A stretch of DNA of 64,000 bases from Planctomycetaceae bacterium (GTDB lineage: Bacteria > Planctomycetota > Planctomycetia > Pirellulales > Pirellulaceae): the NCBI GenBank assembly GCA_002726515.1, contig PBTE01000041.1:1-64000 (forward strand), in the 5' to 3' direction. The position numbers and the translations under genes are program-made. Positions 1 to 64,000 of the stretch are shown here, one piece after another. Numbering within the stretch: position 1 is the first letter of the stretch; every line of letters begins with the position of its first letter. Under the pieces are notes generated by a model. The model saw nothing but the letters and a program-made list of their open reading frames with translations, was not told the DNA's origin and made no database searches.

Positions 1-2
1 AC

Positions 3-107
3 TCCGGAGCCGCTGGCGTTCCTGAGCCGTCCTCGATGGTTCTGTGCATGCTTGGCTTGGTGTTCGGAAGCGGGATTGCCTTCTGTCGCAAACGACTCTG
101 GTCGTAA
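3..107 (+). CDS. 3' end of a PEP-CTERM sorted protein (partial, enters from the left edge)
   Basis: Only the last 34 codons are in the window. They read GVPEPSS, then a hydrophobic stretch (MVLCMLGLVFGSGIAF), then a basic tail CRKRLWS and a TAA stop. This is the classical tripartite PEP-CTERM signal recognised by exosortase, which places proteins in or through the outer envelope, usually in exopolysaccharide-producing bacteria. The function of the mature part is unknown because it lies outside the window. A strong intrinsic terminator follows 33 bp after the stop, which supports this being a real gene end. A second PEP-CTERM protein lies at 3079-3900. Confidence 0.75.
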   Translation, partial: SGAAGVPEPSSMVLCMLGLVFGSGIAFCRKRLWS

Positions 108-140
108 ACGGCTAAGTTTGTAACTTGATTGTGTCTCCTA

Positions 141-176
141 AACGGGGTGAAGTCTGGCGACTTCACCCCGTTTTTT
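141..176 (+). terminator. Rho-independent terminator of the PEP-CTERM gene
   Basis: A perfect 13-bp stem (ACGGGGTGAAGTC pairing with GACTTCACCCCGT) closes a four-base loop TGGC and is followed directly by a run of six T. This is the clearest intrinsic terminator in the window and ends the gene entering from the left. Confidence 0.9.
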
Positions 177-307
177 ATTGCAATATCTTTTCACCCTCTG
201 AACCAGACATGAGCCACCATGGGGCCAAAAACGCCTGAAGGAAGTGAGTTCTCAAATAATCGCCCCCGCTGAAAGTCTCAGGAAGATCCTCGCCAATCAG
301 GGGGACA

Positions 308-728
308 TTGGCGCGCAAGCGGCGCGGCTTTGTGGTCATCGCTCCGGCAACCCGTGGCCTGGCCGCAGAGGTCTCCATACCGGATCCCAAGCGGCGTCAC
401 GGCAATCGTCCCTGCCGAGCCCAGCTGATCCACTGCCTGCTCGCAGGACGCACTCCCATCCGAACGGGTCTGGGATATGCAACGCCTGCTGGATTGGGCC
501 GCAAAACATCCCTTGGTTGATCCCAGGCGGATCGTGATGACCGGCAATTCCGGCGGCGGAGTCATTTTCACCGCCTACACCGCCGCGGTTGACCAGCGGA
601 TCCAGGCGGCGATCGCCTACGATTGCTGCCTGGTCCCCGGGCTGCGCGACTGGGGCGACGGCGGGCACCGCTTTTACCCCGCGAAGATGTGGCCCTTCAT
701 TGAAAATGCGATCGCTGAAAAGCAGTAG
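308..728 (+). pseudogene. Frameshifted remnant of an alpha/beta-hydrolase (acetyl-xylan-esterase-like)
   Basis: Two reading frames together give one recognisable protein. Frame 2 from a TTG at 308 reads RGFVVIAPATRGLAAE and continues to LLAGRTPI. The homology then moves to frame 3 near position 465 (ERVWDMQRLLDW, then RRIVMTGNSGGG with the GxSxG nucleophile elbow) and ends at 728. The shift costs one base, and no single ORF covers both halves. The N-terminal third and the segment carrying the catalytic Asp and His are missing or unrecognisable. The family comprises secreted or cytosolic esterases of plant-polymer or antibiotic esters. It is best read as a decayed gene. Confidence 0.6.
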
Positions 729-1003
729 CAAGGCAGCGAACAGCCCACGGACACGTTCCGGGAACGGCATCAGCCGGCCTGCTGATCGTGGGCCGATACA
801 GCGGCGATCCACCGAGATCCCTGGGGCCATGAATGTCCCTGCTGATGATGGTGCTGGGAATCGACCGGTCGTGGGACGGCACGCGGGGGCGTGCGGGACG
901 CACCGATGAACTCGGCGAATTGACACACCACGCCTCTTGCCGAATAATCTCACGTCCAAGCAGCCATTGATTTCGTAGTTGCACATCGAGGTTTCGATCC
1001 AGC

Positions 1004-1945
1004 ATGCCACTCGATCAGTCCAGTCGCGTTGTGATCGCCGGAGGATCCAGCTTCCTGGGCCGCAGCCTCGCCCGCCACCTGCATCAACGCCATGGTGCGA
1101 CCGTGACGCTCCTGTCGCGCAATGAACCGGCGGAGACCGGTCCCTGGGAATTCGTGCCCTGGGATGCACGCACTCTCGGTGACTGGCAGAACACACTGGA
1201 CGGATCGGACGCCCTGTTCAATCTTGCGGGACGTACTGTGGATTGCATCAAGACGCCCGATCACAAGGACGAGATCCTGCGATCGCGGGTCGAGTCGACG
1301 CGGATTCTGGGCACGGCAATGCAGCGGGCGACCCAACCGCCACCAGTCTGGATCCAGATGTCCACCGCGCACATTTACGGAGATCCACCCAGCCTTGTGT
1401 GTGATGAATCCTCGGCGACCGGCACGGGACTGGCTCCCGAAGTCGGCCTGGCCTGGGAACGAACTTTCAACGACGTCCGGCCCGAGGGCGTTCGCGGAGT
1501 CATTCTGCGTACAAGTTTCGTGATTGGTCATGGCGGAGGGGCATTGCCACGGCTGAGCGTGCTGGCACGACTGGGACTGGGCGGCCAGGTGGGACATGGC
1601 AGACAAGGAATGAGTTGGCTGCACCAGGAAGACATGAACCGCATCTTCGAACGGTCGATCATCGAGGATTCGATGCAGGGGGTGTACGTCGCGACAGCTC
1701 CACACCCGGTGTCCAATTCCGTTTTCATGAGCAGCTTGCGGAAGGCGGTCGGTATGCCGATCGGATTACCCACCTTCTCCTGGATGGTTCGGATCGGTGC
1801 TCCACTTTTCATGCGAACCGACCCCGAACTGGCACTCTATGGTCGATACTGCGTGCCCAGCCGGCTGGAGCAGGAAGGCTATCGTTTCGAGTTTCCTGAA
1901 CTCGGCCCCGCTCTGGTGGATCTGCTTGCCAAACGCGGCAAATGA
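1004..1945 (+). CDS. TIGR01777/YfcH-like NAD(P)-dependent epimerase
   Basis: The 313-residue protein is the usual length for the family. It has an N-terminal Rossmann motif GGSSFLG near residues 11-17 (GxxGxxG form), FNLAGRTV after beta-4, STAHIYG in the catalytic region, and a C-terminal DUF1731-like segment ([33 protein letters not shown], split here as [18 protein letters not shown] and [15 protein letters not shown]). Proteins of this family are extended SDRs annotated as nucleoside-diphosphate-sugar epimerases, but their substrate is not established. The gene looks intact although both neighbours are decayed. Its stop overlaps the ATG of the flippase remnant downstream. Function beyond SDR is unknown. 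Confidence 0.85.
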
Positions 1946-2325
1946 GCGACGGTCTCGATTTTAGGTGCGGCTGGTCACCCGTTTTCCGCGGCGATCCCCA
2001 CGATCGCTGGTTCATCAAGGAATACTACTCGGCGAGTGAAGTCGGAATCTACGCGCTGGGCTACCGCTTTGGCGAAATCATGACCTTCGTCGTAACGGCG
2101 TTCCAACTCTCCTGCCCGCAATTCATCTTCCGAAATCAGAAGCAAGAGAATGCCCCCGAGCTCTAGACCCGGATGGCGATCTACTATATCGCCTTTCTAC
2201 TCTCCCTCTGGGTCGGTCTCTCGGCGTTCAGCGAGAATCTGATCCACATCATGGCTACACCACCATTTTACGCCGCCGCCGGAGCCGTCCCCATCATCAC
2301 CTTTGCTCTCGCCCTCAACGCGGAC
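1942..2325 (+). pseudogene. Remnant of a Wzx-type polysaccharide flippase
   Basis: The frame reads DRWFIKEYYSASEVGIYALGYRFGEIM, which is typical of the middle of MATE/MOP-superfamily O-antigen or EPS flippases (shown as DRWFIKEYYSASEVG and IYALGYRFGEIM). After an in-frame TAG at 2164-2166 it continues in the same frame as further membrane-like sequence (MAIYYIAFLLSLWVGLSAF, then a second hydrophobic stretch) to about 2325. Only about 120 of an expected 400-500 residues are present, without the N-terminal helices. The remnant runs straight into PQQ-propeller sequence in another frame, so it is an internal fragment left by deletion or recombination. Confidence 0.6.
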
Positions 2326-2768
2326 TCTGGGCGCTCGATCCCATCGACGGATCACTGAAATGGGATAGCCCCTTCGTGCCGCCGGTCCGACAGATGATCC
2401 AATCGCCCGCCGCCCTGGGCTCGGACGGAACACTGTATTTTGGGGCTTCGAAAAAGAAGTCCGTCACGTTCTGGGCCCTGAATCCCGATGAAACCGTCAA
2501 GTGGCAGTACGACCACATCGTTCGCGGAAAGTACTCGAACAACCAGGCCGCCGTCGACAGTGGCGATTTCGTCTACGGGGCCTTTGGGAAGTATGTCTTC
2601 GCGTTCGATGGTGCGGGCCACAGCGCAGGAGGAAGCCAGGTACTCTGGCAGATCCGGAATCGTGGCAGCATTCAATCCGGCGTCATGCTCGGCGGAGACG
2701 AGTCGCTGTACTTCGGATCCGGCAAATACCTCATCAAGCTCGTTTCGCGCGATCCTGCCAGCAACTAA
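2322..2768 (+). pseudogene. C-terminal fragment of a PQQ-like beta-propeller protein
   Basis: From about 2328 the frame reads WALDPIDGSLKWDSPF, GSDGTLYFGASKKK, FVYGAFGKYVFAFD and DESLYFGSGKYLIKL. These are successive WD40/PQQ-like blades (W-x-L-[DN]-P-x-x-G and G-x-[LV]-Y-x-G). The sequence has no start codon at the N-terminal end of the homology and lacks a signal peptide, and its left border is the flippase remnant. Intact family members are exported propeller proteins (outer-membrane assembly BamB-like, or PQQ dehydrogenases). The C-terminal stop at 2766-2768 may be the original one. An ATG at about 2394 could start a 125-residue ORF, but this would not fold as a propeller. Confidence 0.6.
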
Positions 2769-3078
2769 AACCCACCAACGAACCGAATCCGGGTTCAGGT
2801 GGCGGATTCAAACTGCTGTTTCCCAATCCGGGCGCACCTTGCACAAACTCGACTTCCGACCGATTAATATCCTGCCACTGTGGGTATCAGCCAGAATTCT
2901 CTCTACCCTGTACTTAGACTGACCGCGAAGAAACGTGCCTTCGTTTCTCTTTCTGAACAAGTATTTGTGGTCACCCGTTTGCTGTTGACCCTTTGGCCCT
3001 GCACCAATTGACTGACTCGAATGCGTTTGACCCCTGTCAGCTATTTCGGCACATCCACCAACTGACACGCTCCGTAGA
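2769..3078. other. Spacer between convergent gene ends
   Basis: There is no credible ORF, and no T-tract terminator is visible for either side. The short ORFs here have no recognisable motif. Confidence 0.6.
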
Positions 3079-3900
3079 TCAACAGGGGTTCATTACGGTC
3101 CCGCCGCATCGCCGAGTGCAAAAGCAACAGCAGATCCAGCCGAGCATCCACAGCATTAGACTTGCCGGCTCAGGAACACCAGTATGAGCTTCTGTGAACG
3201 TCGTTGCCACGGTGAGATTATCGATCTTCTGAAACGTGTTTCCCGTACTCTGGCGGAAAGCATACTGAACCATGGCATTGGAGACCATCGAGTCGGTGGC
3301 CGTGATGCTGGCACTCATCTGATTGAGAGGATCAATCCACAGGCTCTTTTCTCCCGAATCAAAGTCGTAAGAGTGCACCACTCTATAATTCGTGCCGTAG
3401 GTCAGGTCGGATCCCCAGAAGGCCTCCCCATCTGTGTCCGTGATACTGCTGTCGCCAGATAAGGAAATCGTAAAATCGCCGCTGGACTGGGAGGCCGTGA
3501 CCCACACACGACTGTTAAATGTGTTGCCTGAACTCTTGAAATGGGCAAAGTAAGTGCTGCTGGCTGACAAAGAACCCGTCACCGTCAGATCGAAACCAGC
3601 AAAAATTGTGTCACCGGGCCCTACAGCGACACCCCAGTCAGAACTCACATCTTCGCCGGATCCGGCGCTTTGCTCGAGAGTCACGGCTCCGTCGACAACT
3701 TGAATTGCCTTGTTGCCGGCACCGCTGTGTGCAAACCAGGCGGTTCCCGGTCCCGGATTTGGAATTTGACTCAGAAAGTTCCCATCTGGATGTGTAAAGT
3801 TCTCCTGGAGAAGAATGGTTGCGTCAGCCATTGCTGGCAAGGCACCGAACACCACTGCAATAAGCCTGAGGGTAAAACCAAAGCAGAGACTCTTTCTCAT
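3079..3900 (-). CDS. Secreted PEP-CTERM sorting-domain protein
   Basis: The 273-residue protein has an N-terminal signal peptide (MRKSLCFGF, hydrophobic core, ALPAMADA cleavage region near residue 26). Its Ser/Thr/Gly-rich body looks like a beta-sandwich lectin or laminin-G type domain: LLQENFTHPDGNF, WFAHSGAG, FAGFDLTVTG, KIDNLTVATTF. The C-terminus is GVPEPASLMLWMLGWICCC followed by an Arg/Cys tail, a PEP-CTERM signal for exosortase. The tail continues about ten residues past the Arg cluster, longer than usual. A good Shine-Dalgarno (AAGGAGA, 5-6 nt from the ATG) supports the start. The role is probably extracellular or surface matrix, but no enzyme motif is seen. No exosortase gene is in the window. 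Confidence 0.85.
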   Translation of the reverse strand: MRKSLCFGFTLRLIAVVFGALPAMADATILLQENFTHPDGNFLSQIPNPGPGTAWFAHSGAGNKAIQVVDGAVTLEQSAGSGEDVSSDWGVAVGPGDTIFAGFDLTVTGSLSASSTYFAHFKSSGNTFNSRVWVTASQSSGDFTISLSGDSSITDTDGEAFWGSDLTYGTNYRVVHSYDFDSGEKSLWIDPLNQMSASITATDSMVSNAMVQYAFRQSTGNTFQKIDNLTVATTFTEAHTGVPEPASLMLWMLGWICCCFCTRRCGGTVMNPC

Positions 3901-4334
3901 TCGGTTCTCCTTTTCACCATAGCAACGACTGGCAAACTCGAACCTTATACTATCCGATAACAGTGCCCGATCAAGACAGAAAAACCTTTCATTACAACAT
4001 CCACCTCGGGGATGGGAAATTGGTTTTTACGACTCGCCGGGGCAGACCTTTGACCAACCCTTTGGACACGATTTTTCTTGAAAGATCCGACAAGACGTGT
4101 GACTTTCAAAACGCACGCCCGACCAGGCACGCTGCGGTACACTGATGACACAAACTCGCTGACCAGAGATAAGAGGATACGGGCGATTCAAGCGTTGCAG
4201 GGACATCGCAAGCTGAACAGCACCCCGTATTATGCCTAGATCAACTCCAATGGCAAACCATGACATTCGTCGATTGCCTTACTGTGCGCGACACATTCAG
4301 CAAGTCAACTGCTACATTTCGTCAACATGTCGAC
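3901..4334. other. Spacer upstream of the PEP-CTERM gene
   Basis: It contains the promoter region of the minus-strand PEP-CTERM gene (a TATAAG-like -10 near 3945 without a convincing -35) and, on the plus strand, the integrase-like scrap listed separately at 4141-4239. No intact gene is seen. Confidence 0.5.
4141..4239 (+). pseudogene. Possible scrap of a tyrosine recombinase C-terminus
   Basis: One plus-strand frame ending at TAG 4237-4239 reads TRDKRIRAIQALQGHRKLN followed by STPYYA. The pattern I-[RQ]-x-[IL]-Q-x-L-x-G-H-[KR]-x-[LI]-x-[ST]-T-x-x-Y resembles the catalytic HxxR/GH...Y end of phage-type integrases. Only about 33 residues are present and there is no start codon, so the call rests on pattern similarity alone. 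Confidence 0.3.
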
Positions 4335-7300
4335 TCACCGGGCAATCCCGGATTTCCGCAGTTCGTCCACACAGTTGATAATGAACTGCTGATCATGCAT
4401 GCAACGGAAGTGGAGTTCAAGCAGAAGGAAAAATCCTTTGAGGCGACCCGTGACATGACGTTTCATCTCGAATTTTTCCACCGCCACATCGATCTCCTGC
4501 AATTGGCCCGGGCTGACGTAGCGGTCTAATTTAGTCTCCCTGCTCAAGCTGAGCCCCCTCCTTTCCGGGGCAATCACCGTGACAGATGTCGAGGGAGGCA
4601 GCACTTGCGGACTGTACATGGAGGCGCGCAAGAAAGCGTAAGACTGGACATACAACACATCTTGCAGATATTGAATGTCCAGCTTGTTGTCCAGTTTTTC
4701 AGCACATTTGCGACAGATGAAGTCGACGCGGTCTTCGTACTGATCCTTCGGATAGCGTTTTAATTCAGAATAGTCTTCGAGGACACGGATCCCTGTGTCG
4801 AGTTCCATGAAGATCAAGTACAGCCATAGATTCTCGGAGAAACCGGTGAACTTCTTGAAAGTCTTGGCAATGCTCACCTCTCGCTCGCGTTCGGTATTCA
4901 TTGGTAAACCCAAACCGATCATTCTCCCGTAGGCCCAGGGAGTCACCATTCTCAGGAGGGACTTAGGCAGGAACTTCAGGACTGCGTTGGTCCACGTCAC
5001 CATCCAGTCGAATCCGTCACGGCAACCGTTCCAACCGGGAAAGAAAGGGTCTAAGAGAATACATTTTTCAACGACCTCACCACGGCGAATCAAATGTTCG
5101 GCCGTTCCCCACAACCAAGTGCTACCCTGCGAATAGCTCATTAAAGTGTACGGTCCGCGGGGTTGCCTGCTCTGAACTGCATTGGCATAAATCTCCATCC
5201 AGGATTCAAAATCGAGCGAGCGGGTATGGCGGTCACCGACCAGATAAGGGTCCAATACACCGATCATGGGTCGCACAGCATCCACCTGTGACAACATTTC
5301 GTTGTAACACGAGGTTGTCCCGGCAACCGTCGGAAACAAAAACACCGGTGGCTGCGAAGGCTCCGAACCTTTCTTGAGCACAACCAGGATTTTTTCAGCA
5401 TCTGAAGCATTCGCACCAGACGCCTCATTCACGCTTGACAATGCTAGTCCACGGACGTGCTCAGCCAGCTCGACAATTGCCCCGTGCTGCATGATTTGCA
5501 TGGCATTCATCTTCAGATCGAAGGCCTTGTTCGCCAACATAACCATTTCCATCCAGGAGAGTGAGTCCCCACCCAATTCGAAAAAGTTATCGCCGCGTCC
5601 AAGGTTCTGCGTCGACAGAACCTCGGACCAAATCTCAAACAATTTTTCTTCTGTCTCATTCTGTGGCCCCGCTTGTTCGACAGCAGTTAGTGCTTTGATA
5701 CTGGACGATGTGAGTGTCTCCTTGTCAATGCTGCCCTGCGCGGTGAAGGGAACCTCGGGAATGCAAATAAAATTTGGCCGCAGAGATGCGTTTTCAAGTG
5801 TCGCCACATCAATGCATTGTTCCGGTGTAAAGAACACACAAAGTGAATGAAGACCAAGATCCGCAATGTCCACCCCAAATCGCGCCAGTTCCGGATGGTG
5901 CAGATTGATACCAACACAAATTGATCGTTGCTGGGTGAAATCAAGTAATGCTTTAAGAATGAAGATCCCCTGGTTCTTGTCGATCGGACAGACCCAGGGT
6001 GCAAAACCGAGTGTCTTGTCACGACCTCCGATTCCTGTATTTTCCCAAATGGACCAGACGTAGATACGGCTATCGACACCATCGCTTTGCTGAAACTCGG
6101 AGAACACCTCCTGGAACGCGCAGCAACCGGAATAGGCGGCCAAGCCTTGCCCGGCAAAGAACGAAGCGACGGAACCAAAATGTAGAAACGTCGGCTTGTG
6201 TTCACTCGAAGAAAACTTCTTCAAAACATGGTGCAAGTCGATAGAACCCTGAACTTTGGTCCTCGTCGCATCGGCAAATGTCTGGGAATCAAGTTCCGAC
6301 ACTCGCTGGCGGGAATAGTGACCTGCCAAATGAACCACTCCCAGCAAAGGTTTACCACTGTGACGGAGGAACCCGGCCACCTGTTGTTCCAGTTTTCGAC
6401 GATCTGTTCCCAGATCGACTTGGGCGTAGGACACTCGTGAACCACCGCCCTCAGCTTTCCAACCCAAAACACGCAGTCGCTCATCTTCATCTCCGCTGCG
6501 ACCCAAAATGAGGACTGACGTGTCTTCGACTTCAAGGATCAGCTTCACGACTTCCATGCCGATCGCACCTAGACCTCCCGTCACGATGTAAACACCACCC
6601 CTGGAAAAATAACGGGCACCGCCTTCCACGCTGTCCGCCACCTCAGAAGCCAGGATTTTGCCGATGCTTTCGTATCGCTTGACGTGCCTCTCGCCACGGC
6701 GGATCGCCACTTCCTGATCCGCATGGTGGCAGCGAAACTCGGTCTGTAGCGTTTCCGCTACTGCCGATGGGTCCGCCAGCAGCTGCGAATCGACATCCAT
6801 TTGCACCACTTTTTTGACATACGCGAGTTCGGCATTCAGAGCCTTGGTGATTCCCAAAAGGCAGCCCGTTTGTGCCAGGTATTCCGGGTCAACTCGGTCA
6901 GCAGAATCGACCAGGCACGCACCTGCGGTGAGAACGTACAACTCAACTTCTGCTTGGACACCGTCTAGAAGTTGACCCAGTTGGATCAGACCTTCGTAGA
7001 GATTTTCGGTGGCTGTTGCCGAGCAGGGCCAAGCAAAAACAATTCGCCACACACGATCCTGGTCCGACTCGACAAGTTCGCGGCACCGTTGCCAGGTGTC
7101 CGCCGTCCAATCGGAAAAAACATTCTTGGTACCGAGCTGTTTTGCGATTTCACATCCAGACTGCTGAAACACGACCGTGTCGCACGGTTCTAATTCTTTG
7201 TGGACATTGACTGCATCCCGTCGCTGCCAGACCACTCGGCCATACCAATCAGGAGTACAAACACCCTGTTGCTGAAGGCTTTGCTGGAGAGTGTCACAAA

Positions 7301-9467
7301 TATCAGAATAGGCTCCTTTGAGAAATGCTTTTTTGAACGCACCTCGCTGAATTTTCCCGCTCGTCGTTTTATGAAATTGGGAAGTGGACACTGGCACGAC
7401 AAAATCCGGATTCACACCAAATGAACTGGCAACGTGGCTGTGAATCCGGGCCACGACTTTCTTGAGCTTGGGTAGCAGAACCCCTTTTGAAAGATTCGAG
7501 AGAACAATTTCGGGTACGATCTTTGAGTCCGGCACAAAAAAGACAAGGACAGCCTCCGTGCCCGAAGCGTCAGAATGCACACTGGTGGCCGCGACAAAAG
7601 ATGGGACACACCCTTCTAATTCCGCAATGCTGTCTTCGATTTCATAGGCGTAAAAGTTGGCTCCGCGAACGATGATCTGCTCTTTCGCCCTTCCAGTAAG
7701 GGTCAGACGGTCATCGCGAATAAAACCCAAGTCGCCACTATCGAACCACCCGTCTCCCGGAAAACACTCGGCGTTAGCTTGGGGATTCTCATGATAGCCC
7801 TGCATCACACAGGCCCCCCGTATCTGAAGATGCCCCACCTGGTTCTCCCGGAGAACTTTATCACTCGCTCCCTGGGTGATCCTGATTTCCACTCCGGGAC
7901 TGGGAGGGCCAAGGTCGATCACCTGTAGGCTTTCCGATTCCACCGTATGTTCATCGGCGATCACGATGTTCGGAAGTTTTGATTTGAGAATTGTGTGTAC
8001 ACTGACTCCTGGCGTACCGTAATCGTTAGCATATGTCATACAGGTGCACACTTCGGCCATACCGAATGCGGGCTGCATGACTTCTGCTTCTAATCCGCTG
8101 AGACGCAAAAAGTCGTCACACACTTCCGCGGTGACCTGTTCTCCGGCATTCATCAGTTTCTTTACACAACTCAGGTCCCACTGAGGGGGCATTCCACCAC
8201 TTTCCGCTGCGAGCTTCTTGACGGCACTGACCAGCAGTTTAAATCCAAAATTAGGGCTCCAGGAGTAGTTGATCCGATGTTCCTGCATCAGGTCCAGCCA
8301 ACGAATTGGTTTCGCCAGTATTTCTGCGGTGGTCGCCTGATAAGACTGGCACGCCAGATACACGTCTTTGAGATGAAAAGTCAACATCGGCACCACGTGG
8401 TCAAAGGGGAGCCAATTCAGTGTGCGGTCCTCAGGAGTGTAGCCCACGTCAACCGTGCTGTGTTGAATATGAGCGATGATGGCGGCATGTGTTTCTGGAA
8501 TGCACTTGGGTGTACCTGTGCTGCCAGAAGTTAATTGGTAGAACAGGACGTCGTTTGCCGTGATAGAAGCTTCTTCACCTTCGTTGGACAGGTCCAGTTG
8601 TTCCACATCACAGATTATTGCCTCGGCAGGAAAAAGATCCTGGAGGTCCTGCACGTGGGATGCAGATGTCAGAACATGCCTGGCTCCCAAAAGCTTCCAG
8701 ACACCCAGTAACTTTTGAAAGACCGGATTGTCGGCCTCGTATCGGTTCGGAATCGCAATCGTCACGGGAATGATGCCACCCAGGGCACAACCCCAGAGGA
8801 CGTGAAAGTGTTCTCGTCGGTCAGCGATTTGAAGAGGCAGTGGATCCCCTTTTTTCAGTCCTATTTTTTGCAAACCATGCAGGGATTTTCGCGCGGCGTC
8901 GATCAGTTCGGCATAGGATTCGAAAGACTGTTCCCCTTCCTCCAGATAAGTGATACCCCGTTTGCCGGTGGCGGCGGTCTTCAATGCTTCAACAAGTGTC
9001 TTGTGATCAGGTCCTGACCACTGAAGTTGCGGACCCGCCGCGTAAGCTGGCTCGGAGACAACATCGTCGTTGTCCAGTTCCGGTCCGGACCGTTGTGAAT
9101 CGTCCGGTGTGTATCCACTGTACTGGTCCTTATAGAGAACTATTTGCTCCGGTTCGAAATACTCGCGTGCAACAGCGACAGATTTCATCTCGTTGGAGAG
9201 TGCCGATTGACAACGCTGGACAAGGTCCGGGTTGACAAAAGGATAGTCCGCAAGCAAGTCGAAATCAGGCACCCCTTCGCTGGTAACGGGAATGTGTTTG
9301 ACCAGCATCAGATCGGCGTTAGAATTGGCGCTCAAACTATTTAACTTCAATGCTTCACTCGTTGATTTTGGTACCACATAAGCACATTGGCGCTGCGGAT
9401 CAAATGCATACTCGACAATATCCTGGGCACACTCGTCGAACATTTTCTGGAGTTTGTCTGTAGCCAT
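4335..9467 (-). CDS. Megaenzyme: acyl-AMP ligase - ketoreductase - ACP - thioesterase
   Basis: The protein has 1710 residues. Residues 1-125 resemble a detached C-terminal end of an adenylation domain (IPVTSEGVPD). Residues 150-720 are an adenylate-forming ligase: LTSGSTGTPK at 312-321, FGMAEV near 468, GWFDSGDLGF near 573 and the A10 lysine in TTSGKIQR (K705). Residues 730-1200 are a PKS ketoreductase with its structural half first, then VTGGLGAIG at 962-970 and the Tyr at 1112; the usual Asn four residues later is Cys. An ACP has FFELGGDSL with Ser1302. A thioesterase occupies 1360-1710, with SYSQG at 1444-1448 (Ser1446) and DPFFPG. There is no KS, AT or condensation domain. It would activate an acyl or keto acid, reduce it on the ACP and release it by the TE. 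The gene has its own ATG and Shine-Dalgarno (AGGGA) and lies 680 bp beyond the main operon. Substrate unknown. Confidence 0.9.
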   Translation of the reverse strand: MATDKLQKMFDECAQDIVEYAFDPQRQCAYVVPKSTSEALKLNSLSANSNADLMLVKHIPVTSEGVPDFDLLADYPFVNPDLVQRCQSALSNEMKSVAVAREYFEPEQIVLYKDQYSGYTPDDSQRSGPELDNDDVVSEPAYAAGPQLQWSGPDHKTLVEALKTAATGKRGITYLEEGEQSFESYAELIDAARKSLHGLQKIGLKKGDPLPLQIADRREHFHVLWGCALGGIIPVTIAIPNRYEADNPVFQKLLGVWKLLGARHVLTSASHVQDLQDLFPAEAIICDVEQLDLSNEGEEASITANDVLFYQLTSGSTGTPKCIPETHAAIIAHIQHSTVDVGYTPEDRTLNWLPFDHVVPMLTFHLKDVYLACQSYQATTAEILAKPIRWLDLMQEHRINYSWSPNFGFKLLVSAVKKLAAESGGMPPQWDLSCVKKLMNAGEQVTAEVCDDFLRLSGLEAEVMQPAFGMAEVCTCMTYANDYGTPGVSVHTILKSKLPNIVIADEHTVESESLQVIDLGPPSPGVEIRITQGASDKVLRENQVGHLQIRGACVMQGYHENPQANAECFPGDGWFDSGDLGFIRDDRLTLTGRAKEQIIVRGANFYAYEIEDSIAELEGCVPSFVAATSVHSDASGTEAVLVFFVPDSKIVPEIVLSNLSKGVLLPKLKKVVARIHSHVASSFGVNPDFVVPVSTSQFHKTTSGKIQRGAFKKAFLKGAYSDICDTLQQSLQQQGVCTPDWYGRVVWQRRDAVNVHKELEPCDTVVFQQSGCEIAKQLGTKNVFSDWTADTWQRCRELVESDQDRVWRIVFAWPCSATATENLYEGLIQLGQLLDGVQAEVELYVLTAGACLVDSADRVDPEYLAQTGCLLGITKALNAELAYVKKVVQMDVDSQLLADPSAVAETLQTEFRCHHADQEVAIRRGERHVKRYESIGKILASEVADSVEGGARYFSRGGVYIVTGGLGAIGMEVVKLILEVEDTSVLILGRSGDEDERLRVLGWKAEGGGSRVSYAQVDLGTDRRKLEQQVAGFLRHSGKPLLGVVHLAGHYSRQRVSELDSQTFADATRTKVQGSIDLHHVLKKFSSSEHKPTFLHFGSVASFFAGQGLAAYSGCCAFQEVFSEFQQSDGVDSRIYVWSIWENTGIGGRDKTLGFAPWVCPIDKNQGIFILKALLDFTQQRSICVGINLHHPELARFGVDIADLGLHSLCVFFTPEQCIDVATLENASLRPNFICIPEVPFTAQGSIDKETLTSSSIKALTAVEQAGPQNETEEKLFEIWSEVLSTQNLGRGDNFFELGGDSLSWMEMVMLANKAFDLKMNAMQIMQHGAIVELAEHVRGLALSSVNEASGANASDAEKILVVLKKGSEPSQPPVFLFPTVAGTTSCYNEMLSQVDAVRPMIGVLDPYLVGDRHTRSLDFESWMEIYANAVQSRQPRGPYTLMSYSQGSTWLWGTAEHLIRRGEVVEKCILLDPFFPGWNGCRDGFDWMVTWTNAVLKFLPKSLLRMVTPWAYGRMIGLGLPMNTEREREVSIAKTFKKFTGFSENLWLYLIFMELDTGIRVLEDYSELKRYPKDQYEDRVDFICRKCAEKLDNKLDIQYLQDVLYVQSYAFLRASMYSPQVLPPSTSVTVIAPERRGLSLSRETKLDRYVSPGQLQEIDVAVEKFEMKRHVTGRLKGFFLLLELHFRCMHDQQFIINCVDELRKSGIAR

Positions 9468-10148
9468 CGATTTCCCTCGAACGGGTTTCCGTATTCGTCG
9501 AGTGGGTCCCAGCAGGGACTACTTGCAACCACACATCGAAATTCTAATCCGCTGGGCGGCTACTTAGAATACTAAGTCGGAGCGAAAGTGGCGTGAGAAT
9601 TGCTCGTTCACTAAATTTCACGCTTGGCGCGATTATTCGCCAGTCCGCGGAACTCGACATTTCATGGCAACAAAAAGACTTGTTCAGGAGTTGGAATGAG
9701 AACGCGATAGCTGCCTGTTCGAATGAGCCCAGCAAGAGTCCGCAGGTTCTCCTCCGGGTGTTCTGTAAACGACGGACGCGGTATCACTTGTGTCAGAAGC
9801 ACGAAAACCGTGTCTGACAAAGCCTGTTGGGATTGACGAACCCATCGTGTAACGTCCTCCCAGGGCACAAAATGTGCCGCACCGAGACGCTGCAACCTTC
9901 TGACAACAAGATCTTCGTTGGTCTATTCTGTTGTCCGGCGTCGACTGTAGCGTTGGGACGTTACCCTGTTGATGTTATTTGAAGTGACCACGAGCGTACA
10001 ACGTCCGTGATTTTCCATTTGCCTGCGCTGGATGTATGACAAATCCCTCCCGCAGGAGGAGCGTCAATTCAGGGGCACAAACCCAAGTCGCCCCTTCACC
10101 AAACACTGAGAGTCAACTCTTTTGTTCCACCAAGGCATGATCTTGGCA
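9468..10148. other. Spacer between the two PKS transcription units
   Basis: It holds the promoter region of the 1710-residue gene. A short inverted repeat CTTAGAATACTAAG lies at 9563-9576, about 100 bp upstream of that start, and could be an operator. A degenerate reading frame (9662-9922, minus) is listed separately. A stem CCAAG/CTTGG at 10130-10146 follows the enoyl reductase gene but has no T-tract. Confidence 0.4.
9662..9922 (-). pseudogene. Unrecognised reading-frame remnant between PKS units
   Basis: The open frame reads, from just after a TAG, VVRRLQRLGAAHFVPWEDV, then TRWVRQSQQALSDTVFVLLT and PEENLRTLAGLIRTG, ending LLP-stop. It has the composition of a real helical protein rather than a shadow frame, but it has no good start codon (TTG at 9895 only) and no family I recognise. 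It could be the tail of a displaced gene, or chance. Confidence 0.25.
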
Positions 10149-10913
10149 CTAAATGTGTACCGCGGCACCACCATCAACAATCAAGGTTTCTCCCTGCACC
10201 ATGTCACTCAACGGACTAGCCAGGAACAGGCACGCGTTCGCCACGTCGTCGGCCATGAGCATCCGATCACCCATCATGGTCTTTTCGCGCCGACGCTCAA
10301 ACATGACGTCCGAGTCGGGTATCATGCGGGTCGAATCGGTTTCGACCAGACCTGCTTTCACCACGTTTACATTGACTCCCCGGTCACCGACTTCAAGCGT
10401 CAGATGTCGTGCCAGACTTTCCAAGGCCGCCTTGGAACCACCAATCAGTCCATACCAGGGAAGCGCCATTTCCGCTCCGTGGCTGGAAATAGCAATCACT
10501 TTACCACGACCCGTGCTCTGCTCTAACAAAGGAATCGACCGTTGAACCAGAAGCACCAAGGCCAAAGCATTGATGTTCATCGCGTTGTGGAAGTGTCGTG
10601 GATTGGCTGACAACAATGGTCGAAATCCGCCCGTCGCTGCATTGCTGATGAGCACATCCAGTTGCCCAATGTTGTCTTGTACAAAATCCATCATACTTGC
10701 CACATCATCTTCCTCGCTGACATCCGCTTTGATGACGTAAGCACGTCTCCCCCGTGCTTCAATCTGTTCAGCAACTTCTACTGCGGCAGATTTTGATGAA
10801 ACGTAATTGATGATGATATCGGCCCCAGCTTCAGCGAAACGCATGGCACACGCTCTACCGATTCCGCGCGATCCTCCAGTGATCAGTGCAACTCGATCTG
10901 TTAAATCAATCAT
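10149..10913 (-). CDS. Short-chain dehydrogenase, FabL-type enoyl-ACP reductase
   Basis: The 254-residue SDR has ITGGSRGIG at 11-19. Its overall layout matches FabL (the NADPH enoyl-ACP reductase of Bacillus): NAATGGFRPLL after beta-4, MNINALAL, SSHGAEM, Y154 followed six residues later by K161 (YGLIGGSK), and a SDMVQGETLIVDGG C-terminus. A Tyr-x6-Lys spacing marks enoyl reductases; ketoreductases have Tyr-x3-Lys. The synthase has KR and DH but no ER domain, so this protein plausibly supplies enoyl reduction in trans. It is the last gene of the PKS operon, and its start overlaps the PPTase stop by 8 nt. An ordinary SDR role cannot be excluded. Confidence 0.85.
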   Translation of the reverse strand: MIDLTDRVALITGGSRGIGRACAMRFAEAGADIIINYVSSKSAAVEVAEQIEARGRRAYVIKADVSEEDDVASMMDFVQDNIGQLDVLISNAATGGFRPLLSANPRHFHNAMNINALALVLLVQRSIPLLEQSTGRGKVIAISSHGAEMALPWYGLIGGSKAALESLARHLTLEVGDRGVNVNVVKAGLVETDSTRMIPDSDVMFERRREKTMMGDRMLMADDVANACLFLASPLSDMVQGETLIVDGGAAVHI

Positions 10914-11625
10914 GGGTGACTCCTGTGATGGGTAGAGCGTTGGACGGAATACTCAGAGTTGCAGTAACTGCGACGTGACCATCGACCTCCCACGTCTTGA
11001 GTCTCAACTCATCCTTCCACACGTTGTCATAGTATCGGCACGTCCATGGGCCTGTGTTCCAAGAAACTTCAACCTGACGAGGAGCAAACGATTCACCACG
11101 GTTACAAGCTTTGTAGATGGCTTCCTTAGCTGCCCAAAGGCGGCAAACCTCCTTGGTTCTCTGCTCCTCTCCATCTGAAATCTGATCGATTCGCTCCCGT
11201 TCCGAATCCGTAAACCAGTTTGTAAGAAAGCTCGCTGGCAACGGAGCCAGATGGCACAAATCAACTCCCACCTTCGTTTCAGCTGAAGTACTCAAGGCTA
11301 CCAGGAAATTTGTGTCTGAATGCGTAATAGAAAGTGTGTAAGGCAATTCGCGCTGTTTGAGGCAGATTTTGGGCCGGGTCGGACGAAACTGCTCGTCCAT
11401 GGAACGAATGCTGAAGCACCGTAGACCTTCCACAAACTCCGGGTGATTCTCCCGAATCAGTTGTTTGCTCACCCAGCGGCCCGCTAACCAGGCCCGTCTG
11501 CGGCCACGGTGCGAAAATCGCCCCAACTCGATCCGTTCCCAATAGCTCAACCAGTCTAAATTGTCCGGAACCTCCCACGAGTCAGAAAACCTGCCGCAGC
11601 GAAGATGTATGGGTGCATGAACCAT
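10906..11625 (-). CDS. 4'-phosphopantetheinyl transferase (Sfp/EntD superfamily)
   Basis: The 239-residue protein has the two diagnostic motifs: KVGVDLCHL, with the Mg-binding Asp, and RLWAAKEAIYKA, with the Glu/Lys of the W-x-x-K-E-A signature. It would transfer the phosphopantetheine arm from CoA to the Ser of the carrier proteins. The targets are very likely the five ACPs encoded three genes upstream and the ACP of the 1710-residue protein. The ATG lies 6 nt after the synthase stop, and the 3' end overlaps the enoyl reductase gene. A dedicated PPTase is normal for PUFA-type synthases. Confidence 0.92.
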   Translation of the reverse strand: MVHAPIHLRCGRFSDSWEVPDNLDWLSYWERIELGRFSHRGRRRAWLAGRWVSKQLIRENHPEFVEGLRCFSIRSMDEQFRPTRPKICLKQRELPYTLSITHSDTNFLVALSTSAETKVGVDLCHLAPLPASFLTNWFTDSERERIDQISDGEEQRTKEVCRLWAAKEAIYKACNRGESFAPRQVEVSWNTGPWTCRYYDNVWKDELRLKTWEVDGHVAVTATLSIPSNALPITGVTHD

Positions 11626-11631
11626 CAGACG

Positions 11632-14600
11632 TCATCCTTCACGGGGAATTAAAACGCCGTGGTATCCTTCGACCATCACGATGACCGATCCGTCATCTCC
11701 GTGAATATTGAAATCATACACACTGTGTTGTTCACTCAGTTCTCTGCAACGGACAACCGCTAAAAGTTTTTCTCCCACGCGCGGAGAACGTCCCACGCGC
11801 AACCTTTCAATTGATTTTGGTATTTTGGCAACACCTCGAATTTTCTTGCGGACATGAACCCCACAGGTATAAAAGGCAGCATCGATAGCAGACGCGGGAA
11901 TGATCCACTGGTCGCCTTGTCTGCATCCGGCCAAATCTTGAGTATCCAGGGATTCAATTACACCCCAGCCACGATCGCCCGCGGTAACAACTTCTTTCAG
12001 GGCACGAAATACTTCGCCATGATATAACACCACGCCATCCGGATAGTTAAATTCCTTGAGGGGTTCGGGTGCCAGAGGTGGTTGTTCAGCAACAGGTGCA
12101 GCGGGTTCGTCCGCCAATTCAATCCTTGCTTTCATGTAGGGCCGGTCAGGATGTACCAGTTTGCCAGCCCGGCTGTAAAAGTCGCTCGTAAGTAAGCAGG
12201 ACACTCCGTTCGGACCGGCTTCCAAATGGACTTTCGCCTGGGAGAGCCTGTCGGTGTGAAATCGCATCGGTTCCAGAAGTTGTACATCGCAAATCGCCGC
12301 GACAAAACGGGAACCTTCTTGGACAGCCAGAGTTGCCTGAGCCACACTCGACATACTGATGACAGCCGGCAGAATAGGCCGTTTTTTGAACAGATGCTGG
12401 GTTAGGAACGGTTCCGACATCGGGTCAAAATTGACAGCGGTGACAGCGCCACCGGCCTCATCCACAGCAAGTATTTCGTCCACAAGCGGAAAATGTTTAA
12501 TACACGGTCGGGTCGCCACCGCAACCGCCGTCATGCTTTCCATGGCTACGGCCGTGGCAGTCATGTTACTATCCGCCCGGGGGGGTACCGACACTTTCGG
12601 CGAAGAAGCCGCTTTAGAGCCACCTGACACCTTACTGGCATATTCCGGGTTAAGTTTGTGAAACGGCCAGCCCGTAATCAAAATTTCCCTTTCAGGAAGC
12701 CCGGCGCGGATTTCGTTAATCAGGTGATTCGCACCTTCTTTGGTAGGCATATATGTAACGCCACCAACTTCTCGAAGATGCCGAGACTCGGGACGAACAG
12801 CCATGCCCACCTCGTCCCAAGCATGCCAATGAAAACAAGTCGATTTGCAGTCGGTACGTTGTTGACGGAACCAGTCAACTAGTTTGCAAAGCATGTCGTT
12901 GGCCATGCCATAATCGGTTTGTCCGAGACCACCAAACCGACCGCTAACCGAGCCAAACGCCAGGAAGTAACGGAGTGGATCTTCGCGTGTCAGATCCATC
13001 AGGGCTGCCGCGCCATCTACTTTGACAGCAATCGTTCGTTCCACCAGGTCGCGTTTTTTCTTCTCGAAGCGCAAAGAACTTTCAAATCCAGCTCCATGCA
13101 CAATGCCTTCCAGCGGACCGTCCTTCTTGCGGATCTCGTTCAACACCTGGGCCAACGCAATCCGGTCGGTGATGTCAGTGGCGTAGTAGGTGAATTGGAC
13201 ACCCTCTTCGCGAAACATGCGTAAGTTCTTGTCAATCTCAATCGCTTTTTCTACCTTACCCCACGTTGCTGCGGGCACCTCTTTTCGGGCAACGGCCTCT
13301 TTCATCACTTGAGCCCGCAATTGCTTTACCTGTGCGTCGTTCATGTTTCGCCACGAGTCATCAATTTTCGGCACGGGGCTGGAACCAATCAAATGTAATT
13401 TGAGCCCATACCTCTTACCTAACTCCCGTGCCACCACAGCGGTCACACCACGTGCACCTCCGGTCACAACCCATGTACCACCCTTCGGTATATCCTCTTG
13501 TTGAGAAAGTTCGCCGATGGGTTGCACGACCGGTCGCACGACCAGGCGACGATCTTGTTCGTAACCTACTTCTACTTCGTTCAGATCCACCGCGTGTTCC
13601 AAACAAATCGTAGCGGCAATTTCAGCGGGCGACTGGCTTTCTGACACATCCACGATTTTGGCTCTGAACCTGCCTTGTGTCTTCACGCCAAGTTCGATCT
13701 TCATCGACTTGACAAGCCCTGTCAAAGCACCGCTTTCGGCACTGCGTACAGTCCCTGAAAATCCAAAGTCCCCGCCCATGACGGTCGCAGCCATCACGGT
13801 CGCCTGCTCCAGCGCATCCGCCTCCAACAGTAACTGGCACCATCTCTGACAGACAAAATAGGGAAGACTTGCTCCACGTCGCCTACGTTGGATCCAAGTC
13901 GATTCCTCCGTACTCGTCGTGGCATTGTCATCGTAAGGTGTCAACAGAAAAAGATGCAGCACGAGACTGTCCTGAAACATCTGTTCTAGATGGGAAAGAA
14001 CTTCGTCGATGTCATCGGACACGGCCAGAATGTGTGCAGCAGTGCCACTTGATTGCAGACGTTGTTGGAGTGCCCGGGAGACGCTATTGTCACCCACAAT
14101 GATGGCCGAGCCATTCAGCGCCGTCTGATTCGAATCAGGCTCACTCGTCTCGACAGTCCGCATCACAAAACGAAAACAGACATCTCCGTTCCGCGAAGCC
14201 GGCCCAACTCCATAATCTTGCAATGCCGTCTGCGCTGCTTCACCTTTCAAAATTGAGCGGAGCTTTCCATTATTCGAGGATCGCTGTACATTCTCTATGG
14301 AGGCGGGCAACCTCGTGCCATTTGACTTCGTTAAACTCGCCGGAACCGCCGTCAACAATTCGTTAACATTCAAAACACGGTATTCATCGTTGTCGCACTC
14401 TTCAACATCCGGACAAGTGATCCACATTGTCCCCGCCGCGGGTTGCATCACCAGGCTGATTTGATTATCCACGCGCCGGATTGTGTTCATCGTGGGGTGC
14501 GGTGTCTCACGGTCACGACCGATATCGAAGCGGTCCCGCAGCGTCGCTTGTGCGTGCTCCACAGAAACGTCCTGCTGGTTCGCCGTGTCGATCAACTGTT

Positions 14601-17600
14601 GTAGGCGTGTCGCTCTGTGCACAGAATGCTTCGGTGGTGTGTCAACTGGCTGGTGCAATCGGCAATGATTCGCACTAACGTGTCGCTTGACATTGCGCTG
14701 CACCTGTAAATCTTGCCCGTCGTATTCGAGATAAGTAATCTCATCAGAAGGTGCGTGACTGATACATAAAGACCAGCCTCCCATGCCGCAAAAACAACGT
14801 GTAATTTCAATAGCTGTGTCAATGTTGTCTGCCTGGCTAAGGATGCTCTTGACAATCGCATTGTGAGCCCGGCCTTGTTTGATTTCCCGACGACGAGGCA
14901 AGTCCAGGAGCATGGTGCTGGTGACGGCAATTCCCCGGCAATTCATACCATTGATGCCAGCCAGTTCACCCGCCAGACCCAGTACAACATGAGGAATTCC
15001 ATTCGTCGGCTTCCTCACCTGAACGTTCCGTCGGAGGCATTTCGTGACACTCAAAGCCAGGGGCAGGTCTTCGTTTGCGGCGTGGATCAGACCTGCACTC
15101 GAATTCGTCGAAGCCGAGACGGCAAATTGGCTGCAACCCGATCCCTTGTCAGGATAGAGCATGAGGTTGTGTGCAATCACCGATTCATGCGACACACCGG
15201 CACCGTCAGCGATACCGCGCAGCTCTTCTAAATCATCAGGCTGGAAGTAACGGTCTGCCGCTGCTGCGTCTTCCTGAATGTCTGGCAAGCGATGCCACTT
15301 TGATCCCACGAGATTCGCATAGCGCTGCAGAATATTACGAATGACTGGTCCTTCCACCTGACCCATCTGGTAGCCCATGTCATAAGCACTACCCGACAAA
15401 GTGAGAATGTTTTGATGCTCCGATTTCTCCGGCTGTTCTGACAAGTTGTCAGATGACACGTTGAATTCGGCTTCGCGCGCGGATTCCGTGGGCACGATTT
15501 CGCTAGTCGAATCAGAACTCTCGGGCTGTCGGCTGTCCAAAGCGGGTGAGCCAAACATCGCCTCGTCTGCATGTACGGCGCTGAAGGCTCCCGCGCATTC
15601 CAGGCAAGCACGAACGTGAAGCAGCTGGCGGAGTCCGGAACGCTTCGGCTGATCCGATCCGATGATCACCACATCACGATGTCCCAGTAATCGCCGGTGC
15701 AGTTTTGTCAGAATCTGATGTGGCCCGACTTCGACAAAAATATTATTTCCGCCATGGACAAGGCGATCAATCAAATCATCGTAATGGACAGGATCCGTCA
15801 TCTGGGCGACAAGGTTATGCCGAATTTCATCCGGGTCAGCCACGTACTTGTTGGTAACGCTGCTCAGTAGCGGAATCCGTGGAGGGCCTATTTCAATTTG
15901 GGCGAGGGCCTCGGCAAAAGGCAATTTCGTATCCTGCATTAAGGGGGTGTGGAAGGCTCGAGGAGCCGCGAGAACCCGAGTGACAATGTCGACCTTCTTC
16001 AACCGTTCGGCCAATGTTTTGACAAATGATTCCTCGCCACCCACCACGATCTGGTCAGGCGCATTGCGGACGGAGACATGAATCCGACCCTGCAAGTCTG
16101 CCGCATGTCGTTCCAATACCTCAGGACCCGCAGCGACCGAAAGCATGATGCCACGAGCATTCTTACTATTTTCAATCGCGGAGCAACGAGCATGTGTCGC
16201 CAGGGCAGCAGCCTCAAAAGACCAGGCTCCAGCAGCCAACAGTGCGGGAAATTCCCCAAAACTGTGTCCCGATATGCAATCGGGTTGGATGTTCATGGCG
16301 CGTAGTGCGGACAAGACGATCGTGTCGGCGGTAAGCAATGCCAGTTGAGTCTGCCATACATCGACTCCCAACGTTTCTCCACGTTCCCAGGCGACCTGCG
16401 AAAAATTGGCAAACCCTAACTGAGTGAGTCTGGCGTCTAACTTGCTCATGGCATCCGCTGCAGGGGGGAAACATTCCACAAGCGATTTCAGCATACCGAT
16501 GTATTGCGATCCGTGCCCGGGAAAGAGAAAGGCAACACGGGGAGACACATCGGACATTTGATGACAGAAGACGCCCCGTTCCGCCAGAACACCCAGTGAT
16601 TCCGAACGACTGAGAAGCGGGGCTGCCAGGTTTAGTTTCTGATGTAACTCCTCCGGATTCTCAGCCACGACCGCCATGCGCATTCGCTGATCCGGAGAAA
16701 ACCGATCTTGAGCGTCTGCGTGCTGAAATAAAAGTTTGGTATCTTCCACGGACTTGCTGAGTGGGACGACACGATTCACCAAATCTGGCAGACTTTCGGC
16801 CCCCAAACGGACAATGCGGAATTTGCCGAACAAGTCAGGTACTGGCATGTAGGAATCGGAATGAGCGACCCCTTGCACCGCTGAACCAGCCGTGCTTTGA
16901 CGTGCCGGACTCTTCGGAGTTTCCTGCACCGGAACTTTCTCACCACGCTCGACAAGAAAATGATAAGCAACGCGATTTTCGTTCGCCGAACTCACTCCGG
17001 CAATCGCTCGTCCATCCTCTGTGAGGGCGTGCAAAGGTGTACTCGACGCGTTCACGGCAAGACAATCCTTCTCAGTAGCCACTGCTGCGGAAACCTGATC
17101 CAAGAACAGATTGGCCGGTGCGTTCATCTGTTCCAGAGCATCGACAGTCTTCAACAGTCCTGCCATCCCGGCAGTTCCTCCAGTATGACCGATCTGACTG
17201 GTGAGAGTTCCTAAAGTCAGAGGCTGTGGGCGTTGCGATCCGTAACACCCAGCCAGAGCCGCAATTTCCTCCCGGTCCGCTTCAGCAACCCCGTAGGCCG
17301 CAGTTTCTACGACACACACCTCCTGGGATTGAATGGCTGCATGCTGGTGGCTGCGCTGTATCGCCTGTTGCATGGCCTGCTGGAAAGAATCTGAACTGGC
17401 TACACCGAAGCCGCGGATGATCGCACGCACCTTGTCACCATCGCGTTGAGCGTCGGATAACCGCTTCAAAACGACAACTGCCGTGCCCTCACCGGGAAGG
17501 AATCCATTGGCTTGTGCGTCCAGAGGGTTGGGTGGGGAATCACTGGCTAGCACCCCACGGCAAGCCTGTTGTTCGTACGTCATGTACCCCATTGAGCGAT

Positions 17601-19764
17601 GACCGGCGGTACAGATCATCATTTCACAGTCGCCCGCTTGTAAAATATTCATCGCAGCCGTGAGCGCGCTCGACCCCGATGTACTCCCTGAATCGATTGC
17701 TGCACCACCGCCCATCAAATTGTAAGCCTTGGTAATTCGAGACACCAAGGTATTGGTGGTATAACTTCCCGTTTCATCAACTATCGAAGGGTGGTGGTCG
17801 ATCAGTTTCTGCTGGTATTCATCGGCCAGCGAACTAGTCAGGTCTTCCTTCACACCCACATTTCGCAAAGCGTTGATTAAACGTTCTTTAAATTCGGGCA
17901 GACGAAGCCCCATCTGTAACGACTCGTGATATTCGCCGCTGGACATGGCACCAACGCAAACGCCCGTTCGCTTACGATTGAATTCTCTATCATGGAATCC
18001 AGCCATCCGCATTGCTTGTTCTACTGCATCCAACATCATGAATTGCAGTGGGTCGGCCGTCGCAATCTGTTTGGGCGGCACACGGTGTGTTTTCCAGTCA
18101 TATTCGAAGTCAGTCACAAATCCACCCTGAATCGACAAGGTGTTTCGCAAATGTTCCGAATGGCGACGCGCCACCTCGTGATCCCATCTTTCCACCGGAA
18201 GCTGAGATTTGCCATCCGTTCCTGATCGAAGCATTTCCCAAAACGCTTCCACGGTTCGAGCACCCGGCAAAACGGCCCCCACACCGAGAATTGCTATTGG
18301 TTCACAAGGGGTGCTTTTTGTAGCCGGCAAGTTCGAAGACAAAGAAGAAAGGGCCGACCCGTCGTCCAGCACGATGTGTACATTCAAGCCCCCTATGCCA
18401 ATGGAATTCACTGCCGCCCGCCGAGGCTGCCCGTCGGCCGGCGTCGGCCAGGGTGTCGGCTCGAGAGGTACTACGAAGGGTGAATTTTTCCAGTCGATTT
18501 TTGGGTTCAACCGCTTGACATTCGGCTGAGGTGGAATCATTCCATTCTTCATACTCAAAATCGTTTTCAACAAACCAGCCATGCCGGCTGTCTCGATCGT
18601 ATGACCCACATTACCTTTCACACTACCGATGGGAATTTTTGTTCCCGGGGGAAGTTTGCCTTCCAGTGTATCGGCAAGGGATTGCAATTCCGTCTGATCG
18701 CCGACCTGGGTCGACGTGGCGTGAGCTTCGATGTACTGAAGTTGGCTGGGATCCAAATCATTTCCGTATGCCCGCTGGATGGCTTCAATTTGTCCTTCTT
18801 TTCGTGGGGCCCACAAACTCTTTCCTTTGCCATCCGTTGAGAGCCCAATCCCTCGAATAAGTGCGTGAATCTGATCGCCGTCAGCCAAGGCGCGATCCAA
18901 AGTCTTGATCAAGAGCGTGACATATCCCTCACCATTGACAAGCCCGTCGGCGTCTTCGTCAAACGGGCGGGTGCCTGTCCCACTAAGGGACTGTGCACGC
19001 GAGAAGAGAACCAGACTGTCGAATTTGCAATACGACGCACCGCCCACAATCGCCATATCAATTTGTCCCAGTTGCAGAGCTCGCGCACCCATCGCCAGCG
19101 AGGCAAGTGACGACGCACAGGCTGCATTCACCACCATGCTGGGACCATCCAACCGCAACATCTTGGTAATCAGTGCAGCACCCCGATGGGGACTCACATT
19201 AAGATCTTTTCTGGAAAGCGGCTCGGCCCGAGATTCCCTGACTTCGCGAACAACCTCTCGAATCACATCACTCGTACGGCCACTCGTGAGCTGATCGATG
19301 TTGTCGATTTCCCGTAAATATTCGGCTACTTGTTCAATCTGGCTGGCAAAGCATATCTCACCCCCCAGTTCGCTGGCCTTCACGTGCCCGATGTAGACAC
19401 CAACTCTTTCACGCAGCGACATGTCGAAAGGATCGAAGGCGGCATGGCGGCAAGCATCGGCCGCCACATCGCAAATTGTCAAATGGGCAACATCTGAAGT
19501 TGCTAGGTCCTCGGGAGTGAGAGGACAGCGACTGGGATCTATGGGCTGATAGTCCATCAGACAAGCAATGGAGGCATAGGATTTACAAAGCACTCCCTTA
19601 TTCGGATCGAAATAGAGCTGCCGATTGAACCTCTCAGCTGGTATTTCTGCCTCCGTACAACGCCCCTGCAGAAGCAATTCCCAATACTCATCCAAATCGT
19701 TTGCACCAGGCATGCGGCACGCCATGCCCACAACTGCCAACGGGACATTATTGAATTTCGCCAT
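11632..19764 (-). CDS. PUFA-type iterative PKS: KS - KS/CLF - AT - C45 Ntn-hydrolase - KR - DH
   Basis: The protein has 2710 residues. KS1 (1-470) has NAACASS with Cys216, EAHATST His348 and GNVGH His388, so it is catalytically complete. KS2 (490-940) has Ser694 at the Cys position and ETAAYG with Ala822 in place of His, so it is a chain-length-factor-like partner. AT (1075-1370): GHSFG with Ser1168, and RAFH with His1272, the malonyl type. Residues 1452-1798 are a C45/penicillin acyltransferase-like Ntn domain (GSAYDMGYQMG; GSGCSQ with Cys1544; AANEDLP). KR (1840-2370): VTGGARGVT, Ser2272, Tyr2285 and Asn2289. DH (2420-2710): His2457 and Asp2628. There is no ACP and no ER domain; both are on neighbouring genes. 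A Ser/Glu-rich linker precedes C45 and an Ala/Val-rich linker precedes DH. ATG start, 3 nt after the ligase stop. Domain calls are strong; product unknown. Confidence 0.93.
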   Translation of the reverse strand: MAKFNNVPLAVVGMACRMPGANDLDEYWELLLQGRCTEAEIPAERFNRQLYFDPNKGVLCKSYASIACLMDYQPIDPSRCPLTPEDLATSDVAHLTICDVAADACRHAAFDPFDMSLRERVGVYIGHVKASELGGEICFASQIEQVAEYLREIDNIDQLTSGRTSDVIREVVREVRESRAEPLSRKDLNVSPHRGAALITKMLRLDGPSMVVNAACASSLASLAMGARALQLGQIDMAIVGGASYCKFDSLVLFSRAQSLSGTGTRPFDEDADGLVNGEGYVTLLIKTLDRALADGDQIHALIRGIGLSTDGKGKSLWAPRKEGQIEAIQRAYGNDLDPSQLQYIEAHATSTQVGDQTELQSLADTLEGKLPPGTKIPIGSVKGNVGHTIETAGMAGLLKTILSMKNGMIPPQPNVKRLNPKIDWKNSPFVVPLEPTPWPTPADGQPRRAAVNSIGIGGLNVHIVLDDGSALSSLSSNLPATKSTPCEPIAILGVGAVLPGARTVEAFWEMLRSGTDGKSQLPVERWDHEVARRHSEHLRNTLSIQGGFVTDFEYDWKTHRVPPKQIATADPLQFMMLDAVEQAMRMAGFHDREFNRKRTGVCVGAMSSGEYHESLQMGLRLPEFKERLINALRNVGVKEDLTSSLADEYQQKLIDHHPSIVDETGSYTTNTLVSRITKAYNLMGGGAAIDSGSTSGSSALTAAMNILQAGDCEMMICTAGHRSMGYMTYEQQACRGVLASDSPPNPLDAQANGFLPGEGTAVVVLKRLSDAQRDGDKVRAIIRGFGVASSDSFQQAMQQAIQRSHQHAAIQSQEVCVVETAAYGVAEADREEIAALAGCYGSQRPQPLTLGTLTSQIGHTGGTAGMAGLLKTVDALEQMNAPANLFLDQVSAAVATEKDCLAVNASSTPLHALTEDGRAIAGVSSANENRVAYHFLVERGEKVPVQETPKSPARQSTAGSAVQGVAHSDSYMPVPDLFGKFRIVRLGAESLPDLVNRVVPLSKSVEDTKLLFQHADAQDRFSPDQRMRMAVVAENPEELHQKLNLAAPLLSRSESLGVLAERGVFCHQMSDVSPRVAFLFPGHGSQYIGMLKSLVECFPPAADAMSKLDARLTQLGFANFSQVAWERGETLGVDVWQTQLALLTADTIVLSALRAMNIQPDCISGHSFGEFPALLAAGAWSFEAAALATHARCSAIENSKNARGIMLSVAAGPEVLERHAADLQGRIHVSVRNAPDQIVVGGEESFVKTLAERLKKVDIVTRVLAAPRAFHTPLMQDTKLPFAEALAQIEIGPPRIPLLSSVTNKYVADPDEIRHNLVAQMTDPVHYDDLIDRLVHGGNNIFVEVGPHQILTKLHRRLLGHRDVVIIGSDQPKRSGLRQLLHVRACLECAGAFSAVHADEAMFGSPALDSRQPESSDSTSEIVPTESAREAEFNVSSDNLSEQPEKSEHQNILTLSGSAYDMGYQMGQVEGPVIRNILQRYANLVGSKWHRLPDIQEDAAAADRYFQPDDLEELRGIADGAGVSHESVIAHNLMLYPDKGSGCSQFAVSASTNSSAGLIHAANEDLPLALSVTKCLRRNVQVRKPTNGIPHVVLGLAGELAGINGMNCRGIAVTSTMLLDLPRRREIKQGRAHNAIVKSILSQADNIDTAIEITRCFCGMGGWSLCISHAPSDEITYLEYDGQDLQVQRNVKRHVSANHCRLHQPVDTPPKHSVHRATRLQQLIDTANQQDVSVEHAQATLRDRFDIGRDRETPHPTMNTIRRVDNQISLVMQPAAGTMWITCPDVEECDNDEYRVLNVNELLTAVPASLTKSNGTRLPASIENVQRSSNNGKLRSILKGEAAQTALQDYGVGPASRNGDVCFRFVMRTVETSEPDSNQTALNGSAIIVGDNSVSRALQQRLQSSGTAAHILAVSDDIDEVLSHLEQMFQDSLVLHLFLLTPYDDNATTSTEESTWIQRRRRGASLPYFVCQRWCQLLLEADALEQATVMAATVMGGDFGFSGTVRSAESGALTGLVKSMKIELGVKTQGRFRAKIVDVSESQSPAEIAATICLEHAVDLNEVEVGYEQDRRLVVRPVVQPIGELSQQEDIPKGGTWVVTGGARGVTAVVARELGKRYGLKLHLIGSSPVPKIDDSWRNMNDAQVKQLRAQVMKEAVARKEVPAATWGKVEKAIEIDKNLRMFREEGVQFTYYATDITDRIALAQVLNEIRKKDGPLEGIVHGAGFESSLRFEKKKRDLVERTIAVKVDGAAALMDLTREDPLRYFLAFGSVSGRFGGLGQTDYGMANDMLCKLVDWFRQQRTDCKSTCFHWHAWDEVGMAVRPESRHLREVGGVTYMPTKEGANHLINEIRAGLPEREILITGWPFHKLNPEYASKVSGGSKAASSPKVSVPPRADSNMTATAVAMESMTAVAVATRPCIKHFPLVDEILAVDEAGGAVTAVNFDPMSEPFLTQHLFKKRPILPAVISMSSVAQATLAVQEGSRFVAAICDVQLLEPMRFHTDRLSQAKVHLEAGPNGVSCLLTSDFYSRAGKLVHPDRPYMKARIELADEPAAPVAEQPPLAPEPLKEFNYPDGVVLYHGEVFRALKEVVTAGDRGWGVIESLDTQDLAGCRQGDQWIIPASAIDAAFYTCGVHVRKKIRGVAKIPKSIERLRVGRSPRVGEKLLAVVRCRELSEQHSVYDFNIHGDDGSVIVMVEGYHGVLIPREG

Positions 19765-19767
19765 CTC

Positions 19768-21264
19768 TCAGCCTCGAATCAGTTTTTGATTGTGGTTACG
19801 CTGCAACTTCTCGACGAATTCGATTCGGCTGGGAACCTTTGCCGCATCGAGCCGGCTTCTCAAAAATTCTTTCACGTGGCCCTGGTTGGGCATGGAGTTA
19901 TTCCGAGGTACCACATACGCAACGATTGATTCGCCCAGCTGCTCATCACTGTATCCGGCTACGTAGGCCTCGGTGATGTCCGGATAACCTACCAACTCTT
20001 GTTCAACTTCTTCTGGACTCACACTGATTCCCCGAGTGATGATGATGTTTTTTCTGCGTCCGCGAATGTAGAGAAACTGGTCCTCATCCAGGTAACCGCA
20101 ATCTCCAGTCCGCAAATAACCGTCCTGAATCGATTCAGCAGTCAAATCGGACTTTTTGTAGTATCCCAGCATGACATTGGGGCCCTTCACCGTAATTTCA
20201 CCCAACTGCCCTGCAGGAAGCGAACGCCCCAGCTCGTCAATGATCTTGATTTCCACATGCCTTAATGCGCGTCCAGAACTTCCCATCTTGTTCATTTGGT
20301 CTTCAGGCAGCAGGGTTGAACAGCGAGGCGCGGCTTCCGTGAGCCCATAGCCGTAATAGAAGCCAACATTCGGAAACGAGCTGATGACTTGGCGAAATAC
20401 ATCCTGTGCAAATGGTGCAGAAGCGAAAAATATTTTCTTGACGGACGTAAGCTTGCGTCCCACCTCAGAAGCCTTGGAAAGCATATTCATCAAAATGAAC
20501 GGTGTCACATTAGCCACCGTAATCTGTCGCTCCTGCAACAAACGACAGAAGTTGCCCAGTACGAAGATGCCTTTATAGATATGAATGGTCATTCCCGCAG
20601 ACAGGTAAGCCAGGAATTCGGTGGTGTGAGTTCCCACGGCGGTCATCGGCAGGACGATTGCAGCACGATCTTCTTTCGTTAATTGAGCGACTTCGTTGAA
20701 CGACTCGATGTTCGCGAAAATGTTCTGGTGAGATAGCATCACACGTTTTGGATCATTGGCCGTACCCGATGTCGAAATCATCACCGCGACGTGATCATTA
20801 TTATTGGTCGATGGCAAGAGAGAGCGTTCTGCCTGAACATGACTGGGCATCCATTCCAACTTCATATCACGGCCACCGCTGCTAAGCGTGATGACCGCAC
20901 GGACAGCTGGAACACTTCGGGCTGATTGTTTGACGGCTTCAACGTGCTTGGCGTCGGTCACCACGTAGTCTGCGTCGCAGTACGCCAATTCAGACGGCAA
21001 ACGATTCAACGGCAAGGAAACCGGCGTGGGAGCAGGAACTGCGTCTGCCTTCGAAATACCAAAGTACCCCACCGCATACTCAATGGAATTCCCGATAAAC
21101 ATCAAACCGTGCCCACCAATCAAACCGTTGCTTTTCAGCAAATGGCACAGCTTGTCGCTCAGTGCATGAAGATCCCCGTAGGTAATGCAATCCTCTCCGT
21201 GGAGAATCGCCGGAAGAAGCGCACCTTGGGCCGCGCCACGAATCACGATATCGTGGATTTTCAT
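19768..21264 (-). CDS. Acyl-AMP/acyl-CoA ligase feeding the PKS
   Basis: This class I adenylate-forming enzyme has about 498 residues. It has the P-loop MISTSGTANDPK, the A5 motif GYGLTEAAPR, GYLRTGDCGYLDED, the hinge RGRRKNIIITRG, and the A10 lysine near the C-terminus (NHNQKLIRG). It would activate a carboxylic acid as acyl-AMP and pass it to CoA or to an ACP, most likely the starter unit for the neighbouring synthase. Frame-open starts lie at GTG 21297, which overlaps the ACP stop, ATG 21279 and ATG 21264. The last is preferred because family members begin about ten residues before the HDIVIRGAAQ helix and a GGAA lies upstream. Substrate not predictable. Confidence 0.88.
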   Translation of the reverse strand: MKIHDIVIRGAAQGALLPAILHGEDCITYGDLHALSDKLCHLLKSNGLIGGHGLMFIGNSIEYAVGYFGISKADAVPAPTPVSLPLNRLPSELAYCDADYVVTDAKHVEAVKQSARSVPAVRAVITLSSGGRDMKLEWMPSHVQAERSLLPSTNNNDHVAVMISTSGTANDPKRVMLSHQNIFANIESFNEVAQLTKEDRAAIVLPMTAVGTHTTEFLAYLSAGMTIHIYKGIFVLGNFCRLLQERQITVANVTPFILMNMLSKASEVGRKLTSVKKIFFASAPFAQDVFRQVISSFPNVGFYYGYGLTEAAPRCSTLLPEDQMNKMGSSGRALRHVEIKIIDELGRSLPAGQLGEITVKGPNVMLGYYKKSDLTAESIQDGYLRTGDCGYLDEDQFLYIRGRRKNIIITRGISVSPEEVEQELVGYPDITEAYVAGYSDEQLGESIVAYVVPRNNSMPNQGHVKEFLRSRLDAAKVPSRIEFVEKLQRNHNQKLIRG

Positions 21265-21297
21265 GGTGTTTAATTCCATGACCGAGTCACGTAACAC

Positions 21298-23469
21298 TCA
21301 GTTCTTTTCGGCGAGTTTACGTCCAATCAATGAAGCAAACGCACCGGAGTTATTGAGACTCTCTATTTCGAGATCCTCGAGGCTAATCGAGATGGCGTAG
21401 TGTTGTTCGACCGCCGTGATCAAGTCCAGCATTCCGACCGAGTCGAGACCTACATCATCGATCAATCGTGTGTTACTTGTCAGGCTAGCCTTAACGTCGT
21501 TCGCCATACTCCTTTCCGTGATAATTCGACTCAGCGTTTTCAGGATCGATCGTTCATCCGTTGACACTGGTTTTCCATTCCGATGGTCCGTCGAATTTAT
21601 CGAAGACGAAGTTGGTGCTAGCGGCACCGATGCATCCGTTGCAGACTTCGAAGGGGGGGGGGCACCTTGGAGAAAAATCATCACATCGCGTAATGTGGCA
21701 AAATCGTCCAAAGTTAGGTCTTCGGTGGGTGTGACATCGAACTCAAAATACTCTCGCAGTTCACCAAATAACTGGGCTTTCTTGATACTGTCGATTCCCA
21801 GGTCAGCTTCCAAATCGGCATCCAACTCGACAATTTCAGGGGGATACCCGGTTTGCTCAACCACAAAGTTAATCAGGAATTCGTCCAGGTGTTCTGTGGG
21901 AGGCGTCTTCTCTGCGCCTGCTGGACTCGTGATCGTCGTGCCCGGATTCGAAGGCTGCGTCGGCTGGGACGTCGTGGTTTCTTCAAGGTTCTGATCCGTG
22001 AACTGCCCTGATGGGGATTCTTCTTGAGGCGTCTGAGGGTGAATTCCCTGTAGAAAATTCAACACGTCTCGCAACGTTACAAAATCGTCGAGCGTTAATT
22101 CTTCGCTGGGAGTGATGTCGAAGTATTCTCGAAGTTCCCCGAAAAGCTGGGCTTTCTTGATGCTATCGATTCCCAAATCAGCTTCAAGATCTGCGTCCAG
22201 TTCAACAATCTCTGCAGGATAGCCTGTTTGTTCCACGACGAAGTTGACCAGGAACGGTTCCAGCTGTTCTTGCGACGGTGCCCTATCTGTCGCCGCTGTC
22301 GTTGTCGTGGATAGGCTCGAGTTTGATGTGTCCTGTAACTCGGCTGCGGAGTCCACTGCATCACGCCCGCCAGAAGACACCGGCTCAGTTTTCACCTGAT
22401 CCAGAGCAGGTGGTGATGGCGACTCAACCTGAGTCGAACCGGGCGTTTGCTGGTTTTGTTGAGTTCCCTGCAAAAACTCCATGACGTCGCGCAAAGTCAA
22501 AAAGTCATCCAGTGATAAATCTTGGCTGGGAGTTATGTCGAAGTACTCTCGAAGTTCACCAAACAACTGTGCTTTCTTAATACTGTCGATGCCAAGATCG
22601 GCCTCAAGATCCGCGTCCAACTCGACGATCTCCGCGGGATAACCCGTTTGTTCGACGACGAAATTGATCAAAAACGGTTCCAACTGATCAGAAATCGGCT
22701 CCTCAGTATCGGTATTGACCCTCCCAGAACCTTCCGGAACAGAGTTAGACGTGACCGTCGAGACCGGCGACGAAGATGAAAAGGTAGTCACGGTACTCGC
22801 CGACTGGTCATTGGAAACCGGCGGGTTTGCAGCGGGCACGGACGCCTGATTTCCGATGTCGCTACCGTCCGATGCCATACGAAGATAATCGACTACATGC
22901 GCCAGCGTGGAAAAGTCGTCGAGTGTCATATCTTCGGTGGCGGTCATTTCAAAATCGAAGTATTCCCGCAACTCACCAAACAATTGTGCTTTTTTGATAC
23001 TGTCAATGCCGAGGTCCGCTTCCAGGTCGGCATCCAAGTCAACAATTTCTGCGGGATAACCGGTCTGTTCCACCACAAAATTGATTAGAAATGTTTCCAG
23101 TTGTTCAGGTGGGGGTGTAGATTTCTTGGCCCGTGAAGTGCCATTGTTGGAGTGTGCCGCTTGGCTCTCTGCCACTGCGACAGGGATCGCCGGAGAGGGC
23201 TCGTTATCGGACGGAAATGGCGTTGTCGCCGACTCCGTTGTCACTTCGCCCGACGTAATTTCCCGACGAGAGCCAGGCTCCGCAATCGCCGCCAATTCAC
23301 CTGGAATTTGATGCCGGGGCACAGTACCGACTTGCGACATCGCCTTGTCACGCATTTTGTTCTTGCGAACCATCGTTGCGTCAAAATGCACGATACTGGA
23401 AGAATGCGATGCACTCGATTCAGGATCGCCGTTCTTGGACGCAACTCCAGGGTTGTAGGAAGTGGTCAT
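21298..23469 (-). CDS. Acyl-carrier protein array: four tandem PUFA-type ACPs plus a divergent fifth
   Basis: The protein has 723 residues from the ATG, or 730 from a TTG at 23490. Counting from the TTG, ACPs lie at about 129-206, 268-343, 408-483 and 533-609. They are nearly identical, and each carries DLGIDSIKKAQLFGELREYF, the PUFA-synthase signature, with pantetheinylated Ser164, 303, 443 and 568. A fifth, unrelated ACP (645-730) has DVGLDSVGML with Ser684. Linkers are Ser/Thr/Pro/Gln-rich and presumably flexible. In classical PfaA proteins the ACPs are inside the synthase; here they are a free-standing protein. AGAAG lies 4 nt before the ATG at 23469. The stop overlaps the earliest possible start of the ligase. 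Confidence 0.93.
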   Translation of the reverse strand: MTTSYNPGVASKNGDPESSASHSSSIVHFDATMVRKNKMRDKAMSQVGTVPRHQIPGELAAIAEPGSRREITSGEVTTESATTPFPSDNEPSPAIPVAVAESQAAHSNNGTSRAKKSTPPPEQLETFLINFVVEQTGYPAEIVDLDADLEADLGIDSIKKAQLFGELREYFDFEMTATEDMTLDDFSTLAHVVDYLRMASDGSDIGNQASVPAANPPVSNDQSASTVTTFSSSSPVSTVTSNSVPEGSGRVNTDTEEPISDQLEPFLINFVVEQTGYPAEIVELDADLEADLGIDSIKKAQLFGELREYFDITPSQDLSLDDFLTLRDVMEFLQGTQQNQQTPGSTQVESPSPPALDQVKTEPVSSGGRDAVDSAAELQDTSNSSLSTTTTAATDRAPSQEQLEPFLVNFVVEQTGYPAEIVELDADLEADLGIDSIKKAQLFGELREYFDITPSEELTLDDFVTLRDVLNFLQGIHPQTPQEESPSGQFTDQNLEETTTSQPTQPSNPGTTITSPAGAEKTPPTEHLDEFLINFVVEQTGYPPEIVELDADLEADLGIDSIKKAQLFGELREYFEFDVTPTEDLTLDDFATLRDVMIFLQGAPPPSKSATDASVPLAPTSSSINSTDHRNGKPVSTDERSILKTLSRIITERSMANDVKASLTSNTRLIDDVGLDSVGMLDLITAVEQHYAISISLEDLEIESLNNSGAFASLIGRKLAEKN
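21664..23106 (-). repeat. Four-fold imperfect coding repeat (ACP units)
   Basis: Units of about 230 bp at 22873-23106, 22462-22689, 22042-22269 and 21664-21894 encode the four similar ACPs and are also close at DNA level. Each contains recognisable versions of the stretch coding for VVEQTGYPAEIVELDADLEA (split by linkers of 100-190 bp that are not conserved). The pattern points to tandem duplication with later homogenisation. Confidence 0.85.
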
Positions 23470-23508
23470 AATCTTCTGCTCACTTGTCAATATTGCGACT
23501 TTGTTTCT

Positions 23509-24981
23509 CTAGGGACTCGGCTGTGTCACATGTCCCAGTACCCTCGCCAGTTGTGCAGGTGGTGGCGTGTTACCTTGGATCAACGCTTGCGAAGTCCTCA
23601 AAGATTCCCCAACAGAAATTTCGTTTCGCAATAGTCGCGAAAAAGTGTCGGTGTTGAGATAAAAGTAGTGTTCAGAGCGAGTCGATAGGCCTGGGCGAGC
23701 CGACACAGGGCGCAGTTCGCTGTCCAGCATGAGTTCCCACTGGCCCCCGCCTGGTCCAGTCACCTGGAGACCAACCGGCTGTCCCCGGTCCCAGTCCAAA
23801 TCTGTGTTCAATAGTTGTTCGAGATGCTGTTGGATATCCAACTCCAACTGAATGGGAGCAGGGCGAGGCCAACCAAAATTGGATTCGATCGCATATTTAC
23901 AGAGATGAACCAACATCTCGCAATTCACTTCGGGAGGCGGAAGATGTGGCGCAGCACGACGAGTGTTGGTCAAGTCAAATTCCGGATCATCCTTCCAATA
24001 CGACTCGTAAATCTTCATCTGATCGCGGAAATACTCCACAAACTCGTCTTGGTTCAACGACCAGGAGGTACTCTGAGTCTGGTCCTCACTCTGTGAAACA
24101 TCTCCATAGGTCAGGAATCCCTGAACCATCGCATCACGCATGACGTTCGCGGTGACGGGCTTGTCAGGTGCCAAATGGAAAATTTGGCCGTGGTGTTCAG
24201 GGTGCGCGATGATGTGAGTCATCACTTCTGATATCCAATCCACGGGAATGAGATTTTTGCGTTCGTGACCCTGAATTTGTATCGATTCCTGTAACGGTGC
24301 GGCGAGTGCTACGTCCCGAATAATGTGCTTGAACATCGTGTGCACAAGCTTCAGAGGGACGTAAAAACCATGAAATGTCGGTGTATATCCAGTGCGAGAA
24401 TCGCCAATGATGATCGCGGCCCGGTAAATCGTGGGGGGATCAATGTGGCGAGCGGCTCGTATCAGTTGTTCTCCTTCAAACTTGCTTCGCTCGTAATCCG
24501 TGTTGAGCTCCTGGCCCTCGTCGAGTTCCCCTTCGTAAATCAGTCCCTCGCGTTTCCCACAGACATACGCAGTTGAGACGTGGTGGAACTGCCGGATTCC
24601 ATTACGTTTACAAAAAGCCAATGCATTCTCCGTGCCACCCACATTGGTACGCCACGGATCCTCGTGAGGCCGCTCTCCATAGTAAGTCACGCTGGCCGCA
24701 TTCTGGACGAGGGACGTGCAATTGGCTGCTACCCAACGCAATTGTTCGTCCGACAAGTCAAATCTGTCGTTCGAGAGATTTCCCTCGAGAATGACAGGGC
24801 GCGGAAGTGCAAAACCCGCTAGTTTCTCCCAGCGAGTCATGATCGATTCTACACGTTGGCGGGCGGACTCCAGTTTAGTGGGGCGCACCAAAACCGCGAC
24901 GCGTAGGCCGGCTACCAGGAAATCGTTCAGTAGATACGACCCGAGTAGACCCGTAGCACCTGTAAGTAAGTGATAAGCCAT
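23509..24981 (-). CDS. Thioester reductase-like protein with a C-terminal SCP2-like domain
   Basis: Residues 1-370 are an extended-SDR thioester reductase (NAD-binding_4 type): LLTGATGLLGSYLL at the N-terminus, AASVTYYGERPHED, VSTAYVCGKR and YERSKFEGE with the Tyr-x3-Lys pair. In NRPS/PKS systems and HglB-type proteins these domains release ACP-bound acyl chains as aldehyde or alcohol. Residues 380-490 look like a sterol-carrier-protein-2 lipid-binding fold (WELMLDSELRPV, YFYLNTDTFSRLLRNE, QGNTPPPAQLARVLG). First gene of the operon. The open frame reaches a TTG at 24987, but ATG 24981 is the better start, giving 490 residues. Reductive release is inference from family; the SCP2-like call is moderate. 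Confidence 0.85.
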   Translation of the reverse strand: MAYHLLTGATGLLGSYLLNDFLVAGLRVAVLVRPTKLESARQRVESIMTRWEKLAGFALPRPVILEGNLSNDRFDLSDEQLRWVAANCTSLVQNAASVTYYGERPHEDPWRTNVGGTENALAFCKRNGIRQFHHVSTAYVCGKREGLIYEGELDEGQELNTDYERSKFEGEQLIRAARHIDPPTIYRAAIIIGDSRTGYTPTFHGFYVPLKLVHTMFKHIIRDVALAAPLQESIQIQGHERKNLIPVDWISEVMTHIIAHPEHHGQIFHLAPDKPVTANVMRDAMVQGFLTYGDVSQSEDQTQSTSWSLNQDEFVEYFRDQMKIYESYWKDDPEFDLTNTRRAAPHLPPPEVNCEMLVHLCKYAIESNFGWPRPAPIQLELDIQQHLEQLLNTDLDWDRGQPVGLQVTGPGGGQWELMLDSELRPVSARPGLSTRSEHYFYLNTDTFSRLLRNEISVGESLRTSQALIQGNTPPPAQLARVLGHVTQPSP

Positions 24982-25014
24982 CTTCAATTGTCACGCATCT
25001 TCAATGAGCGGGAG

Positions 25015-25032
25015 CTACATCCGTGCCTCCTT
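25015..25032 (-). promoter_or_regulatory. Strong Shine-Dalgarno followed by a start-stop codon pair (ATGTAG)
   Basis: On the minus strand AAGGAGG (25032-25026) lies 5 nt before ATG (25020-25018), which is followed directly by TAG (25017-25015). This is an ideal ribosome site on a one-codon ORF in the leader of the PKS operon, 34 nt before the thioester-reductase start. That start itself lacks a good Shine-Dalgarno. Start-stop elements are known to hold initiating ribosomes in other bacteria; the role here is inference. Confidence 0.45.
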
Positions 25033-25052
25033 CTCTCGTCATTTCGATCCTC

Positions 25053-25085
25053 GGCTCGCTGAGCGAGACGACCATTATATCAAAA
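25053..25085 (-). promoter_or_regulatory. Likely PKS operon promoter with extended -10 and an adjoining palindrome
   Basis: Minus-strand TGATATAAT (25082-25074) is a perfect extended -10 (TGnTATAAT); no good -35 is present, as usual for that class. A palindrome CTCGCTGAGCGAG (25055-25067) covers the expected +1 region and could be a repressor operator or a leader hairpin. The site is about 95 bp upstream of the thioester-reductase start, and no gene lies between. Confidence 0.5.
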
Positions 25086-25264
25086 TGGCGAGCAAGGGGA
25101 AGATGCAGCGTTTAACTAATTTAGGGCTTTCCTTCGCATTTTGGGACCAAGAGCAGGTCACTTGGTCACCTCATTCGACCTTTTAGACTGTTATTTGTTC
25201 TTCGCCGTATGCAGAAACTTCAGTCTAACTGATCGATCTGATGCGATGCTAGCCACTTCCCTAC

Positions 25265-25471
25265 CTAGTGTGGATCGGCTAACTTGCCAGACCGTCTGTG
25301 CATAACCAGGAAATATTTCGGCCAAATGGGGATAAAACGGGGCAAACTGGGTTGATTATTCCGATAGCGTAATTCCTGCTCCGCGTAAGTCCCATATTTC
25401 CGAAAACAGTCGATTCGACTAACAGTACAAACCGACAAATCTAGGTCGAGTGATTCCACTGGCTCCTTCAC
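25265..25471 (-). CDS. Possible small protein coupled to the glycosyltransferase gene
   Basis: The 68-codon frame has an ATG overlapping the stop of the upstream glycosyltransferase (ATGA), an arrangement typical of translational coupling. The sequence is basic and contains two Cys (VCTVSRIDCFRK) and the segment IPIWPKYFLVMHRR. No family is recognised. It may be a chance frame. Confidence 0.25.
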   Translation of the reverse strand: MKEPVESLDLDLSVCTVSRIDCFRKYGTYAEQELRYRNNQPSLPRFIPIWPKYFLVMHRRSGKLADPH

Positions 25472-26175
25472 TCACCGTTGGTGTCGGTCTGTGAATTGGA
25501 ACCGCTGGGTGGATAAAATGTTGCCAAATAGTCGGGACTTACGCCCAGCCACTCAGCCGTTAAAAGGAGCCAATTCTGCAAAGTCTGCCAGACAACTCCC
25601 CGTTGCTGCCAGCGTCTGGCGCTGGTCACCAGGGGACCTGTGAGAAGGACAATTCTTCCCTGTTGGCGAAGACGCCTCATCAGGCGTACATCTTCCATGA
25701 GCCGTACCGGGGGGAAACCGGCGATATCGTGGAAGATCGTCCTGCGCACAAAAATACCCTGATCTCCGTAAGCCATTGAAAACCAGTGAACTCGAGCTGC
25801 GTTGCCTAATTCGAGCAACCTGAAAAGGATCCCTTTGGCCTCGATGTGGTGCTTGAATGCACCACCAACTAAACGATCATCTTGAAGCACCAAGCGGATT
25901 TGGTCCAGGGAGTCACGGCCCAAACGACTATCGGCGTGAAGAAAGAGCAAGACGTCACCGCTGGCCCGTTCCGCTCCGGCATTCTGTTGACCGGATCTGC
26001 CAGGATCACAGTGAATCACTTGGCAACCCAATGCTGCGGCAACCTCGGCGGTCCCGTCGGAACTGGCACCGTCCACAACGATGATCTCATCTGCTCCGGC
26101 TTGTTTAGCACTGGACACCGCTGCAGAGACCAAGCGAGACTCGTTAAGTGTGGGAATAATGACGGAGATGCGCAC
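25468..26175 (-). CDS. Family 2 glycosyltransferase, TIGR04283-like
   Basis: The 235-residue GT-A glycosyltransferase has ISVIIPTLNES at the N-terminus, EIIVVDGASSDGT, a DXD-like LFLHADSRL near residues 77-85, and a MEDVRLMRRLRQQGR segment in the second half. It lacks transmembrane helices. It matches the subfamily annotated rSAM/selenodomain-associated transferase 2, whose acceptor is unknown. It starts 5 bp after the stop of glgC, so the two are probably co-transcribed. A dolichol-phosphate-mannose-synthase-type activity is possible, but nothing in the sequence settles it. Confidence 0.85.
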   Translation of the reverse strand: MRISVIIPTLNESRLVSAAVSSAKQAGADEIIVVDGASSDGTAEVAAALGCQVIHCDPGRSGQQNAGAERASGDVLLFLHADSRLGRDSLDQIRLVLQDDRLVGGAFKHHIEAKGILFRLLELGNAARVHWFSMAYGDQGIFVRRTIFHDIAGFPPVRLMEDVRLMRRLRQQGRIVLLTGPLVTSARRWQQRGVVWQTLQNWLLLTAEWLGVSPDYLATFYPPSGSNSQTDTNGE

Positions 26176-26180
26176 GGTTG

Positions 26181-27449
26181 CTAAACGGAATCCAAAGCCA
26201 GCTGATGACTTGGTTCCAGCTGTTCAACGCCATCTCCCTTGGCAATTACCACCACCCCAGCATCGCTGATGGTGAATCCGCGTTCTCGCTCCAGATCCAA
26301 GTCGAATCCGATCTGAATTCCCGGTGGAATATTCACGCCTTTGTCGATGATAGCCCGGCGAATCTGAGCGTGACGACCAATTTGAACATCCTGGAAGATG
26401 ATGGAGTCCTTGACTTCGGCGTAACTGTTCACGCGGACGTTGGGACCGACAACACTGTGCAGAACCCTTCCGCCCGAGATGATACTGCCGTGACAAACAA
26501 TGCTGTCTAGTGCACAGCCAACTCGACTTTCGTCTCCTGCCGGTCCAGAAAAAACAAATTTCGGCGGCGGCAAGTTAGGTTGATAAGTTCGTAGCGGCCA
26601 GGGTTTGTCGTACATATTGAGCAACGGGTCGACTGCCACCAATTCCATATTGGCTTCGTAATAGGCGTCTAAAGTGCCCACATCACGCCAGTACGCGTCC
26701 GTCTTGCGATTCTCGTCTCGGAAAGGAAATGCGAAAACTCGATGGGTGTTAATAATCGATGGAATGATATTCTTGCCAAAATCATGGCCGCTGGCGGGGT
26801 TGTTGGCATCCTGGCAGAGCTGCTCGAACAGAAAACGTGCTGTAAATACGTAAATGCCCATCGAGGCCAAACAGTAGTTTTCGTCCGACGGAATGGTCCG
26901 CGGGTTTTCTGGTTTTTCCTCGAAACCGACAATTCGTTTTTGGGAGTCGATCTCCATCACTCCAAACTGTTGAGCAGTTGAACGATCGACTCGCAAGGCC
27001 CCGACGGTCAAATCGGCATTGTTCCGGCTGTGAAAATCAACTATCGAACGGTAATTCATCTTGTAGATGTGGTCACCTGCCAAAACAACCACGCAATCAG
27101 GACGATCCTTTTCCAGAGCGTAAATGTTCTGATAAACCGCATCTGCCGTACCCTGATACCAATGTTCGTCGATGCGCTGTTGAGGCGGAACCACATCGAT
27201 GAACTCTCCCAACTCACGGCAGAAAAACCGTCGCCATCCCCGGTTGATATGCCGGTCGAGACTCATCGCTTTATACTGGGTGAGAACCAGCATTTTCCGC
27301 AAACCACTGTTCAAACAGTTCGACAGAGCGAAATCAACAATCCGATAGTTGCCTCCAAAAGGCACTGCCGGCTTGGCTCGATCTCGCGTCAAGGGCTCCA
27401 GCCGAGAACCTTTACCTCCTGCTAAAACGACGGCCAAGACATTTTTCAT
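26181..27449 (-). CDS. glgC: Glucose-1-phosphate adenylyltransferase
   Basis: The 422-residue protein, normal length for GlgC, makes ADP-glucose from ATP and glucose-1-phosphate for glycogen synthesis. It has the pyrophosphorylase motif VLAGGKGSRLEPLTRDRAKP, with the N-terminal Arg/Lys allosteric region (split as VLAGGKGSRLEPL and TRDRAKP). WYQGTADAVYQN, VVLAGDHIYKMNY and the FEEKP sugar-binding motif follow. The second half is a left-handed beta-helix, seen as repeated HGSIISGGRVLHSVVG and IIDKGVNIPPG. Transcribed first in a pair with the glycosyltransferase. An ATG start with a CGGAG ribosome site. No other glycogen genes are in the window. Confidence 0.96.
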   Translation of the reverse strand: MKNVLAVVLAGGKGSRLEPLTRDRAKPAVPFGGNYRIVDFALSNCLNSGLRKMLVLTQYKAMSLDRHINRGWRRFFCRELGEFIDVVPPQQRIDEHWYQGTADAVYQNIYALEKDRPDCVVVLAGDHIYKMNYRSIVDFHSRNNADLTVGALRVDRSTAQQFGVMEIDSQKRIVGFEEKPENPRTIPSDENYCLASMGIYVFTARFLFEQLCQDANNPASGHDFGKNIIPSIINTHRVFAFPFRDENRKTDAYWRDVGTLDAYYEANMELVAVDPLLNMYDKPWPLRTYQPNLPPPKFVFSGPAGDESRVGCALDSIVCHGSIISGGRVLHSVVGPNVRVNSYAEVKDSIIFQDVQIGRHAQIRRAIIDKGVNIPPGIQIGFDLDLERERGFTISDAGVVVIAKGDGVEQLEPSHQLALDSV

Positions 27450-28066
27450 GATGGATACTCCGTCATACCAAGGTGAACTTCCTTATCCTGGCCACGTTTC
27501 GTACGTCGGCCAGACACCAGATGCCCTCGCTGCAAAGAAACGCGTTTGAGCAATTTTCGTGCTTCCCGCATTCTTTTGCCCGGCTTCAGATGGGCTCTGA
27601 TTTACAAATCATCCCCCCAGTCCCTGACTGAACCTGTTGTCGTCTCTTTTGCCTTTCAATTATAGATATTGATTCGGAGACCGCATGGCTTTTCAAAATC
27701 GGCAACCTACTTTCCAGCAGGGGCATGTTGAAAGCAGGAGCCTCGCCGGGGAAACGTACCTTAACCGTTGGAAACCGGCCCAACAGTCTCAGGCGTTATA
27801 TTTTACTTGTCTTCCCCAGCTGCTGGTAGTGTGTCCCTGCCAGTGACTCAAAAGGTCGACTCGTTTTGACCCAAATGGAACAGGCGTATCACATGCAACA
27901 TGCTAACCACAAACCCCGTCCCAGTGGCCGGTGCAAAAAACGGTACAAACTTCGGCCACCAGCCGGAAAACCTGATTTCCAGAATTTTTCCCTGACCGTC
28001 GCGTCGATCTCACTTTGCCCTTTTCCGTTCCGCACAGCGGGTCGCTCAAACCCAGTCGACCTTTCA
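27450..28066. other. 617-bp spacer between asnB and glgC
   Basis: The region holds the glgC promoter. Small frames here show no motif. I see no terminator with a T-tract, RNA gene or repeat. Confidence 0.5.
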
Positions 28067-30007
28067 TCAGCATCTGGGAAACATTGCATCGGAACCGCAC
28101 CAGCGGCGCATCCAAAGCTCGAGAACGAGCAACGACCACAGCCGGTAGCCATGGTCAAAAGTTCCCTCTAAATGCTCCTTAATGAATTGTTGGACGGACT
28201 GCGGGTGAAACAAACCGCGCGCCTGGGCCGTTTGGTCGGTTAACAAATCCTGAACCATATCTCGTAGTTCATGACGGAACCAATGACCCAGCGGCACTCC
28301 GAATCCCATTTTAGAACGTGTGCCAACAACCCGTGGCAGCAAGTCTCTGAAGGAATTCCACAGGATATGCTTTCCCCGTTGTTGACGAAGTTTGAAACTA
28401 ACCGGAACCTGCAGTGCGAGTTCGACCAGATGATGGTCAAGAAACGGCTGGCGACACTCCAAAGAATGGGCCATTGAGGCAATGTCCACCTTGGTCATCA
28501 GATCGCAAGGGAGATACGTGATTAGATCAGCAAAAGCAGCACAGCTCACGTCGTCAGGTCCGGAGGCACGTGACCATGCCTGTTCCAAAAAGTGAATCGG
28601 ATCGGAAGTGCGCAGGCGACGGATCCAGTCATCCGCATACAATGACACTCGTTGAGACTCGTGGAAAATTTCGATCCAATTCAGATATCGTCGTACGGGA
28701 TCTTGTTTAAGTGCCTCTAAAAAACGTTTCAGAAGCCGGAGGCGAGATTTCTGGTGAGTTGGCGCAGGAAGGTGTTGCCAAAGCCGTGAGGTGAATACCC
28801 GGCGCAAAGAAGCTGGCAAGTTGTCGCAGCGACTTGCCAACTGCACAGCCTGATATCTCTGATAACCTGCAAACAATTCATCGCCTCCATCACCGGTCAG
28901 AGCTACCTTGACCTGCTCTCGAGCCCACTGCGACAAATACCAGGTAGGAATTGCCGAACTATCTGCCATCGGTTCATCAAAGTGCCACACTAACTGGGGT
29001 AATATCTCTGTCCCTTTCGGTGTGACTTGAAATTCGTAGTGGTCTGTGCCTAGATGCTCTGCAACTTTTCGGGCATAGGAACTTTCGTCGTATTCGGGAG
29101 TCGGAAAACCAATCGAAAACGTCTTAATACTGCCTGGGCTGAGTTGGCACATTAAGGCGACGATGATCGACGAATCCATTCCGCCTGAGAGAAACGCGCC
29201 CAACGGAACATCGCTCTGCATTCGCCGCTCGACAGAAGAAGTAAGAAGCTCTCGAATCTGCACAACGGTCTCTTTTTCCGAGAGACTCTTCACCTGCCGA
29301 CCATCCGGGGTCCAGTACGGCTCTACGTTCAATTTACCGTCCTGGTACATCGCGTAGTGAGCAGGGGGCAGTTTGCGGATACCCTTGAAAATCGTCTTCG
29401 GATGGGGGACGTATTGATAGGTGAGGTATTCATCCAGCGCTGCCGGATCAATGTCACGAGACACTTCGGGCAGTTGCAGCAAGCTCTTCAATTCACTAGC
29501 AAACAGCAGTGAATCGGCTTGCTGGCAATACACCAGTGGTTTTTGACCCAGGCGATCCCGGCCGAGAACCAAGCGTCGATTCCTGGCGTCCCAAATTGCA
29601 AGAGCGAACATACCGTTCAAGTGTTCAAAGCAGCGAACACCCTCATCTTCGTAAAGATGGATAATCACTTCCGTGTCACTATGAGACTTGAAACGATGGC
29701 CCGCACCTTCCAAACGGGACCTCAAGGCACGATGGTTGTAAATCTCGCCGTTGAAAACCAGCCAGACTGTTTGATCCTCATTGCTCATTGGCTGAACACC
29801 ACCCGCAATATCTATGATCGACAAGCGGCGGTGGCCCAATGCGACTCCTGGCATCGAGTCGTAGGGTGAACGCAACTTGAAATCACTGATATAGGTACCC
29901 CGCTCATCTGGTCCACGATGCCTCAAGACGTCGGTCATACGTCTCAAGGTATCCTGTCCAACGGAGGACTCGGGGTTTGTCCAGATTGCACCTGTGATTC
30001 CACACAT
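28067..30007 (-). CDS. asnB: Asparagine synthetase (glutamine-hydrolysing)-type amidotransferase
   Basis: The true start is the ATG at 30007, giving 646 residues, because the class II glutaminase nucleophile must be Cys2 (MCGITGAIW). An upstream in-frame start would bury it. Motifs: RHRGPDERG, FNGEIYNH, the glutaminase-synthetase border, and the ATP-pyrophosphatase loop LSGGMDSS. DGGDELFAGY lies in the synthetase half. The enzyme makes Asn from Asp and Gln, or amidates a sugar or peptide in the subgroup found in exosortase/EPS loci. Lying downstream of two exopolysaccharide-type glycosyltransferases, the latter is plausible. The gap to the upstream GT gene is 26 bp. Confidence 0.93.
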   Translation of the reverse strand: MCGITGAIWTNPESSVGQDTLRRMTDVLRHRGPDERGTYISDFKLRSPYDSMPGVALGHRRLSIIDIAGGVQPMSNEDQTVWLVFNGEIYNHRALRSRLEGAGHRFKSHSDTEVIIHLYEDEGVRCFEHLNGMFALAIWDARNRRLVLGRDRLGQKPLVYCQQADSLLFASELKSLLQLPEVSRDIDPAALDEYLTYQYVPHPKTIFKGIRKLPPAHYAMYQDGKLNVEPYWTPDGRQVKSLSEKETVVQIRELLTSSVERRMQSDVPLGAFLSGGMDSSIIVALMCQLSPGSIKTFSIGFPTPEYDESSYARKVAEHLGTDHYEFQVTPKGTEILPQLVWHFDEPMADSSAIPTWYLSQWAREQVKVALTGDGGDELFAGYQRYQAVQLASRCDNLPASLRRVFTSRLWQHLPAPTHQKSRLRLLKRFLEALKQDPVRRYLNWIEIFHESQRVSLYADDWIRRLRTSDPIHFLEQAWSRASGPDDVSCAAFADLITYLPCDLMTKVDIASMAHSLECRQPFLDHHLVELALQVPVSFKLRQQRGKHILWNSFRDLLPRVVGTRSKMGFGVPLGHWFRHELRDMVQDLLTDQTAQARGLFHPQSVQQFIKEHLEGTFDHGYRLWSLLVLELWMRRWCGSDAMFPRC

Positions 30008-30033
30008 GATAGATTTCTTCTCGCCGCACTTAG

Positions 30034-31134
30034 TCAAACAAGTGTTTGATAGAATTCATCGTATTGCCGAACCATCTTGTCAACAGAAAAGTGGTCTGCC
30101 ACCCTGCGTTTAGACGCATTTCCCATCTCCTTTCGTAACGACTCGTCCTCAAGCAATTGGAGTGTCTGTCGGGCAAACGCAGCCCGATCCCCAACAGGAA
30201 CGAGGTATCCCGTTTCATCGGGTATGACCAGGTCCCGGTTACCTGAGATATCTGTGGCGACCACGGGGACACCGGCAACCATGGCTTCCAGAATCGAATT
30301 CGGTAAGCCTTCATAACCGCTGCTCAACCACAGGCAGTCGAAATGCGGTAACAGCTTCAAAGCGTCATTGCGGTGTCCCAGGAAGTGGATTTTTCCACCT
30401 AAATGAATCTGTTTCGCAAACCGCTCCAGTCGCCAGCGTTGCGGACCCTCTCCTAAAATCAAGAGGTGTACATCATCTCTGACAACGCTCAACAGTTCCG
30501 CTGCCCAAATCGCATCTTTCCACCTTTTTTGAGGCCAGAGACGGCCAACCGCTCCGATCAATCTGGTCTGCCGTGGCAAATTCAACTCAACAAGCAACTC
30601 ATCCCGAGTGAGTGATGTTGAGGAGGTCGGTGTCGTGACACCGTTGGGAATAACGTGAAACTTGTCCTCCGGCAAACCGTGGCCCACATAGAATTGGCGT
30701 ACCCCCTCGCTGGGAGCTACCAAGGCGTCGCTGTGGCGCGCCAAATATCGGTCGATTGTAAATTGGTAAGGTAGTTTCCAGCGGTCAACGCAGCGTTCTG
30801 ATGCCACAATTCTCGGTACGCGGCAACTGATCGCCGCTTGACGCCCGTAGCAGTTGGCAGCGAATATCCAAGTTTGGACAATGTCAGGCTGTACCGCCCG
30901 AATATGTCGTTTGAGGCGCCAGTATGCACCGGGATCAATCTTCCAGGACTTTCCCACCACGTGGACGGGAATTCGACTGTCCGCGAGCACGTCTGCATAA
31001 GGTCCTGCCGAAGTTAAAGCACAAACATGCACGTCATATCGAACCTTTTCCAATCCCGTCGCCAAAAGTGTCAGTTGCTTCTCAGCACCACCTTGGACAA
31101 GCGTCGGGATAATTTGCAGGATGCGCGTGGCCAT
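30034..31134 (-). CDS. Family 4 glycosyltransferase
   Basis: The 366-residue GT-B enzyme begins RILQIIPTLVQGGAEKQL, the common N-terminal GG[AS]E motif of GT4. The second Rossmann half has LLIGAVGRLWPQKRW-like sequence (seen as RLIGAVGRLWPQKRW), LLILGEGPQR, FLGHRNDA and SSGYEGLPNSILEAM, which contains the E-x7-E donor-binding motif. The frame extends to a TTG at 31149 that overlaps the upstream stop. The ATG at 31134 is preferred because AAGGG lies 4 nt upstream of it. It probably adds a sugar to an undecaprenyl-linked intermediate in exopolysaccharide synthesis; donor and acceptor unknown. Middle gene of a three-gene operon. Confidence 0.9.
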   Translation of the reverse strand: MATRILQIIPTLVQGGAEKQLTLLATGLEKVRYDVHVCALTSAGPYADVLADSRIPVHVVGKSWKIDPGAYWRLKRHIRAVQPDIVQTWIFAANCYGRQAAISCRVPRIVASERCVDRWKLPYQFTIDRYLARHSDALVAPSEGVRQFYVGHGLPEDKFHVIPNGVTTPTSSTSLTRDELLVELNLPRQTRLIGAVGRLWPQKRWKDAIWAAELLSVVRDDVHLLILGEGPQRWRLERFAKQIHLGGKIHFLGHRNDALKLLPHFDCLWLSSGYEGLPNSILEAMVAGVPVVATDISGNRDLVIPDETGYLVPVGDRAAFARQTLQLLEDESLRKEMGNASKRRVADHFSVDKMVRQYDEFYQTLV

Positions 31135-31145
31135 GGTGCCCTTTT

Positions 31146-32348
31146 TCAACTCCCGTTCCGGTAAACTCGTTTTTCAAGTTTTCTCGAAATCAGCTCGCGA
31201 AACAAATGTAGATGCGCCTTGGCAACGGATTCCAGAGAGTAGCTCTCCTGCACCAGTTCCTTTGCCGACCGCACAAGTCGGATGCGAAGATCGTGGTCCC
31301 TCCAGATCCGGATGATAGCCTTGGCCAATTGCTGAGGGGATTTCGGCGGTACAACGAGACCTGTCTGTTCATCTTGCACGACGACGCGATTTCCTGGAAT
31401 GTCTGTCACCACCACGGGCAGCCCGTGGGCCATCGCCTCTAAAAGTGCCAACGACAGTCCCTCTCGATAAGATGGTAGAACAAACAAGTCCGCTGCCAGA
31501 AGGACTTCCTCTAATGAATCAAACACTCCTGGAAAAATGACGTGCTCCAATAGCCCTAGATTCTCCACTGTTTCTACCAACTTTGACCGCGTCTCGCCGG
31601 TCCCTACGAGCCACAGACGGGCATTGGGAACTTCGTGTTGTACCAAGGGCCAGGCCCGAATCAGATCGAACAAGCCTTTCTCAGCGTGCAAACGACCATT
31701 GAATACGGCAAGTCGCGCTCCAACAGGCAGCTTTAAATCCGGGTTGGCTTCCGCAAGCACCTCGCGAGCCTGAAACCGCTGATGTTCGTCCGGAATCACC
31801 ATCGAAGTAACTCCGTCGTTGATCCGATGAATGGATGCTGCAGAATAACCCGCCTGAATCAGTTCCTTTTCGATCGCGGGACTGATCGCTACCAAAGCAT
31901 TCGCCTGGCGGCACCGAGCCTGTATTCGCTTGCCAAAACGGGCACTCTGCTGCCAATCACAGTCTCCATCTTTCCCCCCAGCTTCGGCACGCAAAACAAC
32001 TGGCTTGGGAGAGCGGGCCAGGCAGCCCGTTACCGCGTAAGCATCGTGTTTGAGCATAGAAACATACACAAGATCAAAGTCTGCAGGATGATTCTTCAGC
32101 CAACGAGAAAGGGCATTCATATAGCGTAGCGTGCCCCAACCTTGCCACGCCGACTGTGGAAGACGAACGACCGGAACCTCGTCCAAAATACACTTTTGCG
32201 GCCACTGCTTATCCCATTGGGCCGTAAAAATGACAGGCAGAGCCCCCTGACGCAAGAACTCGGAAGCAAGATTTGCCATCACCACCTCAGCACGGCCAAC
32301 GAGTGGCCAAAATCTGCGTGTGACCAGAGCTAAGCGGAGCGGTTTCAT
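31146..32348 (-). CDS. Family 4 glycosyltransferase
   Basis: The 400-residue GT-B enzyme begins MKPLRLALVTRRFWPLVG. The C-terminal half carries AVFNGRLHAEKGLFDLI, LWLVGTGETR, IFPGVFDSLEEVLLAADLF and PSYREGLSLALLEAMAHG, with the E-x7-E motif, followed by PVVVTDIPGNR. It is first in an operon with a second GT4 and the AsnB-like amidotransferase. The combination resembles EPS assembly loci found with PEP-CTERM/exosortase systems. Donor and acceptor unknown. Confidence 0.9.
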   Translation of the reverse strand: MKPLRLALVTRRFWPLVGRAEVVMANLASEFLRQGALPVIFTAQWDKQWPQKCILDEVPVVRLPQSAWQGWGTLRYMNALSRWLKNHPADFDLVYVSMLKHDAYAVTGCLARSPKPVVLRAEAGGKDGDCDWQQSARFGKRIQARCRQANALVAISPAIEKELIQAGYSAASIHRINDGVTSMVIPDEHQRFQAREVLAEANPDLKLPVGARLAVFNGRLHAEKGLFDLIRAWPLVQHEVPNARLWLVGTGETRSKLVETVENLGLLEHVIFPGVFDSLEEVLLAADLFVLPSYREGLSLALLEAMAHGLPVVVTDIPGNRVVVQDEQTGLVVPPKSPQQLAKAIIRIWRDHDLRIRLVRSAKELVQESYSLESVAKAHLHLFRELISRKLEKRVYRNGS

Positions 32349-32745
32349 ATCCTAACAATCAGAAAATGCGCTTTTTTTTCAAAACCCGGCTGACAAAGCA
32401 CAGCTTCAGACAAGACGACCATCTGGACTTCAATCTCAACCCGTTTTCTCAGTTAAATTTCGAGATCCAAGTTTTCCACCCGGGGAGGACGTCGTAAAAC
32501 GGAACCGGAGGCCCCCCAGCCACCCTCGGTATTATTAAACAATCAAGCTCTAGCCTGTTATCCGAAATCTTCTGCCCCCTAGTCATTAAATATGACTTCA
32601 TTTCCCGGGACCATTCATGTTACTTTTATTCTAGAGCGTCGTTCTCCCAGCGAGTAGATCGCTCTCCAGCTAGGCCTCGGCTAAAGGTCAAACTGAATCT
32701 GGTTGCAGTTGCTGCCCCATTTGACCGGGAAGAAGGAATTTAAGC
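32349..32745. other. Divergent promoter region (GT operon minus, esterase plus)
   Basis: The spacer must contain promoters in both directions. No clean -35/-10 pair or sigma-54 -24/-12 element was found by eye. A run of eight T near 32370 and AT-rich stretches at 32525-32630 are the only notable features. No gene seen. Confidence 0.45.
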
Positions 32746-33498
32746 GTGGTTCACCATCAATACGGCTGGAAACAGGAGATGGTAGGAGGACACAGCTGCG
32801 ATCTTTTTCTGCCGCAGAAACCAAATCCTCATCAATTCCTCTTAGTCTATTTACACGGTATGCATCTGAGAAAACTTGAAGATCAAACAAAATTCACAGC
32901 CCTCTTCGAGCAAAACGGACTTCCTGTTGTGGCACCTGTGACTCAAAAAAGTTGGTGGACGGATCGAATCTGCCCCGAGTTTGACCATGTAATGACCGCC
33001 GAACGTTACTTGCTCGACCATATTTTGCCTTTCATTGAACGACAATTCCAAAGTTCACCGCCACGTATCGGACTGTTGGGCACGAGCATGGGGGGGCAAG
33101 GTGCCTTGAGATTCGCCTACAAATATCCCGATTTGTTCCCGGTGTCCGCCGCCATTTCGCCAGCGGTAGACTATCAGATTCGCTATCGGAATGGCGACCC
33201 GATGATCCGAGCAATGTACCCCAGCGAAGAAGCAGCGCGGCAGGACACCGCGACACTGCACATTCATCCACTCAATTGGCCACGTCATCAGTTCTTCTGC
33301 TGTGACCCCACCGACGAATCCTGGATCGAAAGTTCCGAACGTCTGCGCATGAAGCTATCTTCACTCGGTATTCCCCATGACTGCGACCTGGAAACGACAG
33401 GTGGTGGTCATAGCTTTCAATACTACAATCTCATGGCAGAACAAGCCGTTCGTTTTTTAGTCGAAAACCTGGAACGGGAGCGAATGCGGCTCATCTGA
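32746..33498 (+). CDS. Alpha/beta-hydrolase, esterase-D/dienelactone-hydrolase-like
   Basis: The 250-residue soluble protein has the nucleophile elbow GTSMGGQGAL (Ser114), an oxyanion-loop LVYLHG near residues 33-38, an Asp at about 187 (CCDPTDESW) and GGGHSFQYY with His222. All triad members are in the expected order. It resembles the putative esterase family of S-formylglutathione hydrolase and tributyrin esterase. There is no signal peptide. The GTG start is supported by AGAAGGAA 7 nt upstream. It stands alone on the plus strand and faces the sigma-54 activator gene tail to tail. Substrate unknown. Confidence 0.88.
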   Translation: MVHHQYGWKQEMVGGHSCDLFLPQKPNPHQFLLVYLHGMHLRKLEDQTKFTALFEQNGLPVVAPVTQKSWWTDRICPEFDHVMTAERYLLDHILPFIERQFQSSPPRIGLLGTSMGGQGALRFAYKYPDLFPVSAAISPAVDYQIRYRNGDPMIRAMYPSEEAARQDTATLHIHPLNWPRHQFFCCDPTDESWIESSERLRMKLSSLGIPHDCDLETTGGGHSFQYYNLMAEQAVRFLVENLERERMRLI

Positions 33499-33686
33499 GT
33501 CAACCCTGGCTGCATTTCTTTGTCGCTATCCGGTTGACGACCTAGAAGGTATCTCCTCGTGGGCACCGGCACCGCCAAACACAGCGAAGTTCCACTAAAC
33601 GTTTTGAATGAGTCGCAACAAATCGCCGGGCACTGAAAACAGAGGGCCAAGGAGAATCCACACGGGAAGGTCGTTCACCCTGTCTG

Positions 33687-34667
33687 TTATTTCGCGGGCT
33701 TTGAATCCATCTGAGCCAGCATACGGGTGAGCGTGTTGGCATGCACGCCAAGCAACCTTGCCGCTCTTCCCTTGTGACCATTCGTGGCAGTCAACGCCTG
33801 GAGGACGGCCGTGTCGCGCAGACGGTTGATGTCGAAAAAAGGTAGTGCCCGGGTGGTCTGATCCATCACTCCACGATCGGGCAGCGTCGGTTGACAATCC
33901 AACACGTAAGATTGTTCGATCACATGTGACAGCTGTCGAATATTGCCCGGCCAGTGATACTCGCAAAAGCGAGTCAAAGTTTCTGGATCAGGACGCCATA
34001 CGGGAGTCTCGTACTTCTCGGAAAACTTCAAGGAGAAGTACTCGATGAAATCTGGAATGTCCTCAACCCGCTCGCGTAAACAGGGAACCTTGAGTTCGAC
34101 CATATTGAGTCGAAAATAGAGATCTTCACGGAAGTTTCCAGCAACCACTTCCTCTTCCAGGTCTCGATTGGTCGCAGCGATGACTTGGATATCCACAGGC
34201 AACGGATGCGCGGCCCCAACAGGCGTCACCTCTTGTTGCTGCAAAACTCGCAGCAGTTTAGGCTGCAGTTCCATCGGCATTTCGCCAACTTCATCCAAAA
34301 AGACTACTCCACCCGCAGCCGCACGAAAGACTCCCAAAGAAGCGCCTGCAGCACCTGTAAATGCACCTTTTTCATGACCGAAGAGTTGACTTTCTGCCAA
34401 GGTCGTAGTTAAGGCTGCACAGTTCACCGGGACGAAAGATTTGTCAGCCCTAGGGCCACTTTTATGCAACTGAGAGGCCCAAACTTCTTTACCCGTTCCT
34501 GTTTCACCAGAAATGAGCACTGTGCAACCAACCTCGGACGCCCGCTCAGCGTGTCGAGCAATACGGCGGATCGCCGAATTCATACCGAGAACGTAATCGG
34601 TTCCCGGTAATCGGCTCGGGACCCGATTCGCGCTAACGTCCGCTCTTGTTACGTCATTGTCGCTCAT
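33687..34667 (-). CDS. Sigma-54 activator lacking a receiver domain (PspF-like)
   Basis: The 326-residue bacterial enhancer-binding protein has almost no N-terminal regulatory domain (about 25 residues before the AAA+ module). Walker A is GETGTGKE (54-61), the sigma-54 contact loop GAFTGA is at 101-106, Walker B is VVFLDEVGEM (about 121-130), and the R-finger region is FREDLYFRL. The C-terminus is a Fis-type helix-turn-helix (GHKGRAARLLGVHANTL). It would open sigma-54 RNA polymerase promoters by ATP hydrolysis. Without a sensory domain it is probably regulated by a partner protein or by its level, as PspF is by PspA. No target promoter was found in the window by eye. Confidence 0.93.
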   Translation of the reverse strand: MSDNDVTRADVSANRVPSRLPGTDYVLGMNSAIRRIARHAERASEVGCTVLISGETGTGKEVWASQLHKSGPRADKSFVPVNCAALTTTLAESQLFGHEKGAFTGAAGASLGVFRAAAGGVVFLDEVGEMPMELQPKLLRVLQQQEVTPVGAAHPLPVDIQVIAATNRDLEEEVVAGNFREDLYFRLNMVELKVPCLRERVEDIPDFIEYFSLKFSEKYETPVWRPDPETLTRFCEYHWPGNIRQLSHVIEQSYVLDCQPTLPDRGVMDQTTRALPFFDINRLRDTAVLQALTATNGHKGRAARLLGVHANTLTRMLAQMDSKPAK

Positions 34668-35665
34668 TTACAAATCGCCAAATAACCTGCCAGTCGGTGC
34701 CTCTAATAATCTGAGTCGTGGTTTCCTTGAATTTGTCAGTGACACAATCCTTTAAGTCGCAATTTCCGTGCATCAGTGAAAACCTGTCTGTCGCACTGCT
34801 CGACTGAAACAACAACATCATGTGTTACCAATTTCCTGCTTGTCCTAAACGGCCGCGTGAAAAGAACCTTGTGAGTTTACCACCCGCCTGAAAGGTATAT
34901 ATTTTCTACGATGATCCGTCCATCCTGCACCACCAAACAGCTGATTAAAAGCAATCGGCTTGACCATCATGCGGTTGACTTTCAGCAAGACTCGTTGACG
35001 CGCGCCTAGCGCAACAAACAGGTACAATTATTTTTTTTATTAATATTCGCTCCTCATAAATTACTTGCCGCTTTCACTCACAAAACAGGGGCGTTAGGGT
35101 GTTACCGCCCTTCTAACAACGCGGCAAGCAGAAAAATAAAACCTTTCAACTGTTGGAAACAAAATGAAAACCGAGAGTTAGAAAATTCAATTCCGACGGC
35201 TGTTCCAATAAACAAAATATTCCGGTTCAAAAACAGAAAAAACTGTTGCCGTATGACGTATTAGAAGTCGCATTCGGCATCGACAGCCAAACACAAAATC
35301 GGAGAAGAGAGCCGTAGTTGTCCCTACGACGGCTACCGTTACATGGGCCAGCACGGCCACTAAAACATCGCGAATGGATTCGCGCAGGGGTATTGTTGTC
35401 AAGCGCTGCTGTGCATTCCACTAGCGTGCTCCTTATTCCACAAAATCCGACTAACCGTTGAAGTCCGCCCTATTTAACCTCTTTATTAGAACATGGCCCA
35501 ACTGGTATGTAAAGACCTTTAGGAAAAGGTTTTAGGCGCATTTTGACCTTTTCAGACATTTGGGAACTGCTTTTGACCTAGTCAGCGGTCCCAATCGCCG
35601 ATTTTTCCGCACTGGACATCCCCACCTCCCTCATCACTTCACTCAACCGCTTTATCTACTTTGTA
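34668..35665. other. About 1 kb of AT-rich sequence without a convincing gene
   Basis: AT-rich stretches (for example 35027-35070), an inverted repeat around 35086-35120 (GGGCG pairing with CGCCC), and small minus-strand frames of 60-71 codons. One of these has a good Shine-Dalgarno and is listed separately. No tRNA, rRNA or terminator was recognised. Confidence 0.5.
35227..35421 (-). CDS. Possible small protein with a strong ribosome site
   Basis: The 64-codon frame starts with GTG at 35421, with AAGGAG (35434-35429) 7 nt upstream, the best ribosome site in this 1-kb spacer. The product (MECTAALDNN, then RCFSGRAGPCNGSRRR and FCVWLSMPNA) has four Cys and no known family. An overlapping frame (35187-35402) encodes a more hydrophobic peptide, so it is unclear which, if either, is used. 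Confidence 0.25.
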   Translation of the reverse strand: MECTAALDNNTPARIHSRCFSGRAGPCNGSRRRDNYGSLLRFCVWLSMPNATSNTSYGNSFFCF

Positions 35666-38600
35666 TTAAAAGCTTTGCAGCGTTGGGGTGCCCACATCGA
35701 GTACCTCATATTTCTTTATTCTGGGCCAATAGATGATCTTTCTAGCGGGAATACGGTTTGCCGCAGAACTAGCATGTTGGCGGTACCATAATACGGCCGC
35801 ACTACGACTACCACCCTCCAGAATCAATTGTTCTTTGGCCGTGGCATAGGTTATCGATTGCGACCGAGCAAAAAAAGTTTCCCCTTCGACCGTGGAATTT
35901 CCTGTTGCGAATAATTCATAACCCGAGGTTTTGCTGTTTTCACGTCTCATGTCAAAGAATGAGAGTCGATTGCAATTCAAGACAAATCCACGAGGACCGA
36001 GTTGTTGAGGAAAATCTGGATCGAGTTTCTGTTCCCAATGGTCCACCGGCCCATAGACCGTCACGACTTCGTCTTCAAAATGAATCTGCCGCTGATGAAA
36101 GTTTCCCTGCATCGCTTTCTGGAATGCGACGTTGATCAAAAACAGTCCATTCGCATCAGGCTCGCGACCCGGTAATTGCCCCGGAGAACGCGCCCAAAGC
36201 ATACTCCCAGATTGGCCCGTACGAATTGTCGAAACCTCCCCCGGGCCTGTCCCAAGAATTTTACCAGTGCGATGGTCCATCGAGAGAAATCCCAAATGCA
36301 ACCTGTCAACGGAAACGAGTTGACTTTCCTTATAGGTGCGATTTTCAACACGCACGTGGCCCGTAAAATCGACTCGCCTTAACAAATCGCCCGTGTCACG
36401 CGACACCTCAGCAGTAAAGTCGATACGACGAGATAGCGTAACCACTAGTAAGTCTGAGGTGATCCGCCGATTGGTGGCTCGAACATCAACCTCCCCTTCG
36501 AAGTGAATCTGTGCACCGTCAAACTTCATCCGCCTCTGCCACGTAGTACGGATTTTTTCAGGGTGTGCCAGTGGTTGACCGTCCAAATCTCTTTCCAATG
36601 GTAGGGTCAGCCAGCCGGGACCATCGATGCGCATCTGGTTGGTAAATTGATTCAGAAACACCCGCTTTCCGCTCATCGCCAGACCCTGAGATTGAATCGT
36701 ACACGGCGTGCCGGTGACGACGAATTCGGCGCGACTCGAGTTCGCGTTGCGCATCTCGAGTGTTTCACCATTGACTATCAAGCCACCATGGTGCGACGTA
36801 GTTTTGGATTTCTCTGAAAGGTGGGCCTCTCCATCCACGGCTACATTTCTGACCATGGGGTGACTCCAGCCCGCGTCGGTTTGCAAATCGAGCCGGATCT
36901 GCTTTCCTTGTAAGTGGTACTGCCGTTGGAACCGGGAGTCTCGTGCATCTCTTGAACCGGTTGTTGACTTTGAATTAACCGCCCGTTGTTTTGACAACGA
37001 TTCAGATTGTGGTCTTACGGTTCCGAGGAGAGAATGCGTCGGGGCGTTGGCACTGGCAGTGAGCGACACATTCTCCGTACTCAAGCTGTCAGTGGCGCCT
37101 TTACTGGCCGCAGGCCGGCCGATGACATTGCCGAAGCGTTGCGATTGCTTCACATCGGCGGAAAGCTTAGTGGAAGTTCGTGTGGAACTGGAAATTTGAG
37201 ATTCAGGAAGACTTGAGGCATCATGATCCTGGCCTTTAGTGATCCAGACAACGAGTTCAGACGATTGGCCAGTCAACTGGGGTGACTCGATTGTGACCCG
37301 GTGACGCGCCAGCAATCGGCTTGGTTCTACTGTTGTTTGCGTGCTGCCAGCCAGCGATCTCCGTTCCGCAGCCTCTTGTTCCATTTCCTGTACAGAACTG
37401 ACCTGGTGGTCAACATGTTCTTGATGCTCTTGCAGCCAACAATGGATTTCATCGGCTGTGACGCTACCGGTTTCCTGTAGTTGGATCAGCGCGCCACCTA
37501 GAAGCGAGAGGACGTGCTGTTTACCCTCGGGTCGCAAGTAAAGTTCTTTTTTCCACGATGCGAGAGCGGGACGTGTTTTTCCATCACCCACTTGACTGCG
37601 AAATTTTCCCGGTCCGGCGACCCACAAGCGCCCCAGTCGACCGGCCGGCTGCAACTCGTATTCCAGTTCTGTTGTCTCCACCCAGTTCACGGTGTGTCGA
37701 ACCGTCATTCCATCCTTGCCAAACAAACGAACGCGTCGGTTTTCAATATGGTATTCCAAACGGTCACAACGCGCTTCCATGTCGGACGTTGGAGAACGCA
37801 CGATCATGGGATGTCCCCAAGCCTTGATCGATTCTGGCTGCAAATCTGCTGAAACGTGTAGCCCTACTGGTCTCGCCGACCCGCTATTTTCCCGCTGACG
37901 CGCAAAACCGTCCATAAAATGGATTTCAAGAAGATGGCAACTTAACTGATCTCCAGGCCCGTCTGTCCGCAGATGAACCACGTCGACCTGTTCCTCAAAA
38001 CTCGCTACCAGTCTTTCAAAATCGAACCGGAAAGGTCCCTGACAAGTAATATCCAATTCGGAGCGTTTTTTCAGGTCCCTTGTCTCGTAGTCGATTTTGC
38101 CACTACTAACAGGTTCTCGGGACCCGGGTTGTTTTACCAAATGAAAGCGATCAATTCGTGCCAATTCAATTGACTGGATTCCGGCAACACCTGCGAAAGG
38201 TTGATCGTGTTGTTTGTTACCTGATTTTGAAAGGAGTTGTATGTTCAGGCCTTGCCCGCTCCCGGAACTTTCCCCGTAACGAAATTCGACTCGCCGTTCT
38301 GTCCAAACTTTTTCAGCGGTGAGAGTGACGCCACTGGTTTTAATGAACAGGTGGTCATTGCCACCGGGAGTCGTTTCCTGTTTGGATAAGGTGATCGGTC
38401 CGGAAAATTGTCCCCCAATCAGATGCCCCGATTTTGCGTTCCGCAAATCCAGGCCGTGTTCAAATTTAAGGATCGCCCCTTCCGGAGCTTGAAGTACTAA
38501 CGGTTGTTGCGACTTGACATCCGATGGTTTTGCGGCCTCCTCGGGTTGAATAATGATCGTACAGGGTGTCAGTTCTAAGCGTTGATCTTCTAACATTTTA

Positions 38601-38869
38601 TAGTCTCGAAAGAAGACCGTCGCGCTTTCACTCACGAGTGACTTTGGTTGCTGTAATTCCCAGGCCTCTTTTTGAAATAAATGAGCGAATCGATTGCTGG
38701 GATTTGTATCAGAATTCTCGACCGTCCCATGATGTGGCGAAGACTGTCGGGACGACATCCGTTTCGTTTGAGGCTCAATCCAGGGGACAACAAACAGAGA
38801 GTATGTCCAATAGCCGGTGAGGACGAATGACAGGCTGATTGCAGCTCGCTTGAAGCGAAGACGTGACAT
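35666..38869 (-). CDS. Very large OstA/LptA-LptC-like envelope protein
   Basis: The 1067-residue protein has an N-terminal signal anchor (basic RLRFKRA, then a hydrophobic ISLSFVLTGYWTYSLFVV) as in LptC. The long extracytoplasmic body has repeated short beta-strand phrases typical of OstA/LptA beta-jellyroll sheets: TAEKVWTERRVEFRYGE, MEARCDRLEYHIENRRVRLFG, SGKRVFLNQFTNQMRIDG, FEGEVDVRATNRRITSDLLVV and VEGETFFARSQSITY (each quoted in part). LptC (about 190 residues) and LptA (about 185) are far smaller. The gene lies 14 bp after kdsC, exactly where lptC-lptA sit in E. coli. It probably bridges LPS transport across the periplasm. Family assignment is by pattern and position. Confidence 0.7.
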   Translation of the reverse strand: MSRLRFKRAAISLSFVLTGYWTYSLFVVPWIEPQTKRMSSRQSSPHHGTVENSDTNPSNRFAHLFQKEAWELQQPKSLVSESATVFFRDYKMLEDQRLELTPCTIIIQPEEAAKPSDVKSQQPLVLQAPEGAILKFEHGLDLRNAKSGHLIGGQFSGPITLSKQETTPGGNDHLFIKTSGVTLTAEKVWTERRVEFRYGESSGSGQGLNIQLLSKSGNKQHDQPFAGVAGIQSIELARIDRFHLVKQPGSREPVSSGKIDYETRDLKKRSELDITCQGPFRFDFERLVASFEEQVDVVHLRTDGPGDQLSCHLLEIHFMDGFARQRENSGSARPVGLHVSADLQPESIKAWGHPMIVRSPTSDMEARCDRLEYHIENRRVRLFGKDGMTVRHTVNWVETTELEYELQPAGRLGRLWVAGPGKFRSQVGDGKTRPALASWKKELYLRPEGKQHVLSLLGGALIQLQETGSVTADEIHCWLQEHQEHVDHQVSSVQEMEQEAAERRSLAGSTQTTVEPSRLLARHRVTIESPQLTGQSSELVVWITKGQDHDASSLPESQISSSTRTSTKLSADVKQSQRFGNVIGRPAASKGATDSLSTENVSLTASANAPTHSLLGTVRPQSESLSKQRAVNSKSTTGSRDARDSRFQRQYHLQGKQIRLDLQTDAGWSHPMVRNVAVDGEAHLSEKSKTTSHHGGLIVNGETLEMRNANSSRAEFVVTGTPCTIQSQGLAMSGKRVFLNQFTNQMRIDGPGWLTLPLERDLDGQPLAHPEKIRTTWQRRMKFDGAQIHFEGEVDVRATNRRITSDLLVVTLSRRIDFTAEVSRDTGDLLRRVDFTGHVRVENRTYKESQLVSVDRLHLGFLSMDHRTGKILGTGPGEVSTIRTGQSGSMLWARSPGQLPGREPDANGLFLINVAFQKAMQGNFHQRQIHFEDEVVTVYGPVDHWEQKLDPDFPQQLGPRGFVLNCNRLSFFDMRRENSKTSGYELFATGNSTVEGETFFARSQSITYATAKEQLILEGGSRSAAVLWYRQHASSAANRIPARKIIYWPRIKKYEVLDVGTPTLQSF

Positions 38870-38883
38870 GGCGGGTCAACATT

Positions 38884-39405
38884 CTAACCTGTGTAGCGCT
38901 GCAGCAAACTTTCCCAACGACGCTGGGCCTTGAGAATCATCTCTACTGTTTCCCGAACGGCCCCCCGACCCCCGCGAGACCGTGTGACGTAGTCAGCACG
39001 CTCGCAAATACTGGCCGGGGCATCCGCAACAGCGACACCCAATCCAGCCAATTGGATGACAGGCAGGTCCGGCAAGTCATCGCCAATGTAGCAAATTTCT
39101 TCCAGGCTAAGACCAACTTGCTGGATGATCTCCTTCGCAACCGGCAACTTGTCTTCAAATCCCTGTCGCACGACGTCAACTCCTAATTCGTCGGCCCGCA
39201 GTTTGACAATGTGTGATGTACGCCCTGTAAGAATTCCGTAGCCATAGCCAGCACGTCGCCACAAAGCAATTCCCAAACCGTCACGAACAAAAAATCGTTT
39301 CGTTTCAATGCCCTGGTTGTCAAATACAATACTGCCGTCCGTCAGTACTCCGTCAACATCTGACAAAATGTATTTGATATTTTGGCAACGAGCGTCCAAT
39401 TTCAT
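38884..39405 (-). CDS. kdsC: 3-deoxy-D-manno-octulosonate 8-phosphate phosphatase
   Basis: The 173-residue C0-type HAD phosphatase has the nucleophile motif LSDVDGVLTDGSI (first Asp about residue 15), GILTGRTSHIV (motif II), the Lys in RQGFEDKLP, and GDDLPDLPVIQLAGLGVAVADA (motif IV, written here in part). It removes the phosphate from Kdo-8-phosphate in lipopolysaccharide core synthesis. It lies between kdsD and the OstA-like gene, reproducing the kdsD-kdsC-lptC/A order. Its presence argues for a Gram-negative-type outer membrane containing Kdo. Confidence 0.94.
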   Translation of the reverse strand: MKLDARCQNIKYILSDVDGVLTDGSIVFDNQGIETKRFFVRDGLGIALWRRAGYGYGILTGRTSHIVKLRADELGVDVVRQGFEDKLPVAKEIIQQVGLSLEEICYIGDDLPDLPVIQLAGLGVAVADAPASICERADYVTRSRGGRGAVRETVEMILKAQRRWESLLQRYTG

Positions 39406-39714
39406 TTTGGGTAACCGTTTTCAATAACAATACAAACCAACCGCACTGTACGATCCCAAACGGCCAGTTTCCGAAACTGACACGAACGAACTAATCTTTT
39501 TCTCACGATGACAAATCGGCCAAAGAATTTGACCCGGTGGTGAAGACGTTAACTGAGATAAAGCATCAGCAAGGCATCGAAGATGGTCTCCACGACTCTT
39601 GTTTCTTTCTTTTTCAGCTACTCCTTTTCGGAATCAGTCGTAAGGATTTGGTCCGTGAAAAATCCATTCACGAACCTCGTAGCTTTATCATGAACAACGA
39701 TGAGGTGCGTCATA
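39406..39714. other. Spacer between kdsD and kdsC
   Basis: A 309-bp gap inside an otherwise tight LPS gene group. The only frame is a plus-strand 84-codon ORF with no motif, overlapping kdsD. A separate promoter for kdsC may lie here; none is clear by eye. Confidence 0.45.
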
Positions 39715-40770
39715 TCAATGGTTGCCGGGTAACCGGAGTGTTTCAGGTGGCAAGGTCGGGTCACGTGGCAAAATACCGACCACGTCGGTGATATCAATAA
39801 GTCCTACCGGATGTTGTCTGACATTCACAACCGGTAGTTCACTGATTTTCTGTCTCGCGAGTAATTCCACCGCTTCTGTTACTCTGCTTGCTAATGGAAT
39901 GGTGGTCGGATTGCTCGTCATGACATGACGGATGGGCCTGTCCAATGCCTGATCACGCTGCCCCTCCATAAGACGCGCCAGATCACTATCCGTAAAAATG
40001 CCGCTCAAACAACCTAAGTCATCCATTAATAGAATCGCGCCGCTCCGACGCCCGGGCTGTTCCGCTTCGATCAAGATCTGGCGCACTGTACGAGCCTCGC
40101 TGGCAACGCGACAGTCTTTCAACGGGCGCATGATGTCTTCAACCTTGGCAAGTCTTTTCCCAAGATTTCCGCCAGGATGAAAACGCGCAAAATCGTCTGC
40201 ACGAAATTCCAGTATCTGGCTTATGACCAAGGCCAAGGCGTCCCCCAGCGCCAACATAGCTGTGGTGCTGGTACTGGGGGCCAGGCCCAACGTACCAGCT
40301 TCTTCCAAAGGACCAAGATCGAGAACCACATCCACCTGACTGGCCAGTGTGCTTTCTGGGCGTCCGGTCACCGCAATCAGTGGAATGCGAGTCTGCCTCC
40401 AGAAAGGTAACAACCGCACGACCTCTTCTGTCTCTCCGCTCTGAGACAAAACAAGTACGATATCAGACGAATGGACACGCCCCAGGTCGCCGTGCACCGC
40501 CTCACCCGGATGCAAAAAATGGCTCCGTGTTCCAGTCGATGCCAACGTAGCGGCAATTTTTTGTCCAACTAGCCCCGCTTTACCCATGCCTGAAACAATA
40601 ACACAACCATGGCAGGACAAGATCAGCTCAATTGCTCGGCAAAATTCCGAGTCAATTCGTTGTGCGAGCAAGAGCAGAGAATTGCCTTCGGTGCTGATGA
40701 CTTCTCGAGCCAGCCGAATCTGATCGAAGGGGCTGATGACCGAAGTTTTGCTAGCAAGTTCTGCGTTCAT
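39715..40770 (-). CDS. kdsD: Arabinose-5-phosphate isomerase (KpsF/GutQ family)
   Basis: The 351-residue enzyme, slightly longer than the usual 320-330, interconverts ribulose-5-phosphate and arabinose-5-phosphate, the first committed step towards Kdo. The N-terminal SIS domain shows GCVIVSGMGKAGLVGQKIAATLASTG (quoted in part), FLHPGEAVHGDLG and LSQSGETEEV. APSTSTTAMLALGDALA completes it. Two CBS domains follow (VEDIMRPL and VMTSNPTTIPLAS). It is the first gene of the LPS group. Confidence 0.94.
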   Translation of the reverse strand: MNAELASKTSVISPFDQIRLAREVISTEGNSLLLLAQRIDSEFCRAIELILSCHGCVIVSGMGKAGLVGQKIAATLASTGTRSHFLHPGEAVHGDLGRVHSSDIVLVLSQSGETEEVVRLLPFWRQTRIPLIAVTGRPESTLASQVDVVLDLGPLEEAGTLGLAPSTSTTAMLALGDALALVISQILEFRADDFARFHPGGNLGKRLAKVEDIMRPLKDCRVASEARTVRQILIEAEQPGRRSGAILLMDDLGCLSGIFTDSDLARLMEGQRDQALDRPIRHVMTSNPTTIPLASRVTEAVELLARQKISELPVVNVRQHPVGLIDITDVVGILPRDPTLPPETLRLPGNH

Positions 40771-41024
40771 CGGTTTTCTGGTCCTCGTGTTCGCTAGATG
40801 ACCGGGAGGCGAATTCTAACGGCCGGAGTCTATCGAAGCAACGTGAACTGAATCCTGATAAGAGCAAGAACTCGAGAGTCAGTCGGGGAAGGCAGCTTCA
40901 ACTCAGTTCTCCACACCGGGACACAGACAAGTTGATCCACCATGGAGAGAAGTACGGTCTTTTATCCCGCTATCAAGCGTTCATCGCCTGTGGCACGATT
41001 GGGTGCATGCACTCTAACAGAAAG

Positions 41025-41909
41025 CTAAAAATTTTCCCGGGCCAGCATTGAAACAAACCGGTCATCCCGCTGTGTTTGGGAAAGACGGATGACAAGCAAC
41101 GTGTGCGAGGAATTAAGGGAACGGTCAGGATCGACAAAACACAGCATGCCCAGTCCACGAACCGTCGGGGTGCACCCTAGAAGTACGCTTTCACCCGGTG
41201 AAAGCACCGCTTCCACTCGCAATTCGTCAAACCGTAATCGTTTTCGTGAGACATGGAATTGCCACATGCCCGAATCTCCTTTCCAATCGTTCCGGGGTGG
41301 ACCATGATGGATTTCAGGAGTGAGTTCTATTCGCACTCGACCGTCCCCCAGTGGGAAAGTTTTCAGTTCGAACAAGCACTGTGCATTTTCTTTGGTCACA
41401 CCTTCAACGAGTCCTTCGTGACTCGCCAACACAGCGAGCTTCTCGTAGTGTTTCGATGTGACCACTTCAGTACGCCACCCCGTGCGGACATGTTTTCTAC
41501 GCCATGGAAAATGGTGAAAATCCTTCTCAAATTCCATGGCTTCTGAATTCTCAGAAGCTTTGGTCTGGGTGGCATCAAGATGCTGACGTACGGCCGTGGG
41601 CAACTGAAGGCCAGCTACCGCGCAACGGATTCCGTTGGAATGTAAACGCTGTCTCAATTGTGGAGCAAAGTGTGTTTCATCCACCTCCTGCCAGAACTCG
41701 TGGCCAATACCCGTTTCTGTCCGAGGCAATGGTACAAATCCAATCTCAACTGCGACGCTGTCAGTAGACATCCTTGAATTCGGAAATTCAAGAGAAGACG
41801 GCAGGGTTTCGTTCCATATCCCGCACCCACTACAAACACTGAGACAAGGTATTAAAAAAAACCAGGGACGAGACAATAAAAAACTTCGCTTGGTAGCGGA
41901 TGCTAGCAT
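41025..41909 (-). CDS. Hypothetical lipoprotein-like protein
   Basis: The frame is open from 41981, but the ATG at 41909 gives a protein starting MLASATKRSFLLSRPWFFL, a convincing export signal with a Cys-containing LSVCSGCG end that may be a lipobox (the -1 Val is unusual). The mature part, about 265 residues, is soluble with many charged residues and a beta-rich C-terminal half (GRVRIELTPEIHHG, SPGESVLLGCTPTVRGLG). The latter resembles the tail of secretin-like or type II secretion-associated proteins only loosely. No catalytic motif. Planctomycete-type envelope protein of unknown role. Confidence 0.65.
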   Translation of the reverse strand: MLASATKRSFLLSRPWFFLIPCLSVCSGCGIWNETLPSSLEFPNSRMSTDSVAVEIGFVPLPRTETGIGHEFWQEVDETHFAPQLRQRLHSNGIRCAVAGLQLPTAVRQHLDATQTKASENSEAMEFEKDFHHFPWRRKHVRTGWRTEVVTSKHYEKLAVLASHEGLVEGVTKENAQCLFELKTFPLGDGRVRIELTPEIHHGPPRNDWKGDSGMWQFHVSRKRLRFDELRVEAVLSPGESVLLGCTPTVRGLGMLCFVDPDRSLNSSHTLLVIRLSQTQRDDRFVSMLARENF

Positions 41910-42102
41910 GTTGGCGACTGGGGAAAGATCAGCACATCGACCGAGTTTGGAAAGAGTACGGATCCGGAATGGTCGGGTCAATGTCTACTTCGAGAGCATT
42001 GTTCTGTTTTGGGAAATGGACCAATCTCACACGCTCAGCTCTGTCTGCTTTTCTGTTCCTGCCCGCCGTGGCACACTGAACGATCGGGCCACCACTTCAT
42101 CG

Positions 42103-42735
42103 CTAATTCGAAGCATCAAGCGGAATCAACTTGGGATGTTGAATCTTGGTACCGAAAATCGTGCCGTACTGACGCTCCAACTGTCTGAAATTCATGTGCA
42201 AGAAGTTGTACAGCTGTATCGGTGGGGACAGTGCCAGCCATCTGTGCATCAACATTTCTATATGAGCATCATATTGCCGTTGAGAGTGAGAATGTACGTA
42301 GCAACGGCCGGGGTGACGTCGAATATCACCATCAAACTGCGGACTCACGTGCCAAAGTTCGTGAAAAATCGTCGTGAGTTTCTCTTCGAAGGCCAGGTTT
42401 AAGAATCGCGGCAGATAGAAACTGAGAATGTAAAGGAATTCCTGGCCTTGTTCATCATAAAGTCTCTGGCAAGTAAAACGTCGACCATAACGACTCGTCA
42501 CAAGACCTCCGGACTCAAAACGCATGGGAGTCAACGCAGCATACAATCCATACAGGCCACGTTTGCGCGTCTGGCAAAACGAGACGGCCACACGACGCAT
42601 GTCGATGTGATGCAAGGAAATGATCCGCGAAGTCACGTCCGCGCAGAGAACCCGCATTTTAGCGGTGAAATTGAATTCGCCAGTCGGTCGCCCGAATATC
42701 GCTCCGGACTCCGCGGGAAGCACATGATCCTTCAT
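42103..42735 (-). CDS. Putative zinc metallopeptidase-like protein (HEXXH)
   Basis: The 210-residue soluble protein has a HELWH motif at 125-129, preceded by the hydrophobic helix FEEKLTTIF and followed by SPQFDGDIRRHPGRCY. The spacing and surroundings resemble the putative phage-metallopeptidase type domain (HEXXH then a downstream His cluster, here HSHSQRQYDAH at about 148-158). It starts 39 bp after the rplQ stop on the same strand, so it is probably read through from the ribosomal operon. No signal peptide. Activity and substrate are unknown; the HEXXH is seen directly and the family link is tentative. Confidence 0.7.
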   Translation of the reverse strand: MKDHVLPAESGAIFGRPTGEFNFTAKMRVLCADVTSRIISLHHIDMRRVAVSFCQTRKRGLYGLYAALTPMRFESGGLVTSRYGRRFTCQRLYDEQGQEFLYILSFYLPRFLNLAFEEKLTTIFHELWHVSPQFDGDIRRHPGRCYVHSHSQRQYDAHIEMLMHRWLALSPPIQLYNFLHMNFRQLERQYGTIFGTKIQHPKLIPLDASN

Positions 42736-42774
42736 GATGCCAAGGCGTCGGCCAGTGCCCGATTTCTAACGCCA

Positions 42775-43464
42775 CTAATCCTCTTGTTGCTCACTCTGTT
42801 CGCCACCGTCAGACTCTTCCGATTCTGCCATCTCCGAAGAGACATCTACGATATCTTCGGCAGATGTTTCATCCGGGGAAGTTTGTTCCAGATCTTCGTC
42901 GTCAGAGAATGCTGGTTTTTCACTTCTCTTGACCACGCGATCATGTGTCCCGACAAACTCCAGAATAGCCCGCGCACCCGCATCTCCCAAACGAGGCTGA
43001 GCCAGACGCAGGACTCGAGTGTAGCCACCATCGCGGTCCTCGAATCTCGGAGCAATGTCGTCGAACAACACCCCGACCGCCTGTTTATCTCCAATCAACT
43101 GCAGAACTCGACGACGTGCTGCCACGACGGGAGATCGAGCCTGAACCCACTTCTGCCAATTTTCACTCGTTCGCCACTCACGCCAGTCTTCGCTATTACG
43201 ATCATCCGAGTTGGCAGCGTACTGAGCCGCTTCTTCTGCAGATTGTAATGATCTGCGGGCGATAGTCACACATTTTTCGACAAGTGGACGTACTTCCTTG
43301 GCCTTTTGCAGTGTGGTAACAATTCTCCCTTTAACCTTTGGAGTGTTGGAGTCAAACTCGGCGTCCCGCTCCGTCAAAAACAAGCTGCTTGCCAGATTCC
43401 TCAAGAGTGCCTTCCTATGACTAGGAGACCGTCCCAGAACCCGACCTTTTTTACGGTGTCGCAT
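42775..43464 (-). CDS. rplQ: Ribosomal protein L17 with insertion and acidic tail
   Basis: The first 75 residues are a standard L17 (MRHRKKGRVLGRSPSHRKAL, LFLTERDAEFDSNTPKVKGRI, quoted in part). About 40 residues (ANSDDRNSEDWREWRTSENW and neighbours) are inserted after residue 80 before the family sequence resumes (GVLFDDIAPRFEDRDGGYTR). The protein ends in a roughly 50-residue acidic Glu/Asp/Ser-rich tail (TSAEDIVDVSSEMAESEESD). Total 229 residues against about 120-130 in most bacteria. Last ribosomal gene of the superoperon, 60 bp after rpoA. Confidence 0.95.
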   Translation of the reverse strand: MRHRKKGRVLGRSPSHRKALLRNLASSLFLTERDAEFDSNTPKVKGRIVTTLQKAKEVRPLVEKCVTIARRSLQSAEEAAQYAANSDDRNSEDWREWRTSENWQKWVQARSPVVAARRRVLQLIGDKQAVGVLFDDIAPRFEDRDGGYTRVLRLAQPRLGDAGARAILEFVGTHDRVVKRSEKPAFSDDEDLEQTSPDETSAEDIVDVSSEMAESEESDGGEQSEQQED

Positions 43465-43524
43465 AATGGTTTCACATGTTGTATGTAGTAGTCAATTGAA
43501 TTGAATCTCGAACTGCGGGAGCTA

Positions 43525-44517
43525 TTAATGCAGAGCCGGTGCGGGGGGCAAACGCATCCCCAGGTGCAAACCTAACTCGTTCAGTCTCTCGCGAACCTCG
43601 GTGAGTGTCGTGTCTCCGAAGTTTCTAACTTCCATCAGGGAGTCTTCGGAACAGGTCACTAAATCACGGACCGAGAGGATGTTTTCCGACTCCAGGCAGT
43701 TCGTGGCTCTCACCGACAGCCTCAACTCGGCCACGGGCATGTTGAGTTTTGATTCGAGCACCGGATCGATGCCCTGCGGTCCACCCTTGACCGGCACATT
43801 CACCCTTCCTCCCAATTCGGTGTACTGGACGAAAGGATTGAGGTGCTTCCGCATAATCTTAGCCGCCTCGACCAACGCCATTTCGGGCGAGATAGATCCA
43901 TTGGTCCAGATTTCCATCGTCAACTTGTCGTAGTTGGTCTTTTGCCCCACACGTGTCTCTTCAATTTCATAGCGGACTCGTATCACGGGACTGTAAACTG
44001 CATCAATGGGGATGATGCCGATTTCGTGATCGACGGTACTGTGCTCACTGGCGGGGACATATCCCCGGCCATTTTCAACCACCATCTCCATGAAAAACTC
44101 GACGTCTTCCGTTAAAGTGGCAATGGTGTGGTCTCGATTGATGACTTCCACTTCAGAATCAACCTGGACATCGGCGCCGGTTACCGGACCTGCCGTATTC
44201 TTCTCCACGGTGATGACTTTCGTCGTCTCACTGTGATTTTTCACCACCAGTGACTTGACATTCAGAACGAGATCCGTGATATCCTCCAAAACACCCGGAA
44301 GGGTTGTGAATTCGTGTTGGGCACCACGAATTTTAATCTGAGTGATAGCACTTCCTTCAAGACTGGAAAGCATGATGCGGCGCAAACTATTGCCCACGGT
44401 CGTACCGAAACCGCGTTCAAATGGCTCCGCGATAAACTCACCAAAAGTCTCCGTTAAACTGTCGGCATCACAATTGACAACGCTGGGTAATTCCAACCCT
44501 CGCCATCGAATATGCAT
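43525..44517 (-). CDS. rpoA: RNA polymerase alpha subunit
   Basis: The 330-residue protein, normal length, has the assembly domain signature [27 protein letters not shown] (quoted in parts as [16 protein letters not shown] and LSSLEG) and the alpha-CTD ([16 protein letters not shown]-like, read as [16 protein letters not shown], then [16 protein letters not shown]). The N-terminal domain dimerises and nucleates core enzyme; the C-terminal domain contacts UP elements and activators. It lies between rpsK and rplQ. rpsD, which often separates rpsK and rpoA, is missing; a 185-bp spacer replaces it. Confidence 0.97.
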
Positions 44518-44702
44518 CGCGAAACTCCTCGAAAATTATTTGGAGAAACAATTGAATGTTGAGGCACAACCAGCGGAGTGACCACCTCACCCTAAACCAA
44601 TCCGGCCTTGCGTCGATTCGCTGTTGAAACAACCCTCGGTTGTATCAGCGACCGGACGCGCTGACCGCTGCGAGGCATGAACTCTCCCCGGAATCTCTGG
44701 CA

Positions 44703-45083
44703 TCAGACTCGACGCTTTTTCTTCGGCCGACACCCGTTATGTGGTATGGGTGTGGTGTCTTCGATCAATTTTACTTTCAGACCTGCTGCTTCCAACGCCG
44801 TGATGGCGCTTTCCCGTCCCGACCCGGGCCCATTCACCCGAACCTCCACATCTTTTACACCGAACTTCGATGCTTTTTCAGCCGCCTGTTGAGCGGCGCA
44901 TTGGCCTGCAAATGGCGTACTCTTACGACTTCCCTTGAAACCACAGGTACCAGCACTGGCCCAACAAAGCGTGTCGCCTCGTGTGTCCGTGATGGTTACT
45001 GTTGTATTGTTGAAAGTTGCCCTGATATGGGCGATTCCTGCAGTGACGTTACGCCGAACTTTTCTTTTCTTTCCCTTGGCCAC
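44703..45083 (-). CDS. rpsK: Ribosomal protein S11
   Basis: The 126-residue protein is collinear with bacterial S11: [48 protein letters not shown] and the basic C-terminus [11 protein letters not shown]. It binds 16S rRNA at the platform, near the Shine-Dalgarno helix. The start is GTG at 45083. It is 72 bp after rpsM. Confidence 0.97.
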
Positions 45084-45155
45084 TTGGTTTCATCTCCTGA
45101 ATATTTCGCCGCCTGTCGAGACGCATAACCGATCGTTCGACTTATCCCCTGGCGG

Positions 45156-45539
45156 TTATCGCATATCCTTCACGCCCTTCTTTCCTGCAACCGTCTTACG
45201 TGGGCCTTTTCTCGTACGGGCATTCGTCCGAGTTTGCTGACCTCGTACCGGAAGACCGCGACGGTGACGCACCCCGCGGTAACATCCAACGTCTCGCAAA
45301 CGGGCTAAATTTTGAGCAATTTGACGTCGAAGCGGACCCTCGACTACGTAGTCCCGTTCCAACAAGGCAGCCAGACGACCAATCTCATCCTCTGCTAATT
45401 CTCGCGATTTCTTGTTGGGCTCAACACCTGCTTTTTGGCAAAGTTCCCGAGAAGTTCTGTCACCAACACCGTAAAGGTAGGTCAGTGCAATCACCGTGGA
45501 ACGGTCGTTCGGAATGTCCACTCCCAATAGACGTGGCAT
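45156..45539 (-). CDS. rpsM: Ribosomal protein S13
   Basis: The 127-residue protein has the S13 core LLGVDIPNDRSTVIALTYLYG (in part), then RLRDVGCYRGVRHRRGLPVRGQ and TRTNARTRKGPRK near the C-terminus. It sits at the top of the 30S head and contacts the 50S bridge B1. The start lies 30 bp after the rpmJ stop, the normal alpha-operon order. Confidence 0.97.
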   Translation of the reverse strand: MPRLLGVDIPNDRSTVIALTYLYGVGDRTSRELCQKAGVEPNKKSRELAEDEIGRLAALLERDYVVEGPLRRQIAQNLARLRDVGCYRGVRHRRGLPVRGQQTRTNARTRKGPRKTVAGKKGVKDMR

Positions 45540-45569
45540 GATTCTGTCTCTCCGCTGGCTCCAGCCGTG

Positions 45570-45683
45570 TTAACCTTGCCGCTGCTTATGCCGTGGATTA
45601 CTGCAAACAATAAAGACCGTGCCGCGTCGCCGGACGACCTTACAATTCTCACAAATACGCTTTACACTCGACCGAACCTTCAT
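45570..45683 (-). CDS. rpmJ: Ribosomal protein L36 (zinc-binding type)
   Basis: The real gene is 37 codons, starting at the ATG at 45683 ([20 protein letters not shown]). The open frame extends upstream to 45788, but that segment has no L36 homology. A zinc-ribbon C-x2-C...C-x4-H is complete (CENC and CSNPRH). infA, often found just before rpmJ, is absent; the 280-bp space to map holds no gene. Confidence 0.95.
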
Positions 45684-45963
45684 GACAGCTTCGCCTGCAT
45701 TCCCGAGATTATTGTAAAGTCCTTCAATATATGATTTAAAGGGTGGGCACAGCAAGCCCCATCCTGTCGCTTTACCCAAGATTTCCAAGATCGGGCATTG
45801 TCGGCCTATAATAATCGGAACCGGGATTCTACGGGCTCTCCTGTCTCAAGCTTTGCGGCGCGAGTCGGGGAGCAGTCTCGTGGTTGGTGGCTCAGGGAAC
45901 GGTTCGCTCCACCGAGTGCATCTGGCGGCCCCAAGTGCAGCCATTGGGGCTGATTTGGAGGTT

Positions 45964-46755
45964 TTACTGGCCATCCGGTGGACCTGTTAGGATGCGCGGT
46001 CCAGCGGAGGTCAGGGCGACCGTGTGCTCAAAATGGGCACTCCAGCTGCCGTCGGCGGTGGCCTGTGTCCAATGATCGGAGAGTCGCTTGACCTCCCGAC
46101 CACCCGCATTGACCATCGGTTCAATCGCCAAAACCAGGCCGGTTCGCAATTCAAAATCCCCTTCCCGTTGAAATTCTTCGCTGCAGTAGTTGGGTACCTC
46201 TGGTGCTTCATGCATTTCCCGGCCAATTCCATGACCAATGAAGTCGGTCACCACGGAAAATCCGGCGGTTTCAATAAGTTGCTGCATCTGGCCAGCGACC
46301 TCGCTCCAGTATTCGCACGAATTGAGCAGTTCAACTGCCAGATTGAGTGCGGCCTCGGTGATCTCCAGCAACTTGTCGGCTGCAGCATCAACCTGTCCTA
46401 CCCGGTAGGTCCAGGCAGAATCCCCGCACCACCCATTGACCTTGCAACCGGTATCGACACTTACAACATCTCCTGCTTGCAGTACTCGCGGACCAGGAAT
46501 GCCATGCACCACTTCATCGTTGATCGACATACACGTTACCGCAGGAAAGGGAACCGCGCCGGCGACACCCTGGAATAAAGGAACTGCGTCATGACGCCGA
46601 AAGAGTTCTTCCACCTCAGTATCGATCTCTCCCGTTGTGATACCGGGCCGTATCATTTTACGGACGAGTTGATGCGCCTCCCAAACCAAGCCCCCAGCCT
46701 CAGTCATTAGCCGCATTTCACGGGGCGATCGCAGATTAAGCGGGCCGTTAGACAT
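45964..46755 (-). CDS. map: Methionine aminopeptidase, type I
   Basis: The enzyme removes the initiator Met from nascent proteins. All five metal ligands are visible: Asp in VSVDTGCK, Asp in GWCGDSAWT, His in [10 protein letters not shown], Glu in LAIEPMVN and Glu in HFEHTVALT; the substrate His is in VVHGIPG. The preferred start is ATG 46755, giving 263 residues ([14 protein letters not shown]) and overlapping the adk stop by 8 nt. The frame is open 21 codons further up inside adk. It lies in the adk-map-rpmJ order typical of spc/alpha operons. Confidence 0.95.
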
Positions 46756-47326
46756 TTCGAAATTGATCAACGGCCGCTTTAATTTGTCTGAATACTTCGT
46801 CCGGACTCCCCATTCCATCGATGGAATGCAGTAGCCCCTTCTCCTGGTAGTAGCTGATCAACGGTTCGGTCGTTGTTTGATAAACGTCAAATCTCTTGGA
46901 AATGGTAGCAGGGGTGTCGTCCGATCTTCCTTCTTTGCGACTCCGTTCGAGCATGCGTCGCTCAAGTTCCTCCCGAGGAACGCTGAGCGAGAGCACCAAA
47001 TCCAGCTTCGCTCCTTGAGCACCAAGCTGCTGATCCAAAGCCTGGGCTTGATCAACTGACCGGGGAAATCCATCCAGCAAGCAACCAACCTGACAGTCGG
47101 GCTCTGACAGCCTTTCAGCCACAAAGTTAATCATGAGCGAACTAGGTACCAACTGCCCATTCTCCATGTAGGCAGCTGCCTGATGTCCCAAGTCTGTCGC
47201 ATCCTTGATCTCCTGACGGAGAATCTCGCCAGTCGAAATATGAACGGCCCCCAAATAGTCTGCCAGCTTGGCTGCCTGTGTACCTTTTCCCGATCCGGGC
47301 GGACCCAAAAGAACGAGCACGATCAT
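46748..47326 (-). CDS. adk: Adenylate kinase, short-LID form
   Basis: The 192-residue enzyme converts ATP + AMP to 2 ADP. P-loop [10 protein letters not shown] at 8-17, TGEILRQE in the NMP-binding region, [12 protein letters not shown] and [11 protein letters not shown] in the LID, followed by ISKRF. The LID is only a short loop, without the four-Cys zinc site, so the protein resembles the short adenylate/UMP-CMP kinase type. ATGA-type overlap with secY (47323-47326). Confidence 0.95.
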
Positions 47327-48681
47327 GATTCAAGCAGTCCCCGGTAATTTCGCATTACCAGATGGCTGTCGATTTTTTGCACCAAATCAAACGCGACGCT
47401 GACCGCGATCAGCAGAGCAGTCCCGCCATAAAAGCTCGCTATCAGAAAATCGACATTCATCAATCCCGAAATGACGGTTGGAATAATAGCCACAACTGCA
47501 AGAAATGCTGCTCCCACATAAGTGATACGTACCATCACTCTTTCGAGATAGTCGGCCGTGCGTTTTCCGGGTCGATAACCCGGAATGAAGGTACCAAAGT
47601 TCTTAAGATTTTCTGCCATATCCTTCGGATTGAAGGTGATAGCCGTCCAAAAATAACAAAAGAAGTAGATCAGCCCGATGTAAAGCAGGTTGTAGATGAA
47701 GGACGTGGGACTTCTTAAAGTTTCCGCGATTGTCGAGGCAAATGGCCAATAGGCTGCCAAACCACCAAACAACATCCCGGGAAACATCAGCAAACTGCTG
47801 GAAAAGATGATGGGCATCACACCGGCCTGATTGATTCGCAACGGCAAGGTGGACCGAGCACCCCCGAAAACTTTTCGCCCGCGTACGTGCTTGGCGCTTT
47901 GCGTCGGAATCTGACGTTTCCCCAGGGTAATGAAGGTGACACCGAAGACAACAAACACGAACAACAAAGCCAATACAATGAAAGTCTCCACACCTGTGTC
48001 CGCACTTCCTAATCCAACCAGTTCAAGCTTGGCGTTGTCCAACAGGTTTTTACCGGCACCAGGCATGCGGGCCAAAATACCCGCCATGATCAATAAGCTG
48101 ATACCGTTTCCAATTCCAAATTCGTCAATCTGTTCGCCCAGCCACATGAGGAAGATCGTGCCGCATGTCATCGTCATGACAGCCACCAGCATCCAACCCC
48201 AGTAAATACCTTGAGAGGGGTCCAGCGCATCGGCCAGAAACGCCGTGTTGATTATACGAGGATCGGTAGACAAGAACCAACGTAAGTACATCCAGCTTTG
48301 AAAGAGGCAGAGAAGGACTGTCAAATATCGAGTGTACTCGTTGATTTTCTTGCGGCCTGTTTCGCCTTCCTTCTGCAGTTCTTCCAGCGGCTTCCACACA
48401 CTTCCCAATAACTGGAAAATGATAGACGCTGAAATGTAAGGCATAATTCCCAAGCCAAAAATCGTAATTTGATTAAGGTTGCTGGCGCTGAATACCGCCA
48501 CCTGATTGAGGAGACGATCGAGCCCATTGCTACCTTGCTGCTCCGTCATAATTTGGGTTTGATCGATAAAGGGCATGGGAATTTGCCATCCGATGCGGTA
48601 GATTCCCAGCAGCAAGAGCGTCAGTAGTATCTTGTTCCGTAATTCGGGGATCGTAAAGACGACACGTATTTTCTCCCACAT
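47323..48681 (-). CDS. secY: Protein translocase subunit SecY
   Basis: The 452-residue polytopic membrane protein has ten expected helices. Signature pieces include FGLGIMPYISASIIFQLL (helix 2 plug region), GNGISLLIMAGI, the periplasmic/cytosolic loop QIPTQSAKHVRGRKVFGG, LPLRINQAGVMPIIFSSS and the C-terminal FIPGYRPGKRTADYLERVM (in part). It forms the protein-conducting channel with SecE/SecG. A 199-bp spacer separates it from rplO, which may carry an internal promoter. Confidence 0.97.
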   Translation of the reverse strand: MWEKIRVVFTIPELRNKILLTLLLLGIYRIGWQIPMPFIDQTQIMTEQQGSNGLDRLLNQVAVFSASNLNQITIFGLGIMPYISASIIFQLLGSVWKPLEELQKEGETGRKKINEYTRYLTVLLCLFQSWMYLRWFLSTDPRIINTAFLADALDPSQGIYWGWMLVAVMTMTCGTIFLMWLGEQIDEFGIGNGISLLIMAGILARMPGAGKNLLDNAKLELVGLGSADTGVETFIVLALLFVFVVFGVTFITLGKRQIPTQSAKHVRGRKVFGGARSTLPLRINQAGVMPIIFSSSLLMFPGMLFGGLAAYWPFASTIAETLRSPTSFIYNLLYIGLIYFFCYFWTAITFNPKDMAENLKNFGTFIPGYRPGKRTADYLERVMVRITYVGAAFLAVVAIIPTVISGLMNVDFLIASFYGGTALLIAVSVAFDLVQKIDSHLVMRNYRGLLES

Positions 48682-48857
48682 AATTCACTCCATCGCATTA
48701 ACATGGGGAATCGAATTTCGGAGATCGAACCAGCCCTAGAGCCATCGATTTCAAACACATCTTTTCACCAAATCCACGGGCAACTTCGAAGCGTCGAAAC
48801 TGGAGGGTGTCCAGAGGAACGCCATGTGGCAACCCGACATGGCCAAGTCCCATTCTT

Positions 48858-48890
48858 TGTCTTCTAACCCGCTCTGTCTTCTAACCCGCT
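48858..48890. repeat. Tandem duplication across the rplO stop codon
   Basis: The 16-bp sequence TGTCTTCTAACCCGCT occurs twice, at 48858-48873 and 48875-48890, with period 17. The second copy contains the rplO stop (TAG on the minus strand, 48883-48881). The first lies in the rplO-secY spacer and would supply a second, identical stop region. Confidence 0.85.
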
Positions 48891-49366
48891 TGTTTCTTCT
48901 TTTCTGCTACGGTCGTTTTTCCAGGCAGAATAACGACTTCTCCTCCAGCTTGGCGGATTTTTTCTACTGCCGCTTTGCTAAACCGATGAGCCGCCACCGT
49001 TAACTTTTTGGTCAGATCACCATTTCCCAGCACTTTTAACTGATCATAACGCCCTTTGGCCAGCGAATGGGTTCGCAAGACGTCTGGATTCACTTCATCC
49101 CCGCTATGAAATGTCCGTTCCAAATCGCAGACGTTAACGACCATTACGTGGTCGCCAAATTTGTTGTGGAACCCTCGCTTGGGTACCCGCCGAACCATGG
49201 GCATGGCTCCGCCCTGGAAGGTCGGTTTGCGAGAAGCACCAGCACGGGACTTCTGTCCCTTGTGTCCCCTGCCACAGGTCTTGCCATGGCCCGAACCGGG
49301 GCCTCGCCCTAGACGTTTACGGGACTTGTGTTTCTTGACGCCACGATGAACGTCGTTGAGATTCAT
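48881..49366 (-). CDS. rplO: Ribosomal protein L15
   Basis: The 161-residue protein has the glycine-rich N-terminal extension [20 protein letters not shown], then [13 protein letters not shown] and a C-terminal globular domain. Its ATG overlaps the rpsE stop by 4 nt, so there is no room for rpmD (L30), which normally lies between them. A 16-bp sequence containing the stop codon region is repeated just downstream (see repeat). Confidence 0.96.
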
Positions 49367-49860
49367 GACAAGGAAACCCCTCGTAAGAGTTCAACTTCCT
49401 GCTGCGTCCGCAACTGTTCCAATGCTTGAAACGTTGCCTTGACAATGGAAATAGGATTATTGGTTCCGAAGGACTTGGTCAGAATGTTGTGAATCCCGAC
49501 AGCCTCACACACCGCCCGCACCGCGGCCCCTGCAATGACACCAGTACCCGGACCAGCGGGAACGAGAATCACGCGGCCGGCACCGTAGTGACCCTGAATG
49601 GTATGTGGAATCGTGCCATCAACCAGTGGAATCTGGACCAGGCTACGAGTCGCCTGCTTCACAGCCTTTTCGACACTGGGTGGAACCTCATTGGCTTTGC
49701 CATAGCCCCAACCAACTTTCCCATGAGTGTCACCAACGACCACCATGGCAGCAAAACTGAAACGACGGCCGCCCTTGACCACCGCGGCACAACGACGAAT
49801 CTTGACGACTTTGTCGATCAATTCTCCACGAGTTTTTGTCGATTCTTTTGCCACGATCAA
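49363..49860 (-). CDS. rpsE: Ribosomal protein S5
   Basis: The 165-residue protein shows the double-stranded RNA-binding half ([27 protein letters not shown], in part) and [15 protein letters not shown], followed by [19 protein letters not shown]. It lies at the mRNA entry site and influences fidelity. Order rplR-rpsE-rplO is standard. A 118-bp spacer precedes it. Confidence 0.97.
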
Positions 49861-49978
49861 ATGACTCCCAATTTCTTAATCGCCCTTGGACGGGCCCCCG
49901 GGATCTCTTTATCCCCCGGAATGTCGTCCACCACTTGTCGCAACTCCAATGAGTCGCCCTGAACAATCTCAGTCCAAT

Positions 49979-50341
49979 CTAGAGGCTGATTCCTACTTCG
50001 CGAACTGCATCGGCCAGTGCCGCAACGCGCCCGTGATACTTGTAACTTCCGCGGTCAAACTTAACCTGCTTAATACCCGCCTCCAAAGCCTTTTCTGCCA
50101 GACGCTTGCCCACGGTCAGTGCGGCGTCACAATTGCCCCCATACGAGGCACTATGATCTTTGTCGCGGCTACTCGCCGCCGCCAACGTTTTTTTCGTCGT
50201 GTCGTCAATAATCTGACAATAAATGTGTTTATGGCTGCGGTACACTGACAAACGTGGACAATCCGCTGTGCCCCGGATGTTACGTCGTACTCGATACCTA
50301 CGGCGCTTGCGTTGCTTTTGAATCGCTCGTTCCGTGTTCAC
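49979..50341 (-). CDS. rplR: Ribosomal protein L18
   Basis: The 120-residue protein has [30 protein letters not shown] and the C-terminal [24 protein letters not shown] block (quoted in part). It binds 5S rRNA together with L5. It starts 17 bp after the rplF stop. Confidence 0.97.
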   Translation of the reverse strand: [120 protein letters not shown]

Positions 50342-50358
50342 AACAACCTCCCACTCAA

Positions 50359-50901
50359 CTAGGTGGCAGTCTTACCTGGCTTGATTTTCACGTATTCGTC
50401 CTGATAGCGAATGCCCTTACCTTTGTACGGTTCAGGCTTGCGCACGGCGCGCACTTCTGCGGCAAACTGGCCAACCTGTTGCTTGCTACAACCGCTGACG
50501 ACAATATGCGTTTGATCCGGACAGGCCACTTTCAAGTTCTTGGGGATTTTCTTATGGACTTCGTTCGCAAAACCAACTCGTAGTTGCAGAATATCCCCCT
50601 CGATTGCGGCCAAATAGCCCACCCCTACAATTGCCAACTTCTTTTCAAACCCTTTAGTAACTCCCAAAAACATGTTATTGATCAGCGCCCTCGTCAGTCC
50701 GTGATAGGCGCGCGACTGCCGTTCCTCATCGAGTCGACCCACGACTACTTGTTTTTGTTCGTCATCGATCGAGACACTGACTTCGGGACGGTGTTCGTAA
50801 GTCAACTTGCCCAAAGGGCCGTCAACTTCAACCGTCCTCTCATTGACGGCTATTTTTGCCCCGTCCGGGATTTCGACAGGTTTTTTACCAATTCGCGACA
50901 T
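50359..50901 (-). CDS. rplF: Ribosomal protein L6
   Basis: The 180-residue protein starts at ATG 50901 (MSRIGKKPVEIPDGAKI), which matches the family; an open frame upstream to 51045 has no homology. The C-terminal signature KPEPYKGKGIRYQDEYVKIKPGK (in part) is present. It lies near the sarcin-ricin loop and the GTPase centre. Only one base separates it from the rpsH stop. Confidence 0.97.
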   Translation of the reverse strand: MSRIGKKPVEIPDGAKIAVNERTVEVDGPLGKLTYEHRPEVSVSIDDEQKQVVVGRLDEERQSRAYHGLTRALINNMFLGVTKGFEKKLAIVGVGYLAAIEGDILQLRVGFANEVHKKIPKNLKVACPDQTHIVVSGCSKQQVGQFAAEVRAVRKPEPYKGKGIRYQDEYVKIKPGKTAT

Positions 50902-50902
50902 G

Positions 50903-51298
50903 TTACCATAACTCACATAAGACTTCGCCACCCAGGTTCCGCTGCCGTGCCTCCCGGTCACTAATGACCCCACGGCTGGTACTGATGACGGCAATTCCCA
51001 ATCCGTTAAGTATCGGACGTAGACTCTTCGCACCGGTATAGACACGCTTGCCTGGTTTACTAACTCGCTTGATGCGCCGGATTACTCGCTCACCATTCGG
51101 GCCGTATTTCAATTCCAAGCGCAGCTGCTTAGCGGGTTGGGCGTCTACTTCGCTCCAATCCCAGATATAGCCTTCGCGCTTTAATACGTCCGCTAATCCA
51201 CGTTTTACTTTTGACAACGGCATGTCCACATGAGGTCGCTCGATGCGCACTGCATTGCGAATGCGAGTGAGCATATCGGCGATCGGGTCGGTCATCAT
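50903..51298 (-). CDS. rpsH: Ribosomal protein S8
   Basis: The 131-residue protein has the N-terminal MTDPIADMLTRIRNAV and the C-terminal ISTSRGVISDREARQRNLGGE-LC motif (in part). Central 16S rRNA binder and, in E. coli, the translational repressor of the spc operon; whether that holds here is not visible. It starts 17 bp after rpsN. Confidence 0.97.
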   Translation of the reverse strand: MMTDPIADMLTRIRNAVRIERPHVDMPLSKVKRGLADVLKREGYIWDWSEVDAQPAKQLRLELKYGPNGERVIRRIKRVSKPGKRVYTGAKSLRPILNGLGIAVISTSRGVISDREARQRNLGGEVLCELW

Positions 51299-51314
51299 AG
51301 TGTTTCTGATCCCT

Positions 51315-51500
51315 TTACCAACTCGCCTTTTTTACACCTGGAATAAGTCCCTGATCTGCCAACTTGCGAAAGCAAATACGACAGATTCCGAACTTACGGT
51401 ACACCGCCCGCGGACGGCCACATAACTGACAACGCCTTTCACTTCGCGAGGAAAATTTGGGTTCTCGCTCGGCTTTGGCTATTTTTGATTTACTCGCCAC
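51315..51500 (-). CDS. rpsN: Ribosomal protein S14, zinc-binding short form
   Basis: The 61-residue protein has [20 protein letters not shown], a complete C-x2-C...C-x2-C zinc site, and the C-terminus [18 protein letters not shown]. This is the zinc-dependent (C+) S14. It lies between rplE and rpsH in the usual order. Confidence 0.97.
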
Positions 51501-51571
51501 GGGTCACTCCGATTTTCTACACCAAATCAATTTCTTTTCTTCGGCAGCTCGCACATGAGCCGCGGTACATG

Positions 51572-52159
51572 TCATGCAGCGCCCGAAGTGTTTTCATCCT
51601 CGTCGCGCTGAAATGGCATGCCCAACATTTGTAACAACTGTCGAGCTTCGTCATCACTATTCGTGCTGGTAGTAATCGAAATATTCATACCCTGCACACG
51701 TGTAAACTTATCCGGGTTCAGTTCTGGAAAGACAAGCTGCTCCACCAACCCCATACTGTAATTTCCATGGCCGTCAAAGGCCTTGGACTTGACGCCGCGA
51801 AAATCGCGAACCCGCGGAATTGCCAAAGCAATCAAACGGTCCAAGAACTCGTACATCCGCTGTCGCCGGAGTGTTACCTTACAACCAATCGGCATGCCCT
51901 CGCGTAAGTGAAAGGCGGCGATCGAATTGCGGGCCCGAGTAATGACTGGCTTTTGCCCCGTGATTTGAGATAACGCGTCAACTGCGGATTCCATATGTTT
52001 CTTGTCGCCAATGGCGCTTCCCACACCCATACTGACCGTGACTTTCATAATCCGGGGCAGAGACAGTGTATTCTCACGCCCCAGGGATTCCTTCAAACCG
52101 GACAGGACTTCAGTGTTGTACTTTTCGAGCAGCCGTGGTGTTGCTATGGCCGTAGACAT
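51572..52159 (-). CDS. rplE: Ribosomal protein L5
   Basis: The 195-residue protein starts at ATG 52159 (MSTAIATPRLLEKYNTEV); an open extension upstream overlaps rplX and is not homologous. Typical segments: LPRIMKVTVSMGVGSAIGDKK, GQKPVITRARNSIAAFHLREGMPIG (both in part) and PELNPDKFTRVQGMNISI. It binds 5S rRNA and the P-site tRNA region. A short acidic tail follows the family core. Confidence 0.96.
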   Translation of the reverse strand: MSTAIATPRLLEKYNTEVLSGLKESLGRENTLSLPRIMKVTVSMGVGSAIGDKKHMESAVDALSQITGQKPVITRARNSIAAFHLREGMPIGCKVTLRRQRMYEFLDRLIALAIPRVRDFRGVKSKAFDGHGNYSMGLVEQLVFPELNPDKFTRVQGMNISITTSTNSDDEARQLLQMLGMPFQRDEDENTSGAA

Positions 52160-52166
52160 ATGATGT

Positions 52167-52517
52167 TCACTTTTTCTTCGCGTAGGCAGCACATGGAGGA
52201 GCAAGCTGCCCGATTCCCTTTTTACATTTCCTGCAAAATCTTTCCTTACTCCCGTCATCCAGGTATCGGACACCTACCCGCGCAGGCTGTTGGCACTCGC
52301 TGCAAACAAGCTTTACATTGGACATCGAAATCGGCATCTCGCGTGAGAGGCGGCCACCTTGCGGGTTCTTCTGGCTGCGTGGCACGTGTTTGTAGACCCG
52401 ATTGACGCCCTCCACCACGACCTTGCAACTGGCATGATCCACAAGCAATACCTTACCGCGCACTGCACGATCGTCACCTGAGATTATTTCAACAGTATCG
52501 TTAACTTTGATACGCAT
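52167..52517 (-). CDS. rplX: Ribosomal protein L24 with zinc-ribbon tail
   Basis: The 116-residue protein starts at ATG 52517, overlapping the rplN stop (ATGA). A KOW motif (DTVEIISGDDRAVRGKVLLVD) and HVPRSQKNPQGGRLSREMPI are followed by a C-terminal C-x2-C...C-x2-C ribbon (CSECQQPARVGVRY, FCRKCKKG). An assembly-initiator protein of the 50S. Confidence 0.96.
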   Translation of the reverse strand: MRIKVNDTVEIISGDDRAVRGKVLLVDHASCKVVVEGVNRVYKHVPRSQKNPQGGRLSREMPISMSNVKLVCSECQQPARVGVRYLDDGSKERFCRKCKKGIGQLAPPCAAYAKKK

Positions 52518-52885
52518 CACAGAACCTCGTTTGCGAGGCTGACAATCTTCATAAAATTTCGTTCACGCAATTCTCTGGCAACTGCGCCAAAAATCCGAGT
52601 CCCGCGAGGATTGCGATCGCTGTCAATGATTACAACAGCATTACTGTCAAACCGAATGTAGCTTCCATCGGTACGGCGGGTCGACTGCCTGCAGCGAACA
52701 ATCACCGCCCGTACAATAGTTTTCTTCTTGATATCGCTTCCGGGAATAACATTCTTCACACTACAAACGATCACGTCTCCCAAACCGGCAAATCTCCGGC
52801 GAGTTCCTCCCAATACCTTAATGCACATCACTTCCTTAGCACCGGTATTGTCCGCGACACTTAATCTTGTTTCCTGTTGAATCAT
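52517..52885 (-). CDS. rplN: Ribosomal protein L14
   Basis: The 122-residue protein is collinear with the very conserved L14: [70 protein letters not shown] (each in part), ending LANEVL. It binds 23S rRNA and contacts the 30S by bridges B5 and B8. Confidence 0.97.
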
Positions 52886-52958
52886 CGTTTATGAATCCGG
52901 ATGGATCTTACTTTCCACGCTGTGACTTCGGGCTGACCCTTTTCACGTTGATCGCAAT

Positions 52959-53246
52959 TCACTCCACTTTTTCCGCTGCTCGCAAAACAGCCAAATCGAC
53001 CGCTTCGCTCTTCTGTACTACACGGAGCAAACTCCAACGTTTCGTCTTTGAAAGCGGACGACATTCGGTGATTTCGACGGTATCGCCGTTACTTGACTCA
53101 TTATTTTCGTCGTGCACATAACAAATCGTCTTGCGATGGATGTATTTGCCGTAGGCACGGTGCTTCACCAGACGTGGTATTTCAACGCGCCGCGTCTTCG
53201 CCGTTTTGTCATTCGTCACAATACCCGTGGCAATTTTTTTCGGCAT
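52959..53246 (-). CDS. rpsQ: Ribosomal protein S17
   Basis: The 95-residue protein has [41 protein letters not shown] and [24 protein letters not shown], the S17 OB-fold core (quoted in part). The C-terminus is slightly longer than in E. coli. Standard position between rpmC and rplN. Confidence 0.97.
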
Positions 53247-53322
53247 GAATGGTCTTTCTTTCCCGCCACCGGTCTCTCAGGCTTCAGGGTTTCTCTGCTG
53301 ATTCCGTTTGACTTGTTGCTGA

Positions 53323-53535
53323 CTAGTCACTGCTGCTCTTGCTGGCCATTTCTCTCTCACGTTGGAGCGTCTTAATACGAGCGATTGTGCGGCGAAACCG
53401 ACGCAGTTCGCTCGGCGCATCCAACCGCTCCGTCTGCGCCTGAAGACGCAAACGAAACAGCGATTCGGCCGCCTCCTTCAGGGACAGAGCCAATTGCTCG
53501 TCACTCATCTCACGTAATTCCAATACGTTACTCAT
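53323..53535 (-). CDS. rpmC: Ribosomal protein L29
   Basis: The 70-residue two-helix protein has ELREMSDEQLALSLKEAAES and LRRFRRTIARIKTLQRERE, the L29 helices. It lies next to L23 at the polypeptide exit. It starts 28 bp after the rplP stop, in the normal rplP-rpmC-rpsQ order. Confidence 0.96.
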   Translation of the reverse strand: MSNVLELREMSDEQLALSLKEAAESLFRLRLQAQTERLDAPSELRRFRRTIARIKTLQREREMASKSSSD

Positions 53536-53562
53536 GTTACTCTAGTCGTTCCCTTTGCGCGT

Positions 53563-53970
53563 TCAGGCACTCCGACGTTTCAGCAAGCGACAACGCACAG
53601 GCATCTTGTGTGCCAGCCGAGCAAAACAAATTCGTGCAGCCTCTTCACTCACACCCCCAACCTCGTACAAAACAGTGCCCGGCTTGACGACGGCCGCCCA
53701 GTAGTCCGGTTCGCCTTTCCCTTTGCCCATACGCGTCTCTAACGGAGTGGAGGAAACCGATTTGTGAGGAAAAATCCGGATGTACAAACGTCCTTCTCCG
53801 CGCACGTACTGTTGGGCGGCAATACGACCAGCTTCGATCGTTTGCGCACTGATCCAGCCACCCTCCAACGTTTGCAGCCCAAAGTCCCCGAAGGAAACTC
53901 GATTACCGCGAGTAGCCTTACCTTTTATACGTCCTCTTTGGAACTTTCGGTGCTTGACTCGCTTCGGCAT
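53563..53970 (-). CDS. rplP: Ribosomal protein L16
   Basis: The 135-residue protein starts at ATG 53970 (MPKRVKHRKFQRGRIKG). It has the ISAQTIEAGRIAAQQYV segment and GKGEPDYWAAVVKPGTVLYEV, both typical of L16. It organises the A-site tRNA region of the 50S. Its first 53 nt overlap the 3' end of rpsC in another frame, an unusual amount for this gene pair. Confidence 0.96.
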   Translation of the reverse strand: MPKRVKHRKFQRGRIKGKATRGNRVSFGDFGLQTLEGGWISAQTIEAGRIAAQQYVRGEGRLYIRIFPHKSVSSTPLETRMGKGKGEPDYWAAVVKPGTVLYEVGGVSEEAARICFARLAHKMPVRCRLLKRRSA

Positions 53971-54628
53971 CAACGCCATCGCTGTCTCCCTGGTACATAC
54001 CCTGATTAATCCACACTTGAACTCCGATGTTCCCCTGTGCGGTTTTTGCTTCGGTAAATCCGTAGTCGATCTTTGCCCGCAACGTGCTCAATGGAATCGA
54101 TCCGGCAATTTGCTTTTCACGACGAGCCATCTCTGCACCACCCAGCCGGCCAGACAACTGTATCTTGATTCCCTTGGCACCCGCTTCCATCGTTTGTTCA
54201 AGCGTCCGTTTCATCGTTCTGCGGAAACTGGCTCTTTTTGACAACTGCGCCGCAACCTCTTCAGCAACAAGCTGAGCCTGCAGTTCAGGACGCGAGATCT
54301 CCTCGATTTTCAAATTAACCCGACGACCGATTAGACTCTGCAGCTCATTTTGCAGGATATCAATTTCCTGCCCCCTCTTGCCAATGATCAGTCCCGGTCG
54401 GGCAACATACAACACAACCTTGACTTCGTCCCTCGTCCTTTCAATCTCAATGCGATCTACGCCCGCTTGACGGTACTGCGTCTTGTGAGGATGGTTTTTG
54501 ATGAAATTACGAAGCTTGTAATCTTCCAATAACAGACCGGCAAAGTCCTGCTTCGAGGCATACCACCGGCTTTTCCAGCCTTGCATGACCCCAGTGCGAA
54601 ATCCAATCGGATTGACTTTTTGACCCAT
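53918..54628 (-). CDS. rpsC: Ribosomal protein S3
   Basis: The 236-residue protein has MGQKVNPIGFRTGVMQGWKS, the KH domain PGLIIGKRGQEIDILQNEL, and the C-terminal domain GRLGGAEMARREKQIAGSIPL through GVQVWINQGMYQG. The last 20 residues (VDAEASQAPKVPKRTYKR and neighbours) form a tail whose codons overlap rplP. It sits at the mRNA entry with S4 and S5. Confidence 0.97.
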   Translation of the reverse strand: MGQKVNPIGFRTGVMQGWKSRWYASKQDFAGLLLEDYKLRNFIKNHPHKTQYRQAGVDRIEIERTRDEVKVVLYVARPGLIIGKRGQEIDILQNELQSLIGRRVNLKIEEISRPELQAQLVAEEVAAQLSKRASFRRTMKRTLEQTMEAGAKGIKIQLSGRLGGAEMARREKQIAGSIPLSTLRAKIDYGFTEAKTAQGNIGVQVWINQGMYQGDSDGVDAEASQAPKVPKRTYKR

Positions 54629-54671
54629 CTGACGTTTTCCTCTAACTAGGAGTGTAATCCGGCCTCAGCCC

Positions 54672-55028
54672 TTAAATCGAATCGAGCTCTTCCAATTCAA
54701 CGTGAATATGTGCCATCCGCTTCTTGATGACAAACGCCATGCCACGAGCCCGTGGCCTTATGCGTTTAAACATCGGTCCAGCATCAACCCGGGCGTCAGT
54801 GACCACCAATTTTCCAACGTCGATCGAACGGTCCCGAACCTGCTCAACGTCCTGGGCATTTCCCAGTGCGCTCCTGATGACTTTCTCCAACAACCTCGCG
54901 CCACGCTGGGGCTGAAAACGCAGGATTGCAAGCGCCTCGTCGGCAAACTTTCCACGTACCATGTTCGCTAAAGGGCGAACCTTGGTAGCACTGATGCGAG
55001 CATGCCGATGCGTTGCCTTGAAACCCAT
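54672..55028 (-). CDS. rplV: Ribosomal protein L22
   Basis: The 118-residue protein has ATHRHARISATKVRPLANMVRG at the N-terminus and DAGPMFKRIRPRARGMAFVIKKRMAHIHVEL, the L22 beta-hairpin that reaches into the exit tunnel (quoted in part). Standard place between rpsS and rpsC. Confidence 0.97.
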   Translation of the reverse strand: MGFKATHRHARISATKVRPLANMVRGKFADEALAILRFQPQRGARLLEKVIRSALGNAQDVEQVRDRSIDVGKLVVTDARVDAGPMFKRIRPRARGMAFVIKKRMAHIHVELEELDSI

Positions 55029-55126
55029 TTTGCGATCCGCCTAATGTGTATAAATATTTCCGCCACAAGACCGTTCCCAGCAAACCGAGCTGACACCGGA
55101 CACGCATTCCCCTCGACAGGTCAACC

Positions 55127-55396
55127 CTACCGCTTCCCCCTTCCGCCGTGACCCCGGAAGGTCCGCGTCGGCGCGAACTCCCCGAGCTTATGTCCTACCA
55201 TCTCCTCGCTCACAAAAACCTTCATGTGTTGCTTGCCGTTGTGCACCATAAACGTATGACCCACAAACTCCGGGACAATGGTACACGCTCGCGCCCAGGT
55301 CTTAATCGGATCCTTACTGCGAGTGGAATCCATTTTCTGCACCTTGCCGTACAGCTTCACGTCGACAAAGGGCCCCTTTTTCAATGACCTACTCAT
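55127..55396 (-). CDS. rpsS: Ribosomal protein S19
   Basis: The 89-residue protein starts at ATG 55396 ([19 protein letters not shown]); nine more codons upstream are open but lack homology. It contains [25 protein letters not shown] (in part) and ends [20 protein letters not shown]. It binds the 30S head with S13. Confidence 0.97.
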
Positions 55397-55490
55397 GAAA
55401 AACTCAACTCCCAGCTTGGACAATCACTGACAATCCGTGTCGGCCTATTCTAAATCCCACCGAAGATACGCTTTGATGTGAAGACTCTTA

Positions 55491-56345
55491 TTATTTGACT
55501 AACTGACCGTAACGCTTGGAACGTCGGCGACGAATAATCGCGGCGTTCGACGGCTTCCTTTTCTGCCTGGTCGACCCACCCTTGGCCGAATTACCCTGCG
55601 GACTGACCGGATGCCTGCCCCCCTTGGTACGACCTTCTCCACCTCCATGCGGGTGATCGACCGGATTCATGGCTGTCCCCCGTACGTGGGGACGTCGACC
55701 TAACCACCGCTTCCGACCGGCCTTTCCCAGCACAATTCCCATATGGTCCGAGTTTCCGACGCTTCCAATCGTGGCCTTACACCTGGAAGGAACACGGCGA
55801 ATCTCGCCGCTAGGCAGCGTGATTTGCGCCCAATCAGACTCCCGGGCAACTAGCGTAGCGCTTGTCCCCGCGCTGCGACACATGACCGCGCCGCGACCGG
55901 GCTGCATCTCAACACTGTGAATCGCTGTGCCAAGAGGGATTTTCAGCATGGGCAGGGAATTCCCCACTGTAGGCGGCGCCTCCGCACCACTCTCTACCAT
56001 ACTTCCCACCTCGAGGCCGTCCGGAGCCAATATGTAACGCTTATCCCCATCCACATAATGCAACAATGCAATCCTTGCACTACGGTTCGGGTCGTATTGA
56101 ATAGATGCCACTTTCGCCGGAACTCCATCTTTATTTCGACGGAAGTCGATCACTCGATACTGCCGCTTGTGCCCGCCACCACGGTGCCGACTCGTGATCT
56201 TTCCCTGATTGTTGCGACCTCCCGTTTTGCGCAATGGCCTCACAAGCTTCTTCTCTGGCTTGCTCTTGGGCGTCAACTCAGCAAAGTCACTGACCGTTGC
56301 GCCGCGACGTCCAGCAGTGATCGGTTTGTATCGGCGGATACCCAT
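55491..56345 (-). CDS. rplB: Ribosomal protein L2
   Basis: The 284-residue protein has [21 protein letters not shown], then [26 protein letters not shown]. The active-centre-proximal segment is [20 protein letters not shown], with the universally conserved His of HPHGGGEG. All are typical of L2 (segments quoted in part). Assembly and peptidyl-transfer support. Confidence 0.97.
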
Positions 56346-56426
56346 GGTCGGTAAAAATCCGTGTCTTGTTGCTTATATCCTGCGGTAAATCGTTTAATCG
56401 GTCGCTGATGCGCTGCGGGCAACGCC

Positions 56427-56759
56427 TTAAAAGAAGTCGATCCGATCTTCTCCATCCAGCGTGACAATTGCTTTCTTCCAGGCCTTGGTGCTACCATGCC
56501 GAAATCGGTACCGGCGGGACTTCCCCTTGCGGATCTGTGTGCGCACCTTCGTCACTTTGACCTCAAACAGACCTTCCACCGCTCGGCGGATATCAAATTT
56601 GGTAGCCAAAGGGTTCACCTCAAACGCATATTGGTTGTCGCGTTCCGATCGATGCATACCCTTTTCCGTCACCAACGGGCGCAGGATGATCTGATAAGGC
56701 TCCAGCACCATCTTGGTTTTGGAACCCAACTTCGTTACATCCTTGGCTATATGTGGCAT
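56427..56759 (-). CDS. rplW: Ribosomal protein L23
   Basis: The family core runs from LEPYQIILRPLVTEKGMHRS through ATKFDIRRAVEGLFEVKVTKVRT to the C-terminal KKAIVTLDGEDRIDFF (quoted in part). The start is uncertain: TTG 56777, ATG 56759 (110 residues) or ATG 56711 (94 residues, closest to the usual length). None has a clear Shine-Dalgarno. It forms the docking site for SRP and trigger factor at the exit tunnel. Confidence 0.93.
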   Translation of the reverse strand: MPHIAKDVTKLGSKTKMVLEPYQIILRPLVTEKGMHRSERDNQYAFEVNPLATKFDIRRAVEGLFEVKVTKVRTQIRKGKSRRYRFRHGSTKAWKKAIVTLDGEDRIDFF

Positions 56760-56780
56760 GCGAAGAACCTGTACCAAAAA

Positions 56781-57431
56781 CTACTCGGACTTTTGCGACT
56801 TGGCCTCTTCTGCTTTTTTCTGAATGGCATCCAAGGCGGCCTTGGTAACCAACATTTTCTGTGGCTTTAGCACCAGCAGGGCATTCAAATCACCAATGGC
56901 TGATATCGTTATCTGGCTGATGTTCCGACCACTGAGGTAAACATGGTTGTCATGCTTTTCCGTAGCCACCAATGTGCTCGTTCCACTCAATCCCAGGGCC
57001 TTCAGGATCAATGACATCTCCTGTGTATGCGGGCGATCCAGAGCGAAGTCGTCAATGACGACGATCTCGTCGTCCCGAATCTTGGATGCAATCGCCATGC
57101 GAGTCGCCAACTGTAACGCCTTGCGAGGCAAACGATAGCTGTAATCGCGCGGCCGAATGGCATGAATATGACCACCACCCCGGCGCACCCCACTCCGACG
57201 CGACCCCGCCCGGGCATTTCCGGTGCCCTTCTGGCGATAAAGCTTCTTGTTCGAACCGGCGACTTCACTACGAGTCTTTGTTTTGGCCGACCCCAGCCTC
57301 TGATTGGCCTGATACATAACCACTGCGTCATGCAACAATTGTTTGTTGATCCGGGGCGCAACGTCAGCGGGATCGATCTGGTAACTACCAACATCCTCGC
57401 CACTACGGTTATAAACAGTCAATTCGGCCAT
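56781..57431 (-). CDS. rplD: Ribosomal protein L4
   Basis: The 216-residue protein is taken from ATG 57431 (MAELTVYNRSGEDVGSY); four more codons upstream reach the rplC stop. The RNA-binding loop is intact: KKLYRQKGTGNARAGSRRSG and RRGGGHIHAIRPRDYSYRLP. In E. coli L4 also represses its own S10 operon by binding the leader; a leader hairpin is present here (see regulatory entries), but the link is inference. Confidence 0.96.
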   Translation of the reverse strand: MAELTVYNRSGEDVGSYQIDPADVAPRINKQLLHDAVVMYQANQRLGSAKTKTRSEVAGSNKKLYRQKGTGNARAGSRRSGVRRGGGHIHAIRPRDYSYRLPRKALQLATRMAIASKIRDDEIVVIDDFALDRPHTQEMSLILKALGLSGTSTLVATEKHDNHVYLSGRNISQITISAIGDLNALLVLKPQKMLVTKAALDAIQKKAEEAKSQKSE

Positions 57432-57443
57432 GGTCGCTACCAC

Positions 57444-58130
57444 TCAGACTTTATTTGTCTCTCGCACAATCACGTAACCGCCAACCGGACCCGGTATCGC
57501 GCCATACACCAACAGCAAGTTATTGTCCGCATCCACTCTGACCACCTTGAGATTCTTCGTGGTCACCCTCGAATTGCCATACTGGCCTGGCATCCGCCGG
57601 CCTTTAAACAGTCGACTCGGCCAAGCACTGCACCCAGTACCACCCGCGTGCCGGTGAACTTTCTTAACACCGTGGCTGGCACGCTGTCCAGAAAAATTAT
57701 GGCGCTTCATGACCCCCGAATAGCCACGGCCCTTACTCGTTCCGACCACATCAACCGCTTTGATGTCGGCCAAGTCGTCGACCTTGATTTCCTGGCCAAC
57801 CTCGTAGCCCTCTACGGAACCACGCAGCTCCTTGACGAAACGCTTGGGTTCGCAGTCAGCCTTGGAAGCCACTTCACTTTCGGTCGCTGACTTCGCTCTG
57901 GCCCGCTTGCTGGAGAGTTTGGCAACGTGCCCACGTTCACTTCGTTTGGCCCGATGACGCGGGCGGTCGCCGAATCCCAGTTGCACGGCCTCGTAGCCAT
58001 CGCGCTGAGGCGTCCGGATTTGAAGCACATGACATGGTCCTGCTTCGATTACAGTGACCGGGACCGCATTGCCCCTCTCGTCATATATCTGTGTCATCCC
58101 GACCTTGCGGCCGAGTATCCCCTTAGCCAT
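57444..58130 (-). CDS. rplC: Ribosomal protein L3
   Basis: The 228-residue protein starts MAKGILGRKVGMTQIYDERG. It carries a central Lys/Arg/Glu-rich insertion (RHRAKRSERGHVAKLSSKRA) and the family loop KGRGYSGVMKRHNFSGQRAS with HRHAGGTGCSAWPSRLFKGRRMPG near the active centre (quoted in part). AGGAT lies about 8 nt upstream of the ATG. A 214-bp spacer separates it from rpsJ. Confidence 0.97.
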   Translation of the reverse strand: MAKGILGRKVGMTQIYDERGNAVPVTVIEAGPCHVLQIRTPQRDGYEAVQLGFGDRPRHRAKRSERGHVAKLSSKRARAKSATESEVASKADCEPKRFVKELRGSVEGYEVGQEIKVDDLADIKAVDVVGTSKGRGYSGVMKRHNFSGQRASHGVKKVHRHAGGTGCSAWPSRLFKGRRMPGQYGNSRVTTKNLKVVRVDADNNLLLVYGAIPGPVGGYVIVRETNKV

Positions 58131-58344
58131 CGAATCTATCCTGTGGGCCGTTGCCTAGCGGGAGGCTGAAACCTTAAAGAAAAACCTGCCTCAGGTTACC
58201 CGCGCGGCGTCCAATTGCATAAAAATTACCGCTTATCAATTTCCAAACTGGAACCGATCTCAAATTAACGTCTGTTTCTGCCTAACCTGATCAGGAGACA
58301 CGGGACCTAACCAGCAAAGCCTCGGTTCGTAAGATCTAACCTGT

Positions 58345-58662
58345 TTATTTGGTCGACGCCTTGATCTTGATATCCACTCCGGCCGGCAGACTGAGCTTGT
58401 TTAAGGCTTCGATCGTCTTCGCCGTTGCCTGTACAATATCGATCAACCGTTTGTGTGTACGAATTTCAAATTGCTGACGAGCTTTCTTGTCAATCGTGGG
58501 TCCGGAAAGCACCGTGTAACGCTCGATACGTGTCGGCAACGGAATCGGACCGTGAACTTCCGAATGAGTTCTCTTGGCCGTGTCCACAATATCTAACGCA
58601 CTCTGATCCAAGATCGAGTGATCATAGGCCTCCATTCGTATCCGGATCACTTCAGCCGACAA
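58345..58662 (-). CDS. rpsJ: Ribosomal protein S10
   Basis: The 105-residue protein includes [20 protein letters not shown] and [14 protein letters not shown], the S10 core. The start is set at TTG 58662 because GGTAGGAG lies 7 nt upstream of it and the resulting length matches the family. A TTG at 58689 would add nine residues and place the Shine-Dalgarno inside the gene. First gene of the S10 operon, also the NusE antitermination factor. Confidence 0.93.
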
Positions 58663-58689
58663 GCTAATTCTCCTACCCTGACTCGCCAA

Positions 58690-58703
58690 GCCCCTCGAGG
58701 GGC
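58690..58703 (-). promoter_or_regulatory. GC-rich hairpin in the S10 operon leader
   Basis: The perfect 14-bp palindrome GCCCCTCGAGGGGC lies between the predicted transcription start (about 58719) and the rpsJ ribosome site, so it would form a stable stem with a TCGA loop in the leader RNA. It could mediate ribosomal-protein feedback control or simply stabilise the 5' end. Confidence 0.45.
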
Positions 58704-58725
58704 GCCTAACTAGGGGAAATCGCTT

Positions 58726-58754
58726 AATTTATGGCTGTTTTTCAAATACGTCAA
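58726..58754 (-). promoter_or_regulatory. Sigma-70-type promoter of the S10 operon
   Basis: On the minus strand TTGACG (58754-58749), a 17-bp spacer and TAAATT (58731-58726) form a near-consensus promoter in the 280-bp gap between fusA and rpsJ, about 65 bp before the rpsJ start. It suggests that the S10 operon can be transcribed independently of fusA. Confidence 0.6.
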
Positions 58755-58942
58755 CCGCTAATTCGGCGAATCAGGAAAAAACACTCCGATCGCGAGGCAG
58801 GACAGGGGGTCTAGTCGTTACGGCCGACCTGGACACCTCATTCGACGCTCCTCAAAACATGCTATTTCAAATCGTGGACTGCCTCCTGAGATCCCCCGGA
58901 GTCCCACCATTGCAATGAACCGGCAGTCCATGGCCATCCGAA

Positions 58943-61021
58943 TTATGAAAACTCTGCACTCGTATCAGCGGGGGCAGGAGCAAATCGCAGCGGCTCCATG
59001 GAGTGAACCGCTCGGCCCTGGCTGAGGCTACGCATGGCGCTGGAATAGCCCACTAACTCAGCCAACGGTGCATGTGCTTCGATGACCGCCAAATTGTTGC
59101 GATTGTCGGTTCGGGCAATAGTCGACCGTCGCTGCTGCAAATCACTGACAAAATCGCCCAAATACTCCTGGGGGGTAGTGATGTCCAGTCGCATGATGGG
59201 CTCCAAGAGCACTGACCCCGCTTTTCGCAAACCACTTTCAAAAGCGTCTCCCGCTGCAATCCGAAAAGCAACTTCTGTGGAACCGGGGATCTGCACTTCC
59301 CCACCCAACACGGTCACTCGCAACTTGGTGAGGGGAAAGCCGCCAATCAATCCACCACTATGGCCCCTTGCTTCAAGTTCCTCCAAGGCGGCCGAAAGCA
59401 GCGGTTGCGGGATAGTCTCATGCGGGCATCGATTGATGACTTGTACGTCACCCACTTTCTCCTCCGGTTCCATCAGTACATTCAGACGAGCATAGTGCTG
59501 TTGCCCCGCCACCTGACGATTGCACTCACCTGTAATTTCCACCGGTCGTTCCACGGTTTCTCGGTAGTTGACGCGCGGCTTGTGGACCTTCACATTGAGA
59601 TTGAAATCTCGCAACAGCTTGTGCTTGATCACCTCGAGGTGTAGTTCACCCATGCCGCTGATCAAAGTTTGCCCAGTCTCTTCATTTTCAACTGCTCGAA
59701 AGGTGGGATCTTGGCGTTTTAACAATTCGAGCGCTTCGGCCAGCTTCTGACGGGCGGTCGTCGTTTCGGGCTCGATCGCCATTGAAATCACCGTCTCTGG
59801 AAAACTGATGTTTTCCAGGAGAATCTGTTCCTTGGAATCGCAAATCGTGTCGCCGGTCACCGAGTGGCGCATGCCGATGACACCTACAATGTCACCGCAC
59901 TCGACCGCTTCGACTTGCTCTTCCTTTTTACTGGAATGAATATGCCACAATTGAGAAACATTTTCCTTTTTGTCCTGACCTGGGTTGTAGACTCTGGTAT
60001 TTGCCTTGAGGCGTCCTGAGTAAATTCGGACCCAGTAAAAGTCTCCCGTCTTGGCCGGTAAGATCTTGAACACCAAACCACAAAGGGGCTCGTCGGCAGT
60101 GGCTCGGCGATAAGCAACTGGCCCGGGCTTTTTCGGGTTAACTCCCTCGACCGGTGGCATATCCGCGGGATTCGGCAAGTAATACGCTATACCATCCAGT
60201 AATGGCTGCACGCCTATTCCGTGAAGGGCGGATCCGCAGAGCACCGGCTGCATTTGCTGGGCCAATGTTGCATTGCGGATGACTTGACGAACCAAACTGT
60301 CAGGAATGGCTTCTTCCTGTAAAGCCAATTCCATCAACTGGTCACTGTATTCAAACAGGCTTTCCAGCATCGACTCTCGCCAAACTTCGGCCACTTCTCG
60401 AAACTCGTCCGGAATGTCCTGCTGGACAATTTGTCGCGATTTTTCCTCTTGCGGAAATTCGAGCATCTTCATCGAGATGAGATCGATGACAGCGCGAAAT
60501 GGGTCATTCGTGTGGGCAGGCCCCTGCCCGACGGGAATCTGCAGCAGGACCGGGTTGGCTGCAAGTCGTGTCCTGATCTCCGTTAAAGTCCCCTCGAAGT
60601 CGGCACCCTCCCGGTCCAGTTTATTGATAAACGCCAAGCGGGGCACACCATACTTGTCTGCCTGGCGCCAGACGGTTTCACTTTGGGCTTCAACACCCTC
60701 CCGCGCACTGAACACAACCACTCCCCCGTCCAGAACACGTAAACTTCTCTCCACTTCAGCAGTGAAATCGACATGTCCGGGGGTATCAATCAGATTGATG
60801 ATGACATCTTGCCAGGGAAACGTCACACAGGCTGAATAGATCGTGATGCCCCGTTCCTGTTCCTCCGGGTCAACATCTGTGGTGGTGGTTCCCTTGTCTA
60901 CTTCTCCCACGCGGTGCTTGGCCCCGCTATAAAAAAGCATCCGCTCAGTCACCGTCGTCTTCCCAGCATCGATATGAGCTATGACACCGATGTTGCGAAT
61001 TGTTTCCAGCTTGCGTGACAT
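58943..61021 (-). CDS. fusA: Translation elongation factor G
   Basis: The 692-residue GTPase has G1 AHIDAGKTT (15-23), G3 DTPGHVDF, G4 NKLD and the EF-G domains II to V through to SMEPLRFAPAP. Switch I reads GTTTTDVDPEEQERGITI, not the DGAATMDWMEQEQERGITI form of E. coli EF-G; planctomycetes often have such divergent types. Planctomycetes can carry functionally split EF-Gs (spdEFG1 for translocation, spdEFG2 for recycling), so this copy may not do both jobs. tuf does not follow it. A TATAAT is present at 61208-61203, about 180 bp upstream. Confidence 0.95.
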   Translation of the reverse strand: MSRKLETIRNIGVIAHIDAGKTTVTERMLFYSGAKHRVGEVDKGTTTTDVDPEEQERGITIYSACVTFPWQDVIINLIDTPGHVDFTAEVERSLRVLDGGVVVFSAREGVEAQSETVWRQADKYGVPRLAFINKLDREGADFEGTLTEIRTRLAANPVLLQIPVGQGPAHTNDPFRAVIDLISMKMLEFPQEEKSRQIVQQDIPDEFREVAEVWRESMLESLFEYSDQLMELALQEEAIPDSLVRQVIRNATLAQQMQPVLCGSALHGIGVQPLLDGIAYYLPNPADMPPVEGVNPKKPGPVAYRRATADEPLCGLVFKILPAKTGDFYWVRIYSGRLKANTRVYNPGQDKKENVSQLWHIHSSKKEEQVEAVECGDIVGVIGMRHSVTGDTICDSKEQILLENISFPETVISMAIEPETTTARQKLAEALELLKRQDPTFRAVENEETGQTLISGMGELHLEVIKHKLLRDFNLNVKVHKPRVNYRETVERPVEITGECNRQVAGQQHYARLNVLMEPEEKVGDVQVINRCPHETIPQPLLSAALEELEARGHSGGLIGGFPLTKLRVTVLGGEVQIPGSTEVAFRIAAGDAFESGLRKAGSVLLEPIMRLDITTPQEYLGDFVSDLQQRRSTIARTDNRNNLAVIEAHAPLAELVGYSSAMRSLSQGRAVHSMEPLRFAPAPADTSAEFS

Positions 61022-61468
61022 GATCTTTTGGTGTGAGAGAGTGGCAATCTATTGAAACGCGGGACATCTAGAACCGTGGGGTCCGCAACGGATAAATTCG
61101 TCCGACCGGCAACGGTACTTCAAAACGCCTCGCCGCTGCGAATCCTCACCACGACTTTTCCAATTTTTCCTGAACCATCTGCGGCGCCAATCGAACCGCT
61201 GGATTATACAACCAATTGCGGAGTAGAAGAAACGCCGCCCGGAGATTTGAAAACCGGCAGGCAAGTAGGTTGCGGCACATTTATTCCTCGCTGAACTGTA
61301 GTCCTGATTTGAAATCAGGGTTTGCAGAATCAATGACCGACCGCTTATACACCGTTCCGTGCGCCTTATCTGGCCCGAATTGCCTTGGGGCATCTCCGGC
61401 AGCGCCCCTGCCTTTCAAGGCCGTCAAGGGGCCCGCACTGGCGCTAAACAACACGGCCTGGACCTTTT
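61022..61468. other. Spacer upstream of fusA
   Basis: It holds the probable fusA promoter (TATAAT at 61203-61208 on the minus strand, only a weak TTCTTC -35). A 17-bp palindrome CCTGATTTGAAATCAGG at 61303-61319 could be an operator or part of a repeated element. Minus-strand frames in this stretch have no family resemblance. Confidence 0.45.
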
Positions 61469-61885
61469 TCAATCCGATATTTGCAGCGCCGCCCAGGCAT
61501 AAATGCAGGTCAGAGTCATGAACAAAATCGTTAACCCCTGGTACCCGAGCCTTAGCCACCAGGTCGACAGATGCTCCTTGACGTCAAAGAATGCCTGAAG
61601 TGGCAGCCGAACCCCCCAAAAGAGGGCCACATACAGGCAGAAACTGCGGGCCAACCCGGTTCCACTGGCCAATTCAACGGAATGACAGATGCTTATCAGG
61701 GAAAATGCAAGAATCGAGAAAACAATATATCCCCCGTAAACCCAATACATCTGCCGATGCAGGCGAGAGAGCGTCTGAAGTTCCAATTTCCAATTCAGTC
61801 GAAAGGGAACAAGTGCAGAAGCAATCAACACGGTCAATTGCCCAAGTCCTGCTGCCCAAATGATGCTCGGTAAGGATTCGTTCAT
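61469..61885 (-). CDS. Small four-helix membrane protein next to the MBOAT gene
   Basis: The 138-residue protein has about four hydrophobic segments: SIIWAAGLGQLTVLIASALV, YWVYGGYIVFSILAFSLI, FCLYVALFWGVRLPLQAFF and GLTILFMTLTCIYAWAAL (about 14-33, 46-63, 83-101, 118-135). No catalytic motif or known family is evident. Its ATG overlaps the stop of the MBOAT-like gene (ATGA), indicating coupled translation and probably a joint role in membrane lipid chemistry. Confidence 0.75.
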   Translation of the reverse strand: MNESLPSIIWAAGLGQLTVLIASALVPFRLNWKLELQTLSRLHRQMYWVYGGYIVFSILAFSLISICHSVELASGTGLARSFCLYVALFWGVRLPLQAFFDVKEHLSTWWLRLGYQGLTILFMTLTCIYAWAALQISD

Positions 61886-62802
61886 TCCAAGGCCCTCAAC
61901 ACACCCATAAATGGCAAAACAATTTCATGTATAAACGATCGGTGGAATAACCAACCGACTGGAAGCAGCAAAGTGAATGCGGTAAACATCCAGCCTCGTA
62001 TTCCCTTCCGAAGTCCGACCCGACGTCCAATTCGACTACGTGTCGCCAGTATCGCAAGGGACTGCAAGATGAAAAACAACGTGGGTCCGCCATAGCCATT
62101 GCGGGACGGGACAGAAATCACCAAGTCGTGAATCAGGCCACTGAATGCGAATCCGGCAACGAGTGATCCGGACGCACCCCAACGCGCAATCAGTGGGCGA
62201 AACAGAAAACGATTGGTCAGGTCTCGAAAGGCGGTATTCCAACGGCGGCCCCAAAACTCACTGACGCTCACGGATGCCAGAGGACGGTTCATGAGCGGCT
62301 GTGCGTCCACGCCAGCGCTTCGCCAGGCGCATGCAATCAGGTGGAACACACCGAAGTGGAGGGTTGTTACGATGCCGATCATCCCCACCCATCCGGCGAG
62401 GTATGAAAACTCCGCGGGAACCTGACGAGCGCCCATGAACAATATCGCCAGTCCTAACAACAGTTTGGTCGATGCCCAGACCCAGTCTCCAGATGGGAAC
62501 GCGCGACGCTGGTCCCTGGAACATGGCTTTAAGAAACTTTCCGCATCAAGGCCCGGCCAAAACAGTAGATAGCCAACGTGTTTCCAGAGGGGCGTTTGGG
62601 GGACCGGTGTCCGACGCCAGGTCAGCCACTTGCACCCCGCGTAAAGCGATACGGCAAGGGCCCACATCAGCCCCCATGGTGGCCAAGTCGGTGGGAACAA
62701 CACGAATGTCAAACTCGGAAGAATGAGTATCGGTCCCCAACCACGCCTCCAGTTCACTGTGTTCCCATTCAGCGGGCACAATCGCTCTGATTCTGTATTC
62801 AT
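61882..62802 (-). CDS. MBOAT/wax-synthase-like O-acyltransferase
   Basis: The 306-residue polytopic membrane protein has about seven hydrophobic helices. The key segment SVSEFWGRRWNTAFRDLTNR followed by FLFRPL is the hallmark of the wax-synthase-like branch of membrane-bound O-acyltransferases, and the conserved active-site His lies in FSGLIHDLVIS. It would transfer a fatty acyl group to an alcohol or sugar hydroxyl in the membrane. Overlaps by 4 nt with both neighbours. A link to fatty alcohols from the PKS cluster is conceivable but not supported by position. Confidence 0.85.
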   Translation of the reverse strand: MNTESERLCPLNGNTVNWRRGWGPILILPSLTFVLFPPTWPPWGLMWALAVSLYAGCKWLTWRRTPVPQTPLWKHVGYLLFWPGLDAESFLKPCSRDQRRAFPSGDWVWASTKLLLGLAILFMGARQVPAEFSYLAGWVGMIGIVTTLHFGVFHLIACAWRSAGVDAQPLMNRPLASVSVSEFWGRRWNTAFRDLTNRFLFRPLIARWGASGSLVAGFAFSGLIHDLVISVPSRNGYGGPTLFFILQSLAILATRSRIGRRVGLRKGIRGWMFTAFTLLLPVGWLFHRSFIHEIVLPFMGVLRALE

Positions 62803-63554
62803 CCCAACAACGGCCAGCGTCCAGCCGAGTCTAAGTAGTCAAGCATCTCGTCACAACGACGCGGAACTTCCTTGACTAACGGAACGCGGTGGCCCGGACA
62901 GAGAACATTCACATCAAATGAAAGACATTTTTTCATCGAAGCACGAGCCCGGTCAAGATCGGGAGTCACGGGCCGCGCCATAAATCGGATGCGGTCGTTG
63001 ACAACAGCCAGTGCGTCGCCAGCAAAAAGGACTTTCTCGGGACGGTAGTAGTAGCTGAGGTGTCCCGGTGTATGACCCGGCGTCTCGATGACTTCAAAAA
63101 ACTCCTCGAGAACATCTCCACTTTCAACGCTCACGGGATTTTCAACCGCCCTCGGTGTGGCTGCCCCAAGCAACCCTTTGAACAGCACCAGCAATCCCCA
63201 TTCTGGGATCAGATCGCTCACTTGTCCACGCAGACCACGATGAGCTGCCAGTCGCATCAATTGCGGCCTTTCCTTGGCATGGCAATGGACGCTGGTTTCC
63301 GTCAACTCTTGTATTGCCCGAGACCCTGCAGTGTGATCGTTATGCCAATGTGTCAGCATGATCGACTGAATGGTGGATGGTTCGCGGTTTATCGCCATCA
63401 GTCCGTCCAAAATATCGCGGCCGCTTGAGTCCATGCCCGCATCAATGAGTACCGTGCCTCGTGGCGTCGTCACGATGTAGGAGCACGTCAAGTAGGAAGC
63501 GCGCCGCACACACCACACATTCTCGGTAACAGCAAAAGTCTGAGCCTTGGTCAT
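62799..63554 (-). CDS. Metallo-beta-lactamase fold hydrolase
   Basis: The 251-residue protein has the zinc motif LTHWHNDHTAG (HxHxDH) and the downstream ligands in GHTPGHLSYYY, FAGDAL and CPGHRVPL. It is closest in layout to glyoxalase II/quinoprotein-type MBL hydrolases. First gene of a three-gene operon with the MBOAT protein and a membrane protein. The substrate is unknown; a thioester or lipid ester would fit the context. Confidence 0.88.
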   Translation of the reverse strand: MTKAQTFAVTENVWCVRRASYLTCSYIVTTPRGTVLIDAGMDSSGRDILDGLMAINREPSTIQSIMLTHWHNDHTAGSRAIQELTETSVHCHAKERPQLMRLAAHRGLRGQVSDLIPEWGLLVLFKGLLGAATPRAVENPVSVESGDVLEEFFEVIETPGHTPGHLSYYYRPEKVLFAGDALAVVNDRIRFMARPVTPDLDRARASMKKCLSFDVNVLCPGHRVPLVKEVPRRCDEMLDYLDSAGRWPLLG

Positions 63555-64000
63555 TTGTCAACAACTGTAAAAGTGCTGATTCTGTAAATGGTTCAAAAAT
63601 GACGTGCCGCCGCGCAAATCAGTCGGTGGGGATCGCCGCCGGCGCACCTACGCAAAAAGTAAATAAAGCCGGGAGATCAAAGCTGTGTCACACACCACTT
63701 CATGGACCAACAGAAACTCGACGCCATTGTTAGAGACATGACGAGTTGTGAATTCAATTTCCCTTGGTAACCCGGCCCCTCTCACCAAATCCGTCCACAA
63801 GAAAGAACCAAGCAAATTGGCCTGCACCCGCCAAATCCCGAAAAAAACTGCCGCAACCACCGATTGGTGGTACAGCCAAAATAGCCGGGCTCCTCTGAAG
63901 AACAGATAAACACACCTTTCGGGCGCGGGCCGGACAACACTGCTGAAACCGTGACATGAGAATTTTGCCAGGCACTTTAACTAACGCCGCGACCTCATCG
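63555..64000. other. Spacer at the right edge
   Basis: It contains the promoter region of the MBL-MBOAT operon. One minus-strand open frame (63648-63860, GTG start) encodes a hydrophobic N-terminal stretch (VVAAVFFGIWRVQANLLGSF) and no known family. It is preceded in frame by further open codons back to a TAG near 63984, so it may be the remnant of a membrane protein. Nothing else recognised. Confidence 0.35.

Follow-up and report, generated by a model that had tools for sequence, protein, structure and literature searches.

Organisation of the locus

The DNA analysed here, hereafter the window, is a 64,000-nucleotide stretch of contig PBTE01000041.1 from a Planctomycetaceae bacterium. All six genes at positions 10149-24981 lie on the minus strand, where an earlier reading of the DNA (the sequence-only reading) had placed them. 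The tight, co-directional spacing that it described is confirmed; gaps of 18, 0, 3 and 6 bp separate the genes and one pair overlaps by 8 bp. Pfam and NCBIfam also recovered the domains that it listed, namely a thioester reductase (TR), ACPs, an AMP-ligase, a KS-KS-AT-KR-DH synthase, a 4'-phosphopantetheinyl transferase (PPTase) and an SDR. It had overlooked a C45 domain in the synthase, the different character of the fifth ACP and a FAAL-KR-ACP-TE gene downstream. A search 5' of the TR gene found no promoter-like site, and two terminator-like sites occur near the operon end, compared with 1.2 expected by chance.

The TR gene (23509..24981) encodes 490 aa from an ATG at 24981, in an open reading frame that opens at TTG 24987. 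Its product matches Pfam NAD_binding_4 (E 1e-42) and NCBIfam Thioester-redct (E 1e-36), and its AF2 model (mean pLDDT 78.5) is closest to the myxalamid R domain 4w4t (E 6e-18). The C-terminal region (23527..23829) is possibly SCP2-like and lipid-binding; this tentative assignment comes from the TR homologue of locus L071 only, which scores 19.4 bits (E 0.0014) with the Pfam SCP2 model, below the cut-off of 21.3. We rejected TR alone as a cluster marker. At E <= 0.001, 52 of 98 relatives have a homologue, most of them with no synthase in the same stretch.

Next is a free carrier protein (21298..23490) with five Pfam PP-binding stretches, four carrying the motif DLGIDSIK and one DVGLDSVG. The AMP-dependent acyl ligase (19768..21297; about 509 aa; Pfam AMP-binding E 3e-61) is unmatched at E <= 1e-80 across the 145 other genomes of the order that were compared. 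Beyond the synthase gene (11632..19764) lie those for the PPTase (10906..11625; Pfam ACPS E 1e-12) and the SDR (10149..10913). The SDR had been read as a FabL-like trans enoyl reductase, and the comparison agrees. FabL (3oic) is by far its best PDB match (E 3e-55; runner-up 6e-35) and the Tyr-x6-Lys spacing is present in 30/30 aligned rows, with an NCBIfam FabL score of 266 bits, under the cut-off of 328. From its sequence, the SDR is a probable trans enoyl reductase; FabL-type SDRs could alternatively be ketoreductases.

The FAAL-KR-ACP-TE protein (4335..9467, minus strand; 1,710 aa), assigned from domain matches, is encoded 681 bp downstream of the operon. Its membership of the cluster is uncertain, and no full-length match was found among the same 145 genomes. 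The sequence-only reading could not match the exact six-gene set to PfaA-D, heterocyst glycolipid or ladderane loci. Within the scope compared this still holds: no second occurrence was found in the 145 genomes, which contain no close match to the ligase, and a partial survey of open-licence literature found no description.

Domains of the synthase

Pfam, NCBIfam and family profiles resolve the 2,710-aa synthase as KS-KS/CLF-AT-C45-KR-DH. Profiles and motif positions place KS1 at 18361..19755, with C216, H348 and H388, and KS2 at 16963..18297. In KS2, Ser694 replaces the Cys and Ala822 the first His, with His860 retained at the second; we take these positions to be the catalytic ones of the KS motifs. 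Hence, KS2 is CLF-like. A KS with such an inactive partner is a feature of PUFA (Pfa) synthases, as are tandem LGIDS-type ACPs like the four in the carrier protein.

The acyltransferase (AT; 15595..16542) carries GHSFGE with Ser1168 and matches Pfam Acyl_transf_1 (E 3e-36) and the fabD model (E 2e-48). The ketoreductase (KR; 12745..14181), placed by Pfam and a family alignment, carries GGARGVT and the active-site Ser, Tyr and Asn. The PKS-type, hot-dog dehydratase (DH; 11647..12450) scores 21.9 bits with Pfam PS-DH, just under the cut-off of 23.7, and 365 bits with a family profile built with the window sequence included. Despite the sub-threshold Pfam score, the assignment is strengthened because the domain is conserved in relatives.

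A C45 domain between AT and KR

Residues 1457-1780 of the synthase (14395..15423), between AT and KR, form a C45 Ntn-hydrolase/acyltransferase domain. NCBIfam NF040521 scores 135.9 bits (cut-off 85; E 1.9e-39) and a profile comparison matches 2x1c (E 6e-6). Pfam finds nothing in this domain even at E 1, and Pfam AAT is above its cut-off in the corresponding domains of relatives L068 and L080. An AF2 model, which 4 sequences underlie (mean pLDDT 67), best matches isopenicillin N acyltransferase (IAT), acid ceramidase and NAAA, and aligns with 2x1c at Z 29.1 over 309 residues (rmsd 3.2). Thus, as modelled, the domain has the IAT/NAAA/acid ceramidase fold.

Residue 105 of the model, Cys1544 of the synthase, aligns with the first residue of the mature chain of NAAA (126), acid ceramidase (143) and penicillin V acylase (1). 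Gly1543-Cys1544 (15133..15138), kept in relatives, is thus predicted by structure alignment to be a self-cleavage site and nucleophile. In Ntn hydrolases of the C45 type, Asp and Asn residues act as catalytic partners of the nucleophile. The window has Cys1544, N1564/D1566 and N1699, and relatives conserve this set.

IAT, acid ceramidase and NAAA share the fold and nucleophile position; they are stand-alone proenzymes, whereas the window domain is buried in a megasynthase. We know of no Ntn hydrolase that is a domain of a polyketide or fatty-acid megasynthase, nor of any PKS for which autoproteolysis is the means of activation. A partial survey of open-licence literature likewise turned up no PKS described as containing a C45 or Ntn domain. 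The sequence-only reading saw the main oddity in the redistribution of parts among genes. The set is indeed unusual, but the C45 domain, which was missed, is more remarkable than the rearrangement. A precedent exists for a C45 enzyme at work on a carrier-bound substrate: AzsT, a C45 enzyme of azaserine biosynthesis, strips N-succinyl from a carrier-bound intermediate according to the part of that report covered here (PMC10445470). AzsT is a separate protein that removes succinyl, whereas the window C45 is a domain within the synthase.

A planctomycete family with intact and degraded C45 domains

Sequence comparison places the synthase in a separate family, KS-KS/CLF-AT-(ACPs)-C45-KR-(KR)-DH, confined to planctomycetes among the matches listed. 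The window has the same KS-KS2 order and a C45 domain between AT/ACP and KR, and the KS2 family profile, which includes its sequence, matches it at E 4e-198. Across 392 genomes of the phylum, 14 match that profile at E < 1e-140 and the next best is 4e-80. Among 396 genomes of the order, 46 contain an open frame of at least 1,300 aa with a C45 match; judged by these matches, the family is common there. Its synthases usually neighbour a TR and a FabL-type SDR, and often a PPTase. Within the retrieved stretches, 46 loci with a complete synthase hold the SDR in 40 cases, the TR in 35 and the PPTase in 27. Free ACPs accompany 12 of these 46. Hence, the free-standing carrier protein is real, as had been noted, but is not peculiar to the window cluster.

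We compared the C45 residues of 47 distinct synthases. The C45 profile was built from L024, L026, L022, L023, L020, L052-L054 and the window. The count excludes duplicates (L029, L150, L188, and L080, a duplicate of L171) and short or weak matches (L018, L070, L083 and L088, of which L083 and L088 seem to have a degenerate domain or none); L184-L187 and L197, where C45 is a protein by itself, lie outside the 47. The Cys, NxD and Asn are all present in 26, the window included. Two or three are missing in 20, and L151 lacks the Cys alone. Nineteen of the 20 degraded domains fall in one clade, intact ones are scattered over most deep branches, and the window synthase groups with no degenerate clade. 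A candidate association of intact C45 with free ACPs involves only two to three independent changes. In a first set, an intact C45 went strictly with a single KR; the larger set broke this rule, as L166, L167 and L172 combine an intact C45 with two full KRs.

Near all-or-none loss of the residues is the pattern expected of catalysis. One whole clade keeps a dead domain, so C45 can also serve as mere structure. The window domain might likewise be a docking element or spacer in an otherwise ordinary reducing lipid synthase that releases its chain through TR, as suggested by the 20 synthases that lost the residues and kept the domain, and by L151, which misses only its Cys. We consider this unlikely for the window, which retains Cys1544, N1564/D1566 and N1699 outside the degenerate clades, and given how nearly all-or-none the loss is elsewhere.

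Comparison with known systems

Among the secondary-lipid synthases this one is a variant, and we did not find its combination of domains described. In the type R (Pfa-like) synthases of Shulse and Allen, the order is KS-MAT-CLF-ACP-KR with a PPTase next (PMC3098273). Shared with these are one large KS/CLF/AT/KR protein, several ACPs in the system and a PPTase after it; the window differs in its KS-CLF-AT-C45-KR-DH order, free ACPs, FabL-type SDR, TR and ligase. Two planctomycete loci, L157 and L158, resemble type R and are distant from the family (KS profile 379 versus 560-850 bits).

The zeamine cluster, as far as the excerpted source describes it, combines an aminotransferase (Zmn12), an SDR (Zmn13), a TR (Zmn14) and a free condensation domain (Zmn19) (PMC3547906). 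PUFA-like KS/CLF machinery, an SDR and a stand-alone TR are common to both systems. Zeamine synthesis uses PfaC, which carries a FabA-type DH, together with an ER of the PfaD type; neither is present in the window, which also has no aminotransferase and does have C45. The product might nevertheless be a zeamine- or fabclavine-like aminolipid, with the TR aldehyde converted to an amine by an aminotransferase encoded elsewhere and an acyl group added or removed by the ligase or C45. In related operons (L017/L052, L019/L054 and L021/L053), a class-III aminotransferase, an AMP-ligase and a condensation-like enzyme follow TR, a set resembling zeamine parts (PMC3547906, in part). An aminotransferase lies beside or near TR in at least 10 of the 19 operons of the degraded-C45 clade, which again recalls zeamine clusters. 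Contig C57 carries a second TR with a condensation-like neighbour, and the two might belong to another synthase. For the window this reading is doubtful: with the L017 genes as queries, no related aminotransferase or condensation gene was found in it within the reporting limit, and the operons with an aminotransferase have dead C45 domains.

Heterocyst glycolipid (hgl) islands hold KS, CLF, AT, ACP, KR, DH, TR, the PPTase HetI and an SDR. To our knowledge, the 19-gene hgl island contains no FabL-type SDR, ligase or C45. Assignment to this type calls for at least 7 homologues of the 19 Anabaena genes. Compared by description, as given in part of the source, they share iterative KS/AT/ACP/KR/DH machinery and very long chains (PMC11804610). 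The match of part types raises the idea of a long-chain fatty alcohol or diol, decorated by glycosyltransferases as in heterocyst glycolipids. Related Kothea flammea has an antiSMASH hglE-KS cluster, according to the portion of that report covered (PMC13190842), and glycosyltransferase genes lie upstream of the operon. Those genes, however, are 480 bp or more away and resemble a separate polysaccharide locus; the likeness is one of part descriptions, and the islands are not known to contain C45. We think this reading improbable.

The sequence-only reading saw a PUFA-synthase-like cluster. The PUFA-type parts and the unusual set stand, but they are not a redistributed PfaABCD: PfaD (TIGR02814) is absent from the genome (94.8% complete), the six proteins have no Pfam match to the FabA-type dehydratase/isomerase of PfaC, and the PfaA model scores the synthase at 655.7 bits, under its curated cut-off of 1010.1. 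With neither PfaD nor the FabA-type dehydratase found, this is not a PUFA synthase, and a polyunsaturated fatty acid or trans-polyene product, suggested by the tandem LGIDSIK ACPs and the PfaA similarity, is very improbable, all the more with a trans FabL-type reductase kept in 40 of 46 loci.

A model for chain assembly and release

We favour an iterative synthase that reduces its lipid chain and releases it reductively, combined with an active, self-cleaving enzyme of N-acyl bonds, a reading whose chances we rate as about even. From the domains, operon layout, catalytic residues, fold, nucleophile position and family conservation we infer an active reductive cycle, this release mode and self-cleavage. 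The operon probably builds a long lipid chain. The PPTase would arm the tandem ACPs and AT would load malonyl units, with KS and its inactive KS/CLF partner elongating the chain and setting its length. Reduction in every cycle would fall to KR, DH and the trans FabL-type SDR, so that most of the chain would be saturated, or the chain partly reduced. A carboxylic acid may be activated by the ligase to serve as starter or co-substrate, and the atypical fifth ACP perhaps receives it. TR would free the chain as an aldehyde or alcohol.

C45 would cut the 295-kDa synthase at Gly1543-Cys1544, and the resulting parts, of about 167 and 128 kDa, would remain associated; the synthase may thus split itself in order to function. 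The freed Cys1544 could make or break an N-acyl (amide) bond, with the chain carrier-bound or released. That the substrate is such a bond on the chain is the most speculative part. Several points count against the favoured reading: one cluster has two plausible releasers, TR and C45; the window has no evident amine donor; its DH match is weak and its C45 has no Pfam match; the AF2 model of C45 draws on 4 sequences; a dead C45 is kept in one clade; and the SDR could be a ketoreductase.

More tentatively, the megasynthase would need to cut itself before it can work: C45 would separate KS-CLF-AT, which build the chain, from KR-DH, which reduce it, and the Cys at the new N-terminus would pass the completed chain from the ACPs to an amine or trim an N-acyl group. 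If so, this would be a new form of chain release or tailoring, later lost in a clade that came to use a reductase, an aminotransferase and condensation enzymes instead. The family offers a new chemistry for releasing lipids that can be put to the test, in a phylum from which few natural products are known. It also supplies natural living and dead versions of C45 for comparison. Among its members is a sequenced isolate, Rhodopirellula sp. JC639.

A six-gene operon encodes a synthase with an embedded C45 domain

The sequence-only reading of this region proposed a PUFA-synthase-like operon, and its six co-directional, tightly spaced genes (10149-24981, minus strand) are real. In order of transcription they encode a thioester reductase (TR), a five-ACP protein, an AMP-dependent acyl ligase, a 2,710-residue synthase, a PPTase and a FabL-type SDR. 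All domains previously listed for the synthase were recovered. Overlooked, however, was an Ntn-hydrolase-type C45 domain at residues 1457-1780, so the order is KS-KS/CLF-AT-C45-KR-DH. As described earlier, one KS is inactive: KS1 has its catalytic residues, and KS2, which lacks the Cys and the first His, is CLF-like by these residues. The nearest PDB match of the SDR is indeed FabL (E 3e-55; next 6e-35), and the Tyr-x6-Lys spacing is present in 30/30 aligned rows, which include four pairs that are the same gene twice. For the predicted TR model, the top structural match was the myxalamid reductase domain. The TR C-terminal region (23527-23829, minus strand) is a possible SCP2-like lipid-binding domain, to judge only from L071, a relative in which the match falls below threshold.

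Residues 1457-1780 match the C45 autoproteolytic acyltransferase/hydrolase model at 135.9 bits (cut-off 85). In the PDB, a three-sequence C45 profile matched 2x1c, an isopenicillin N acyltransferase, with an E of 6e-6. Pfam AAT gave no match to the domain itself and was above cut-off in relatives L068 and L080. A model predicted from four input sequences had a mean pLDDT of 67.4. The top Foldseek match was again the 2x1c enzyme, followed by acid ceramidase and NAAA (E 6.5e-16 to 1e-11), and VIA-align superposed the model on 2x1c with a Z of 29.1 and an rmsd of 3.2 over 309 residues. Cys1544 (model residue 105), directly preceded by Gly1543, aligns with the residue that starts the mature chain in NAAA (126), acid ceramidase (143) and penicillin V acylase (1); PDB titles name the nucleophiles of these enzymes (C126A, Cys143Ala and Cys1Ser). 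Speculatively, if the domain acts like its kin, the synthase would cleave itself before Cys1544 into parts of about 167 and 128 kDa. The literature searched, judged from titles and abstracts, describes no PKS that contains a C45 or Ntn domain.

The synthase belongs to a planctomycete family

Among 392 genomes of the phylum, a KS2 profile detected 14 at E < 1e-140; the next best match was at 4e-80. Ranked by KS1 identity, the top 24 of the 79 loci listed from the named collection shared 43-65%, and the others among those listed 36% or less. These 24 loci, which include Rhodopirellula sp. JC639, a Gimesia and a Pirellula, carry planctomycete names, bar one labelled only 'bacterium'. The usual domain order is KS-KS/CLF-AT-ACPs-C45-KR-(KR)-DH. 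Across 46 complete-synthase loci, the window counted in, partners were the FabL-type SDR (40/46), TR (35/46), PPTase (27/46) and a free ACP protein (12/46), all lower bounds owing to contig ends. A C45 match within an open frame of at least 1,300 aa occurred in 46/396 genomes of the order, not each a confirmed synthase.

In two loci (L154, L155) the synthase has two DH domains and is followed by a GH3-type acyl-adenylating enzyme in place of TR. Many planctomycete genomes (L016, L025, L027, L028 and L030-L048) have a homologue of this TR with no synthase in the stretch examined; condensation-like genes adjoin some of these homologues.

Across 145 further genomes of the order, nothing matched the ligase at E <= 1e-80, and its best similarity among the related loci compared was 94 bits, against 1,141 to itself. 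The exact six-gene set, which the sequence-only reading could not match, was therefore not found elsewhere in those 145 genomes and the related loci. A gene for a FAAL-KR-ACP-TE protein of 1,710 aa (4335-9467, minus strand), 681 bp downstream of the operon, also had no full-length match in the 145 genomes; its product may belong to the same pathway.

Shulse and Allen distinguished 20 types of secondary-lipid clusters, with planctomycetes under types I and J; as described in the relevant parts of that paper, neither these nor the single-protein type R has the present layout (PMC3098273). The word 'planctomycete' is not used in the accessible text of a 2026 survey of PUFA-like hybrids (PMC13291983). 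For Kothea flammea, antiSMASH hglE-KS clusters are reported, with no product given in the portion available (PMC13190842).

Probable loss of C45 catalytic residues

The C45 alignment comprised 53 rows, 52 of them distinct and 47 of these within synthases. Cys, NxD and Asn are all present in 26/47 synthase domains, of which 24 also have Gly just before the Cys. Two or three of these elements are missing in 20/47, and L151 lacks the Cys alone. In a 55-row KS tree, where C45 state was scored for 44 rows (24 intact), the state changed at least 3 times. Because a single clade of 21 rows (SH-aLRT 99) holds 19/20 degraded domains, and the other deep branches consist mostly of intact ones, a catalytic C45 is probably ancestral, to judge from these sequences, and was probably lost once in the large clade, with further losses in the L081 group and in L151. 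The tree was built quickly and has long branches, among them the window, whose KS has no close relative there (49% identity at most).

Stand-alone C45 proteins of 350-420 aa (L184-L187, L197) are close to the embedded domain and all have intact catalytic residues; the L185 gene adjoins an SDR and a KS-KS protein.

A proposed route to the product

At least 10/19 degraded-clade synthase loci have an aminotransferase beside or near TR; in other members none was seen in the stretch examined. Where stretches were sufficiently long (L017/L052, L019/L054, L021/L053), the next genes are for an AMP-ligase and for a condensation-like enzyme, and in two of the three a Rieske oxygenase gene precedes the SDR. 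This gene set corresponds to the logic proposed for zeamine, as outlined in PMC3547906: TR yields an aldehyde, a class-III aminotransferase the amine and a free condensation domain the amide. The window lacks these aminotransferase and condensation genes, but its C45 is intact and a ligase is present. An amide could be reached either by C45 chemistry or by the aminotransferase/condensation route, a reading that is only suggestive, since essentially one loss event underlies it.

Alongside the domain order, residues, conservation and predicted fold established for the synthase, we propose that a chain would be built on the tandem ACPs with full reduction and released reductively by TR. More speculatively, C45 might cleave itself and then act on an N-acyl bond of the carrier-bound chain. 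As precedent, PMC10445470 describes the stand-alone C45 enzyme AzsT, which strips the succinyl group off an intermediate bound to a carrier. Because no PfaD-type reductase was found in the genome and no FabA-type isomerase within the cluster, we infer that the product is not a PUFA.

Other loci in the genome

Genes upstream of the cluster (25468-32348, minus strand) encode glycosyltransferases, a GlgC-like nucleotidyltransferase and an AsnB-like enzyme, and are probably a separate polysaccharide locus. Elsewhere in the same genome, contig C57 carries a second TR (49503-50531; L049), 43% identical and cut by the contig end. It adjoins a condensation-like 503-aa gene, and the two are perhaps a second lipid cluster. 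Contig C130 encodes another large KS protein around 16000 (L058), with a 2,492-aa open frame.

Follow-up and report, generated by a model that had tools for sequence, protein, structure and literature searches.

A domain of the C45 family of Ntn hydrolases is placed between the AT and the KR of an iterative synthase encoded in the 64,000-nucleotide stretch of Planctomycetaceae DNA analyzed here (contig PBTE01000041.1; hereafter, the window), which raises the question of what such a domain does inside a PKS. No published account of a C45-PKS fusion was found in the full text of open papers. We see about an even chance that the C45 domain, where it works, is the built-in chain-release enzyme of a synthase similar to those for PUFAs and heterocyst glycolipids, acting after self-cleavage and being dispensable where a thioester-reductase-like protein (TR) releases the chain; as a release domain, it would probably be a hydrolase.

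Results

The synthase consists of 2710 amino acids (11632..19764; this and all other features described here are on the minus strand), and its open frame and Pfam domains give the order KS-CLF-AT-C45-KR-DH. The KS (residues 1–470, 18355..19764; Pfam ketoacyl-synt) contains the motif NAACASSL, the second, CLF-like KS (residues 488–960, 16885..18303; Pfam) has DSGSTSGSS without Cys, and the AT (residues 1079–1385, 15610..16530; Pfam PF00698) has GHSFGEF, all three motifs being read off the sequence. The C45 domain (residues 1457–1780, 14425..15396), located by NCBIfam NF040521 and an AlphaFold model, is followed by the KR (residues 2096–2318, 12811..13479; Pfam PF08659) and by a DH (residues about 2426–2705, 11650..12489) matched by PKS_DH_N and PS-DH, both below the Pfam cutoff. 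An active KS, a Cys-less second KS, AT, KR, DH, and ACPs, all in one operon, characterize the system as a KS-CLF iterative type I PKS. The synthase scored 655.7 bits against omega_3_PfaA (TIGR02813), whose cutoff is 1010.1, and is therefore related to that family without being a member; its score against PKS_plus_SDR (NF045894), 736.2 bits, is also below the cutoff of 1740.

The ACPs of the window are on a neighboring protein (21298..23490) with five PP-binding stretches detected by Pfam, four of them with IDSIKKAQ; the homologous ACPs of many relatives are inside the PKS, directly before the C45 domain. The surrounding genes encode an acyl-AMP/CoA ligase (19768..21297; Pfam AMP-binding and AMP-binding_C), a TR (23509..24987; Pfam NAD_binding_4) that is a conserved neighbor of the PKS in TR-bearing relatives, a 4'-phosphopantetheinyl transferase (10906..11625; Pfam ACPS), and a FabG-like SDR (10149..10913) sharing 50–73% identity with neighbors in most relatives. 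A FAAL-KR-ACP-thioesterase protein (4335..9467; Pfam) has no counterpart in the other loci compared, and the presence of its thioesterase domain in the window counts against a release role of the C45 domain.

The first-pass annotation had recognized a C45-type Ntn domain between AT and KR from GSAYDMGYQMG, GSGCSQ, and AANEDLP. All three motifs are found in the synthase, with the codon of Cys1544 at 15133..15135 by arithmetic from the ORF start, and the full model of NF040521, “C45 family autoproteolytic acyltransferase/hydrolase” (1–313 of 313), covers residues 1457–1780, scoring 135.9 bits on the whole protein and 141.3 bits on the 347-residue stretch alone against a cutoff of 85. Because no C45/AAT family was among the Pfam matches at E ≤ 0.01 in the whole-protein scan, the assignment rests on NCBIfam, a profile match to 2x1c (E 5e-9), and the fold. 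The match to 2x1c needed the profile, as a single-sequence PDB search returned only a weak match to NAAA; PPR and solenoid matches in the profile search were discarded as repeat noise.

The comparison of a predicted fold with the Penicillium acyltransferase (PcAT) structure, which the annotation had proposed, gave an Ntn fold, whose absence the annotation had named as a refutation. The precursor and mature forms of PcAT were the top PDB matches (Foldseek E 2e-19) of the AlphaFold (AF2) model of the domain (pLDDT 89.7, pTM 0.91), with a VIA Z of 36.9 and an rmsd of 2.5 over 318 residues for the precursor 2x1c, and acid ceramidase and NAAA precursors came next at Z 30–31. Mature Ntn β chains align starting at model residue 104, which is Cys1544 and belongs to the core strand (model residues 103–109), and a loop with pLDDT below 50 (model residues 97–100) is found directly ahead of it. 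From the start of this alignment and from its conservation, Cys1544 is predicted to be the nucleophile and also, in agreement with the first-pass annotation, the new N-terminus. The model places the predicted β segment at residues 1544–1798 (14371..15135) and, with the low-confidence loop before the Cys, the predicted α segment at residues 1452–1543 (15136..15411). The processing dipeptide Gly1543-Cys1544 is present together with Asp1566 (NED; 15067..15069) and Asn1699 (ANH; 14668..14670), which align with the Asp of QNWD and the Asn of TNH in PcAT and are invariant in A1. The 2x1c alignment stops at chain residue 277, and the candidates for the counterpart of PcAT Arg310 are the invariant residues R1764, D1766, and N1767. 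The family score and the fold, together with recurrence in many genomes, rule out a chance motif or a frameshift artifact, and the recurrence also excludes an assembly error.

The C45 fold, the position of Cys1544 at the start of the β chain, and the low-confidence loop right before it make it likely that the domain cleaves itself, with Gly1543/Cys1544 as the plausible site. In known C45 enzymes, both cleavage pieces stay together as one α-β heterodimer. The synthase halves, if cleaved, should likewise remain joined via the Ntn fold, and a nicked synthase would be expected in place of the two free proteins envisaged in the annotation.

Forty C45-bearing synthases were placed, at least 38 of which are from planctomycetes. 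A search in other planctomycetes, as the annotation had proposed, showed that the fusion recurs, usually in the order KS-CLF-AT-(ACP)n-C45-KR-DH; most of the loci have the C45 domain directly behind tandem ACPs. The nucleophile is Cys in 16 synthases and Gly in nine; 13 have lost it amid broader decay of the domain, one is truncated ahead of it, and in one it is unseen; thus Cys1544 is conserved in 16 of the 39 PKSs where the position is visible, and only two losses are needed on both the KR and the KS trees. As most members of the family lack the catalytic Cys, the C45 step is dispensable, and across the relatives the domain looks like an optional chain-release device that some lineages have retained and that is defunct elsewhere. 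With the Cys, it evolves about as slowly as the adjacent KR, and faster once the Cys is lost: the C45-minus-KR difference in identity has a median of −2 points among Cys-intact pairs, −9 among Gly pairs, and −24 among degenerate ones, a gradient that suggests selection on catalysis. The value for the window against Cys-intact loci is −2.6.

TR adjoins every lost-Cys locus with both flanks visible, except for the paralogue L139, and L035, L036, L048, L056, and L135, which have no adjacent TR, all retain the Cys, a correlation that is not statistically independent because there are just two loss events, both on TR-bearing backgrounds. A GH3 amide synthetase adjoins L033, L035, L036, L048, L056, L057, and L065, in six of which the Cys is seen, and no lost-Cys PKS has a GH3 neighbor; a literature search for bacterial GH3 together with PKS gave nothing relevant. 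TR and an intact C45 domain occur together in the window, L034, L039, L063, and L127, so C45 may do another job there.

Stand-alone C45 copies carry an ACP-like domain without the Ser. The copy in G152 is ~5 kb from a GH3 gene, with arginine-biosynthesis genes in between, which is suggestive at most. Complementation in trans of a dead PKS C45 domain by such a pseudo-ACP-C45 protein was rejected as a general rule and retained as an idea, as the combination was seen for G152 and NAT128, but in G394, G395, G398, and G399, which are mostly drafts, no stand-alone copy was found.

Discussion

If the C45 domain is a release enzyme, the backbone would be cut between Gly1543 and Cys1544 after folding, and the KS-CLF-AT-α and β-KR-DH pieces would stay joined through their shared Ntn fold, as expected from the C45 enzymes known so far. 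The Cys, now an N-terminus, would then accept the completed acyl chain from ACP in thioester linkage, and the chain would be removed from it by water or, less likely, by an amine. An ACP-bound substrate is suggested by the position of C45 right behind tandem ACPs and by the ACP-like domain of the stand-alone copies. The released acid could be re-activated by an adenylating enzyme, which would be the acyl-AMP ligase in the window and GH3 amido synthetases in one clade of relatives. Reductive release by TR would make C45 dispensable, with the Cys lost twice. The release role is supported by the TR beside lost-Cys loci, the retention of Cys without TR, and the absence of GH3 from lost-Cys PKSs. 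A fuller proposal, to which we give slightly less than an even chance, is that of a self-nicking megasynthase held by the Ntn fold, in which the Cys makes a new type of domain for chain release in cis, by hydrolysis or aminolysis; this domain would be swapped with thioester reductase, and its catalytic copy would sometimes be supplied in trans as a pseudo-ACP-C45 protein.

Hydrolysis and acyl transfer are indistinguishable from sequence, and the first-pass annotation had suggested the latter. In such a transfer, the self-cleaved Cys would hand the ACP-bound chain over to an amine, for instance an amino acid, a polyamine, or an amino lipid. PcAT, the nearest match in both fold and profile, is an acyl-CoA:amine acyltransferase that transfers the acyl group from CoA to 6-APA, and N-acyl tyrosines are known planctomycete products. 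Among the relatives of C45, however, NAAA and acid ceramidase act mainly as hydrolases; the amide-forming GH3 adjoining C45-active PKS loci would make aminolysis redundant; and no constant amine-supplying gene was found next to intact-Cys loci, while a class III aminotransferase is found beside degenerate ones. Transfer to an amine found no direct support, the GH3 linkage and the alternation with TR are no less compatible with the chain leaving as a free acid, and we consider aminolysis unlikely. A link to the biosynthesis of stieleriacine, an N-acyl tyrosine, was abandoned, as the 2025 paper on that pathway does not mention PKS, C45, or Ntn. Taken together, the interpretation in the annotation is partly supported.

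Somewhat less likely still is a tailoring or editing amidase that strips an N-acyl protecting group off an intermediate carried by an ACP or removes stalled chains, with the main product not released by it. It would account for the coexistence of TR with intact C45, and it has a precedent in AzsT of azaserine biosynthesis. This enzyme, the nearest characterized C45 member with a carrier-bound substrate, desuccinylates a carrier-protein-bound intermediate in vitro, cleaving an amide and not a thioester (PMC10445470), a point against the release role. However, such an amidase does not predict the retention of Cys where TR is absent, and the loci showed no conserved neighbor that would load an N-acylated starter. 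The survival of the domain without its Cys, in position in 22 loci and as its first part alone in one more, with the early GGxNxxGL segment still present in decayed copies, would suit a structural or ACP-docking domain, whose Ntn fold spaces AT/ACP from KR with incidental catalysis, just as CLF is a dead KS. The faster evolution after Cys loss, the truncation in L136, and the coincidence of catalytic residues with slow evolution in the window and the other intact loci argue against this role, which we regard as improbable.

The domain resembles the isopenicillin N acyltransferase of Penicillium chrysogenum (PcAT/IAT; 2x1c, 2x1d; MEROPS C45) in its Ntn αββα fold, in the Gly-Cys at the processing position (Gly102-Cys103 in PcAT; PMC2692852), in the aligned Asp and Asn positions, and in that a thioester donor is plausible. 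Unlike PcAT, a free 40-kDa proenzyme using a CoA donor, it is part of a 2710-residue PKS, shares only 18% identity, and would be expected to use ACP as the donor. Acid ceramidase and NAAA (5u81, 6dxw) have this fold too and are Cys Ntn proenzymes that act on long acyl chains, but they are lysosomal amidases with 12–15% identity. AzsT and its homolog Tri14 (triacsin), C45 peptidases with carrier-protein substrates, share with it the setting of a biosynthetic cluster, whereas AzsT is a stand-alone gene in the cluster as published, its target is an N-succinyl amide, and no PKS fusion is described. The synthase itself has the KS, CLF, AT, tandem ACPs, KR, and DH of PfaA and heterocyst-glycolipid-type iterative PKSs, with a PPTase and an SDR nearby and TR in some loci, but differs in the extra C45 domain and, in the window, in having the ACPs on a separate protein. 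The myxobacterial Pfa3 with a built-in AGPAT (PMC6731297) also has a non-standard acyltransferase-type domain within a PUFA-type synthase, although AGPAT is an unrelated O-acyltransferase that is not self-cleaving.

If the release role is true, a self-processing Ntn domain would be added to the release domains of PKSs, which to our knowledge are few (thioesterase, reductase, condensation-type, and AGPAT), and the mature megasynthase would be a nicked protein. The family provides its own controls, since the domain occurs with Cys, with Gly, in a decayed form, and next to differing release genes, and the need for a chain-release domain would therefore be directly testable in culturable planctomycetes.

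Results

The frame of the synthase, at 11632-19764 (minus), is open across 2710 residues, and the coordinates, motifs and Cys1544 codon (15133-15135) that the first-pass annotation had given for a penicillin acyltransferase-type (C45) Ntn domain inside it all proved correct. The Pfam scan found KS, a second KS, AT, KR and a weak DH and did not list the C45/AAT family for the whole protein at E<=0.01; NCBIfam placed a full-length C45 at residues 1457-1780 (135.9 bits vs a cutoff of 85), and a profile built from eight relatives matched the Penicillium isopenicillin N acyltransferase (IAT, or PcAT; 2x1c) at E 5e-9. In the family test, the synthase fell outside PfaA.

Residues 1441-1800 were modeled by AlphaFold2 with 64 homologues (pLDDT 89.7, pTM 0.91). 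The top Foldseek matches were precursor and mature forms of PcAT (best E 2e-19); precursors of acid ceramidase and NAAA, both uncleaved, came next. VIA-align gave Z 36.9 across 318 residues against 2x1c. The sole stretch with pLDDT <50, model residues 97-100, lies immediately before Cys1544 (model residue 104); a core strand begins at residue 103, and residue 104 is where the alignment starts for the beta chains of mature enzymes such as NAAA, acid ceramidase and penicillin acylases. Because of these matches and the start of the beta-chain alignment, the domain is assigned the proenzyme fold, with Cys1544 in the nucleophile place. Sequence and fold both assign it to C45, a counterpart of Arg310 and the Pfam match aside.

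The fusion turned up repeatedly when planctomycete genomes were searched, 392 at phylum level and 398 at class level, and when about 85,000 species were scanned with a pattern. The close set in that scan ends sharply, with 19 loci at E<=1e-57 and stand-alone C45 proteins from 3e-19; 16 of the 19 are named planctomycetes, and L047, L062 and L064 are titled just "bacterium", L047 being the same as L033, which belongs to the window's class. The commonest order is KS-CLF-AT-(1 to 4 ACP)-C45-KR(-KR)-DH(-DH), the ACPs being on a separate protein in the window's own sub-group, and next to the synthase lie a PPTase and a FabG-like SDR, joined in part of the loci by a thioester reductase (TR). Variants were also seen: a doubled, Cys-intact KS-CLF-KS-CLF-AT-C45-KR-DH (L127:3498-14174) near a condensation-domain-like protein; an AT-less KS-CLF-C45(Gly)-KR-DH (L139:4822-12000), the second C45-PKS of genome SJ810, followed by a separate KS-CLF protein (12040-15201); and a PKS whose C45 is reduced to about its first 100 residues (L136:6037-13263). 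In the cyanobacterial L069, L074 and L108, C45 lies toward the C-terminal side of ~870-910-aa proteins with an N-terminal part of ~500 residues.

Gly-Cys is present in 16 of the 40 placed synthases, another 9 are Gly-Gly and retain the NED motif, and 13 lack the Cys and most other motifs; the other two are L136, with its shortened C45, and L065, whose sequence begins behind the nucleophile site. The KR and KS trees each require two changes of the Cys, one in a degenerate clade of 13 holding most window-family members found, the other in a Gly clade sister to the window (support for the pairing 95/87 on the KR tree, just 85/77 on the KS tree). The window itself retains the Cys, as does L127 of its family.

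In genomes G152, NAT128, HKST-UBA56 and SJ810, a Cys-intact C45 comes after an ACP-like N-terminal part in a ~500-aa protein (L037:8826-10319, L052:2042-3613, L053:9563-11101 and L060:9506-11074). The Ser is missing from the ACP-like domain (where the window ACP has IDSIK, L037 and L052 have IDGCM and L053 has VDGYM); in L060 this domain resembles ACP too weakly for BLAST. G152 and NAT128 have a Gly-Gly PKS copy, and one reading is that catalysis there moved in trans to the stand-alone C45; no such gene was found in other Gly-clade genomes (G394, G395, G398 and G399), which are mostly drafts. In a distant bacterium (L105), a stand-alone C45 protein (9710-11179) and a PKS of the KS-CLF-AT-ACP-KR type (13905-20978) are 2.7 kb apart.

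Discussion

Penicillium IAT is cleaved between Gly102 and Cys103 and stays an alpha/beta heterodimer (PMC2692852), and by this analogy the window PKS would be nicked with its pieces staying together. In the most likely scheme, the synthase would cleave itself, the finished chain would pass from ACP to Cys1544 and be hydrolyzed off it, after which the ligase at 19768-21297 may re-activate the released acid. The main weakness of this scheme is that the window has both a TR and, on the protein at 4335-9467, a separate thioesterase domain. That FAAL-KR-ACP-thioesterase protein had no counterpart found in other C45-PKS loci. A polysaccharide locus in its own right may lie upstream of the PKS operon, where 25468-32348 encodes glycosyltransferases, a nucleotidyltransferase and an asparagine synthase-like protein. 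The open literature searched contained no description of a C45 domain within a PKS; hglE-type PKS predictions are known from planctomycetes (PMC13190842), and the myxobacterial AGPAT is a precedent for an odd release-type domain being built in (PMC6731297).

Ranked as rivals to hydrolytic release are aminolysis of the chain, N-deacylation of an ACP-bound intermediate, for which AzsT is a precedent (PMC10445470), and a scaffold role. With regard to the last, the median C45-minus-KR identity is -2 points in Cys-intact pairs, -9 in Gly pairs and -24 in degenerate pairs, figures that are descriptive because the pairs share branches, and between the window and its Cys-intact relatives C45 identity is 2.6 points under that of KR. 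These sequence comparisons point to catalysis as the property that selection preserves and to decay of C45 after Cys loss, so a purely structural role is unlikely as the whole story.

The neighboring genes bear on the release route. TR adjoins every lost-Cys PKS with both flanks visible, except the AT-less paralogue L139, and also the Cys-intact synthases of the window, L034, L039, L063 and L127; in the flanks checked, L035, L036, L048, L056 and L135, all five Cys-intact, have no TR. A GH3-type acid-amido synthetase immediately follows the SDR in L033, L035, L036, L048, L056, L057 and L065 and, in the flanks checked, is beside none of the lost-Cys loci. In the degenerate-clade loci of the window's family, TR is accompanied by a class III aminotransferase, a Rieske oxygenase and a protein of the metallo-beta-lactamase fold; the last, which adjoins the degenerate-C45 synthases of L040-L045, L128, L131, L132 and L134, is a possible replacement release enzyme. 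Since the loss events number two, the distribution of TR and GH3 is suggestive and no statistical proof; it suggests that the Penicillium-type nucleophile goes with free-acid enzymes and is dispensable where reductive release is present.
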